From an uncultured Lachnospiraceae bacterium (lineage in GTDB: Bacteria > Bacillota > Clostridia > Lachnospirales > Lachnospiraceae): a stretch of 42,793 nt of DNA. Each line of letters starts with the position of its first letter. Within the stretch, counting starts at the first letter, position 1. The translations under genes and the position numbers were made by a program. Of the stretch, positions 1 through 42,793 are shown piece by piece. The stretch covers positions 1 to 42,793 of the forward strand of contig CACYMQ010000002.1 in NCBI GenBank assembly GCA_902775555.1. Reading direction: 5' to 3'. The notes below the pieces were generated by a model. It worked only from the letters and a program-made list of their open reading frames with translations, was not told where the DNA came from and searched no databases.

Positions 1-360
1 GTAGGTGGGCTCCAACATGAGAAATCCCTGTCCGGAATAGATCGGCTTTGCAGCGGATTCACCGGTCACGGCGCCCTTTACCATCTTTCCGAAGAAATTG
101 CCGACGCCGGTCACGCCGGATTCCATATTGACATTTCCGGCCATCCACTGCATGGCGCCCGCCTGGATCTTGGTTGCCGTATTATTCAGCTGAACCAGGA
201 CCTGACGCTTTTTCACGTTCATTTCCTTCATGAAATATGCCTGATTCGCTGAATACGGTGAAACCGACATATCCTCCTGATGCTCATAGATAAAGTACTG
301 TCCTCCCTGAGCGATGCACTTAACGTTTGGGTTGTTGAATACGTTGTTGTACTGAATCAT
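1..360 (-). CDS. AIM24 family protein (partial, 3' end outside window)
   Basis: My translation gives 120 codons beginning MIQYNNVF and still open at the left edge. The stretch GNVNMESGVTGVGNFFGKMV, followed by KGAVTGESAAKP and GQGFLMLEPTY, is what I recognise as the AIM24 (former DUF124, TIGR00266) family, a beta-rich fold of uncertain function in bacteria. The start is supported by GGAGG a few bases upstream and by a perfect promoter behind it. No signal peptide is visible, so a cytoplasmic protein is likely. It seems to be transcribed alone, since ilvC upstream ends in a terminator. Family assignment is fairly safe; the role is unknown. Confidence 0.8.
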   Translation of the reverse strand, partial: MIQYNNVFNNPNVKCIAQGGQYFIYEHQEDMSVSPYSANQAYFMKEMNVKKRQVLVQLNNTATKIQAGAMQWMAGNVNMESGVTGVGNFFGKMVKGAVTGESAAKPIYSGQGFLMLEPTY

Positions 361-402
361 AGTTTTTCCTCCATAGAATATACACAATACCTTCAAGTTC
401 TT

Positions 403-431
403 ATTATAGTTTTGGGGAGGGGATCTGTCAA
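403..431 (-). promoter_or_regulatory. Consensus sigma-A promoter for the AIM24-family gene
   Basis: On the minus strand TTGACA (426-431) and TATAAT (403-408) are separated by exactly 17 bases, a perfect match to the housekeeping sigma consensus. The predicted transcription start near 396 would leave a leader of about 35 nt ending in the GGAGGAAAAA ribosome binding site. Such a strong match suggests high constitutive expression. Confidence 0.85.
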
Positions 432-633
432 ATCGCAAATTTGTATATCCTCGGCGCTTTTGCCTGGCTTCGGCCTCTTCTTTTTTTTCATGCCAATGAA
501 AAATATACTCTATCAAATACCCGCGATTCAAGATGGTTCCCCCTCGACCGCGCACCGTTCGCTCCGCGTCCGCCGCCCCTGCGGGGCTCCTGTGCGCGGT
601 GATCGGGGCAACCACGGCTTCGCCGTTGCGAAG
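432..633. other. Intergenic stretch with a GC-rich self-complementary segment (539-634)
   Basis: This lies in the 355-base gap between the AIM24 gene and ilvC and holds no credible gene. Bases 432-538 are AT-rich and unremarkable. From 539 to 634 the composition becomes very GC-rich and foldable. ACCGCGCAC (547-555) is complementary to GTGCGCGGT (592-600), enclosing GCCCC (575-579) with GGGGC (583-587). GCTTCGC (617-623) pairs with GCGAAGC (628-634) across a 4-base loop. It could be an unrecognised non-coding RNA, a dispersed palindromic repeat, or debris. I do not recognise a known RNA family. Confidence 0.5.
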
Positions 634-690
634 CAAAAAAACCCACAGCCACCTTCATGCAAGCATGGGTGGCTGTGGGTCTTTTGTTTC
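634..690 (-). terminator. Strong rho-independent terminator after ilvC
   Basis: ACCCACAGCCACC (641-653) pairs perfectly with GGTGGCTGTGGGT (668-680). Inside, CATGC (656-660) pairs with GCATG (663-667). On the minus strand the stem is followed by seven T residues (complement of 634-640). On the plus strand a weaker CTTTTGTTT follows, so it may work in both directions. It closes the ilvN-ilvC unit. Confidence 0.92.
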
Positions 691-715
691 TATCGTGAAT
701 CGCAGTTTTGTTACG

Positions 716-1741
<1,026 letters not shown>

Positions 1742-1803
1742 TCATTCCTCCTAAATGATTAAAATGTATAAGGTCCGGACTTATTCCGGAGGTTATCAGG
1801 GAT

Positions 1804-2280
1804 TTATCTTCTGGCAAGTCCGGTCAGTCCGGTACGTACCATCTCCTGGATCTCAAAGCCGTCCAGCAGGCCGATAAAGGCATCGATCTTTGTATTATTT
1901 CCCGTGATCTCGATCATCATGGTCTCGGGAGATACATCAACGATCTTCGCACGGAAGACATCCGTGATGGCGATGATCGCCTGTCTCTGGTTCTGGTCTG
2001 CCTTTACCTTTACAAGTACAAGCTCACGGCATACGGACGCACCATCCTCCAGTTCGATGACTTCTACCACGTCCTCCAGTTTATTCAGCTGATTCTTGAT
2101 CTGTGAAAGGATCCGGTCATCGCCGCTGACCGCAACCGTCATACGGGAATACTTGGGATTCTCGGTTACACCAACCGTCAGGCTGTCTATATTATAGCCT
2201 CTGCGGCTGAACATGCCGGAAACTCTGGAAAGTACACCGGATGTATTATCTACCAGTAAGGACAGTACCTTCGTCTTCAT
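1804..2280 (-). CDS. ilvN: Acetolactate synthase small (regulatory) subunit
   Basis: Regulatory subunit that activates the catalytic IlvB subunit and gives feedback control by valine. An N-terminal ACT domain is visible (VDNTSGVLSRVSGMFSRRGY, with Asn and Gly of the ligand-binding loop), followed by the typical C-terminal domain, for a total of 158 aa. An upstream in-frame ATG at 2292 exists, but the AGGTGG binding site touches it. The same site lies at normal distance from the ATG at 2280, so I use 2280. The catalytic subunit gene is not adjacent, so the holoenzyme must be completed from elsewhere in the genome. Confidence 0.95.
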   Translation of the reverse strand: MKTKVLSLLVDNTSGVLSRVSGMFSRRGYNIDSLTVGVTENPKYSRMTVAVSGDDRILSQIKNQLNKLEDVVEVIELEDGASVCRELVLVKVKADQNQRQAIIAITDVFRAKIVDVSPETMMIEITGNNTKIDAFIGLLDGFEIQEMVRTGLTGLARR

Positions 2281-2313
2281 AAGATCATCCACCTTTCAAA
2301 ATTCATAACAAAT

Positions 2314-2342
2314 ATTTTAGCAAGAGTGCATTACAATGTCAA
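2314..2342 (-). promoter_or_regulatory. Promoter of ilvN-ilvC
   Basis: On the minus strand TTGACA (2337-2342) and TAAAAT (2314-2319) are 17 bases apart. This places the transcription start near 2307, about 27 bases before the ilvN start. The leader is therefore too short for a T-box or leucine attenuator, which means regulation must be at initiation or absent. Confidence 0.8.
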
Positions 2343-2397
2343 TCATTCCTTTCTGACATTTCTCTGCTCTCTTTTTTTGACTTTGCCGCCTGTACTG

Positions 2398-4839
2398 CTA
2401 TCCGCGATCAAGAAGCCGGTCTACCAGCTTCACACATTCATTTGCGTCCCGGGAATATCCGTCTGCATGGATCTCATCCGCAAAGCTCTGGGAGATCACA
2501 GCCCCGCCGATCATGATCTTCGCCGTACAGCCCTCCTTCTTCGCCAGTTCCACCACTTCCTTCATCTTCATCATGGTAGTGGTCATCAGGGCCGAAAGTC
2601 CGATCACATCCGCCTTCTCCTTCTTCGCTGCCGCGATGATATCTGCAGCAGGCACATCCTTACCCAGATCGATCACGGTATAGCCATAGTTTCGCAGCAT
2701 AAGGATACAGAGATTCTTTCCGATCTCATGTACATCTCCTTCCACCGACGCAAAGACCACGGTCCCCCTGGAGGTATTCCCTTCGGCCGCAGGAAGGAAC
2801 GGAGCCAGATACTGAATGGCCATATCCATGGCATTTGCCCCCTGGATCAGCTGGGGAAGGAAGAAACGCTTCTCCTCAAAGAGTTCCCCCACCCTTGTAA
2901 TGGCAGGGATCAGATCCTCATCTATGATGGTCTTGGCTTCCCGGCCGGCTTCCATCTGCTTTTTTACTTCATCCACGATCCGGGCTTTGCTTCCGTTTAT
3001 AACGCAGTCATATACGGGGCCGCGGGATTCCGCCGTTCCCTGTCCCTTCTCCGTTAATACCGGTGCCGGTTTTGCCCCCGCCGTTCCTGTAATGGGCCGT
3101 ACCCGTTCCACATAGATCTTATCCGCTTCTTCCTTTGCCAGCAGCAGATCCGAAGCGTATGCCGCATTCATCAGCTGCTCCTGTCCCGGGTTGGCGATGG
3201 CCATGGTAAGTCCTGCCGAGATCGCCATGGTCAGAAATGCCGCATTCACATTGATCCTTTCGGGGAGCCCGAAGGAAATGTTGGAAAGACCGCATATGGT
3301 GGGAAGCCCCAGGACGTCATGACTGTACCGGATCGTATCCAGTGCATTCCGAGCCGCCATAGGATCCGCTCCCACTGTAGAGATCAGCGCATCCACGCAG
3401 AGATCCTCCATGGTGAGTCCTTCCTCCAGCGCGATCTTCACCAGAGCATCCACATTTGCACGTCGTTCCTCAACCGTAGCCGGAAGTCCCTCGTCCGAAA
3501 CAGGAAGAAGGATGCACATGGCTCCGTATTTCTTCGCCAGTCTGAAGAGCGGCCGGGTCTTCGCTGTTTCGAGAGAAACGGAATTGATAAGCGCCCTTCC
3601 GGGATAGATCCTGAGGGCCGCTTCGATGATATCTACATGACTGGAATCGATACAGAGAGGAAGGGAAACCAGCTGGGTCACTTCATGGATGGTCCGCAGC
3701 ATCATTTCCTTCTCATCGATCCCGTTTAAGCCCATATTGATATCCAGCACATGGGCGTGATTTTCCTCCTGGGACACAGCCATCTCACTGACCAGATCCA
3801 GACTTCCCTCCCGGAGCGAAGCCTGCAGCTTCTTCTTGCCGGTGGGATTGATACGTTCTCCCACCACCAGGAAGGGACCGTCGATATCGATCCTCTGCAG
3901 CTTCCGTTCCGAAGTCAGGACCCGGACGGGATGCTCCAGCGGCGGTACGGGATCTGCATTCCGAACCCTCTGCTTTACCGCACGGATATGCTCGGGAGAG
4001 CTTCCGCAGCAGCCTCCCACCAGATTTGCTCCGGCGTCTGCCAGAGATCCTATGCAGTCAGCAAAATGTGCCGGCGTCATTTTATATACGGACACTCCGT
4101 TTTCCAGCTCCGGCATGCCGGCATTCGGCTTTGCGAAGACAGGAACGGTGGCATACTGTTTCATGGCAGCCAGAAGCTCCGTCATTTCCTCCGGTCCGGT
4201 GGAACAGTTCAGCCCCACGGCGTCGGCCCCAAGGCCCTGAAGTACGACTACAGCAACCTCCGGCGGTGTTCCGAACAGGGTCTTTCCGTCCTCACGGAAG
4301 GTGAGGCTCACGATCACCGGGATGTCCTCTGAAAGCTCACGGATGGCGATCAGAGCCGCTCTGGATTCCTGAAGACTCATCATGGTCTCGACCACGATCA
4401 GATCCACTCCCGCTTCCAGGAGTGCAGCTGCCTGTTCCTTATAGACATCCACCAGTTCTTCAAACGAAAGGTCTCCGATGGGATACAGCTGACGTCCGGT
4501 CATGGTCATATCACCGGCCACATAGCCTCTTTCATTGCAGCGTCTTACCGCCTCTTTGGAGAGCTGTACCAGCTGACGGTTCATCTTTGATGTCCGGTCC
4601 TCCAGATGATACTCCTTCAGTTTGATCCGGTTACATGTAAATGTGGGCGCATAGAGTATGTTTGTTCCCGCTTCAAGAAAAGAAACCTGGAGATCGATCA
4701 GCGTCTCGGGGTGCTCCAGGATCCAATGTTCGGGGCACACACCGAGAGGCATGCCCGCAGCCATAAGATTTGTCCCCGTAGCACCATCCAGACACAGGAT
4801 CCGGTTCTCCAGGAGTCTTTTAAACTCTGCTCTTTTCAT
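2398..4839 (-). CDS. metH: B12-dependent methionine synthase, short form without activation domain
   Basis: Transfers the methyl group from methyltetrahydrofolate through cobalamin to homocysteine. Three modules are seen in 813 aa. The homocysteine-binding barrel carries candidate zinc ligands Cys212 (GLNCSTG) and Cys277-Cys278 (GGCCGSS). The pterin-binding barrel begins near 324 with VVGERINPTGKKK. The cobalamin cap and Rossmann domain has the cobalt ligand His704 in EGDVHEIGKN. The C-terminal AdoMet-dependent reactivation domain of about 340 aa found in E. coli MetH is missing; the protein ends normally after the B12 domain. Reactivation would need a separate protein. The start overlaps rnhA by 20 nt, with AAAGGA as binding site. 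Confidence 0.94.
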   Translation of the reverse strand: MKRAEFKRLLENRILCLDGATGTNLMAAGMPLGVCPEHWILEHPETLIDLQVSFLEAGTNILYAPTFTCNRIKLKEYHLEDRTSKMNRQLVQLSKEAVRRCNERGYVAGDMTMTGRQLYPIGDLSFEELVDVYKEQAAALLEAGVDLIVVETMMSLQESRAALIAIRELSEDIPVIVSLTFREDGKTLFGTPPEVAVVVLQGLGADAVGLNCSTGPEEMTELLAAMKQYATVPVFAKPNAGMPELENGVSVYKMTPAHFADCIGSLADAGANLVGGCCGSSPEHIRAVKQRVRNADPVPPLEHPVRVLTSERKLQRIDIDGPFLVVGERINPTGKKKLQASLREGSLDLVSEMAVSQEENHAHVLDINMGLNGIDEKEMMLRTIHEVTQLVSLPLCIDSSHVDIIEAALRIYPGRALINSVSLETAKTRPLFRLAKKYGAMCILLPVSDEGLPATVEERRANVDALVKIALEEGLTMEDLCVDALISTVGADPMAARNALDTIRYSHDVLGLPTICGLSNISFGLPERINVNAAFLTMAISAGLTMAIANPGQEQLMNAAYASDLLLAKEEADKIYVERVRPITGTAGAKPAPVLTEKGQGTAESRGPVYDCVINGSKARIVDEVKKQMEAGREAKTIIDEDLIPAITRVGELFEEKRFFLPQLIQGANAMDMAIQYLAPFLPAAEGNTSRGTVVFASVEGDVHEIGKNLCILMLRNYGYTVIDLGKDVPAADIIAAAKKEKADVIGLSALMTTTMMKMKEVVELAKKEGCTAKIMIGGAVISQSFADEIHADGYSRDANECVKLVDRLLDRG

Positions 4840-5308
4840 ATACTTCGTCCTTTATCCACGGACCTTCATCCGCCGCTGATGTAGCCAGCTTATCACACCG
4901 TTCATTTCCGGGGTGTCCGTTATGTCCGCGCACCCAGCAGAAGGTTACCTTATGAGGCTTCATGGCTTCCAGAAGCCTCTTCCACAGATCCACATTTTTC
5001 ACGGGATCCTTACCGCGCTTCCAGTTCTTCTTCTGCCAGTTGTCGATCCAGTGATCATTGAAAGCACGTACCACATATTGAGAATCAGAGTATACCGTTA
5101 CCTCGCAGGGGCGGATCAGCTCCTCAAGCCCTGCGATCACAGCCATAAGCTCCATGCGGTTATTCGTGGTAACGCGATATCCCCGGGACAGTTCTTTCTC
5201 ATGAAGTTTTCCGGCTGCATCCTTTACCGCCAGGATCGCTCCATATCCGCCGGGTCCCTCCGGATTCGCACGGGCAGATCCGTCCGTGTACAGTATTACC
5301 TGATCCAT
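4820..5308 (-). CDS. rnhA: Ribonuclease HI
   Basis: Cleaves RNA in RNA-DNA hybrids (R-loops, Okazaki primers). The DEDD active site is complete: Asp9 (YTDGS), Glu53 (NNRMEL), Asp75 (YSDSQY) and Asp139 (NERCDK). His129 lies in the flexible WVRGHNGHPGNE loop, and the basic handle NWQKKNWKRG is present. At 162 aa it has the usual single-domain bacterial length. It starts 11 nt after the L,D-transpeptidase gene and its end overlaps metH, so it is cotranscribed. A type 2 RNase H (rnhB) lies upstream in the same run. Confidence 0.96.
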   Translation of the reverse strand: MDQVILYTDGSARANPEGPGGYGAILAVKDAAGKLHEKELSRGYRVTTNNRMELMAVIAGLEELIRPCEVTVYSDSQYVVRAFNDHWIDNWQKKNWKRGKDPVKNVDLWKRLLEAMKPHKVTFCWVRGHNGHPGNERCDKLATSAADEGPWIKDEVYEKSRV

Positions 5309-5319
5309 ATTCCTATCCT

Positions 5320-7224
5320 CTAGAAAAATTCAGGGGTCCGCCAGTAGCATACCACCGGCAGGCCGCGATATCCCAGTGTGTAGATCGTTTCCGCCGTCTG
5401 ATGGGGCAGATTCACACAACCGTGAGATCCTCTGGATTTATAGAGTTCTCCGCCGAACTTGGACTGCCAATAGGCATCATGGAGACCGATCTCTCCGTTG
5501 AACGGCATCCAGTAATCCACATGGGATGCATATCCCGGGCCCGTCAGGACCACGTTCTGGCGCATGCCGTAGATCGCATACAGTCCACCGGGAGTCTGTG
5601 CATTCCGGTTGGGATTTCCGGAGATCACATCATCCTCGAGGACCTTCTTCCCGTTCATATAGAAGTATACCTTCTGATAGGTCAGATCGATCTCAACATA
5701 ACTGTTGCCGATATCCGAGTTATCCTTGGTATAGATCGTACCCTCATGAAGCAGCTCCGGTGTTCTTTCGAAACCGTGTTTCTGATAAAGGGCATCATAC
5801 ATCATGGAGACTTCATTTTCCTGATCGATCTCCCAGCCCATATAATTATTGGTCACATGCGCGATCTTCCCGTCATGGGTGCGGAAATCCCGTATCCTTC
5901 CGAAGGTATTATGATCGGCGGCAAAATCCGACACGAACCGTTTTACCCTGTCGCGGGAAACCGTGCAGCTGAATCTTTCGGGATCCAGATCCAGCATGGA
6001 GTAGATCTGCTCTGCGGTTACGGGGATCTTCGTCTCGGCAAAAACATAGGTCATCTTCAGACCCGTATAGGATTCGATCTGATCTCTGTAATCCTTAACC
6101 TCCGGAGAATCCTCGGTATATTCCGCATTCACATAGCAGCCCTCGCTGTCCGGTCGAAACTCCGTATCCAGATGCTGAAGCTTCTCATCCAGAACCTCCC
6201 GGAACCGGTCCATGTCGATCAGTGTCCCGGGATTTCCTTTTCTGATCTCCGGCACTCCATCTGCCATCACGATCCTCGGATTCTGCGGAGAGATCATGGA
6301 AGAAGCCATAAAATAGGAATTATTCCGAAGGAAGCTCTCCATTAACGCAGGATCATATGAGATCTCATAGGCTGCTTCGTCCGGTGCCCCGAAATAAGTC
6401 ACGAACCAGAGGAACGGATTCTGCTTCTCCTTGATACTGTGTACATCATTCTTCGTTGTGATGACAAGTCCGATATCCTCCGGCCGAAGGGTGATCTCTC
6501 CGTTCCGAAGGGTGATATGAAGCTTATAGTCGGACATCTTATCATCAATCTCCTTCTGAACAGATTCCTCTGTACGGAAGGAATAATCCACTCCGTTGAT
6601 CACGGTATTGGGCTGAAAATAGAAAATGCTGTTGATCACCATAAAGGTATAACCGGCTATGAACAGTCCGGCCAGGACCGTTGTGATGATGACCAGTGCT
6701 TTATGGCGCTTTTTTTCCCTGACGAATGCCTTCTCATCTACATAAACACCATGCTCCTGTGGCATGATGCTTTCTTCTTTGCTCTTATCCGGCGTCTCTT
6801 CCTTTTTCACCTCTCCGGTCTCCGGTTGTTCGGGTTCCTTTCCGCCGTCCTTCCCTCCTTCGGCCTCCGGTTGTTCGGGTTCCTTTCCGCCGTCCTTCCC
6901 TCCTTCGGCCTCCGGTTGTTCGGGTTCCTTTCCGCCGTCCTTAGTTCCTTCGGTCTCCAGTTGTTCGGGTTCCTTTCCGCCGTCCTTAGTTCCTTCGGTC
7001 TCCGGTTGTTCGTCCCCTTCCTCTTTGGTTTCCGGATGAAGTGCCCCTGTTTCCTCTTTTAAGGCTTCTTCCGCTTTCTTAAGAGCTTCCTCAGCGGCTT
7101 TCTCCACTTCTTCGGCCTCCGATCTGACCTTATCCTGAGATCTTTCCTTATGAGAGCCGGAGTCATCATCCTCGATTATAAGATCGACCATATCCGAGTT
7201 CTTTTTCTCATTTAAATCACTCAT
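5320..7224 (-). CDS. Membrane-anchored L,D-transpeptidase with repeat-rich cytoplasmic tail
   Basis: Probably forms 3-3 peptidoglycan cross-links outside the membrane. The YkuD catalytic domain occupies about 505-634, with His601 and the nucleophile Cys603 in SRGSHGCVNLP and the upstream His in GEIGLHDAYW. Residues 175-199 form one membrane helix. Between them (about 205-500) lies a domain like the peptidoglycan-binding YoaR/PG_binding_4 type. The cytoplasmic N-terminus is acidic and contains four tandem 15-residue units (about 76-135) such as EAEGGKDGGKEPEQP. No signal peptidase site is evident, so it stays anchored. It lies between the phosphoesterase gene and rnhA in the long operon. Confidence 0.9.
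   Translation of the reverse strand: MSDLNEKKNSDMVDLIIEDDDSGSHKERSQDKVRSEAEEVEKAAEEALKKAEEALKEETGALHPETKEEGDEQPETEGTKDGGKEPEQLETEGTKDGGKEPEQPEAEGGKDGGKEPEQPEAEGGKDGGKEPEQPETGEVKKEETPDKSKEESIMPQEHGVYVDEKAFVREKKRHKALVIITTVLAGLFIAGYTFMVINSIFYFQPNTVINGVDYSFRTEESVQKEIDDKMSDYKLHITLRNGEITLRPEDIGLVITTKNDVHSIKEKQNPFLWFVTYFGAPDEAAYEISYDPALMESFLRNNSYFMASSMISPQNPRIVMADGVPEIRKGNPGTLIDMDRFREVLDEKLQHLDTEFRPDSEGCYVNAEYTEDSPEVKDYRDQIESYTGLKMTYVFAETKIPVTAEQIYSMLDLDPERFSCTVSRDRVKRFVSDFAADHNTFGRIRDFRTHDGKIAHVTNNYMGWEIDQENEVSMMYDALYQKHGFERTPELLHEGTIYTKDNSDIGNSYVEIDLTYQKVYFYMNGKKVLEDDVISGNPNRNAQTPGGLYAIYGMRQNVVLTGPGYASHVDYWMPFNGEIGLHDAYWQSKFGGELYKSRGSHGCVNLPHQTAETIYTLGYRGLPVVCYWRTPEFF
6820..7012. repeat. 45-bp tandem repeat inside the L,D-transpeptidase gene
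   Basis: Four units start at 6820, 6865, 6910 and 6955, with a partial fifth at 7000. Each begins CTCCGGTTGTTCGGGTTCC or a one-base variant. Units 1-2 and 3-4 form two nearly identical pairs, which suggests recent duplication of single units and then of a pair. The frame is kept (45 = 15 codons), so copy number can vary without breaking the gene. Confidence 0.95.
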
Positions 7225-7238
7225 ATGAACATCCTTTA

Positions 7239-8102
7239 CTAAACAATATCGATCAAAACCATTTCCGGAAGGTTGTTAAATCTTACAGGTATCGTATGCT
7301 GTCCCAATCCGGAGGTGACCAGCATCTTGTTCTCCCCTTCCTGATACATTCCATAATCATAATGCGGGAAGAGATCCCAGCGCGGTGAGATAAATCCGCC
7401 GATCAGCGGGAACCGGATCACTCCCCCATGATAATGGCCTGAAAGAGTAAGATCGGCACCCCACTGGCTGTAAACCGGCCCCCATGTAGGATCATGGGCC
7501 AGCAGGATCACCGGGTCACCCTTCTCTGCTTCTCCAAGTGTTTTTGTGATCTTTTCAACCGTGAGGGGCTCCCCGTCTCTTCTATAATGGGTCATATCCG
7601 CATTCAGCCCGTACAGCCGTATCTTTCCTTCCGGAAGAGATATAAGCACGGATCCGTTGATGAGGAAATGTACATCATCCCCCAGCCTGCGGACATAGCC
7701 ATCCCAGTCATTGTTCTGCTGTTCTCCGGTGGTGATCATTCTCCACTCATGATTTCCGTAAGCATAATACAGCGGAGCGATCTTTGCAAGTCCTTTTATC
7801 AGTTCCAGAGAAGGGTTCAGATCTTCACCTCTTCCGGTCCCGTTCACCATATCCCCTCCCACAAGGATGAGATCCGGTTTTAGGCTTTCCGCTCTTTCCA
7901 GCAGCTTCCCGTTCATGGAACCATGAACCGCTTCGTGATAATCCGAAAGAAAGAGGATGCGCCCCCGTGTCTTATGATCCAATGAAAGCTGATACGTCAT
8001 GACCTTAAACCGATGAAGTTCCCGGTAGGATTCCAGAAACAGGACCGCCAGGCCGAAAAGGATCACGCCTGTAATAATCAAAATGATGGAAAATGCACCC
8101 AT
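7239..8102 (-). CDS. Membrane-anchored metallophosphoesterase (YkuE-like)
   Basis: Calcineurin-like dinuclear metal phosphoesterase. An N-terminal membrane helix (about 5-24) is followed by motifs in order: FLSDYHE (D-x-H variant), VGGDMVNG, YGNHEW, a His in LLAHDP and SGHYHGG. All metal ligands appear present. The length of 287 aa and the architecture match the B. subtilis YkuE-like enzymes, which act near the cell surface; the substrate here is unknown. GGAG lies 9 bases before the ATG within the end of scpB, so translation is probably coupled. The neighbouring L,D-transpeptidase fits an envelope role. Confidence 0.88.
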   Translation of the reverse strand: MGAFSIILIITGVILFGLAVLFLESYRELHRFKVMTYQLSLDHKTRGRILFLSDYHEAVHGSMNGKLLERAESLKPDLILVGGDMVNGTGRGEDLNPSLELIKGLAKIAPLYYAYGNHEWRMITTGEQQNNDWDGYVRRLGDDVHFLINGSVLISLPEGKIRLYGLNADMTHYRRDGEPLTVEKITKTLGEAEKGDPVILLAHDPTWGPVYSQWGADLTLSGHYHGGVIRFPLIGGFISPRWDLFPHYDYGMYQEGENKMLVTSGLGQHTIPVRFNNLPEMVLIDIV

Positions 8103-8105
8103 ATG

Positions 8106-8681
8106 TCAGGTCTCCACATTGATGACGCCTGCTTCTTCCTCTGCCTGCCGGCGGAAATCTTCCAGACGGTCCGGTGTGATCACGGGAAGATCATCCATGG
8201 ATGAGATCCCGAAACTCCGAAGGAAATCATCCGTTGTCCCGAAGAGGATGGGATGCCCCGGAGCATCCAGACGCCCCACCTCCTGAACCAGATTGTATTC
8301 CACAAGCCGGTTCACCGCATGCGAGCAGGACACTCCACGGATCTTCTCGATCTCCTGCCTTGTGACCGGCTGCTTATATGCTACGATAGACAAAGTCTCA
8401 AGAAGAACATCCGTAAGGACATGCTTCTTCGGTGCATTGACCAGCCGCACCAGTTCATCATAATAATCGTTCTTCGTACAGAGCTGATACTTTCCGTCCA
8501 GCTCGATCATGCGGATCCCGCGATCCTCCGCATCATATCGTGTCTGCATTTCCTGCAGGACATCCTTCAGTTCCTTATCCTCGATCTGCAGTGCATCCTT
8601 CAGGTCCGCATAAGACACCGCACCTCCGACCGCAAAAAGAACCGCTTCCACCGCGGCAGGGATATTCTTATTCTCACTCAT
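8106..8681 (-). CDS. scpB: Segregation and condensation protein B
   Basis: Winged-helix kleisin-associated subunit of the SMC-ScpA-ScpB condensin. The family signature is clear (AVEAVLFAVG at the start, VLLETLSIVAYKQPVTRQEI, IRGVSCSHAVNRL and GHPILFGTTDDFLRSFG). An ATG at 8690 exists, but GGAGG is only one base from it. The ATG at 8681 (MSENKN) has a 10-base spacing and is preferred, giving 191 aa. It follows scpA by 16 nt, the usual pairing. Confidence 0.95.
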   Translation of the reverse strand: MSENKNIPAAVEAVLFAVGGAVSYADLKDALQIEDKELKDVLQEMQTRYDAEDRGIRMIELDGKYQLCTKNDYYDELVRLVNAPKKHVLTDVLLETLSIVAYKQPVTRQEIEKIRGVSCSHAVNRLVEYNLVQEVGRLDAPGHPILFGTTDDFLRSFGISSMDDLPVITPDRLEDFRRQAEEEAGVINVET

Positions 8682-8697
8682 ATGAGACATTCCTCCG

Positions 8698-9444
8698 TTA
8701 TTCCAGGGAATCGATCAGGATCTCACCAAACAATCCGTCCTGGCGAATGGTGATCACTCCTGTCTTCATAAGCTCCAGGATCGCAAGGAAGGAAACGATC
8801 AGATTCATCCTCCCTCTCTTTCGACCGAGAAGGGTTCGGAAATTGATGCTGCGAAGTCCCTGTATCTCATTCCGGATCTCCACCATACGATCCTCCAGTT
8901 TGATCTCATCCCGGCTGATGGTCCCGAAACGGCTTCGTACCGGGTCCACACGATATACCTCCCGGCGAAGCAGCTGCTGGAAGATCTCATTTAACTGTGC
9001 AAGCGTGGTATCGCCTATTACCTCGGCGGGATCCACCTCTTCCCTGTGTTCCCGAACCTCCCTCGGGATGGACGCTTCCTTAAAGAAGCTTTTCCCTGCG
9101 TCCAGTTCCATATCCTTCAGTTCATAAGATGCATATTTATACATCTTATATTCCAGAAGGCTGCGGACCAGTTCCGCGCGGGGATCCTCTTCCTCTTCGA
9201 CCTCTTCTTCCTCTTTCGGAAGAAGCATCCTGGCCTTGATACTGATCAGCTGGGCCGCCATGACCAGGAACTCACTCATGGTATCCATATCGGTTTCATC
9301 CAACTGGTCCAGATAGGCGATATACTGATCCGTGATCTCCACGATTGGAATATCAAAGATATTGAATTTATTCTTTTCGATCAAGTGTAACAGAAGGTCC
9401 AACGGTCCTTCAAATACATTCAGTTTCAGATCCAGACTGCTCAT
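8698..9444 (-). CDS. scpA: Segregation and condensation protein A (kleisin)
   Basis: Kleisin that bridges the SMC heads with ScpB in chromosome condensation. The N-terminus FEGPLDLLLHLIEKNKFNIF is diagnostic. An acidic linker (EEEEVEEEED) lies near residue 80, and a C-terminal winged helix follows (NLIVSFLAILELMKTG and GEILIDS). The length of 248 aa is typical. It is 15 nt downstream of gpsA and part of the long operon; smc itself is not in the window. Confidence 0.96.
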   Translation of the reverse strand: MSSLDLKLNVFEGPLDLLLHLIEKNKFNIFDIPIVEITDQYIAYLDQLDETDMDTMSEFLVMAAQLISIKARMLLPKEEEEVEEEEDPRAELVRSLLEYKMYKYASYELKDMELDAGKSFFKEASIPREVREHREEVDPAEVIGDTTLAQLNEIFQQLLRREVYRVDPVRSRFGTISRDEIKLEDRMVEIRNEIQGLRSINFRTLLGRKRGRMNLIVSFLAILELMKTGVITIRQDGLFGEILIDSLE

Positions 9445-9459
9445 TTCTCCTGCTCCGTA

Positions 9460-10473
9460 TCATTCATCATCCCAGGAGATCCCGGATATCTCTGATTTTT
9501 TATCTCTTGTCAGCAGCGCAGTAAGAGCTTCACCTACCGGGAAATCTTCAAACAGGATCCGGTTGACCATCTCAACGATGGGCATGGTGACCCCTTTCTT
9601 CCTGGCCAGCTGCAACGCTGCCTTTGCGGAGTACACTCCCTCAACTACCATTTTGACGGAATCCATCGCTTCCTGATAGGACATTCCCTGACCGATCAGC
9701 ACACCGGCTCTTCTGTTCCGGCTGTGCTTGGAAGCACATGTAACGATCAGATCTCCGATGCCGGAGAGACCGGAGAAGGTCTGGGGATATCCGCCCAGAG
9801 TAACACCGAGGGAAGAAATCTCAACGATCCCCCGGGTGATCAGTGCAGCCTTGGTATTATCACCGCAGCCAAGTCCGTCAGCGATACCTGCAGCAAGCGC
9901 GATGACATTTTTCAGTGCCCCGCCCAGTTCGATGCCGACCATATCCGGACTGGTATATACACGGAAGAAGTCTGTCATAAATGTATCCTGCACCAGTCTT
10001 GCTATGGCGTGACTCTGTGCTCCTACCACGACGGTGGTCGCCATGCATTTTCCGACCTCCTCTGCATGGCTCGGGCCGGAAAGAACCGCCACATTTGCCT
10101 GCGGGATCTCCTGGCCGATGACCTCGGAAAGCCGGAGCAGCGTATCATCCTCTATTCCTTTTGCAACACTGACGATCACCATATCCTTCGGGATCAGTCC
10201 GGCTGCAGAACGTGCGGTGCTGCGGACAAAGGGCGATGGTACAGCGATCACCACCATTTCCGTATCTTTTAAAGCCGTCTCCATATCTCCGGTATAATGC
10301 ACCGTTCCCGGAAGGATCACTCCCGGGAGCTTTAATTTATGTTCGCAGTATTCCGTGAGCATGGCGACCTCTTCCGGGTCGATGGACCAGATGGTCACAT
10401 CATGCTGATTGCAGGAAAGCAGCTTGGCAAGTGCCACGCCCCAGCTTCCTGCTCCAAGTATCGTTATCTTCAT
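9460..10473 (-). CDS. gpsA: Glycerol-3-phosphate dehydrogenase [NAD(P)+]
   Basis: Reduces dihydroxyacetone phosphate to sn-glycerol 3-phosphate for phospholipid synthesis. The nucleotide fold begins at once with ITILGAGSWGVALAKLL. Further motifs are VAVPSPFVR, VSVAKGIE, VLSGPSHAEEV, ALKNVIALAAGI (with the catalytic Lys) and NTKAALITRG. A longer frame starts at 10518, but its first 15 codons lie in the end of plsY. The ATG at 10473 has GGAGGA at 8 bases, giving 337 aa, the normal family length. It sits 4 nt after plsY, whose substrate it makes. Confidence 0.97.
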   Translation of the reverse strand: MKITILGAGSWGVALAKLLSCNQHDVTIWSIDPEEVAMLTEYCEHKLKLPGVILPGTVHYTGDMETALKDTEMVVIAVPSPFVRSTARSAAGLIPKDMVIVSVAKGIEDDTLLRLSEVIGQEIPQANVAVLSGPSHAEEVGKCMATTVVVGAQSHAIARLVQDTFMTDFFRVYTSPDMVGIELGGALKNVIALAAGIADGLGCGDNTKAALITRGIVEISSLGVTLGGYPQTFSGLSGIGDLIVTCASKHSRNRRAGVLIGQGMSYQEAMDSVKMVVEGVYSAKAALQLARKKGVTMPIVEMVNRILFEDFPVGEALTALLTRDKKSEISGISWDDE

Positions 10474-10477
10474 ATGT

Positions 10478-11152
10478 CTATTCCTCCGATTTGTGGAAAG
10501 AAAGTTTATTCTCTTCATGTCTCATCAAACGGCCGATGTTGTCCTTGTGCCTGTAAATGGCGAGCACTGCCAGGATCACACTCAGGATGATCCCCTCGAT
10601 CATGGCCGCATTTGATCCGGGAACGCTTCTGTCAAAACACAGCATATCGTTCATGGAAAATGTAATAAAGACGATCATGTATGCGATCATCAGGGTAATG
10701 GAGCCCACGGATACATATTTGGTGATCAGTACCACGGACGCAAAAACAACCAGAAGGATCAGGCACATCCAGGGATTCAGCAGGCCCAGAATGGCACCGG
10801 CCGAGGATGAGATCCCTTTTCCTCCCTTGAAGTTCAGATAAAAAGGAAAATTATGACCCAGTACCGCACCAAGACCGGTATACAGGACATATACCATATA
10901 GGTATCCGGATACCATACCCGGAATCCCAGATTCACGATCAGGCACGGGAGAAAAGCCTTCAGAAGATCACCGATAAATACCACCAGACCTGCTTTGGGG
11001 CCCAGCACCCGGAGTGCATTGGTCATACCAAGATTTCCGCTTCCGTGCTTTCGAATGTCTACACCCTTCAGTTTGCCGTAGATCACGCCAGTTTCGATCA
11101 GGCCACAGAAATAGCCGACGATAAGGCAAAGAACTCGAAATGCGATTTCCAT
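10478..11152 (-). CDS. plsY: Acyl-phosphate:glycerol-3-phosphate acyltransferase
   Basis: Integral membrane enzyme that acylates glycerol-3-phosphate using acyl-phosphate, the first step of phosphatidic acid synthesis in most bacteria. The three conserved cytoplasmic motifs are visible: RKHGSGNLGMTNALRVLG (Met replaces the usual Ala), the FKGGKGISSSAG loop, and a third near SVGSITLM. Several hydrophobic helices fill its 224 aa. It lies 3 nt after der and 4 nt before gpsA. The plsY-gpsA pair makes biochemical sense. Confidence 0.95.
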   Translation of the reverse strand: MEIAFRVLCLIVGYFCGLIETGVIYGKLKGVDIRKHGSGNLGMTNALRVLGPKAGLVVFIGDLLKAFLPCLIVNLGFRVWYPDTYMVYVLYTGLGAVLGHNFPFYLNFKGGKGISSSAGAILGLLNPWMCLILLVVFASVVLITKYVSVGSITLMIAYMIVFITFSMNDMLCFDRSVPGSNAAMIEGIILSVILAVLAIYRHKDNIGRLMRHEENKLSFHKSEE

Positions 11153-11155
11153 AAT

Positions 11156-12481
11156 CTAACGCTCTTCCTTTCGTTCCCGAATGATAAAACGAAGAGGCGT
11201 TCCTTTGAACAGGAATGCTTCTCTTACCTTATTTTCTATATAACGTATATAGGAAAAATGTGCCAGTTCCTTGTCATTTACAAAGATCACAAAGGTCGGC
11301 GGCTTTACGGCCACCTGCGTCATATAATAAAGGCGCAGCCTTTTTCCCTTGTCCTGCGGCGGTTCCACCTCTGCGGTAGCCGAAGCCAGGATCTCATTGA
11401 TCACACCCGTTGCTATGCGCATGGAATGATAATTCTCAACCATATCGATCTCGTCAAAAAGCTTGATCAGGCGCTGACCCGTCAGAGCGGAAACAAACAT
11501 CAGCTCTGCATAGGGCATAAAGGACAGCTTATTCCGGATATCCCTTCGGAACTGGTTCATGGTCCTTTCATCCTTTTCCACCAGATCCCATTTATTGACC
11601 ACCACGATCATTCCTTTACCGCTTTCATGGGCGATACCCGCGATCTTTGTATCCTGATCCGTAACTCCTTCCGTGGCATCGATCACCAGAACAGCCACAT
11701 CACAACGTTCTACCGCAGCGACGGTCCGGATGATGGAATATCGTTCGATCTCGTCCTTCACCTTGCTCTTCCGACGGAGACCTGCCGTATCAATAAGAAC
11801 ATATTCTCTTTTATTATGCCTGACCACGGTATCCACCGCATCCCGGGTGGTACCCGCGATATCCGAAACGATAAGCCGTTCCTCACCGAGAAGCTTATTG
11901 ATCATCGATGATTTTCCGACATTCGGTTTCCCGATGATGGCGATCTTCGGACGGTCATCCTCCTTCTCCTCCTGTTTGGAGTCCGGAAACATGGCGATCA
12001 CCTGATCCAGCAGATCTCCGAAACCGAGAAGGGAGGATGCAGAGATGGGGTGTGGATCTCCCAGACCCAGATTATAGAATTCATACACATCCGGCATGAA
12101 CTTCTCAAAACTGTCTACTTTGTTTACACACAACAAGATCGGCTTCCGGGAGCGCCGAAGCAGCTCGGCACAGGCCGTATCAGAAGCCGTAAGTCCTTCT
12201 CTTACATCCGTAAGAAAAAGGATCACATCTGCAGTTTCTATGGCGATCTCTGCCTGTTCCCTCATCCGGGTCAGCAGAAGATCATCGGACTCAGGTTCGA
12301 TCCCGCCGGTATCCACCAGTGTAAACTCATGATCCAGCCAGGTCACATCCGCATAGATCCGGTCCCGAGTAACTCCGGGTGTATCCTTTACTATAGAGAT
12401 CCGTTCACCCGCCAGTGCGTTGAACAGAGTCGATTTTCCTACATTCGGACGCCCGACTACGGCCACGATGGGTTTGCTCAT
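11156..12481 (-). CDS. der: Ribosome biogenesis GTPase Der (EngA)
   Basis: Double GTPase needed for 50S ribosome maturation. The first G domain starts with VGRPNVGKSTLFN and has LVDTGGIE and NKVDS. The second has IGKPNVGKSSMINKL, IDTAGLRRK and NKWDLVE. A KH-like domain follows, ending with FKGTPLRFIIRERK. Total length is 441 aa, as usual. A GTG at 12484 is possible, but the ATG at 12481 has AGGAG at 7 bases and overlaps the upstream TGA by one base (TGATG), a sign of translational coupling. Confidence 0.97.
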   Translation of the reverse strand: MSKPIVAVVGRPNVGKSTLFNALAGERISIVKDTPGVTRDRIYADVTWLDHEFTLVDTGGIEPESDDLLLTRMREQAEIAIETADVILFLTDVREGLTASDTACAELLRRSRKPILLCVNKVDSFEKFMPDVYEFYNLGLGDPHPISASSLLGFGDLLDQVIAMFPDSKQEEKEDDRPKIAIIGKPNVGKSSMINKLLGEERLIVSDIAGTTRDAVDTVVRHNKREYVLIDTAGLRRKSKVKDEIERYSIIRTVAAVERCDVAVLVIDATEGVTDQDTKIAGIAHESGKGMIVVVNKWDLVEKDERTMNQFRRDIRNKLSFMPYAELMFVSALTGQRLIKLFDEIDMVENYHSMRIATGVINEILASATAEVEPPQDKGKRLRLYYMTQVAVKPPTFVIFVNDKELAHFSYIRYIENKVREAFLFKGTPLRFIIRERKEER

Positions 12482-13863
12482 CACTCCACTCCTATGATCG
12501 CCTTCAAAAATTCCATACCATACGATTCTACAATAACCGTTTTTACTTGTAAAGCACTTTCAAGTTCGGAAAGATGCATGTCATCCAGGAAGATATCCTC
12601 GTCCGCTTTCAGACAGCATTTCGGCATCAGCAGGACTTCTCCAAGATCCTTCCCCTTCAGCTGCGCCACGATATCCTGACCTGTCAGAAGACCGGTAACC
12701 GTGATCCTGTGACCGAAATAGTCATTTACTATGGGATATATCATATAATCGATATCCGGCCGGATCCGGTGGAGCTGTTTTTTGATCTGATCCATCTGAG
12801 TTGCCGCCAGTGTCCCGGTTATCGTAGAAACCTTTCTCCCGGGATTTGCCTTCAGCAGACGGAGCAGGTCCCTGTCTGCCTTTGAAGCGAATACACGTTT
12901 CAATCCATGACGTTCTCCGGCATCCTCCACATCCTTTACCGCCATCCGGAATTCCTCAAAGAGCAGCCGGGTCATACCCACGCCGTTCTCGATCTGGAGA
13001 TACCCGTCATACGTCTCTTCCGCAGGGAGATCCCGTTCCGCCACGATATACCATTCATCGCTGGCATGTACAAAATGAATGCCGCAACGCTCCATGGCTT
13101 CCTTTTGGAATCCCTCTATGATATCAATGACCTCTGCGGAATCCTCCTTACTGAAGGGTTCCAGATCACACAGTCCGTCCCTGTATTTCGAGAGTCCCAC
13201 CGGAACCACGGACAGGCTCTCCATCACAGGAGCAAATTCCAGCAGATCCCGTATGGTCCGACGCAGTTCACCTCCGTCATTCCACCCCTTGCAGAGGACG
13301 ATCTGTCCGTTCATGGGGATCTCCGCATCATAAAGTTTCTTTATATGCTCCAGGATATTTCCGGCAAACCGGTTATGCAGCATCTTTACCCTGAGCTCCG
13401 GATTCGTCGTATGCACGGAAATGTTGATGGGAGCCAGCTTATAACGGATGATCCGGTCGATCTCCGATTCCTTCATATTGGTCAGGGTAATGTAATTCCC
13501 CTGTAAGAACGACAGTCTGGAATCATCATCCTTGAAATAGATAGTGTCTCTCATCCCGGGAGGATTCTGATCGATAAAGCAGAAAATGCACTTGTTCCGA
13601 CAGGATTTATAATCATCCATCAGAGACTCGGGAAATACCATCCCCAGATCATCGTCCTCACCCTTTTCGATCCGGATGGTGTCCTCTCTTCCGTCCGGTC
13701 TCCGTACCGTTACGGACACGGAAATCTCTTCCGCCTGATAATGGTAATCAAAAACATCCTCCACCGGTTCGCCATTCAGCAGGATCAGCGTGTCACCGGG
13801 CCGGATACCGGCCAGATCCGCGGGACTTCCTTTATTTACGCTTACGATCTTATGCTCGTGCAT
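12481..13863 (-). CDS. DUF512 family protein with PDZ-like and radical-SAM-like parts
   Basis: Protein of 460 aa. Residues 1-60 look like a PDZ domain (SPADLAGIRPGDTLILLNG). A cysteine motif CRNKCIFCFIDQ near residue 87 has the CX3CX2C pattern of radical-SAM iron-sulfur enzymes. A barrel-like segment follows (FLQGNYITLTN, INISVHTTNPELRVKML and GQIVLCKGWNDGGEL). The DUF512 domain closes the protein. Function is unknown. The gene is commonly found directly before der in Clostridia, as here, which hints at a link to ribosome or membrane assembly, but that is inference. AAGGAG precedes the ATG. Confidence 0.9.
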   Translation of the reverse strand: MHEHKIVSVNKGSPADLAGIRPGDTLILLNGEPVEDVFDYHYQAEEISVSVTVRRPDGREDTIRIEKGEDDDLGMVFPESLMDDYKSCRNKCIFCFIDQNPPGMRDTIYFKDDDSRLSFLQGNYITLTNMKESEIDRIIRYKLAPINISVHTTNPELRVKMLHNRFAGNILEHIKKLYDAEIPMNGQIVLCKGWNDGGELRRTIRDLLEFAPVMESLSVVPVGLSKYRDGLCDLEPFSKEDSAEVIDIIEGFQKEAMERCGIHFVHASDEWYIVAERDLPAEETYDGYLQIENGVGMTRLLFEEFRMAVKDVEDAGERHGLKRVFASKADRDLLRLLKANPGRKVSTITGTLAATQMDQIKKQLHRIRPDIDYMIYPIVNDYFGHRITVTGLLTGQDIVAQLKGKDLGEVLLMPKCCLKADEDIFLDDMHLSELESALQVKTVIVESYGMEFLKAIIGVE

Positions 13864-13872
13864 TTATTCTCC

Positions 13873-14223
13873 TTAAAATGCATTCTCCACGTGCGTCAGT
13901 TCTTCCCCCAGGATACCGATCACATCAAAGCGGATCGCAGTTGTATCGGGGGACAGCCCGTGATCCTCCAGATAATACAGTGCAGCCATCCGGATCCTTC
14001 GCTGCTTTGCAGCTGTTACTGCTTCCAGCGGATGTCCCTGCATCAGCGTGCGCCGGTATTTCACTTCCGTAAATACGTAGGTGTCGCCGTCCAGACTGAT
14101 CACATCCGCTTCGGCCATCCTGGTGCGAAAATTGTATTCCAGGATCCGGTGTCCCTTCTTCTCCAGCCAGGCACCGGCGATCCGTTCCTTTTCACTTCCG
14201 ATTTCTCTTTTATTCCCCGGCAT
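13873..14223 (-). CDS. YraN family (UPF0102) endonuclease-like protein
   Basis: Small 116-aa protein with the PD-(D/E)XK-like nuclease core of UPF0102: GSEKERIAGAWLEKKGHRIL, then EADVISLDGDTYVFTEVKYR, containing the E-x-D and E-V-K residues, then AAKQRRIRMAALYYL. It starts immediately after the rnhB stop (TAAATG), a conserved pairing. A role in DNA repair or recombination intermediates has been suggested for the family; the substrate is not settled. Confidence 0.92.
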   Translation of the reverse strand: MPGNKREIGSEKERIAGAWLEKKGHRILEYNFRTRMAEADVISLDGDTYVFTEVKYRRTLMQGHPLEAVTAAKQRRIRMAALYYLEDHGLSPDTTAIRFDVIGILGEELTHVENAF

Positions 14224-15012
14224 TTACTCACCAATGATATTTCGGATATAGCTTCTTCTATGGATCGGACAGGGCCCGTAGGTCTTCAGTGCTTCTATAT
14301 GCGCCGCACTTCCGTAACCCACATTGTCCTTAAATCCGTATGCGGGATATTTTTCATCATACTCCTGCATCATCCTGTCCCTTGTCACCTTTGCGACGAT
14401 GCTGGCTGCGGCAATGGAGACGGACTTGGCATCTCCTTTTATGATGGAGACCTGCGGGATATCCACCTCCGGGATATGGACCGCATCCACCAGGAGCATA
14501 TCCGGTGCCACCGAAAGATTTCGGATCGCCTGTCTCATGGCATCCTTATTGGCAAATTCGATCCCTTTTTCGTCAATGACCGTTTCCGGATTCATACCCA
14601 CACCGACAGCAACGGCAGTACTCATGATGATATCATACAGTTCTTCCCTGTGCTTTTTGGATACCTGTTTGGAATCATTCAGCATGGGGATCACAAGTCC
14701 CTTCGGAAGTATGACTGCTGCCGTAAGGACCGGCCCCGCCAGAGGCCCCCTCCCGACTTCATCGATGCCGCAGATATAACTGTGATCGGAATATTTTTCT
14801 TCAAATGTCATCATTCCCCTGACTCTGGCAAGCTCCTGATCCAGCTGTGTCAGTTTCTTCCTTGCCTGGTTCAGGATATTCACGATCCCCTTTCGGGAAT
14901 CCGATTCATTTTCCCGGATCAGCTGTTCCAGCTTCCGCCGCACGGTCTCATATTTCATGATAGGATAACCGAGGATCTCCTGATAAGCCATCCTAAGCTC
15001 ACATATATTCAC
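14224..15012 (-). CDS. rnhB: Ribonuclease HII
   Basis: Removes single ribonucleotides and RNA primers from DNA duplexes. The DEDD site begins at Asp84-Glu85 in CGIDEVGRGPLAGP, with Asp176 in LLVDAVHI; VGYGSAAHIEAL and GPCPIHRRSY are also typical. An N-terminal extension of about 78 residues before the catalytic core resembles the Bacillus-type enzyme. Translation probably starts at GTG, with AAGGAG 7 bases upstream, giving 262 aa. It lies after a hairpin that separates it from the signal peptidase gene. Confidence 0.95.
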   Translation of the reverse strand: MNICELRMAYQEILGYPIMKYETVRRKLEQLIRENESDSRKGIVNILNQARKKLTQLDQELARVRGMMTFEEKYSDHSYICGIDEVGRGPLAGPVLTAAVILPKGLVIPMLNDSKQVSKKHREELYDIIMSTAVAVGVGMNPETVIDEKGIEFANKDAMRQAIRNLSVAPDMLLVDAVHIPEVDIPQVSIIKGDAKSVSIAAASIVAKVTRDRMMQEYDEKYPAYGFKDNVGYGSAAHIEALKTYGPCPIHRRSYIRNIIGE

Positions 15013-15040
15013 GATAACACTCCTTAATAATACACAGAAT

Positions 15041-15062
15041 AGGACCGCGATCCCGCGGTCCT
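15041..15062 (-). terminator. Intercistronic hairpin between signal peptidase gene and rnhB
   Basis: AGGACCGCG (15041-15049) and CGCGGTCCT (15054-15062) form a perfect 9-bp stem with a 4-base loop. On the minus strand it is followed by ATTCTGTG, not a T-run. It is therefore more likely an RNA-stability or partial attenuation element than a full terminator. Confidence 0.5.
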
Positions 15063-15068
15063 AAGCCA

Positions 15069-15986
15069 TTAATCGATCGATCCGAAGTTCTTGAAGGGTG
15101 TCAGCCTGAAGACAGCCTTGCCCACGATCTTATCTTTCTTGATCAATCCCACATCAGCCCATCGGCTGTCGCGACTGTTATTTCTGTTATCTCCGAGTAC
15201 AAAATACTCATTCTCACCCAGGGTAATGGGTGACGAAGCGATCCCGTTGTTTCTCATACGGTCAAAACGCTTCGGTTCCTCCAGAACCTTTCCGTTGATC
15301 AGGATATCTCCTGCATCCGTGATCTGTACGGTTTCTCCCGGCAGACCTATGATCCTCTTGATGTAATTTACATCATCCTGATAAGGGAATACGATGATAT
15401 CATACCGCTTCGGATCACCGAATTTATATGCGAGCATATTGATCCACAGACTGTCACCGGACTGAAGCGTCGGCTCCATGGAATCTCCGTGAACCGTGGT
15501 ACGCCGTCCTACGTATGTAACGATCAGAAAGCAGGCCAGGACCACGATACCGATGTAAATGATGAGGCTGAGAAGATCCTTAACGATGTTGACCTCTTCC
15601 GGCTTCTCCGCTCTCCTTCTTTTCCTTTTTTTCTTCTTCCCGCCTTCGGGAGCCTCTTCGGGCACTTCACCGCCGGCCACCACTCCGGGGTCAGACGCAG
15701 TCGCCGGTGCGGCTGCTGCAGCCGTCTCTCCATCCTTCTTTTGATCCGGAGATTCCGTGACGGTATCTTCAGGGGTGATCCTTGATTTCAGTTCATACTC
15801 GTCGTCCGAAGGCTCCTCGCCCCTTTTCCGGGCTTCCTTTTCCTTCTTCCGGCGCTCCTTCTCGAGACGTTTTTCCTCTTTCAGGCGTTGTTTCTCGGCA
15901 GCTTTTTCTTCCTTCCCGCTGAGTCCCTCCGCCAGGACACTGATCCCCTCTTTTTCCTTATCTTCATTTTCATCAAAATATCCCAT
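15069..15986 (-). CDS. lepB: Signal peptidase I with long charged cytoplasmic extension
   Basis: Type I leader peptidase that removes signal peptides of exported proteins. The catalytic Ser169 is in VHGDSMEPT and the general base Lys210 in NYIKRIIGLPGE; FVLGDNRNNSRDSR is the third box. One membrane helix spans about 136-158. The first 130 residues form an unusually long cytoplasmic part: a Lys/Glu/Arg-rich helix (about 22-58), an Ala/Pro-rich stretch and a basic patch KKKKRKRRR next to the membrane. The start has GGAGGG at 8 bases inside the end of rbgA. It is one of two signal peptidases here. Confidence 0.95.
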   Translation of the reverse strand: MGYFDENEDKEKEGISVLAEGLSGKEEKAAEKQRLKEEKRLEKERRKKEKEARKRGEEPSDDEYELKSRITPEDTVTESPDQKKDGETAAAAAPATASDPGVVAGGEVPEEAPEGGKKKKRKRRRAEKPEEVNIVKDLLSLIIYIGIVVLACFLIVTYVGRRTTVHGDSMEPTLQSGDSLWINMLAYKFGDPKRYDIIVFPYQDDVNYIKRIIGLPGETVQITDAGDILINGKVLEEPKRFDRMRNNGIASSPITLGENEYFVLGDNRNNSRDSRWADVGLIKKDKIVGKAVFRLTPFKNFGSID

Positions 15987-15990
15987 GGTC

Positions 15991-16836
15991 TCATCCCTCC
16001 GGATACTCCAGCGTGATCCTTCCCAGCTTTCCGCTTCTCAGGTCATCCAGCAGACACTTTGCTGCTTTTTCAATATCCGGTTCATTTCCTTTTTTCATAC
16101 ATTTTCTTATATCCGCTATCTGATCCAATGCCTCAGAAGAGGACATGCCTTCTGTAATTTTATACCTCTCAGACAGTAGATTGCAATAGTATTTTTGTAA
16201 AAAAGACAGAAGTTCGGAAGCAAGCCCGACTTTTTCAAGTATATCATCATTGATGGAACCGATCCATCCCAGTCTCATACCGACAGCAGGATCCTCGAAT
16301 TTCGGCCAGAGGATCCCCGGTGTATCCAGAAGATCCATGTCTTTTGATATCCGGATCCACTGCTTACCTTTGGTGACCCCCGGTTTATTTCCCGTCTTTG
16401 CCGAAGCTTTTCCCGCAAAGGAATTGATAAATGTGGATTTTCCCACATTCGGGATACCGACGATCATCGCCTTGATCGGGCGCCCGACGATACCTTTTCT
16501 GCGGTCCCGCTCGATCTTCTCCTTACAGACTTCCCGTACTGCCTTACCTACTGTCATGGCCTCCTTACGATTTCTGGAATCCATGAGGAGCACACGAAAT
16601 CCCTTTGCTTCATAATATTCCTTCCACCGTTTCGTAGCTTCGGCGTCTGCCAGATCCGTTTTGTTCAGGATCAGAAGCCTGTATTTCCCTTTCGCCAGTG
16701 TATCGATATCCGGATTTTTACCGGATCCGGGAACTCTGGCATCCAGAAGTTCGATCACGATATCAATTAGTTTCAGTTGATCCTGCATCATCCGAAGCGC
16801 GCTCGTCATGTGCCCCGGATACCACTGTATCGCCAT
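15991..16836 (-). CDS. rbgA: Ribosome biogenesis GTPase YlqF/RbgA
   Basis: Circularly permuted GTPase for late 50S assembly. The G motifs occur in permuted order: NKTDLAD (G4) near 58, then VGIPNVGKST (G1) and DTPGILWPK (G3). The N-terminus MAIQWYPGHM is the family hallmark, which fixes the start even though it lies 74 nt inside the upstream signal peptidase gene. The C-terminal ANTAR-like part is recognisable. At 281 aa it has normal length. It is sandwiched between two signal peptidase genes. Confidence 0.96.
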   Translation of the reverse strand: MAIQWYPGHMTSALRMMQDQLKLIDIVIELLDARVPGSGKNPDIDTLAKGKYRLLILNKTDLADAEATKRWKEYYEAKGFRVLLMDSRNRKEAMTVGKAVREVCKEKIERDRRKGIVGRPIKAMIVGIPNVGKSTFINSFAGKASAKTGNKPGVTKGKQWIRISKDMDLLDTPGILWPKFEDPAVGMRLGWIGSINDDILEKVGLASELLSFLQKYYCNLLSERYKITEGMSSSEALDQIADIRKCMKKGNEPDIEKAAKCLLDDLRSGKLGRITLEYPEG

Positions 16837-17443
16837 ATTTCCTACCGATCCGTCCTCTGCTGCCCTTTGTCAGCCGATAGAACACCTTTCCGCGAATCTC
16901 GGACTGCTGGATATTTCCGTAAGTGGAAAATCTGGAGTCCTCACTGCTGTTCAGATTATCACCGATCACAAAATATTCCTTATCACCAAGTGTAATGGGG
17001 GAAGAGAGCCTGGCCGGTACCTGGATGCGGTCCAGCTCCCCGTCCGGATCCAGTTCCTTATCATTGATGACAAACCGTCCGGCTACCACAGCCACCTTGT
17101 CTCCCGGAAGCCCGATCACCCGCTTGATGTCATAATAGTCGTCAGACCCGATGGGCTTGATCGCAACCACATCTCCTCTTTCAACATCACTGAAGGCATA
17201 TGCCATTTTATTGACAAGAACCGTCTCACCGTTCTTCAGTGTAGGATCCATGGACGGACCCTGTACCGTTACCGTCTGGAAGAAAAATGTGACAAAGGCA
17301 TAGCCCAGCACTGCAGCCGCAAAGATCACCAGCAATGTCGTCCGGATCTCTCCGAAGATGGCTTTGCGGCGCTTTTTCAGCTCGTCCTGGGTTTCCTTTT
17401 TCTGCAATGTGAAGTCCTGACCGCTGATATGCTTCCTTTTCAT
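16763..17443 (-). CDS. lepB: Signal peptidase I (second copy)
   Basis: Type I signal peptidase of 226 aa with one membrane helix (about 34-56). Catalytic Ser64 lies in QGPSMDPT, Lys107 in DIKRVIGLPGD, and FVIGDNLNSSEDSR is the third box. The catalytic domain ends near GKVFYRLTKG. The final 25 or so residues (from SRGRIGRKYG) are extra and lie in the 74-nt overlap with rbgA. It is preceded by GAGGT and, only about 10 bases further, by the rplS terminator, so its transcription must come from read-through or from a promoter I cannot see. Confidence 0.94.
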   Translation of the reverse strand: MKRKHISGQDFTLQKKETQDELKKRRKAIFGEIRTTLLVIFAAAVLGYAFVTFFFQTVTVQGPSMDPTLKNGETVLVNKMAYAFSDVERGDVVAIKPIGSDDYYDIKRVIGLPGDKVAVVAGRFVINDKELDPDGELDRIQVPARLSSPITLGDKEYFVIGDNLNSSEDSRFSTYGNIQQSEIRGKVFYRLTKGSRGRIGRKYGDTVVSGAHDERASDDAGSTETN

Positions 17444-17454
17444 GGTCGTACCTC

Positions 17455-17491
17455 TAAAAAAACCGGAGTCTTAGCAAAAAACTCCGGTTTT
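17455..17491 (-). terminator. Rho-independent terminator after rplS
   Basis: AAAACCGGAGT (17459-17469) pairs with ACTCCGGTTTT (17481-17491) across an 11-base loop. The minus strand then runs into seven to eight T residues (complement of 17455-17462). It separates rplS from the downstream signal peptidase gene but ends only about 10 bases before that start codon. Confidence 0.88.
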
Positions 17492-17501
17492 GGTGTTATC
17501 G

Positions 17502-17855
17502 TTATCTTACGATCTCTTTTACCTTAGCTCTCTTACCTACTCTGTCACGCAGATAGTAGAGTTTTGCACGTCTTGCCTTACCAAGACGAACCACCTCGAT
17601 CTTCTCGATCAGGGGAGAATTCATCGGCCAGGTCTTCTCAACGCCTACGCCGTTGGAATTCTTACGTACGGTAAATGTCTTGCGGGCTCCGGTTCCCTGC
17701 TTCTTGATCACGGTTCCTTCAAAAACCTGGATACGGGAACGGTTTCCCTCCTTGATCATGGCGGATACGCGAATGGTATCGCCCACATTGAACTTCAGCT
17801 CGTTCTCACGCATCTGAGAGTCCTCAATGCTCTTCATGATTTCTACGCTGTTCAT
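17502..17855 (-). CDS. rplS: 50S ribosomal protein L19
   Basis: Structural protein of the large subunit at the 30S-50S interface. The full-length 117-aa sequence shows the family pattern [48 protein letters not shown] and [20 protein letters not shown]. It has its own promoter and a folded leader, and a terminator follows. GGAGGT precedes the ATG. In Firmicutes L19 is often autoregulated through its leader RNA. Confidence 0.98.
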
Positions 17856-17947
17856 GATAGTACCTCCAATTAAATAAGATATAAAAGAATCTGGCGTTCA
17901 TTCTATCTTAAATCAACAGGATACAGCGGACCGCCACGATTACAACT
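17856..17947 (-). promoter_or_regulatory. Structured 5' leader of rplS (candidate L19 leader)
   Basis: On the minus-strand transcript, AAGATA and GAAT (complement of 17900-17909) pair with ATTC and TATCTT (complement of 17876-17881 and 17887-17890), forming a 10-bp stem with a 5-base bulge. Its 9-base loop contains CGCCA, which can pair with TGGCG upstream (complement of 17932-17936), a possible pseudoknot. This fits the idea of an L19 autoregulatory leader as known in Firmicutes, but I matched it by eye, not to a covariance model. Confidence 0.45.
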
Positions 17948-17952
17948 TCGAT

Positions 17953-17981
17953 AGTTTAACATAGGATCCCCGTAAATGCAA
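17953..17981 (-). promoter_or_regulatory. Promoter of rplS
   Basis: TTGCAT (17976-17981) and TAAACT (17953-17958) on the minus strand are 17 bases apart. A TG one base before the -10 box adds an extended -10 element. It lies between the ispH-S1 terminator and the structured rplS leader, exactly where a promoter is needed. Confidence 0.65.
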
Positions 17982-18008
17982 GGATTATTTTTCGGGAAGC
18001 TTAAGAAT

Positions 18009-18045
18009 AAAAAAGGGAATCACGCGATGATCCGCATGATTCCCT
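18009..18045 (-). terminator. Terminator after the ispH-S1 fusion gene
   Basis: On the minus strand AGGGAATCATGCG pairs with CGCGTGATTCCCT (one T-G wobble) around a 6-base loop, followed by six T residues (complement of 18009-18014). It closes the cmk-ispH unit just before the rplS promoter. Confidence 0.9.
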
Positions 18046-18061
18046 GTAAGATCAATTCCGA

Positions 18062-20140
18062 TTACTCTGCATCTGCAGGAGCAGCCTCTTCAGCCGGAGC
18101 CTCTTCAGCCGGAGCATCCTCTGCAGCAGGCTCTTCAACAGCTTCCGCTACCTCTACGGGAACCTCAAGGGTCTCCGGAGCATCCTCTGCTGTAGGAACG
18201 GGCTCTTCAGCCGGTTCTTCCTCTGCAGGAGCCTCTTCTTCCGGCTCCACATCCTTCAGAAGTGCCTTGATGGACAGGCTGATCTTCTTCTCAGGTCCCT
18301 TGAAATCTACAACCTTAGCGGTAATGGTCTCACCGGTCTTCAGTACATCCGACGGCTTCTCAACATGAACATTTGAGATCTGGGATACATGAAGCAGTGC
18401 ATCAATACCCGGCTCCAGCACGATAAATGCTCCGAAATCCGTCATACGTGCAACACGGCCTGTAACAACGGTACCGATCGCATACTTCTCGGCAGCTGTC
18501 AGCCACGGATTCTGATCATCAAACTTCAGAGAAAGGGCGATCTTCTCACCGTTGATCTCCTTGATGAAGCACTTAACAACATCACCGACCTTAAAGATCT
18601 TCTTCGGATTCTCCACGCGTCCCCAGGACATCTCGGAGATATGAAGCAGACCGTCAGCACCACCCAGATCGATAAATGCTCCGAAATCGGTCACATTCTT
18701 AACAGTACCTTCAACGGTCTGTCCAACCTCGATCCGTGCGAAGAGAGCTTCTGCGGCTTCCTTCTTCTGTGCAACGATAAGCTGCTTGCGGTTACCGATC
18801 ACTCTTCTCTTATGAAGGTTGAACTCGGTAAGAATAAACTCAACTTCCTGTCCGACATACTTCTCGAGATTCTTCTCATAAGTATCGGATACAAGACTTG
18901 CGGGAATGAATACACGGCACTCATCAACGGATACGCTAAGTCCGCCGGAAAGAGCCTGTGTAACAACACCCTTAACCGTGGTTCCTTCGTTGAAGGCTTT
19001 CTCCAGCTCATCATAAGCCTTCTCTGCCTTGACCTTTTTAACGGAAAGAACGACCTGTCCTTCGCCGTCATTGATCTTAAGAACCTTAGCTGTGATCACA
19101 TCATCAACTTTTACTTCGGTTGTAAGATCGACCGGAGTATTGGAATACTCGCTTGCGGTAACGATACCGTCAGACTTGTAATTGATGTTAACCGCGATCT
19201 CATCGGGTTTAACACCGATCACCTTCCCTTCAACGACTTGTCCTGTGCGAATGGATACAGGAGTCTCGTCCTGTAACATCTGTTCGAAATTCTCTTCTGA
19301 CATGCTGTCATGAACCTCCTTAATGATTTTGTTCGGGGTAGATGCCCCAGCTGTAATACCTACCCTACGTACGGATTCAAAAGCAGTCAAATCCAAATCA
19401 TTGAGTGTCTGTATATAGTAAGTATTCTCACATGCCTGTCGACTGATCTCCGCAAGTTTCCTTGTATTAGAGCTATGCCTGCCTCCGATAACGATCATAG
19501 CGTCGACCTGTGAGGCTAACACTCTCGCCTCGGTCTGTCGTTCTTCGGTCGCATTGCATATAGTCTGACAAACACGTATATTATAATATTTTTCTTTCAA
19601 TAATACAACAATTTCTTCAAATTTTTTTAAATGAAATGTTGTCTGACAAACCACGGTCACCGGACGGTCTCCATAATCGGGAAGATCCGCCACTTCATCA
19701 GCGTTCTGCAGGATATGGGGCGTGCTTACACACCAGTCCCGGATCCCGTGGACTTCGGCATGATCGGGATCACCGACGATCAGGATCACGTCCCCTGCCT
19801 CGGACCTCTCACTTACGATCTTATGGATATTCTGTACAAAAGGACAGGTCGCATCCACGATCCTGTGACCGGCTGCTTTCAGTGTCTCAATTTCCCCACG
19901 ACCCACACCATGAGAACGGATGATCACAACGGAGGGAGGGAGTTTCTTACATTCCGCAAGGTCATCGATGCACTTCACACCCTGCCGTTCCAGATCTCCG
20001 GTCACTTCCTCATTATGTATGATCGGGCCATAGGTATAGACCTTACATCCGTCCTTTTTTGCCGCTTCGGCATAGGCCATATCCACAGCCCGTTTCACAC
20101 CGAAACAGAAGCCTGCTTTTTTTGCAAGGATCACTTCCAT
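18062..20140 (-). CDS. ispH: IspH (LytB) fused to ribosomal protein S1-like domains
   Basis: Bifunctional protein of 692 aa. Residues 1 to about 281 are 4-hydroxy-3-methylbut-2-enyl diphosphate reductase, last step of the MEP isoprenoid pathway. The three iron-sulfur cysteines are present: Cys12 (GFCFGVKRAV), Cys99 (ATCPFVQ) and Cys195 (CNATEERQ). Four S1 RNA-binding repeats follow, at about 300-368, 386-452, 472-539 and 556-625; the last two are canonical (VTDFGAFIDLGGADGLLH and MTDFGAFIVLEPGIDALLH). The tail (631-692) is rich in Ala, Glu and Pro. This fusion is known from Clostridia and replaces a separate rpsA. It follows cmk by 34 nt. Confidence 0.96.
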   Translation of the reverse strand: MEVILAKKAGFCFGVKRAVDMAYAEAAKKDGCKVYTYGPIIHNEEVTGDLERQGVKCIDDLAECKKLPPSVVIIRSHGVGRGEIETLKAAGHRIVDATCPFVQNIHKIVSERSEAGDVILIVGDPDHAEVHGIRDWCVSTPHILQNADEVADLPDYGDRPVTVVCQTTFHLKKFEEIVVLLKEKYYNIRVCQTICNATEERQTEARVLASQVDAMIVIGGRHSSNTRKLAEISRQACENTYYIQTLNDLDLTAFESVRRVGITAGASTPNKIIKEVHDSMSEENFEQMLQDETPVSIRTGQVVEGKVIGVKPDEIAVNINYKSDGIVTASEYSNTPVDLTTEVKVDDVITAKVLKINDGEGQVVLSVKKVKAEKAYDELEKAFNEGTTVKGVVTQALSGGLSVSVDECRVFIPASLVSDTYEKNLEKYVGQEVEFILTEFNLHKRRVIGNRKQLIVAQKKEAAEALFARIEVGQTVEGTVKNVTDFGAFIDLGGADGLLHISEMSWGRVENPKKIFKVGDVVKCFIKEINGEKIALSLKFDDQNPWLTAAEKYAIGTVVTGRVARMTDFGAFIVLEPGIDALLHVSQISNVHVEKPSDVLKTGETITAKVVDFKGPEKKISLSIKALLKDVEPEEEAPAEEEPAEEPVPTAEDAPETLEVPVEVAEAVEEPAAEDAPAEEAPAEEAAPADAE

Positions 20141-20174
20141 AATCTTCTTCTCTTATTCCTTCTGTCTGTCCGGA

Positions 20175-20834
20175 TCACATACGCTCCCTGGCGAGCCGGA
20201 CGATCTCATTTACCACCTGGTCGATGGTCATCTCGGAAGAATCCACCAGCACCGCATCCTCGGCCTGACGCAGCGGAGCGATCTCCCGGTTCATATCCTG
20301 ATAATCTCTCTTTTCGATATCCGATTTAATGACCTCCAGATCCGGACGGCCGCCCATCTGCTTTAATTCCCTGAATCGTCTTTCGGCACGCACCTCGACG
20401 GAAGCCGTAAGATAGATCTTCAGTTCCGCATTCGGGAGGATATTGGTGCCGATATCACGCCCATCCATCAGAACATCGTTTTTCGCTGCGATATCTCTCT
20501 GCAGATCCAGCAGCTTCTCACGGACCAGAGGAAGTGCAGCCGTCTTTGATGCCATATTTCCCACCTTCTCACTCCGGATCTCGGCGGAAACATCCTGAAG
20601 ATTCAGGAATACATGCTGGACATCCTTCTCATATGCGATATTGATACGGATATGATCCAGTGCATTCTTCAGTTTCTTTTCATCCTGAATATCCGTCTTC
20701 GCATCCAGCAGATAAAGAGCAATGGCCCGGTACATGGCACCCGTGTCCACATACAGAAAGCCGAGGTTCTGTGCTGCCAGTCTCGCTATGGTACTCTTTC
20801 CGGCACCTGCCGGTCCGTCAATGGCTATGTTCAT
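20175..20834 (-). CDS. cmk: Cytidylate kinase
   Basis: Phosphorylates CMP and dCMP. The P-loop is DGPAGAGKST near residue 6, followed by VDTGAMYRAIA, the CMP-binding MDGRDIGTNILPNAELKIYL, and RRFRELKQMG in the lid. At 219 aa it has typical length. The start is preceded by AAGGGGG at about 12 bases, a little far. cmk next to ispH-S1 is a common arrangement in Clostridia. Confidence 0.96.
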   Translation of the reverse strand: MNIAIDGPAGAGKSTIARLAAQNLGFLYVDTGAMYRAIALYLLDAKTDIQDEKKLKNALDHIRINIAYEKDVQHVFLNLQDVSAEIRSEKVGNMASKTAALPLVREKLLDLQRDIAAKNDVLMDGRDIGTNILPNAELKIYLTASVEVRAERRFRELKQMGGRPDLEVIKSDIEKRDYQDMNREIAPLRQAEDAVLVDSSEMTIDQVVNEIVRLARERM

Positions 20835-20874
20835 AGTTGCAAAATACCCCCTTATCCATTATTACACAAAAGAT

Positions 20875-20903
20875 AATTTATCATAATAGACCATCGAATT
20901 CAA
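20875..20903 (-). promoter_or_regulatory. Candidate promoter of cmk-ispH
   Basis: Within the 79-base gap, minus-strand TTGAAT (20898-20903) and TAAATT (20875-20880) are spaced 17 bases apart. TG lies one base before the -10 box. Each box matches the consensus at four of six positions. It would start transcription about 35 bases before cmk. Confidence 0.5.
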
Positions 20904-20913
20904 TATGTGCTGT

Positions 20914-22683
20914 TCAGGATCCTTTCTTTCCGTTATACCGGACACAGAGCATGGTCAGATCATCAAACTGCGGTGCGTCACCTACAAAAGCATCGATCGA
21001 GGAGCTCATGGTTTCACACAGTTCCTTCGGCATAAGGGACGGATCCTGGTTCAGCGCCTCCAGCATCCGGTCGGTTCCGAAGAGCTGATCTTCCTTATTT
21101 GTGGCCTCCGCGGCGCCATCCGTATAGACAAAGAGCGTCCCGCCCGGTTCAAGTGTAAGTTCATATTCCTTATACCGGCTCATATCCATTCCTCCGAGAA
21201 CAAACCCGTGCTTGTCCCTGAACATTTCAAAAGGCCCTTCTTTTCCGCGGAGCATCGGATTCTCATGTCCGGCATTTGCCGCCACGATCCTTCCGCTTGA
21301 AAGATCCAGGATCCCGAACCAGACGGTTACGAACATATCACTGACATTATCCTCACAAAGCGCAACGTTCGTGAGGCGGAGAACCTCCGACGGTGAATTT
21401 CCGGCAAGTGCATACTGCTTCAGAAGCTTCTTCGTGATCATCATGAACAGGGAAGCCGGGATCCCCTTTCCGGATACATCCCCGATCACCAGACCCACGT
21501 GACTGTCATCGATGGAGAAATAATCGTAAAGATCTCCTCCTACTTCCTTGGCCGGGGTCATGGATGCATACAGGACATATTCCTGTTCTTCAGGGAAATC
21601 TGCGGGCAGTACCCCCTTTTGGATGGCTGCCGCAAGATTGAGTTCCGTCTCCAATCGTTTCTGCTCCCCGATCAGACGGGCATTTTCCGTATTATACCTG
21701 TCGATCTCAACGGCCAGATCCGATATATCCTCCGCCAGCACCCCAAATTCATTTTTCTGCGTAACCCTGTCCATCGCCTCGGTAACACCCCGACTGTCCT
21801 TATCCTGCATATAGGTACGGACCGTTTTCTGGATACTTTTCAGCGGATGAATGGCAACCTTATTTACGAAAGCAAGAAGTACCACTGCGGCAAGCGCAAA
21901 GATCCCCAGACTGACTGCCACGAGAATATAGAGACGATGCAGCATGGAGGTATGATACTGGCTCCAGTCATGCAATACACAAACCGCAAAACGAGGCTTA
22001 CCGCTTAGGGATACCGGCTTATATCCCACATAGGAATAATACTGTGCCTTCTTTATCTCGACCCGTTCAAAGGTAATATCCGAACGGGTTCCGGCAACAT
22101 ATTCATTCATGATGTCCGGGATCTCATCGTCCTGCCACAGCTTCTCTCCCAACAGTGTGCCGGTATCAAGTTCAAGAAGTCCCTCGCCATGTCCGATGTC
22201 ATAGATAAATCCCAGATTCTCTTTTTTCAGACTGATGATCATGATGGTTTCATTTTCTTTTGAGTACTGCATCAGATCAAGGTTCATCTGAAAGATTTTA
22301 AAATTTAACATTGAAAATAAAATCTTATCATCATCCGTAAGCTTGTTCACCTCATCCATGCTTACTTCTTCCTTCATCATAAGGTCCTCGACCTCATCCG
22401 GATATGCTACGACCGTATTGTTTTCATCTGAAAGGAACTCTTTCAATTCGTCGGCATGGGTCTCCCACATATCCAAAAGCCATTCAAAAACCGGGCCGTT
22501 TTTGATCAAACTGTTGGCAGTATGCTCCAGGATCGGAGTCAGATGTTCTCTTTTGGCTTCCAGATACGTCCCGAGATTTCCCGTGATCTGAATGACCACG
22601 ATCACAGGCGTAACAAAAATAAAGATCAGGGCAAAAATAATACCGATCTGGATCAGCAGTTTCCGTTTTTTCGGTGCGTTCAT
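20914..22683 (-). CDS. Membrane-bound SpoIIE/RsbU-type PP2C serine phosphatase
   Basis: Sensor phosphatase of 589 aa. It has a membrane helix at about 9-33, an extracytoplasmic sensing part of about 215 residues, a second helix at about 249-272, a HAMP-like linker (AIHPLKSIQKTV) and a PPM phosphatase domain (about 360-586). Metal-binding motifs are KEVGGDLYDYF, GDVSGKGIPASLFM, VYTDGAAEATN and FDDLTMLCVRY. Such enzymes usually dephosphorylate anti-sigma antagonists (STAS proteins), but no partner gene is in the window. GGAGG lies before the ATG. It is paralogous to the gene ending at 23891. Confidence 0.9.
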   Translation of the reverse strand: MNAPKKRKLLIQIGIIFALIFIFVTPVIVVIQITGNLGTYLEAKREHLTPILEHTANSLIKNGPVFEWLLDMWETHADELKEFLSDENNTVVAYPDEVEDLMMKEEVSMDEVNKLTDDDKILFSMLNFKIFQMNLDLMQYSKENETIMIISLKKENLGFIYDIGHGEGLLELDTGTLLGEKLWQDDEIPDIMNEYVAGTRSDITFERVEIKKAQYYSYVGYKPVSLSGKPRFAVCVLHDWSQYHTSMLHRLYILVAVSLGIFALAAVVLLAFVNKVAIHPLKSIQKTVRTYMQDKDSRGVTEAMDRVTQKNEFGVLAEDISDLAVEIDRYNTENARLIGEQKRLETELNLAAAIQKGVLPADFPEEQEYVLYASMTPAKEVGGDLYDYFSIDDSHVGLVIGDVSGKGIPASLFMMITKKLLKQYALAGNSPSEVLRLTNVALCEDNVSDMFVTVWFGILDLSSGRIVAANAGHENPMLRGKEGPFEMFRDKHGFVLGGMDMSRYKEYELTLEPGGTLFVYTDGAAEATNKEDQLFGTDRMLEALNQDPSLMPKELCETMSSSIDAFVGDAPQFDDLTMLCVRYNGKKGS

Positions 22684-22704
22684 AGATCATCCTCCGATAA
22701 AACC

Positions 22705-23862
22705 TCAGTCTCCCGGACTGTGGCTCTTTTTCGACCGTTTAAACCGGATTACACTCACGCGATCCCATAGCATGCAGAGCGGGATACAGGTGATAAGAGA
22801 CAGGATGCAGGTGATGATCGATTTTCCTACGATCTCTCCCGTCAGGGAGATCCCCTTCAGCTCCGGATACCAATACGCACCGGGGCGAATATAATTATGA
22901 AGGATATCGCAGTAGACGACCGCTATGATACAGTGCGTGAGCAAAACCATCAGAGAATGTCTCCCCATCCATTGCAGGCCTTTGGAAAGAAGGGGTATCC
23001 CTTTTACGGCACGCGCCAGAAGATACATGGCCGGCACAAAGACCAGCACCTGAAGTACCACCGTATAGACATCCAACAATCCCCGGTTCCCATATTCACT
23101 CCGGTAATAACTCTCATTTCCGTTAAAAAGAAACAGACCGAAATGAAAAAGCAGTCCCAAAACAGTTACGGCAGCTGCCACCGGAACAGACAGCCTGTTC
23201 AGATACTCCTCTGCATTACGCTCTCTCAGCTTCAATCCGATCATCATGAACAGAAGATACGTGGGCAGTATCGTCAGCCCCCAGGGCGCCGGTTTCAGCA
23301 GAACATACATGGGATTCTGGATCAGAAAAAGAGCGATGACAAAGCAAACCCACACCCGTTCCTTCTTCCCGAAGATCAATCGCTTCAGAGGGTGGAAGAA
23401 AAGCTCTGTCCAGACCATACTCCACACAAACCATACGGGCGAAAGATTTGTGAAAAGGATCCCGCCTCCGCCCCAGGTTCCGTTGATCCTGGTGGTGACC
23501 TCCGGGCGGAGAAATGTGATGATCACGTCATGGATCACATCCCGGAAGGTGTACCCGTGAACTGCCATACAGTAGAGCCCTCCCAGCGTGAGCAGAACAA
23601 GCTCGATCACCAGTACCGGAAGGATCAGACCCACGATCCTCCTTTTATAACTGTCCAACACATCCGCATGGATCCGGCATGTATACCCGGATAACACAAA
23701 AAAGGTGCCGACAAACCCCCACCCCAGGGAACAGATCACCTTATCCGGGATGCCGTTCATGGACCGGAATACGATATGAAATACGGCGATCAGGATGATG
23801 CCGATCCCCCTCATGATATCCAGCTCCGGTATACGTTTTTTCTCTTTATGATTCTCTGCCAT
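22705..23862 (-). CDS. Acyltransferase-3 family membrane protein
   Basis: Integral membrane protein of 385 aa with about ten hydrophobic segments. The N-terminal signature ELDIMRGIGIILIAVFHIVF, with the conserved Arg and His, and FFVLSGYTCR are typical of the acyltransferase-3 (OafA/NodX-like) family, which O-acylates surface polysaccharides or other envelope molecules. The substrate is unknown. No strong ribosome binding site is visible before the ATG. The gene sits between two phosphatase genes in the same direction with gaps of 21 and 28 nt, so the three are probably one transcript. Confidence 0.85.
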   Translation of the reverse strand: MAENHKEKKRIPELDIMRGIGIILIAVFHIVFRSMNGIPDKVICSLGWGFVGTFFVLSGYTCRIHADVLDSYKRRIVGLILPVLVIELVLLTLGGLYCMAVHGYTFRDVIHDVIITFLRPEVTTRINGTWGGGGILFTNLSPVWFVWSMVWTELFFHPLKRLIFGKKERVWVCFVIALFLIQNPMYVLLKPAPWGLTILPTYLLFMMIGLKLRERNAEEYLNRLSVPVAAAVTVLGLLFHFGLFLFNGNESYYRSEYGNRGLLDVYTVVLQVLVFVPAMYLLARAVKGIPLLSKGLQWMGRHSLMVLLTHCIIAVVYCDILHNYIRPGAYWYPELKGISLTGEIVGKSIITCILSLITCIPLCMLWDRVSVIRFKRSKKSHSPGD

Positions 23863-23890
23863 TTTTCAATCACTCATTGGTCATCGGGAT

Positions 23891-25720
23891 TCATTTTTCG
23901 GATCTGTCCGTCCCGAGATACTCAAATCCCAGCATGGTGATATCATCGAACTGAACCGCATCTCCCACGAAAGCGTCTATATCCTTCTTCAGATCCGGAA
24001 GGAGTTCCCGGAGCGAATCCTTTCCGTTTGAATTCAATGACTGCAGCATGCGTTCCTCGCCGAAGAGTTCCTCCGAGGCATTTGTAGCCTCCGGAACGCC
24101 GTCCGTATATACAAAAAGCCGGTCACCGGGATGCAGTTCGAATTCATGCTCTTCATATGACATCCCTTCCATGATGGCTACCGCAGGTGCATGTCTGTAA
24201 ACCACGGATTCATAGACTCCGCCCTTCCGCCGGATCACGGGATGCTCATGTCCCGCATTGGCTGCAACTCCCTTACCCGTTACCAGATCCACATATGCGA
24301 TCCAGACGGTAACAAAGTACCCGCTTTCATTTTCCCGGCACAGCTCCTCATTGACGGTTTCCAGGACCCTGGAGGGTGACTTCCCTCTGATGGCCTGGTT
24401 TCGGATCCGGTTCATGGAATTCACCATGAAAAGGGATGCCGGGATCCCTTTTCCGGATACATCCGCGATCACAAGACAGATCCTGTCTTCATCCACAAAG
24501 AAGAAATCATAAAAATCGCCTCCGACCTCCTTTGCGGGATCCATTGTCGCATAAAGGTCAAATTCATTTCGGTCCGGAAAAGCCGGAAATCTTCCCGGAA
24601 GCATATCCGCCTGGATCTTCTTTGCCACACTGAGCTCCGCTTCGATCTTCTCCTTCTCCGCTGTGATATCCCGGATCTCCGTCACATATTCATCGATGGA
24701 AACGATCAGGTCGGAAACATCGGCAGACAGAGCCCCCAGTTCGTTTTTCAGTTTGATCCGGGACAGTTTTTTCAGTACCGGTCCGCTGTCTTTATTTCCC
24801 CGGTAATCCCATACATTTCTCTGGATCTCACCGATGGGTCGTACCGCGATACAATAGACCAGAATGAACAGGGCAAATGCCAGGATCCCCTGAAGTAAGG
24901 TAAAGATCATGATCATGCTTTTGATCTGCGTCTGGGCATCCCCACGAACTTCTGATATATCGTATGTGACTCCGACCATAACATGCATTCCGCCCAGAAT
25001 ATCCTGTACATATCCGAAGGAGTCGATATAATCGCCGGATTCTTCCATACTCCGGCCGCCGGTTACGGCAACCATCATGCTGCTTTTCTGTTCGGGCGTA
25101 CTCTCAGCGGTCACACCGATCACATATGCATCACTGTAATCACTACCGCGTTTCTGATCCGGCGAAGCTCCGCTGACAAGGAAGGTCCCCTTGTCATACG
25201 TCTGATCCATAAGCAGTATGCTGAGATAGCTGGGTTCATAGATCACCTTCAGCTGGTTCAGCAGGGCGATCATTCGGTCATACACGATCTCCGCATATTC
25301 CTTCTGGTCCTCCATGGAGAGCTCCACAATCTCATCCGTACGGACATCATCAATGACAAGTCCCGGATGCCGCCGTGAGAAGTCCCGTGCCTTCTTATCC
25401 GTTTCTTCACTCTGACTGTAGTGCACATCCATACCGTCGGAATGTATGAACCAGTAACCCAGAAGCCATTCGTACGCAGGATATCCCCTGATCGTAGTCA
25501 CGATATCCTGTGTCAGTCTGTCGGCCAGCCCCATTCTCTGCTCCCCGACTCTCTCATCTACGTGGTTTTTTAAGACAAAATAAGATGCCAGTGCAGTTAT
25601 CATTGCCGCCAAAAGCGAGAAAATAAGCACCTCACCCGCCAGACTGATCTTGGTACGGTCCAGAGATTTGAATCTTTTTTTCTCTATTTTCTTCAGATAT
25701 TTTATCTCTGCCCGATCCAT
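23891..25720 (-). CDS. Membrane-bound SpoIIE/RsbU-type PP2C serine phosphatase (paralogue)
   Basis: Same architecture as the other copy, 609 aa. It has a membrane helix at about 28-50, an extracytoplasmic domain of roughly 215 residues resembling a Cache-type sensor, a second helix at about 268-292, a HAMP-like segment (AVRPIGEIQRNV), a short coil, and a PPM phosphatase domain with KEVGGDFYDFF, ADVSGKGIPASLFM, VYTDGVPEATN and FDDITMLGFEY. The sensing domains of the two paralogues differ clearly while the phosphatase domains are close, suggesting duplication with divergence of the signal. GGGAG precedes the ATG by 10 bases. Confidence 0.9.
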   Translation of the reverse strand: MDRAEIKYLKKIEKKRFKSLDRTKISLAGEVLIFSLLAAMITALASYFVLKNHVDERVGEQRMGLADRLTQDIVTTIRGYPAYEWLLGYWFIHSDGMDVHYSQSEETDKKARDFSRRHPGLVIDDVRTDEIVELSMEDQKEYAEIVYDRMIALLNQLKVIYEPSYLSILLMDQTYDKGTFLVSGASPDQKRGSDYSDAYVIGVTAESTPEQKSSMMVAVTGGRSMEESGDYIDSFGYVQDILGGMHVMVGVTYDISEVRGDAQTQIKSMIMIFTLLQGILAFALFILVYCIAVRPIGEIQRNVWDYRGNKDSGPVLKKLSRIKLKNELGALSADVSDLIVSIDEYVTEIRDITAEKEKIEAELSVAKKIQADMLPGRFPAFPDRNEFDLYATMDPAKEVGGDFYDFFFVDEDRICLVIADVSGKGIPASLFMVNSMNRIRNQAIRGKSPSRVLETVNEELCRENESGYFVTVWIAYVDLVTGKGVAANAGHEHPVIRRKGGVYESVVYRHAPAVAIMEGMSYEEHEFELHPGDRLFVYTDGVPEATNASEELFGEERMLQSLNSNGKDSLRELLPDLKKDIDAFVGDAVQFDDITMLGFEYLGTDRSEK

Positions 25721-25750
25721 CTTTTCTAGTCTCCCTCGTGGTATTCATCT

Positions 25751-25802
25751 ATGGGTCTCTTATCACGTGATCCTGCATGGGTCTCTTATCACGTGATCCT
25801 AC
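25751..25802. repeat. Two tandem 26-bp repeats, each with the palindrome ATCACGTGAT
   Basis: The units 25751-25776 and 25777-25802 share ATGGGTCTCTTATCACGTGA and the following TCCT, differing only at the end of the unit. The 10-base palindrome lies at 25762-25771 and 25788-25797. The repeats sit between the debris at 25.8-26.1 kb and the phosphatase start at 25720. They could be tandem operator sites upstream of the phosphatase operon or a simple recent duplication. Confidence 0.85.
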
Positions 25803-26108
25803 ATATCTCTCAGTTCATCCAGCGTTAGTTCGCCGATGGCAAGACGGATCAACGTCCAGGGTGACGGTTTCATAGGTTTTCATCGGGGTTCTGATCTCTT
25901 TATAATTCTCAAGCTCTCCCTGGATCAGGGAATACCTGCTTTGCATCTCGGTGAAGCCGTATCTCGAAAGGAGCCCTTTGTCTATCGTATCCTCCGTTCC
26001 GTAAAGCAGGATCGGCGCTTTAAGGTCGTCCGGAAGATCCGTAATGATTTCCGTAATCATACGCACTCTCTCCCATTCAAGACCGCGGCCCCGGAGCCGG
26101 TCAGCGAT
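25799..26108 (-). pseudogene. Chimeric remnant: N-truncated GNAT fragment joined to a YbjN-like tail
   Basis: Six bases after the TGA of the upstream GNAT gene a TAG begins an open frame (26108 down to 25815). It reads like the second half of a GNAT acetyltransferase: RLRGRGLEWERVRMITEI (the acetyl-CoA motif), APILLYGTED and LLSRYGFTEMQSRYSLIQG. No start codon precedes the RGRG motif. Near 25855 the homology switches frame to TLIRLAIGELTLDELRDM and a stop at 25799, matching the C-terminus of the intact YbjN-like protein (LIRLAIGELTLEEM). At DNA level about 30 of 37 bases agree there. The GNAT frame itself runs on into unrelated sequence. This is decayed sequence, not a working gene. Confidence 0.75.
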
Positions 26109-26116
26109 CTACCCTT

Positions 26117-27121
26117 TCATTCTCCGAACAGCCTGCTGATAAACGGCAGCTGCCTGTCCTCCTCATAGGGAAGAACGATCTTCGTGTTCTTATCGTATTT
26201 TTTGCCTGCAGCAAGGAGTGAACAGCGAAGCATCTCCGCCAGGCTGATCAGATTCTCCTTATCCGCCGAAAAAAACAGCTCCGCAATGATCTGATCCTTC
26301 CCCTCGTCGTAATGGAACAGCATAAGACCTGTCACCCGTCCGTCCGACATGGTATAGGACGAAACCTCCAGATCATAATGCTCGAGAGGCGTATCCAGAA
26401 GGCTTTTCAGATAACCTGTATGCCCATTGCTCTCACACAGCTCCAGTCCTTCACGAAATAAAGGCAGGGTCAGCTCCCCTATGCTTCCTGTTTGAAGCTC
26501 CTTCTTCTCCCGGAACACCTTTTTGAAAAAGCTGTGAAGATTCGGGAGCCGGGCGAATTCCCCTATCGACGTCACCTTTACGCTCCCCGGAGTAAGCATT
26601 GACACCTCTTCCCCGTCATATGCCGGAGCACCCTCCTCTTCGATAAGGAGCAGCTCTATCATATTCCCTTCGACATAAAGATCCGGTGCTCTCATCTCCG
26701 AAAGCGCCGGGTAGGCGGAAACCTCTGCCTTCATTCCTCCGTCATCCGTATCCAGAAAACCATGATTCCGAAGAAAGAGCCTGTCATTTTTGCATATCAG
26801 ATCATAACCGAAGGAATCCTCCGGAAAGACAGCGTGAAGCTCCCTGTACCCGGCCTCTTCGGCATACCGGAAAGCATAGGAAAGAAGGTTCTCCCCATAG
26901 CTTTTCCCGCGGTAAGAGGGATCGACAAAAAGCCAGAACAGGGTAAGCGCCTCATTTTCCGCCTGCCCGAGGAGGAGGCCTGCCGGAACCGCGCCCTCCT
27001 CCTCTTCATGTACAATGCCCAGCGAAAGATCCGGATTTCTGCTTCCGGCATCCAGAAGGCCGAATAGATCCATGTCTTTAAAATAAATCCGTTCCTTTTC
27101 ATTTAACTCAAATACTTTCAA
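26117..27121 (-). CDS. Two-domain GNAT acetyltransferase-like protein
   Basis: Protein of 334 aa. The first half shows a GNAT pattern: LTLFWLFVDPSYRGKSYGENLLSYAF (a degenerate R-x-x-x-x-G acetyl-CoA loop), then DRLFLRNHGFLDTD. The second half resembles a GNAT domain without the cofactor loop (YTMSDGRVTGLMLFHYDEG). Translation probably starts at TTG (27121) with GGGAGG 8 bases upstream; no ATG fits as well. It follows the giant kinase-domain gene by 48 nt. Its architecture and length match the copy at 37417-38334. The target (protein, metabolite or the neighbouring giants) is unknown. Confidence 0.7.
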   Translation of the reverse strand: MKVFELNEKERIYFKDMDLFGLLDAGSRNPDLSLGIVHEEEEGAVPAGLLLGQAENEALTLFWLFVDPSYRGKSYGENLLSYAFRYAEEAGYRELHAVFPEDSFGYDLICKNDRLFLRNHGFLDTDDGGMKAEVSAYPALSEMRAPDLYVEGNMIELLLIEEEGAPAYDGEEVSMLTPGSVKVTSIGEFARLPNLHSFFKKVFREKKELQTGSIGELTLPLFREGLELCESNGHTGYLKSLLDTPLEHYDLEVSSYTMSDGRVTGLMLFHYDEGKDQIIAELFFSADKENLISLAEMLRCSLLAAGKKYDKNTKIVLPYEEDRQLPFISRLFGE

Positions 27122-27169
27122 GGATACATCCTCCCACCCTTCTTTGGAAAGTCAGCCTTTGCCTTCTCC

Positions 27170-30100
27170 TTACTCTTTTGCGTCCAGCCTGCTTGCTTCC
27201 TTCTTCTGCTTCTCCAGATTCCGTCTCATGCCGATGGCTCTGTAGCCCATCCGGCTGAGAAGCTTCGTCACCTGCTCCTCCAGGACGTCTCCCATGACAT
27301 CCAGGAAATCGGTTTTCTCGCCCTCCGCAGCTGCCTTGATGATCTTTGATTTTTCCGTAACTCGTTGCAGCATCAGCTCATGGTAGGCTTTCCTAAGATT
27401 CTCTTTTATCGTCTGAAATGCCTGGGGATCCGTCTCGTTAAGCTTCTCCTCTGCCGCCTTCAGGAAGGGCTGATAGGCTTCCATGAACTGCTCCTTCCCC
27501 TCCGGATGCCTGATAAAGATCTGATCCACATATTTCTTCATCGTACTGATCCGATTCGGATTCGATAACCGGGCAAACATCAGGGCGTACTCCTTCGTAT
27601 TCTCCTGGAGCTCTACATGGAGCGGAGTATACGCCTGGGAGAAGGTTTCATTCGCCTCGTTAAACTGGGCCTTTTCACGCTCACTCGGTTTCCACTCGCC
27701 TTTATTCTTCCTGGTATTGGCCTCCCGGATCGCATCCAGCCGGTCGAAGGAATCCAGCGCATTCTTTACGGACGCGAATTTCCCTTTCAGTTCCTCGGTG
27801 ACCGCATCCATCCATACCCTGTCATCGCCCTCGGACAGGAGTCCTTCCTTGATCCGTGCCTTCATCCCTTCATCGATATACTTCTCACAGTCTTTGAAGC
27901 AGGTAGTCATCGCCGAATCATAGAGCTGGCCGGCATCAGCCTCCGGAGGAAGATTCTTTTTCGTGTCAAGCAACAGGCCAAGGGACTGCTCGATATCCTT
28001 CAGCTTCCCGTAATCCTTTCGTACGCTGGAGATAAAGTGTTCCTTTAATACATCAAAATGCTCCTCCGTGAAGGCCTTTATATCTTCACTCTTATTGAAC
28101 AGCTTGATCCTTTCCACCTGATATTTGTTGGAAAGATCCTTCAGATAGGAAGAAGTCTCCTCATCCCCGGTCATACTCCCTGCGAGATTCCCTCTTTCCT
28201 CCTCTGAATAATCGATCTGATTCGCATCCCCGGAGGTTTGTGTGCATTGCTTGATCGCATTTTCCGCATTCCCGATGGCTTCGTTCATGGACGCGATGGC
28301 ATTCTGAAGGCGCATCTGCCCCTGCGAGAAATTATATACCGAGGAGGGTACCTCCAGTCCCAGCTCCTGCGCTTTCAGCAGGGATGCCATGATCCTGGCT
28401 CCTGCGGAACGGAAATCCCCCAGGGAGAAGATCTTCTTGATCTCCGCGCCCAGCTCATCCCTCTTCTGCTGGTAAAGCTGTTCGAATTCCGGACGAAGGA
28501 GGGCGTGCAGGCCGGAGCGGAACAGCTCCATATCTCCCGTTGTGGCAGCCGCCATCATTCTGGTCACATGGTACTGCTGATCCTCCTTCAGCTTCGTGCA
28601 GTTACCGAAATCGATCACGGTCAGCTTCTCATCACTGACCATGATATTTCCCGCATGAGGATCTCCATGATAGAAGCCCTCCTTGAACAGTCCGTCCTCT
28701 GTCCATTTCTTGATAAATGTGTCAAGGTAGGATTTTTTCTGTTTCAGTTCTCCCAGGAGCTTCATCAGCTTTTCTTCCACGTAAGAGGGATCCATTTTAA
28801 TGAATTCCTCGGAATTCTCATCCAGCTTGCGATGATCCTGTATCTGCATAACATTGCTGTAATACAGCTTCTTCATTTTTATAAACTGATTATTCTGCCT
28901 GATCTGTTCTTCCGTCATGCCGGGCAGATTTGTCCTTCGGTAAACCTCATGCAGCGATTTGATCTCCGCGTTCACACGGTCCATCAGATTATCGATAGTC
29001 TCTCCCGGAGCCTTCTCCAGTACCATGGAGGTGGTGGTGGGTGCAACGAGCGAATTCAACTTCATGGAGGTGACACGCTTCTCCTCCTCTGTGGTCGCCT
29101 GGTCATAGATCTTGCCGAGCTCCACATTGCGTGCTTCCACGGTAAGATCCAGCTCCTCCTCGATCCGCTCCAGCTGTCCTTCGTAGGTTACCTGCATACC
29201 GCCCTTTTCATTCTCGCCGATCTCCGGCAGAAGCGGCTGGTTGTTTGCTCTTCTCTTCTCGTTCTCCTTATTCCTGGATTTGATATCCGATATTCTGGCG
29301 CACTGAAGCATCAGATTCTTCTCACGCATCATGCGGTTTGTAACATCCGGTTTCAGAAGCTTGATCGCCGTCTCCTCTACCTTCCCGTCCGCAAGTGTGA
29401 TCCTGCAGAGGAAGGTCTGACCTACGGATGCGGCACCCAGCGGCTTCACCATACGGATCTCCTTTATCTGGTTGTGGGACCGCTGCACCATGGAGAAGAG
29501 CTGTGCTTCCACGATCTCCTCGGGGATGGGAGCAAGCCTGCTCTTCATATCCGTCACCGCGGACTGCAGCTCCTCGGGAAGTCCCTCAGTCGGAAGCCCC
29601 TGCATCATTTTCTGGAACAGAGGGCCTGCGCCCTTCATCAGTCCGCCGATATAGTTGCCCATGCTTTCCGCCTTCACCTTGTCATTATAGGCCTCCCTGC
29701 TTTTCAGTTCATTCTCGTCGAGCCCCTCCGCGTCAACATCCTTCAGCTTGCGGACCGGCTTTGCATTCCGGATCATGGAGGCCAGCATGGACCGCTGATC
29801 CATGACATCCACGCCGCTGAAATAATTTTCAAATACCGTCTTGATGAAGAGACCCTGACCGGATTCGCCGGAGGTGATGGATTCCTTTACCAGCTTCCCA
29901 AGGCGTTCATTTCCCTGTTCAAGTCTCAGCTTCTTCCTTTTCTTTACCTCTTCCGGGGAAAGTCCGGGCTGATAGGGATCCGCCAGAGGTTCTTCCCTCT
30001 TATTCTCGGGTTTGAAAAGCTCACCGGTATACTGTGTAACCGTCTGCTGGAGCTTATCCGTTGTGTCCTTCACTCCCTGATCGATGGCCTTCTCCGCGGA

Positions 30101-32095
30101 GTCCAGCTGCATTATCTGATCCTGCGTAAGATTCAGGATGATATCCTTAAGACCGTCAATCTTAATATCCGATCCGGGGATCTCGATCCCTTTCAGGAGA
30201 CTGTCCGCCGAGAGAAGGTGTGCGGTAGCTGCGGCGGTCATACCAAGCTTCTTTGCATTATAGGCAATGGACTCAAATATCCCCTCGGGCGCGTCGCCGA
30301 GGACCTCCTGTATCTTCCCGTCCACCGCCTGTTTGATCGTCTGGGCGGTATCCTGAAGGCTCTTTATCACGACCTTCCGGAACTCCTCAGCCTCCTCGGG
30401 AGCCATGATGAAGAGCGGCATCTTATCCAGCATGCCATTGACCATCTTCATATTCAGCTCGCCCATGGAGAACATGTCCGAGATAAGGTATGCCAGCGCG
30501 TCCGCATTTTTTGCAAGCATGAGCTGCATCCGCTTTCCGGGTTCCCGCTTTTTTTCATCGGCCGTCCAGGTTTCATAGGAGAAGACCACATCCCCCAGAA
30601 GGTTGATCACCTTCTGCTCCTTTTCATCCCACGCAGGCTGCTTCTCCTCCGCTTCCTTTTCTTCCTCCTTCTTCTCTTCCGCTTTTGCTTCCGATTCCTT
30701 CTTCTCCTTCTGCTGCTGCTTTTCGATAACTACCTTTTCCTTAACTTCCTTCTGCTTTTCCTCCGTCTCCCGAAGAAGCTCCTTTACATCCATGATATTG
30801 ATCATGGATCTGCTCTCCTTTGAATAGACCACATCCTTATCCGAGAATTCCACTTCCCAGCCGTCCAATTCCTTCTGATCGAGGATGTAGACCTTCTTCC
30901 CGGCCAGGATGCTCCGGGCCATATGCGCCAGATCCAGCGTAAGGAAATTTGAAAGATCCGGAAGCTTATATCCGGTATTCTGCGTAAGGTAGTTGACGAA
31001 TACCTGCCGGCATTCATTTCCCAGTCCGGCATTCTCCGAGCGCTTCAGCGCGTCGCGGACCGCTCTTTGGGCTTCCTTCTTTCCGTACAGCTTCTCATTT
31101 TTCACGATGTCCTGCGCCAGCATATCCGAAAGGATCCCGGTATGGCGGTTTAGGGCCAGTTCCTTTCCTCCGGCGTTCAGGGTCAGCTGTCCGAAGGCAT
31201 TCTGATGAACGCTGAGTACGGTATCCCCGATCAGAAAGACCTTCGCCTGCACCTTTCCTTCCCTGAAGTCGTTCAGAGAGCTGCGGATATTCCCGAAGAA
31301 GGAGATCAGCTCCTTCCCGAACTTCCTGTCCTTTTCCTTCTTACTCTTCATCAGCCGGTTGATCATATCCGAGGGGATTTCCTCTCCGGAAAAAGCCTTG
31401 TACAGGAGAGAGGCTTCATAACCGCTTTTCTTCAGCACTTCTTCACCCGGGAGTTCCCTCTGGGGTTCCTCCCCCGCGGGCTGTCCTCCCTTGCTGACCA
31501 GATTGTAATACTTCGCCTGTACCATAAGATCCCGGGCGATCCGGGTCTCCGCATCCATTTTTCCCGCCCGGATCAGCTCCTTTGCCGCAAGGAAGGCTTC
31601 CGCCTCCTCATGGAGCCGGATCATATTCATTCTGACCAGCGTATAGCGATCCTCCCCCTTCCCATAGGACGGAGTCTTGTCCCCCATATAGTCCTTGCAG
31701 GCAAGGATCGCGTTCCGGTAAAGTCCAAGGATATCATCAATATCCTTTTCCGTAAAACGATCCTCTCTCCGGGACTTGTTGATCTCCTTCTCCACCTCCG
31801 TTACCGACATCTTGACCTTCTTCATCTGCTTGCTGTCACCGGTGGTCTTCTCACTGAGGACCAGCAGAGAGGAAAGATTCCTGCCTCTGACCATTTCCAG
31901 TCTGGCCCGCTCCTGATCCGTGAGTTCTCCCTTCAGCACCGTATCGATATCGCGGATATCCTCCTTGAGTGTCTTCTGGTTATAAAGGGTTCTGTCCTTT
32001 TGTTTCAGCTTACTTGCATGATAATCAGAGGTAACACGGATCTCCTTCGTCAGCTGATCATTCTTCTTCTGAATAAACTGTTCATCCTGCGGCAT
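27170..32095 (-). CDS. Giant protein (1641 aa) with an internal ABC1/UbiB-type atypical kinase domain
   Basis: Residues about 815-1180 form an ABC1/UbiB/ADCK-like kinase. They show K829-M-M-Q832 in place of the family KxGQ motif, an Ala-rich nucleotide loop GAASVGQ (887-893), Lys912 in TAIKLLKP, the conserved EELDLTVEARN with Glu987, the catalytic loop HGDPHAGNIMV (His1143, Asp1145) and metal-binding Asp1162 in VIDFGN. All key residues for ATP binding are present. Around it lie long helical regions of no known family and a Lys/Glu-rich linker (about 445-490). No membrane helix or signal peptide is seen. Usual family members are about 500-600 aa; this one is three times larger. Function is unknown. 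AGG and AAAGGA lie upstream of the ATG. Confidence 0.85.
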   Translation of the reverse strand: MPQDEQFIQKKNDQLTKEIRVTSDYHASKLKQKDRTLYNQKTLKEDIRDIDTVLKGELTDQERARLEMVRGRNLSSLLVLSEKTTGDSKQMKKVKMSVTEVEKEINKSRREDRFTEKDIDDILGLYRNAILACKDYMGDKTPSYGKGEDRYTLVRMNMIRLHEEAEAFLAAKELIRAGKMDAETRIARDLMVQAKYYNLVSKGGQPAGEEPQRELPGEEVLKKSGYEASLLYKAFSGEEIPSDMINRLMKSKKEKDRKFGKELISFFGNIRSSLNDFREGKVQAKVFLIGDTVLSVHQNAFGQLTLNAGGKELALNRHTGILSDMLAQDIVKNEKLYGKKEAQRAVRDALKRSENAGLGNECRQVFVNYLTQNTGYKLPDLSNFLTLDLAHMARSILAGKKVYILDQKELDGWEVEFSDKDVVYSKESRSMINIMDVKELLRETEEKQKEVKEKVVIEKQQQKEKKESEAKAEEKKEEEKEAEEKQPAWDEKEQKVINLLGDVVFSYETWTADEKKREPGKRMQLMLAKNADALAYLISDMFSMGELNMKMVNGMLDKMPLFIMAPEEAEEFRKVVIKSLQDTAQTIKQAVDGKIQEVLGDAPEGIFESIAYNAKKLGMTAAATAHLLSADSLLKGIEIPGSDIKIDGLKDIILNLTQDQIMQLDSAEKAIDQGVKDTTDKLQQTVTQYTGELFKPENKREEPLADPYQPGLSPEEVKKRKKLRLEQGNERLGKLVKESITSGESGQGLFIKTVFENYFSGVDVMDQRSMLASMIRNAKPVRKLKDVDAEGLDENELKSREAYNDKVKAESMGNYIGGLMKGAGPLFQKMMQGLPTEGLPEELQSAVTDMKSRLAPIPEEIVEAQLFSMVQRSHNQIKEIRMVKPLGAASVGQTFLCRITLADGKVEETAIKLLKPDVTNRMMREKNLMLQCARISDIKSRNKENEKRRANNQPLLPEIGENEKGGMQVTYEGQLERIEEELDLTVEARNVELGKIYDQATTEEEKRVTSMKLNSLVAPTTTSMVLEKAPGETIDNLMDRVNAEIKSLHEVYRRTNLPGMTEEQIRQNNQFIKMKKLYYSNVMQIQDHRKLDENSEEFIKMDPSYVEEKLMKLLGELKQKKSYLDTFIKKWTEDGLFKEGFYHGDPHAGNIMVSDEKLTVIDFGNCTKLKEDQQYHVTRMMAAATTGDMELFRSGLHALLRPEFEQLYQQKRDELGAEIKKIFSLGDFRSAGARIMASLLKAQELGLEVPSSVYNFSQGQMRLQNAIASMNEAIGNAENAIKQCTQTSGDANQIDYSEEERGNLAGSMTGDEETSSYLKDLSNKYQVERIKLFNKSEDIKAFTEEHFDVLKEHFISSVRKDYGKLKDIEQSLGLLLDTKKNLPPEADAGQLYDSAMTTCFKDCEKYIDEGMKARIKEGLLSEGDDRVWMDAVTEELKGKFASVKNALDSFDRLDAIREANTRKNKGEWKPSEREKAQFNEANETFSQAYTPLHVELQENTKEYALMFARLSNPNRISTMKKYVDQIFIRHPEGKEQFMEAYQPFLKAAEEKLNETDPQAFQTIKENLRKAYHELMLQRVTEKSKIIKAAAEGEKTDFLDVMGDVLEEQVTKLLSRMGYRAIGMRRNLEKQKKEASRLDAKE

Positions 32096-32159
32096 ACAAT
32101 TAACCTATTATCCTTTCTAATGACTGTACTGAGGGGTCTGTCACAGATCAAAACTAAAG

Positions 32160-32172
32160 TGCTGTTACAGCA
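32160..32172. repeat. Small perfect dyad between the YbjN-like gene and the kinase giant
   Basis: TGCTGT-T-ACAGCA is a perfect 13-base inverted repeat in the 119-base gap between the two genes. It is not followed by a convincing T-run, so it is a weak terminator at best and may be a protein-binding site. Confidence 0.3.
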
Positions 32173-32214
32173 TTCCCTGTATATCTGCCTTGAACATATA
32201 CCCATCTGCTGCGT

Positions 32215-32757
32215 CTAAGGGAGCAACGCTTCCATCTCTTCCAGCGTAAGCTCCCCTATGGCCAGGCGGATCAGCGGTTCCATATAGAGATCCGCCGCGT
32301 TGATCGCACTTGCTACACAGACATCCATCGCATCATAGAGTGTATCTCCCTTTAATTCCATCGACAGCGGAACCGTAAGGCGGTAGGCCAGAAACTGCTT
32401 CTCCTTATCGATGCTGTATGCTCCGCAGGGAAGCCGGAAGTTGATATGGGCCATCGCCTCGTACAGCTCCGGAAGATGCTCCTCCGAAAGCTGATCCATG
32501 ATAGTGATCGCTGCAGTAAAGCGCTGGATCTCATCCTCTTCGGAATGAATGGGGTCGAAGTAGAATTCTCCGAAGGAACCTTCTTCCGCCTCTCCACCGC
32601 CAAGCATATCCAGCACCACATTCAGGATCTCTGAGGCTCCTTCCTGATCAGGCACAGCGATCTCACTGGCGATCAATTCCTCCTGAAAGGAATCCCGCAT
32701 CCGTTCCAGCAGCTTATGTCTTTCCTTTAACACTTCTTCCATCTTTTCTTCGGTCAT
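32215..32757 (-). CDS. YbjN-like small protein between the two giants
   Basis: Soluble acidic protein of 180 aa. I place the start at the ATG at 32757 (MTEEKMEEVL) because GGGAGG lies 8 bases before it; the longer frame to 32787 runs into the end of the preceding gene. The middle and end (FRLPCGAYSIDKEKQFLAYR, TVPLSMEL and LYMEPLIRLAIGELTLEEM) resemble the YbjN fold in pattern, which is related to type III secretion chaperones. This is a resemblance by eye, not a proven match. Its position between two giant genes suggests a partner or chaperone role. A remnant of a second copy of its C-terminus lies at 25799-25855. Confidence 0.55.
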   Translation of the reverse strand: MTEEKMEEVLKERHKLLERMRDSFQEELIASEIAVPDQEGASEILNVVLDMLGGGEAEEGSFGEFYFDPIHSEEDEIQRFTAAITIMDQLSEEHLPELYEAMAHINFRLPCGAYSIDKEKQFLAYRLTVPLSMELKGDTLYDAMDVCVASAINAADLYMEPLIRLAIGELTLEEMEALLP

Positions 32758-32776
32758 GCTCTTATCCTCCCAGGTT

Positions 32777-35700
32777 TTACTTTGCATTCATCTTTCTGGC
32801 CAGCTGTTCCGGCGACGGCTTGTGCTTCTTCAGATCCACCGGCAGGCCGAAGCTCTTGGCCAGCTGGATATATCCTTTTATCTCCTCCGGATCCGTTGCC
32901 CGCACCGAAGCGGGACCATAGAGTCTCTGACAAACCTGATCCGCATAACGCTTCACTACATGATCGCAGGCGGAGAACATATCCGCGTACCCGAGAGATG
33001 CAGCAAGCATACGGCGCATCCTGAGCTGAAACTCATCCATGTTATAGATCTCCTGACCTCTTTTCTTCATGGCACGCTTTGCTTTTTCCAGATACTTTCC
33101 AAACTCGAAGTACTCATCAAATATCATGGTCCTGATCTTTGTCAGTGATGTGGCGCCCAGGGCCATCGCCGTGACCGTCGCTACCATAGATAAGGTCCCA
33201 ATGCCCGGGATGACAAGACCCACTGTACCGGCCACTGCTCCGATGGTTTCCACCGCCGCAACCTTTACCTTTCTCTCATTCATCTTCTTTGACAGCTTCA
33301 GCATATTCTTATCAAATTTTGCCCTTCGTTCCTCCAGCAGCCGCTTTTCTCTCTCTTCCGGCGTTTCCTTTGCTTCTCTTTGCTTTATCTCCTCCGTTGT
33401 TTCCCATTTCTTCCGGGCAAGCTTCTCATTCTTTTTGGCAAGCAGCTTTGCGGCATTTTTTGTGTTCATCAGATCCAGGCCGCCCGCGATCGTTCTGTAT
33501 GCACCGATTCCCGCGGTAACGGCACCCACTCCGATGGCCAGACCCTGCATTGGTTTGGAAAATTCGAGTACCCTGTTTTTGTCGAAGTCAACCGCCTGTT
33601 TTGCAAAATACTTCGCCGTTTCCATGCCCTTTCCTATATCGAGCGCCACCTTCGCTGTGGAATTCAGGAGGGAAGCCACATTCATTCCGATATCACCGGC
33701 GTGCATTCCGTCGATATTCTTCGCAAAATAGTATGCACTTGCAAAGGCACTGAGGGCATCCCCCGCAGCGATAAGCGCTGTGGCGACATTCCCTCCGCTG
33801 TAGAACTGATAATTTGCAAGTTCTCCATCCCTCAGTCTCCAGGTCGTCGGCTGATAGGGTACAAGTCCGGTCATGGAGATTCCCTTCTTCAGCATGTCGA
33901 AGCCCGCCACGCCGCCATTCACGGCATAATGGGAGAACTCAGATACTGAGCTGAGGGCCGTTCCGCCAAGGGAGATATGGGTCGGAACATCCTCTTTATT
34001 CGTATCCTTCTGATTGTACAGGGTTTCCGGACGCTTCTCACCTAACGGATCGATCTTACCGATCCTGGATGCCTCATCCACGGCATTATCCGCTTTGATC
34101 AGAGCCTTCAGCGCTGTATCCGCTTTCTTTCTCAGCCGGACCAGTTCCTCATCCGGTTCCTTCAGCCCCGCCTTCTGCTTTTTCTCCAGATCGTCCCTGT
34201 ATTCCTTTACCGCATCAACAAGCTCCTTCAGGCAGCCGGTTCTCGTTTCATCCGCCTTTTTCAGCGCTTCCTCCGGGCCAACGGCCGGAGCCTCCTCCTG
34301 CTTTCCTTCCTCATCAATGATCTCATTCCTGCTCTGTTCCTTTTGGTCAAGCAGGGCCGCGTCCCGGATCACAGCCTGATAGTCATCATTGATCTGCATG
34401 GCATCCGCCAGCTTGTGCATATACACATAATCTCCGAAAATGCGGGACATAACCTTCAGCTTCGACGCCAGCATCTGATCCTTGAATTTACTGAGATCCG
34501 GCGTGTAATTCATCTGTGCGTCAAATGCGGCGACCACATCCGGGGTCTTCCTTTTTCCTGTTTCGATCAGATAATAAATGAAGAGCCTTTCCCTCTTCGT
34601 CTTCTTCAGCAGCTTCGTTACGATCTCGCCATGATGATTCCGGATCTGCACCAGGCGCCCGGCCATACCGGCATTGTTATAATTACGAAGGAACCACCGG
34701 TCGATCTCCTCTATGGCACGAACCTTGTCCTCCTTCAGCCCCTGATCCGTCTCCTCCGGAGAAAGCTTCTTATCCTTCGCCTTGCGGTTATCCATCTCCT
34801 CGGCATGGGTACGGGTCATCTTCATCAGCGGATCCTCAAGATCCTGACCGGTCTTCTTCTCAAATTCCATGATCACCGTGTTCTGGAACCGGTAATAATT
34901 CGCGGCCTTTATGGCTTCCTCAATCTCCTTCGGCCAGTCCTTGATCCGGTAAGATGCCTTATAGACCTCGATGTCCTCTGCAAAGGTATCGAACAGGGCC
35001 GCTCTGTCCCGGATACTGGTGCGTTCACACCCTTCCCTAAGGGCAAAATGCTTCTTCCATTTCGCGTAATCGGCCGCCAGCTCCTCCATACGCTTCTTCG
35101 CCTTTGGGCCGTCGGAAGCCTTGATCTTCTTCTCTGTGTTCTTCTCAGTGATCGCCGGGATCGGCTTCCCGCCCATCAGCTTACTCATCCGGTTGTAGAA
35201 CTGTTCTGTCATCAGGCGGATCAGATCACAGCCTTTTCTCCTCTCGGCACCTCTCTCGGTATACTGATGTCCACGGTGCGTGTCGTAATAAGCATTTGCC
35301 GTCTCGGACAGTCGGTTCATGGCATCCATCAGCTCCGCAGCGCTTACCTGCTTCTTCGGATCATCAACAAGCCTTCCTCTGAGATCCGCCATCCCTTCCG
35401 CCAGATCCTTTACCTTCTCTGCAGCGGCCCGAAGCTGCCGGTAGGTAACGGATTCCTCATTGGGATTCTCTCCCAGTTTTCCGATTCTGCTCCAGATCTC
35501 ATCACTGCCCTTGCTGTTCGGGTCATGGATCTGGGAAGCAAGACCTAAGAAGAGTTGGCTCACATCCTTTTCAAACTGTTTTTGTTCTTTGTCTGCCTGT
35601 TCCTGCTTTTCGGCGGCTTTTTCCTTATTCAGTTCACTCACAACTGACTGAAATACATCATCCACCAGGCCCTCCGCCGCCTGTCTTACCGATTTCCCAT

Positions 35701-37321
35701 CCTTTTGTTCCTTCTGTTCCTTCTTTTCTTCCTTCTTTTCTTCCGCTTTCTGCTCAGCCGCCTTCGATTCCTCCGGCTGTTGGTCGTTCTTCCGTTTTGC
35801 TTTGGCCCCCTCTGTCAGCTCATCTTTGTTCAGACCGAACCAGCTTCCCACGACTTCACGGATTGCTTCATGCCGGGAGCTTTGCTTCTTCGTATCGATG
35901 AGGGTCTTTGCCAGGGCGTCATATTCCTCCAGGCTCCTCAACCGGATCAGGTTATTGTTGTCATCCGCGATATAAATCCCCTCATCGAGTTCGTTCAGTC
36001 CTGACGCCCGGAAGGCTTCCACCTTTCCGTCTTTTTCCGCAAAATATGTCTGCCGCGTATCCTTCCCCTGACTCTGATCCTTCTTTTCCAGGTTGACAGA
36101 GTGATCCCCCATGGTAAGGATGACTCGCTTTGCCCCCTTTACCACCTGGGGTTTGAACTCCTGACCACTGCCGGAATGAAGCGAATAAACAACCGTGGTA
36201 TCCGCATTCTCCCCCAGTGCCATATACCGGGGATCCTTCTTTGCCAGCTTCTCATCCACGGGATCATGATCGATCTCGGCCTTCTTTCCCGTAGCCCCTT
36301 CCATCCTGGATGTGGGATCATACTGAATGATCTGGAAATTCACTTTGTCCAGGAAACGGGGATAATTGTCCGCGATCCACCGCTTGATCCGCATGGCTCC
36401 CAGACTGACGGCAACTCCGCCGGCATCATAGCCCTGCAGCGTGATCGTCACCTTCTTAAAATCCTTTAATTCTTCATCTTCCTTCCAGTCCCAGTCGGAA
36501 AGCCTCTTCTTCAGAACGGACTGTCCCAGCTCCAGAATATACTTCTCCACATCCTCAATTCTGTACTTTCCCGAATCCGACGGTCCGATGAGATTAAATC
36601 TGTCTTTCCGGGTTCCTGCTTCTTTATTCTCTGACTCCTTGTGACGAAGATGGTTCAGGGTCTTTCCCTTCACCTTTTCCCCATACCTTGTTCCGTAAGC
36701 CTCCGTAAGCACTTCTTCTGTTGTTTTCCGGCCTGCCGCCTCCTTATTCTCACGAAGGATCCGGTTTTCTCTTTCGATCTTATCCTTTGTTTTACACAGT
36801 CCGGTCCAGGTCAGGAATTTGTTCTTGTTGAACCATCTGACCTTCTCCTCCTTCTTCCATGCCGATTTTTTTCCTGAGGACAGGATCCCCTGAACGCCCT
36901 TCTCTGACATCAATTGATGCTTATGGTCATTCAGCGCCACATTGAACTCGATCACATCCTGTCCCTCCGCCATCAGCTTTGCTCCGACGCTGTGGTGCAG
37001 GGCGACCTTCTCCGTGGAATCCGGATTTCCCGGTTTTTTTATCTTCAGCGCATCAATCTTTGCATACCGTTCACTGCCGAGATTCTGAATGATCGCACTC
37101 CGGACCAGCCTCTCCCGGGTGTTCTCCCTCTTCGTTTCCCGAAAAAGCCCTACGGATTTCATATACTCATCCATCCGCTGCTTCTGCACGAGATACTGAT
37201 CATTTGTCATCTCCTGCCGCATTTTCTGCTCCTGTCCGGCGTTGATGGGCTGAAACTCTTTTTTTTCTTTCTGTATTTGCATCGGCTGATCCGAATCGCC
37301 GTGGTTTTCATATTCGCGCAT
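32777..37321 (-). CDS. Giant protein (1514 aa) with a lipase-like segment and C-terminal hydrophobic stretches
   Basis: The part at about 285-420 reads like a class 3 lipase core: FKKVTITLQGYDAGGVAVSL, where the expected G-x-S-x-G elbow is G-Y-D299-A-G, then KVNFQIIQYDP, and later ILTMGDHSVNL with His407. A Lys/Glu-rich linker follows at about 505-545, then long helices. Hydrophobic stretches lie at about 1178-1205, 1255-1275 and 1355-1392, the last rich in Gly, Ala and Val (ETIGAVAGTVGLVIPGIG). There is no signal peptide. This mix of enzyme-like domain, coils and late hydrophobic segments resembles secreted effectors, but no family is recognised. AGGAGG precedes the ATG by 12 bases. Confidence 0.75.
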   Translation of the reverse strand: MREYENHGDSDQPMQIQKEKKEFQPINAGQEQKMRQEMTNDQYLVQKQRMDEYMKSVGLFRETKRENTRERLVRSAIIQNLGSERYAKIDALKIKKPGNPDSTEKVALHHSVGAKLMAEGQDVIEFNVALNDHKHQLMSEKGVQGILSSGKKSAWKKEEKVRWFNKNKFLTWTGLCKTKDKIERENRILRENKEAAGRKTTEEVLTEAYGTRYGEKVKGKTLNHLRHKESENKEAGTRKDRFNLIGPSDSGKYRIEDVEKYILELGQSVLKKRLSDWDWKEDEELKDFKKVTITLQGYDAGGVAVSLGAMRIKRWIADNYPRFLDKVNFQIIQYDPTSRMEGATGKKAEIDHDPVDEKLAKKDPRYMALGENADTTVVYSLHSGSGQEFKPQVVKGAKRVILTMGDHSVNLEKKDQSQGKDTRQTYFAEKDGKVEAFRASGLNELDEGIYIADDNNNLIRLRSLEEYDALAKTLIDTKKQSSRHEAIREVVGSWFGLNKDELTEGAKAKRKNDQQPEESKAAEQKAEEKKEEKKEQKEQKDGKSVRQAAEGLVDDVFQSVVSELNKEKAAEKQEQADKEQKQFEKDVSQLFLGLASQIHDPNSKGSDEIWSRIGKLGENPNEESVTYRQLRAAAEKVKDLAEGMADLRGRLVDDPKKQVSAAELMDAMNRLSETANAYYDTHRGHQYTERGAERRKGCDLIRLMTEQFYNRMSKLMGGKPIPAITEKNTEKKIKASDGPKAKKRMEELAADYAKWKKHFALREGCERTSIRDRAALFDTFAEDIEVYKASYRIKDWPKEIEEAIKAANYYRFQNTVIMEFEKKTGQDLEDPLMKMTRTHAEEMDNRKAKDKKLSPEETDQGLKEDKVRAIEEIDRWFLRNYNNAGMAGRLVQIRNHHGEIVTKLLKKTKRERLFIYYLIETGKRKTPDVVAAFDAQMNYTPDLSKFKDQMLASKLKVMSRIFGDYVYMHKLADAMQINDDYQAVIRDAALLDQKEQSRNEIIDEEGKQEEAPAVGPEEALKKADETRTGCLKELVDAVKEYRDDLEKKQKAGLKEPDEELVRLRKKADTALKALIKADNAVDEASRIGKIDPLGEKRPETLYNQKDTNKEDVPTHISLGGTALSSVSEFSHYAVNGGVAGFDMLKKGISMTGLVPYQPTTWRLRDGELANYQFYSGGNVATALIAAGDALSAFASAYYFAKNIDGMHAGDIGMNVASLLNSTAKVALDIGKGMETAKYFAKQAVDFDKNRVLEFSKPMQGLAIGVGAVTAGIGAYRTIAGGLDLMNTKNAAKLLAKKNEKLARKKWETTEEIKQREAKETPEEREKRLLEERRAKFDKNMLKLSKKMNERKVKVAAVETIGAVAGTVGLVIPGIGTLSMVATVTAMALGATSLTKIRTMIFDEYFEFGKYLEKAKRAMKKRGQEIYNMDEFQLRMRRMLAASLGYADMFSACDHVVKRYADQVCQRLYGPASVRATDPEEIKGYIQLAKSFGLPVDLKKHKPSPEQLARKMNAK

Positions 37322-37416
37322 ATGCCTGCTTATCCTCCTGTCGAGCCTTCGTTTCGAACTTCTTATCCTTATGGCATCCAGTCATCACCGGAACTGCGGG
37401 ATGCTGAACATACTCC

Positions 37417-38334
37417 TTATGCGTAAAATCCCCTGCGAACGAGAGGCAGCTCTCTGTCCGGGAAGAAGAAGCTGAAAAGGTCGATGCTTCTGTCACCTCC
37501 GAGGATCACATGGATCTCTGCATCCTCCGGTGCCATCACATAAAGCTTGATCGCACTGTAAAGCATCATATCTCTCAGTTCGACTGCCGCCTTCGGGGAA
37601 AGGCTCATCATCATCGCCAGCTGATAATCCCTCTCGGAAAAGCGTTCAAAAAGGATCAGGGAAGAGAGAACCCCGTTCTTCATCACTCCGCAGCTGACCT
37701 CGCCGTCATAGATCGCCGGATCATCCGATGCCATTCCGTAATAAGGAACTTTTGTCTGTGCCACAATCTTATGAAATGTCTCATGAAACATCTCCGGCGG
37801 GATCTCCTTCAGCGGCAGTACTCCGTTCTCCTTGCTTGGCCGGACGACGACGCCTTTCTTATCCTCCCGTTCCTTTAGATTCCGTGCATCCTTCTTCGTG
37901 ATCGTTACATTCAGATCCTCGATCACCTCAAATTCAAATCCCCAATCCGAAAGAAAGCTTTCCGCAAGGTCATATTCACGGCCAAAGGGGATATCACACA
38001 GAATCCCGTCCGCAGGATTGTCCTTCAGTACATCGGAGAAGGCTTCCATCAGTTCATTGGCGATCCCCCGCTCCCGATATACAGGATCCACATAGATCCA
38101 GCGGAGCAGGATCATGTCTGCCGGGATTTGTCCATAGCTGATCCCTTCCTCTGAAGAAAAGAGAAGGACGCCCGCTGCCACCTTACTGTCCGTTCCGTCA
38201 TCATCTGTTCCCACAGGATCTGCAAGGGCTCCCAGGCAGAACCAGTCTCCTGAGAGAACTGACCGATGCATCCTTTCCGGGATGAGCGGAAGATAGTTTT
38301 CCATTTCTTTATCATTCACCCAAATAATCATCAT
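37417..38334 (-). CDS. Two-domain GNAT acetyltransferase-like protein
   Basis: Protein of 305 aa starting at the ATG at 38334 (AAGGA at 6 bases). A longer frame to 38370 has no binding site. The first domain has LLRWIYVDPVYRERGIANELMEAF, with an R-x-x-x-G-A cofactor loop, then AESFLSDWGFEFEVIEDL, typical of GNAT enzymes. The second half repeats the fold more loosely (GEVSCGVMKNGVLSSLILFE) without a cofactor loop. It lies 95 nt before the 1514-aa giant and is likely cotranscribed with it. It resembles the copies at 26117-27121 and 38871-39491. The substrate is unknown. Confidence 0.7.
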   Translation of the reverse strand: MMIIWVNDKEMENYLPLIPERMHRSVLSGDWFCLGALADPVGTDDDGTDSKVAAGVLLFSSEEGISYGQIPADMILLRWIYVDPVYRERGIANELMEAFSDVLKDNPADGILCDIPFGREYDLAESFLSDWGFEFEVIEDLNVTITKKDARNLKEREDKKGVVVRPSKENGVLPLKEIPPEMFHETFHKIVAQTKVPYYGMASDDPAIYDGEVSCGVMKNGVLSSLILFERFSERDYQLAMMMSLSPKAAVELRDMMLYSAIKLYVMAPEDAEIHVILGGDRSIDLFSFFFPDRELPLVRRGFYA

Positions 38335-38382
38335 TTTCCGTCCTTTTTCTATCCTGCCCGCCTGCTTCATACGATTCTTAGC

Positions 38383-38585
38383 TCACGCCGAATCCATCCT
38401 CAGCTCCGCTATCAGCACTTCCTCTCCGCGTTTATCCGGGAACAGTTTTTTGCAGAGCGCTTTCATTCCGGCCAGTTCACCTACAGGCACTTCGATGCGG
38501 TAAAAAGACTGATATCCTGAATCTCCTCTGACTCCTGAAGCTCACTCACCAGTGACTGCAGCAAATCTCTTTTTTTCTCGTTCAT
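38383..38585 (-). pseudogene. Small gene interrupted by a one-base frameshift
   Basis: An ATG at 38585 with GAGGT upstream opens a frame (MNEKKRDLLQSLVSELQE) that stops after 34 codons at 38481. Adding one base to the A5 run at 38502-38506 (T5 on the coding strand) would continue it as ISLFYRIEVPVGELAGMKAL and on to FPDKRGEEVLIAELRMDSA, stopping at 38383, a protein of about 67 aa. The high quality of both halves and the homopolymer at the break argue for a recent mutation or a sequencing error. I recognise no family. Confidence 0.55.
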
Positions 38586-38638
38586 CGTGTACCTCTGTTC
38601 CCTTCTCTCCAGGTTATGTTTTAGTATACTTCATGTGC

Positions 38639-38902
38639 TCAATCTTCTTTATTCTTTTTATGCCTTACCACAAGAATTCCCAGAATCGCCATGAGCGAAC
38701 CGGCCATCAGCAGGATCCACAGCAGCAGGGGGCTGTCATCCCCTGTCTTCGGTGATCCCGTACCTTTACCACTTCCACTGCCCCTTTCGGTTTTATTCTC
38801 TGATGACTCTGTGGTCTGTTCCTGATTTTCTCCGGCGGTAACCGTGAATACCGTCATCGCATCTCCATCATCAAAATGTGCCTTCAGTATATGACTTCCG
38901 GG
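38639..38902 (-). pseudogene. 3' remnant of a second sortase-anchored surface protein gene
   Basis: The translation reads IPGSHILKAHFDDGDAMTVF, then a Ser/Gly/Glu spacer, SPKTGDDSPLLLWILLMAGS and a basic tail RHKKNKED. This matches residue by residue the end of the intact surface protein at 39495 (TPGSHLLKALFDDGESELVV, then SAQTGDDTPILLWILL). The N-terminal part is gone. At about 38903 the sequence joins the truncated GNAT gene in another frame. An ATG at 38857 could start a 72-aa piece, but without signal peptide or body it cannot be a working surface protein. Confidence 0.8.
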
Positions 38903-39491
38903 AATCCGAAAGAAGGATCCCTCCCGTCAGCTCCCCGTCCTGATCCATGCAGATGACGCTGTGCCTGAGCGAGATCCCCTCCAGGAATTCTCTTCCCATA
39001 TCAGGGTTCTCCATATATTCAGCCAGCTGCAGCATGGTATGGGGATCACTTAGAGTCCTGATCCCCGGGACCTCACTTCTTCTTTCCAGCAGCTCGTCCA
39101 TGAATGTCGAATACAGAATATCCTTTAACGGGATCCTGTATAAGGTGCGGTCTTCTCCCACAAGGAATCCATGATCCTGAAGGAAATCCTCCAGCCCGTC
39201 ATCCTCCGAGCTAAAGTCAACCTCGATCCCACTCGGATCCATATGCTCCAGCCGATGAAGGATCTCCTCCAACAGGAAGGTAGCCGCGCCCTGTCCCCGT
39301 CGTTCAGGGTCCGTATAGATCCAACGGATCCATACGTTCCCATCCCTGACATCCATAACACAGATACTGACCGGTTCATCCTCATCCGATAAAACACCCA
39401 GTTTGATACATCTGTCACTCAGTAACAGCTGAGCAGGACAAAGATGTGTAAAATAAATCTGATTTATTTCAGAGATTCCGGTGAGTCTCAT
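38871..39491 (-). pseudogene. Truncated GNAT acetyltransferase gene (intact first domain)
   Basis: The frame gives 206 aa against 305 and 334 for its relatives. The first domain is complete: VWIRWIYTDPERRGQGAATFLLEEI with a good R-x-x-G-x-A loop, then LEDFLQDHGFLVGEDRTLYRI. The second domain starts (SVICMDQDGELTGGILLSD) and is then cut at about 38911. The last ten residues come from reading the surface-protein remnant in the wrong frame. Start and binding site (AGAAAGGG, 7 bases) are intact, and it begins 3 nt after the surface protein stop, so a shortened, perhaps active protein may still be made. Confidence 0.65.
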
Positions 39492-39494
39492 AAT

Positions 39495-42400
39495 CTATCC
39501 CTTTCTATTTCTTCTTCTGCGGATCACTATGACTGCAACGATTCCCAGAGCTGAGCCGGCGAGAAGCAGGATCCAAAGCAGGATCGGAGTATCGTCACCT
39601 GTCTGGGCCGAGCTGCTTCTTCCTCCGGAGGAGGTTCCTCCCGAACGCGTCTCTCCACTGTTCTCATCGCTGTTCTCCGGAGCTGTCACCGAGAAGACGA
39701 CAAGCTCGGATTCTCCGTCGTCAAAGAGTGCCTTCAGCAAATGGCTGCCCGGTGTCAGCGTGTCCAGGAACTCCGGTTTCAAGCTGACAATGACACTTCC
39801 CGCCTTCGCGGAGAAATACTTCTTGTTTACTATCTTTCCATCCACATCAAGTCCGGTGAAATGTGCAAATGTATTTCCGTCATCCACGGTTCTCTCAAAC
39901 CGGAATTCAAGCTCCGTACCGCTTCCGGTGAGATAAGCACCTCCACTGCCTTCCACACAATCATAGGAGAATTCTTCCGGCTTGATCTTCGGTATGGAAC
40001 GGGTCTCCGTATGTGTCGGATCATTCTTGCAGATTCTGGTTTCCTCCCCATCCTCTGTCTCCGTCGCTTCCTTCGTCACCGTCCATTCACCCCACTCATG
40101 GGCTTCCGGATCGATGGCAGTGGCTCTTGTCTCAACATGGGTCGGATCTTTTTCACATATGCGCTTTTCCTCCCCCGGCTCCGTACATGTAGCCACCTTC
40201 GACAGCGTCCACTCTCCGTAGCTGTGACCGGCAGCCGGAAGGATAAGGTCCTCTGCATTCAGCTCCGTATCCGCGTCTTCATCCGCAAAGTATCTTCCGC
40301 AGGGGTTCTCACCCTGATCGCAGATCCAGTATTCGATATGTCCTTCCGTTTCGCATCCCGGTTCTACGGCCTCCACCTTAGTCAGCTGATGAACATGTGC
40401 TTTCACCGGGATCACACGGGTCTCAGTATGCGTTAGGTCATGCTTACAGGTTCGAACCTCTTCTCCTTCTTCTGTCTCGGCAGCTTCCTTCGTAACCTCC
40501 CAGTCACCCCACTCATGGGCTTCCGGATCTATGGAGACGGGGCGTTTCTCAACATGAGACGCATCCCGCTCACAGACACGTACTTCCTCACCCGGCTCTG
40601 TACAGGTAGCAGCCTTCGATACGGTCCACTCACCATAGAGATGACCTGCAGGCGGAATGACAAGTTCTTCCGCATTCAGTTCAACCTGCGCATCTTCATC
40701 CGCGAAGTATCTGCCGCAGGGGTTCTCTCCCTGATCGCAGATCCAATACCGGATATTTCCGGCCGTTTCACATCCGGCTTCCTTTTCCTCTACTTCCGTA
40801 AGCTGATGTACATGCTCCTTCGTCGGGATCTTTCTTGTCTCTGCATGGGACGGATCATTCTTACAGATCCGGGTTTCTTCCCCTTCTTCCGTCTCTGTAG
40901 CTTCCTTCGTTACCTTCCATACATCCCAGTCATGCGCATCCTTATCGACGGCGATCGGACGTAATTCCCTATGGGATGCATCATGCTTACAGATCCGGAT
41001 CTCCTCACCTGCCTGAGAACAGGTAGACAGCCGGTTCACGGTCCATTCACCGAAATCATGACCGGTGGCGGAGATCACCGTATCTTCCGGATTGATCTCC
41101 AGTTTGCCACTGGCGTCGGCGAAAGAATGTCCGCAGGGATTCTCTCCCTGATCGCAGATCCAGTATTCGATATTTCCGGCATCAAGACAGGTCGCAGCCT
41201 TTGCATCTACCTTCGTCAGCACGTGGACATGATCCTTTTTCGGAATCGTCCTTTCCTCTACATGAGAAGGATCATTCAGGCAGATTCTGGTTTCTGTACC
41301 CTCTTCGGTCTCGGTTGCCTGCTTCGTCACGGACCAGCTGCCCCAGCGATGTGCAGAACTGTTAATGGGGATCAGCTTCGTCTCTCTATGTGTCGAGTCA
41401 TGCCTGCAGATACGGGTTTCTTCTCCTCCTGCCGCACAGGTAGCTTCCTTCATTACCACCCAGTCACCGTAGTCATGTCCGGTAGCGGGGATCTGAATCT
41501 CTTCCTTCTGCACTTCCAGCTTCCCTGATGCATCCTTGAAATATCTTCCGCAGGCATTTTCCCCATGATCACAGACATAGTATTCGATATTTCCGGGTGT
41601 GAGACAGGTAGCCGTCTTCGCATCCACCCTCGTCAGCTGATGTACGTGATTCTTCACCGGTATGCTTCGGATCTCCGTATGGGTCGCATCATTTCGGCAG
41701 GTACGCATTTCCTCGCCTTCAGTGGTCTCCGTAGCTTCCTTCGTTACGATCCACTGGCCCCAGCTATGCGCATTTTCATCGATGGGGATCACCCGTTTCT
41801 CTATATGGTTGGAATCATTCTGGCAAATCCGGATCTCCTCACCGGCCTCCGAGCAATTGGGGGTCTTCGTGCGTGTCCAGTCGCTGAAAATATGACCGGT
41901 AGCCGGGATCACCGTAGCCGCTCTGTCCGTCTCATTGGTTCCGATGGCGTCCGTAAAGTAACGTCCGCAGGGATTCTCTCCCTGATCACAGATCCAGTAT
42001 TCGATATTTCCGCTCTCCGTACAGGAAGCCTGTTTTGCAGGGATCCTTGTCATATGGTGCACATGTCCCTTCTTCGGGATCGCACGTGTCTCCTTATGGG
42101 ACGGATCATTCTTGCAGGTACGTGTTTCCACGCCTTCCTCCTGTTCGGTAGCTTCCTTCGTTACGATCCACTCACCCCAGTCATGCGCATCTTTATTTAT
42201 GGCAGTCTGCCGTTTCTCCGTATGGGTCGGATCATTCAGACAGGTTCTGGTTTCTTCTCCCGGTGCAGCACAGGTTGCGGATTTTGTCCGGATCCAGTCA
42301 CCGAAATTATGACCGGTGGCGTGGATCACGATATCTTCTTCGTTGATCTCATGTTCTCCGAAGGCGTCCGTGAAATATCTTCCACATGCGGTTTCTCCGT

Positions 42401-42793
42401 GATTACAGATGTAGTATTCGATATTTCCGTCTGTCAGACAGTCAGCGGCCTTTGCACTGACCTTCGTCAGCTGATGAACATGCCCCTTCCTGGGTATCTT
42501 TCGGGAATCGATATGTGTCGGGTCATTCAGGCAGGTCCGGATCTCCTCTCCGTCCTCCATCTCCGTAGCTTCCTTCGTAACAACCCATGCTCCCCAACGA
42601 TGTGCCGAATCATCAACGGCGATCAGTCTCTTTTCGAAATGCTCCGGATCATTCCGGCAGATCCGGATCTCCTCTCCGCCGGCAGCACAGGTAGCCTTCT
42701 TTGTCACTGTCCAGTCACCGTAATCATGACCGGTAACCGGGATCAGGATATCCTTCTTATCAACCTCGTTCTTTCCTCCCGCATCCGTAAAGT
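39495..42793 (-). CDS. Repeat surface protein with C-terminal sorting signal (partial, 5' end outside window)
   Basis: The frame is open to the right edge, so the N-terminus and signal peptide are missing; at least 1098 codons are present. Most of it is a run of 139-residue units, each with six Cys and motifs such as IEYWICDQGENPCGRYF, GHDFGEWTVNRLSTC and VTKEATETEEGEE. Near the end is an X2-like immunoglobulin-type domain (SAKAGSVIVSLKPEFLDTLT). The C-terminus has a sorting signal: SAQTGDD, a hydrophobic stretch (PILLWILLLAGSALG) and RRRRNRKG. It is probably wall-anchored by a sortase; no sortase gene is in the window. Adhesion or matrix binding is a guess. Confidence 0.88.
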   Translation of the reverse strand, partial: FTDAGGKNEVDKKDILIPVTGHDYGDWTVTKKATCAAGGEEIRICRNDPEHFEKRLIAVDDSAHRWGAWVVTKEATEMEDGEEIRTCLNDPTHIDSRKIPRKGHVHQLTKVSAKAADCLTDGNIEYYICNHGETACGRYFTDAFGEHEINEEDIVIHATGHNFGDWIRTKSATCAAPGEETRTCLNDPTHTEKRQTAINKDAHDWGEWIVTKEATEQEEGVETRTCKNDPSHKETRAIPKKGHVHHMTRIPAKQASCTESGNIEYWICDQGENPCGRYFTDAIGTNETDRAATVIPATGHIFSDWTRTKTPNCSEAGEEIRICQNDSNHIEKRVIPIDENAHSWGQWIVTKEATETTEGEEMRTCRNDATHTEIRSIPVKNHVHQLTRVDAKTATCLTPGNIEYYVCDHGENACGRYFKDASGKLEVQKEEIQIPATGHDYGDWVVMKEATCAAGGEETRICRHDSTHRETKLIPINSSAHRWGSWSVTKQATETEEGTETRICLNDPSHVEERTIPKKDHVHVLTKVDAKAATCLDAGNIEYWICDQGENPCGHSFADASGKLEINPEDTVISATGHDFGEWTVNRLSTCSQAGEEIRICKHDASHRELRPIAVDKDAHDWDVWKVTKEATETEEGEETRICKNDPSHAETRKIPTKEHVHQLTEVEEKEAGCETAGNIRYWICDQGENPCGRYFADEDAQVELNAEELVIPPAGHLYGEWTVSKAATCTEPGEEVRVCERDASHVEKRPVSIDPEAHEWGDWEVTKEAAETEEGEEVRTCKHDLTHTETRVIPVKAHVHQLTKVEAVEPGCETEGHIEYWICDQGENPCGRYFADEDADTELNAEDLILPAAGHSYGEWTLSKVATCTEPGEEKRICEKDPTHVETRATAIDPEAHEWGEWTVTKEATETEDGEETRICKNDPTHTETRSIPKIKPEEFSYDCVEGSGGAYLTGSGTELEFRFERTVDDGNTFAHFTGLDVDGKIVNKKYFSAKAGSVIVSLKPEFLDTLTPGSHLLKALFDDGESELVVFSVTAPENSDENSGETRSGGTSSGGRSSSAQTGDDTPILLWILLLAGSALGIVAVIVIRRRRNRKG
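39990..42793. repeat. 417-bp tandem repeats in the surface protein gene
   Basis: The HVH motif of successive units ends at 42482, 42065, 41648, 41231, 40814 and 40397, exactly 417 bases apart each time. This gives about six units plus a partial one cut by the right edge. No unit has an insertion or deletion although the sequences have diverged. Each unit holds two related halves of about 40 residues (G-x-W-x-x-T-K-x-A-T) plus a third Cys-rich part. Confidence 0.92.

Follow-up and report, generated by a model that had tools for sequence, protein, structure and literature searches.

Two giant proteins with YbjN-like and tandem-GNAT neighbors in a putative payload zone of a Lachnospiraceae contractile injection system

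What do two giant proteins do when they are encoded in succession in an uncultured Lachnospiraceae bacterium of gut or rumen, each beside small genes of GNAT-like or YbjN-like type, and what do those small neighbors do for them? The window, meaning the whole 42,793-nucleotide stretch of DNA that was analyzed, carries this cassette on its minus strand: the GNAT-like protein P0001 (206 aa, 38871..39491), the tandem-GNAT protein P0002 (317 aa, 37417..38370, directly upstream of GIANT1), GIANT1 itself (P0003, 1514 aa, 32777..37321), the 190-aa protein P0004 (32215..32787), which resembles YbjN and type III secretion chaperones, GIANT2 (P0005, 1641 aa, 27170..32095) and, downstream of GIANT2, the GNAT protein P0006 (334 aa, TTG start, 26117..27121), which belongs to the family of P0002. 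Read from P0001 to P0006, the intergenic distances are 500 and 95 bases, an 11-base overlap of the GIANT1 and P0004 genes, 119 bases and 48 bases. Every gene named in an earlier, sequence-only reading was found in its place and on the minus strand; that reading had missed P0002. Its UbiB-type kinase in the 1641-aa protein was confirmed (PF03109 above cut-off, E 7e-19). Its GNAT label agrees with Pfam for two of the three GNAT genes, which exceed the PF00583 cut-off of 20.7 bits (P0001 at 30.8), while P0002 scores 19.2 and is recognized as a tandem GNAT by its predicted structure. Its YbjN label is upheld by the fold predicted for P0004 and not by PF10722, which matches below threshold (14.7 vs 22 bits).

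Behind the cassette, on the same strand, lie a SpoIIE-type phosphatase that is a probable regulator (609 aa, 23891..25720), a protein that we take, by eye, to be membrane acyltransferase-like (385 aa, 22705..23862), and a second SpoIIE-type phosphatase (589 aa, 20914..22683). The 609-aa gene recurs behind the cassette in three genomes (G016, G019 and G060) and beside GIANT2 in another (G010), and G016, G010 and G060 also have the 385-aa gene near the SpoIIE gene. Because its genes recur jointly in other genomes, the cassette is more than a chance arrangement. On the other side is the C-terminal part of a large surface-type protein, P0007 (39495..42791, minus strand), whose frame continues past the window to base 48716 of contig C2; a signal-peptide-like start, repeats and an anchor-like tail were recognized by eye. 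P0007 stands between the cassette and the AAA/ABC genes of an extracellular contractile injection system (eCIS).

The eCIS genes begin just past the right end of the window and run in the same direction as the cassette: sheath, tube, spike, two baseplate J proteins, a Pvc16-like terminator and a Pvc15-like AAA ATPase. Pfam identifies sheath, gp19 tube, two CIS_tube, DUF4280/PAAR and Pvc16_N proteins in this genome, with sheath and tube families PF04984, PF17482 and PF06841 all above cut-off and the Pvc16-type terminator matching PF14065 at 95 bits. The homologous locus L071 encodes a Phage_base_V spike, gp25, two Baseplate_J proteins, Tail_P2_I, STAS, HATPase, AAA and ABC proteins, its baseplate families all above cut-off and its AAA matching PF00004 at 98.6 bits; the whole set, except gp25, which is not among the genes called in the cassette's own genome, is matched there by BLAST or profile (J1, J2, TailI and spike included). 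The AAA ATPase gene is at C2:49471-51840, with the cassette (26117-39491) downstream on the same strand, and its product is 83-85% identical to those of six relatives in the genus. No capsid, portal or terminase was seen among 29 proteins scanned around eCIS loci. In described eCIS, payload genes occupy this position, downstream of the core (PMC11495950). We place at about 0.6 the probability that the cassette is the payload zone of this predicted eCIS. Likeness to known systems (PVC, Afp, MAC and lineage II eCIS) takes in the core gene set, downstream payload ORFs, the Pvc15-like AAA ATPase and Q-rich cargo N-termini. Unlike those of known systems, the payload candidates here are giant, mostly unknown to Pfam, and have tandem-GNAT and YbjN-like genes next to them; the locus also differs in the STAS, HATPase, SpoIIE and FtsE-like ABC genes that adjoin its core, and the eCIS-linked domain DUF4157 appears in the Pfam listing of no window protein and of none of the eight further cargoes scanned.

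Distribution was surveyed in 146 genomes, 15 eCIS-positive and 131 eCIS-negative, with Fisher tests whose p-values count related genomes as independent. Among the matches listed (per genome, the first 3 candidates for the giants, 7 for the AAA and 17 for the GNATs), close matches to the GIANT1 C-terminal half occur in 8 of 15 eCIS-positive vs none of 131 eCIS-negative genomes, close matches to GIANT2 in 7 of 15 vs 1 of 131, and a full-length tandem GNAT in 11 of 15 vs 6 of 131; the YbjN-like profile finds 9 of 15 vs 5 of 131. A close match to a giant means E < 1e-100, with a 152-aa fragment at a contig end in G024 added for GIANT2, and a full-length GNAT match covers about 260 or more of 282 positions at E < 1e-25. 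Absences are not proof, since the first candidates per genome were scored. The linkage of GIANT1, GIANT2 and the GNATs to eCIS weakens at looser cut-offs, again among the matches listed. At E<=1e-10, GIANT2 is matched in 7 of 15 eCIS-positive and 8 of 131 eCIS-negative genomes, seven of these eight in the kinase-like region only and one (G035) over its whole length; at E<=1e-8, GIANT1 is matched in 9 of 15 and 10 of 131, the latter ten solely within the N-terminal region; with no length requirement, GNATs are matched at E<=1e-10 in 45 of 146 genomes. We consider it likely that the giants belong to the eCIS.

Members of the cassette lie behind AAA/ABC genes, in varying order, in G016, G010, G019, G060, G024, G036 and G058 (split contigs), and in other genera a YbjN-like gene adjoins a sheath gene (G126), a GNAT gene adjoins the AAA gene (G066) and a GIANT1-like fragment adjoins the AAA gene (G076). 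An alignment of the AAA ATPase was used to collect further loci from public records: of 107 encoding a relative, the best 80 were taken and one was dropped (no AAA ORF above 900 bits), leaving 79, nearly all from Lachnospiraceae. In these 79 from the best 80 of 107, a GNAT gene is present in 42, a YbjN-like gene in 13 and either in 50. Nine of them belong to the 146 genomes too and contributed in part to training the profiles; the counts without these nine are 34, 11 and 42 of 70. Neither partner was found in the stretch covered for 29 of the 79, or for 13 of the 55 with at least 4 kb downstream. Across related eCIS loci the cargoes vary and the types of partner persist, and the five cassette genes are not always together. 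The co-occurrence that the sequence-only reading proposed to look for was found insofar as the genes recur together; a constant set and order was not.

GIANT1 has a Q-rich N-terminus and an alpha/beta-hydrolase-like region (about residues 200-500); its C-terminal half (about 600-1514) is conserved and contains a single TM-like stretch near residue 1362. The hydrolase-like region was called by motif and alignment, without a Pfam match, and its nucleophile serine is replaced (GYDAGG). No Pfam family scores above cut-off for GIANT1, the plasmid collection holds no match to it, and profiles of both giants against the PDB gave nothing useful. In GIANT2, the ABC1/UbiB-type kinase-like domain (about 740-1280) reaches 68.3 bits with PF03109 (cut-off 22.9), and the motifs HGD(P/L)HxGN and DFGN/DYGN appear in 9/9 aligned homologs, in keeping with the HGDxHxGN and DFG-like motifs of UbiB/ABC1/ADCK atypical kinases. 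Unlike those kinases, the domain is embedded in a 1641-aa protein and falls far below the cut-off of the UbiB equivalog TIGR01982 (76.5 vs 487.55 bits). The phage collection contained no match to GIANT2, and a search with it of genome contigs from public records found no relative; a paralog is present in the cassette's own genome, away from the eCIS (G000:C13).

Seven of eight other cargoes adjacent to GNAT or YbjN-like genes have no Pfam family, and the eighth has one sub-threshold match. In 39 cargoes, the first 60 residues contain 12.2% glutamine, against 4.8% in the rest (p 3.5e-7); the 39 comprise 11 YbjN-paired and the GNAT-only ORFs, three of 31 GNAT-only ORFs with signal-peptide-like starts (L189_8, L192_11 and L194_11) being left out. 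Separately, a common N-terminal pattern across unrelated cargoes was noted by eye only, and we make no claim for it. In each of the three YbjN-paired cargo families the hydrophobicity median is higher than in any of the 18 GNAT-only families (p 0.00075), a family-level value that we prefer because the single-ORF value (p 6.8e-6) is inflated by homology; single ORFs overlap, GNAT-only cargoes reaching up to 1.76 and YbjN-paired ones down to 1.28. This comparison omits L172_6 and L242_13 from 33 GNAT-only ORFs (GIANT1 homologs, cut off or without their downstream side), and L182_13, L186_15, L193_3, L199_14 and L208_6 from 16 YbjN-adjacent ORFs (taken as not the paired cargo).

The structure predicted for P0004 has the YbjN and type III secretion chaperone fold. 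A search of its own genome with the Pfam YbjN family found nothing, because P0004 falls below that model's cut-off; YbjN-like genes were sought with a family alignment instead. A second YbjN-like group is tied weakly to the first (cross-profile E about 4e-4 to 4e-3; hhalign probability 56%). What distinguishes P0004 from the YbjN/AmyR/DR1245 family is, besides its Pfam score, the overlap of its gene with that of a giant cargo behind an eCIS. Like class I type III chaperones (SicP, ExsC, CesT, VecA), it is encoded beside a putative effector, GIANT1, but its sequence identity to them is about 10%, and it is encoded next to an eCIS rather than a type III injectisome. YbjN proteins share the type III secretion chaperone fold. 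The AmyR structural study (Bartho et al. 2017, PMC5398634) reports that in none of 14 species did a ybjN gene adjoin type III secretion genes, and concludes that evidence for a type III chaperone role of YbjN is lacking. Our literature search found no paper joining contractile injection and YbjN. That the YbjN-like protein is a chaperone of GIANT1 seems to us rather likely. Effectors with a chaperone plus modifying enzymes had been one suggestion for this cassette; its setting in an eCIS payload zone and the secretion chaperone-like fold predicted for P0004 favor this suggestion, and we regard the sequence-only interpretation as partly supported.

The modifying enzymes are doubtful, because the acetyl-CoA motif is gone from 10 of 11 GNATs beside GIANT2 homologs and from 28 of 76 related GNATs. 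P0002 has a predicted tandem-GNAT structure whose nearest solved folds are acetyltransferases. P0001 is probably truncated at its C-terminus here, as its homologs L071_15 and L101_2, from two other genomes, have 279 aa each. Motif A, [QR]xxGx[GA], is kept in 48 of the 76, including P0001 and P0002 (RERGIA), so GNATs of this family may still be catalytic; P0006 is among those that lost it (degenerate, RGKSYG). The GNAT tree tracks the adjoining cargo family, with 11 changes (minimum 9; shuffled mean 24.3), and not the genome, with 24 (shuffled mean 25.9); one G019 gene is in it twice (L074_14 cut, L171_16 whole). In the 79 Pvc15-like loci from the best 80 of 107, 50 of 60 GNAT ORFs have a neighboring ORF of at least 450 aa, AAA included. 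Where a stretch has no eCIS core genes, a tandem GNAT stands, in 22 of 23 cases, beside a same-strand ORF of at least 450 aa (control 19 of 54; L269, whose GNAT is absent from the gene calls, L290 and L291 left out). One such large ORF is a chaperonin by sequence, and not every such ORF is a cargo. Loss of the motif and pairing with giant cargo genes set these proteins apart from tandem GNAT acetyltransferases such as that of the clavulanic acid pathway (2wpx).

GNAT-fold activators of the HlyC/RtxC type acylate or acetylate RTX toxins, and the GNATs could likewise be enzymatically active on their cognate giants, acylating or acetylating them as eCIS payloads that need such activation. The retained motifs, the acetyltransferase-like folds and the pairing with cargo families all fit this idea; with the motif losses against it, and no HlyC-family hit listed for the three GNATs (Pfam, E<=1), we think it unlikely. 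That the GNATs are mainly non-catalytic adaptors we rate at a little under even odds.

A regulatory or stress module acting inside the cell, in which the UbiB-type kinase, GNATs, SpoIIE phosphatases and STAS protein merely adjoin the eCIS or use it only for cell-fate control, would account for the orphan copies in G035, G050, G083 and C13 of the cassette's own genome, where no eCIS was detected alongside, and for the SpoIIE or STAS genes found with several orphan pairs. G050 and G043, both listed as 100% complete, have a YbjN-like gene and no detected eCIS, and G083 (60% complete) has two distant relatives of the GIANT1 C-terminal half beside a YbjN-like gene. These copies still allow an intracellular role, but within the genus close homologs show a strong association with eCIS, other genera also have partner genes behind the AAA gene, and payload genes have this position in described eCIS (PMC11495950); we find such a module quite improbable. 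An intracellular stress or defense system, the other suggestion made from sequence, drew no support from PADLOC, which matched no model among seven proteins and gave one weak hit (E 0.011), to P0007; an anti-phage defense system was dropped on that result. Immunity proteins usually vary from toxin to toxin, and although the partners adjoin cargoes and follow the cargo family in their inheritance, as antitoxins neutralizing the giants in the producer might be, the same two folds accompany many unrelated cargo families and the YbjN-like fold is, by prediction, chaperone-like, which makes this role very improbable.

Under the payload reading, GIANT1 and GIANT2 would be made with disordered N-termini and bound by their own partners before loading. 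The YbjN-like protein would bind the partly hydrophobic C-terminal half of GIANT1, and GNAT-fold proteins could serve either giant. Partner-bound giants might then pass to the Pvc15-like AAA ATPase, be loaded into the tube and be released on contraction, GIANT2 bringing UbiB-type kinase activity and GIANT1 a hydrolase-derived, serine-less N-terminal domain with a membrane-interacting C-terminal half. STAS, HATPase and SpoIIE proteins may time production by partner switching, and possible targets are protozoa, other bacteria, the host or the producing cell itself. More tentatively still, and with the odds somewhat against it, we propose a two-fold adaptor code for Lachnospiraceae eCIS: YbjN-fold proteins would chaperone cargoes that have hydrophobic stretches, and the other cargoes would be served by tandem GNATs, many of them catalytically dead, each adaptor being inherited with its cargo family.

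The YbjN-fold genes here occupy the position of class IA chaperone genes, beside giant putative payloads of another injection machine, and YbjN, a poorly understood family, would gain a place in protein delivery if these small neighbors are loading helpers. An adaptor code, if true, would give the YbjN fold its first role in secretion, would show a contractile machine drawing on the type III chaperone principle, and would mean that the acetyltransferase fold has been re-used as a loading adaptor. The gene pairs are concrete test cases for the question of how a long, partly hydrophobic protein is readied for an eCIS tube, and related eCIS loci are present in cultured rumen bacteria. In Butyrivibrio sp. 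Su6 (locus L183), a GNAT gene comes after the spike, gp25, J1, J2, Tail I, STAS, ABC and AAA genes; Pseudobutyrivibrio sp. MD2005 (L217) has an AAA gene, a GNAT gene and a 976-aa ORF in succession, with no baseplate gene in the stretch covered. An adjoining GNAT or YbjN-like gene may also mark eCIS cargoes that have gone unrecognized.

The gene set claimed by the sequence-only reading is present on the minus strand of the window, together with one further GNAT gene that the reading had missed. In transcription order the cassette encodes a GNAT (P0001, 38871-39491), the missed tandem GNAT (P0002, 37417-38370), a 1514-aa protein (GIANT1), a YbjN-like protein whose gene overlaps that of GIANT1 by 11 bases, a 1641-aa protein (GIANT2) and a third GNAT (P0006). 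Pfam backs the GNAT assignments and places a UbiB-type domain in GIANT2 (PF03109; 68.3 bits, cut-off 22.9); UbiB-type NCBIfam matches fall far under their cut-offs, the Pfam match of the YbjN-like protein is sub-threshold only, and GIANT1 has no Pfam family above cut-off. PADLOC returned nothing for the cassette. A 500-base gap (38371-38870) follows P0001, a short GNAT whose homologs are about 70 aa longer. Elsewhere in the window, 18062-20140 encodes a protein that, judged by its sequence, joins an IspH-type part to RpsA-like S1 domains.

The window covers bases 1-42793 of contig C2. Directly past its right end, on the same strand as the cassette, Pfam, BLAST and profile searches of this genome identify the gene cluster for an extracellular contractile injection system (eCIS). 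In the direction of transcription, a Pvc16-like protein (PF14065), a 246-aa protein and a DUF4280/PAAR-like protein are followed by sheath (PF04984, PF17482), tube (PF06841), proteins of 120, 445 and 1644 aa (the last with no match in Pfam), two CIS_tube proteins (PF19266), spike, two Baseplate_J proteins, Tail_P2_I, STAS, HATPase, an SH3-like protein and two ATPases, first AAA and then FtsE-like ABC, the SH3-like and FtsE-like proteins being named by eye. Spike, J, Tail_P2_I, STAS, HATPase, AAA and ABC were assigned here by BLAST or profile; these and gp25, which is absent from gene-caller output for this genome, were Pfam-scanned in a homologous locus, L071. After the ATPases comes a very large surface-type protein (39495 in the window to 48716 of contig C2), then the cassette, and behind it two SpoIIE phosphatase genes with an acyltransferase-like gene between them. 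The surface-type protein (39495-42791 within the window) is about 3070 aa long, starts with a signal-peptide-like segment, contains repeats and ends in an anchor-like tail; in two other loci (L192, L194) the AAA gene precedes an ORF of about 1540 aa whose start also resembles a signal peptide. The cassette occupies the payload position behind eCIS genes, which upholds in part the earlier proposal of effectors with a chaperone.

Each cassette protein was searched against 146 genomes, this one included, 15 of which are eCIS-positive by the AAA protein (14 of the 15 also by CIS_tube). Among the close matches listed (E below 1e-100), the C-terminal half of GIANT1 occurs in 8 of 15 eCIS-positive and 0 of 131 eCIS-negative genomes, and GIANT2, counting a fragment in G024, in 7 of 15 and 1 of 131. 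Profile matches to the YbjN-like protein were found in 9 of 15 versus 5 of 131, and full-length tandem GNATs in 11 of 15 versus 6 of 131. Fisher p values for these associations, with related genomes counted as independent, run from 1.3e-9 to 2e-7. At looser cut-offs GIANT2 (E<=1e-10) matches 7 of 15 versus 8 of 131, seven of those eight through the kinase-like region only; GIANT1 (E<=1e-8) matches 9 of 15 versus 10 of 131, all ten through the N-terminal region only; and GNAT matches of any length (E<=1e-10) reach 45 of the 146 genomes. Cassette members recur in seven genus relatives, behind AAA/ABC genes in six (G016, G010, G019, G060, G024, G036) and on split contigs in G058, in varying arrangement. 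The YbjN-like gene directly follows the GIANT1 C-terminal half in this genome and in G016, G019, G060, G024 and G058. Outside the genus, a YbjN-like gene, detected by profile only, adjoins a sheath gene (G126), and a tandem GNAT (G066) and a GIANT1-like fragment (G076) each adjoin the AAA gene.

Several copies argue against strict linkage. YbjN-like genes occur without a detected eCIS in G003, G043, G050, G056 (weakly) and G083; two of these genomes, G043 and G050, have a listed completeness of 100%. G083 also has distant relatives of the GIANT1 C-terminal half, and G035 has GIANT2. A GIANT2 paralog, about 55% identical and with its own GNAT, lies in this same genome (L033, contig C13, 58829-63850), adjoining STAS, HATPase and ABC genes, with no eCIS core at that place. 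The YbjN-like gene of G050 (L092), a genome listed as complete, has as its surroundings three SpoIIE genes, one acyltransferase-like gene and three ORFs (807, 1233 and 2262 aa); a different machine may be involved there. As side observations, further orphan pairs of a tandem GNAT and a large ORF were seen in this genome on contigs C30 (L268, 4838-8275), C71 (L269, 1999-3519) and C21 (L270, 9458-11740). At L083, L084, L096, L098 and L106, all from genomes where no eCIS was detected, a GIANT2-like UbiB-type region forms part of proteins of about 2130-2290 aa.

A profile search of public genome contigs with the AAA alignment yielded 107 loci, of which the best 80 were taken. Nearly all of these 80 are titled Lachnospiraceae, Butyrivibrio, Pseudobutyrivibrio, Eubacterium or Acetatifactor, the exceptions being two titled Clostridia/Clostridiales and one uncultured bacterium, and many name rumen or gut sites. 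In the 79 of the best 80 whose AAA ORF scores above 900 bits, 42 have at least one GNAT, 13 a YbjN-like ORF and 50 either; the values are 35, 12 and 42 for the 55 loci with at least 4 kb downstream of the AAA gene, and 34, 11 and 42 for the 70 left when nine loci shared with the 146 genomes are omitted. At least one baseplate gene is present in 49 of the 55 loci having at least 6 kb upstream. A common layout is AAA, GNAT, large ORF, and 50 of 60 GNAT ORFs adjoin an ORF of at least 450 aa, the AAA gene counted among these. The YbjN-like count takes in a second group, divergent and about 190-240 aa long; most of its members lie behind related cargoes of about 1120-1230 aa (2093 aa in L173).

Among tandem GNATs located genome-wide in stretches that hold no eCIS core genes, 22 of 23 adjoin a same-strand ORF of at least 450 aa, versus 19 of 54 other 220-400-aa ORFs of the same loci (p 5.6e-7); one such neighbor is a chaperonin by sequence, and because the contigs are short in several cases, an eCIS may lie near some of them. 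On a tree of 62 GNATs, labeled by the upstream neighbor where there were two large ones, cargo family (16 families) requires 18 changes (minimum 15, shuffled mean 46.2). Within a set of 38 GNATs from nine genomes, the count is 11 changes for cargo family (minimum 9, shuffled mean 24.3) against 24 for genome (shuffled mean 25.9). GNATs therefore stay with cargo family rather than genome.

Kinase-like motifs of GIANT2 are present in all nine aligned homologs. The GIANT1 N-terminal region aligns with seven free-standing proteins, all from genomes without a detected eCIS and all keeping a GxSxG-type motif (GHSRGA or GWSRGA); the four alignable cassette versions have GYDAGG, GHDTGG or GHGSGA instead and so lack the serine that usually serves as nucleophile (of the remaining rows, two lack the region and one aligned poorly). 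Free-standing relatives of about 925-1030 aa with the motif intact include those at L085, L097 and L107. At least one TM-like stretch is found in 10 of 12 homologs of the GIANT1 C-terminal half examined. Maximum hydrophobicity is higher in YbjN-paired than in GNAT-only cargoes (medians of three versus 18 families, p 0.00075), with overlap between single ORFs. Glutamine makes up 12.2% of the first 60 residues of 39 cargoes versus 4.8% of the rest; for 210 proteins with structural or regulatory roles in these loci, the values are 3.3% and 2.7%.

A payload module of giant cargoes and cognate adaptors is the best-supported reading. We infer that the adaptors would bind the giants, which would be loaded by the AAA ATPase and then released by contraction toward a target. 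In PVC, according to the available part of PMC11495950, payloads are encoded downstream of the core genes and are loaded by means of N-terminal signal peptides and Pvc15, a tandem AAA ATPase. DUF4157 is suggested as a chaperone of eCIS cargoes elsewhere (available part of PMC11297309); Pfam scans of the window proteins and eight further cargoes listed none. YbjN folds were already known to resemble secretion chaperones, and the available part of PMC5398634 reports no ybjN gene adjoining type III genes in 14 species. As excerpted, PMC8213781 finds eCIS depleted in human digestive sites, with mild enrichment in Bacteroides. Literature searches, in a collection with few subscription papers and no bioRxiv preprints, found nothing joining contractile injection with YbjN, with GNAT and effector, with Butyrivibrio, or with Firmicutes, gene cluster and acetyltransferase. 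The same searches returned, for Lachnospiraceae, the phrase in one reference list only; for eCIS and rumen, only matches whose titles point to unrelated subjects; and for SpoIIE, a single match that, as far as its available part goes, concerns a type VII toxin. The machine is of a known kind; the proposed payload module is of a new kind, and with it an orphan cassette becomes a testable eCIS cargo-adaptor system.
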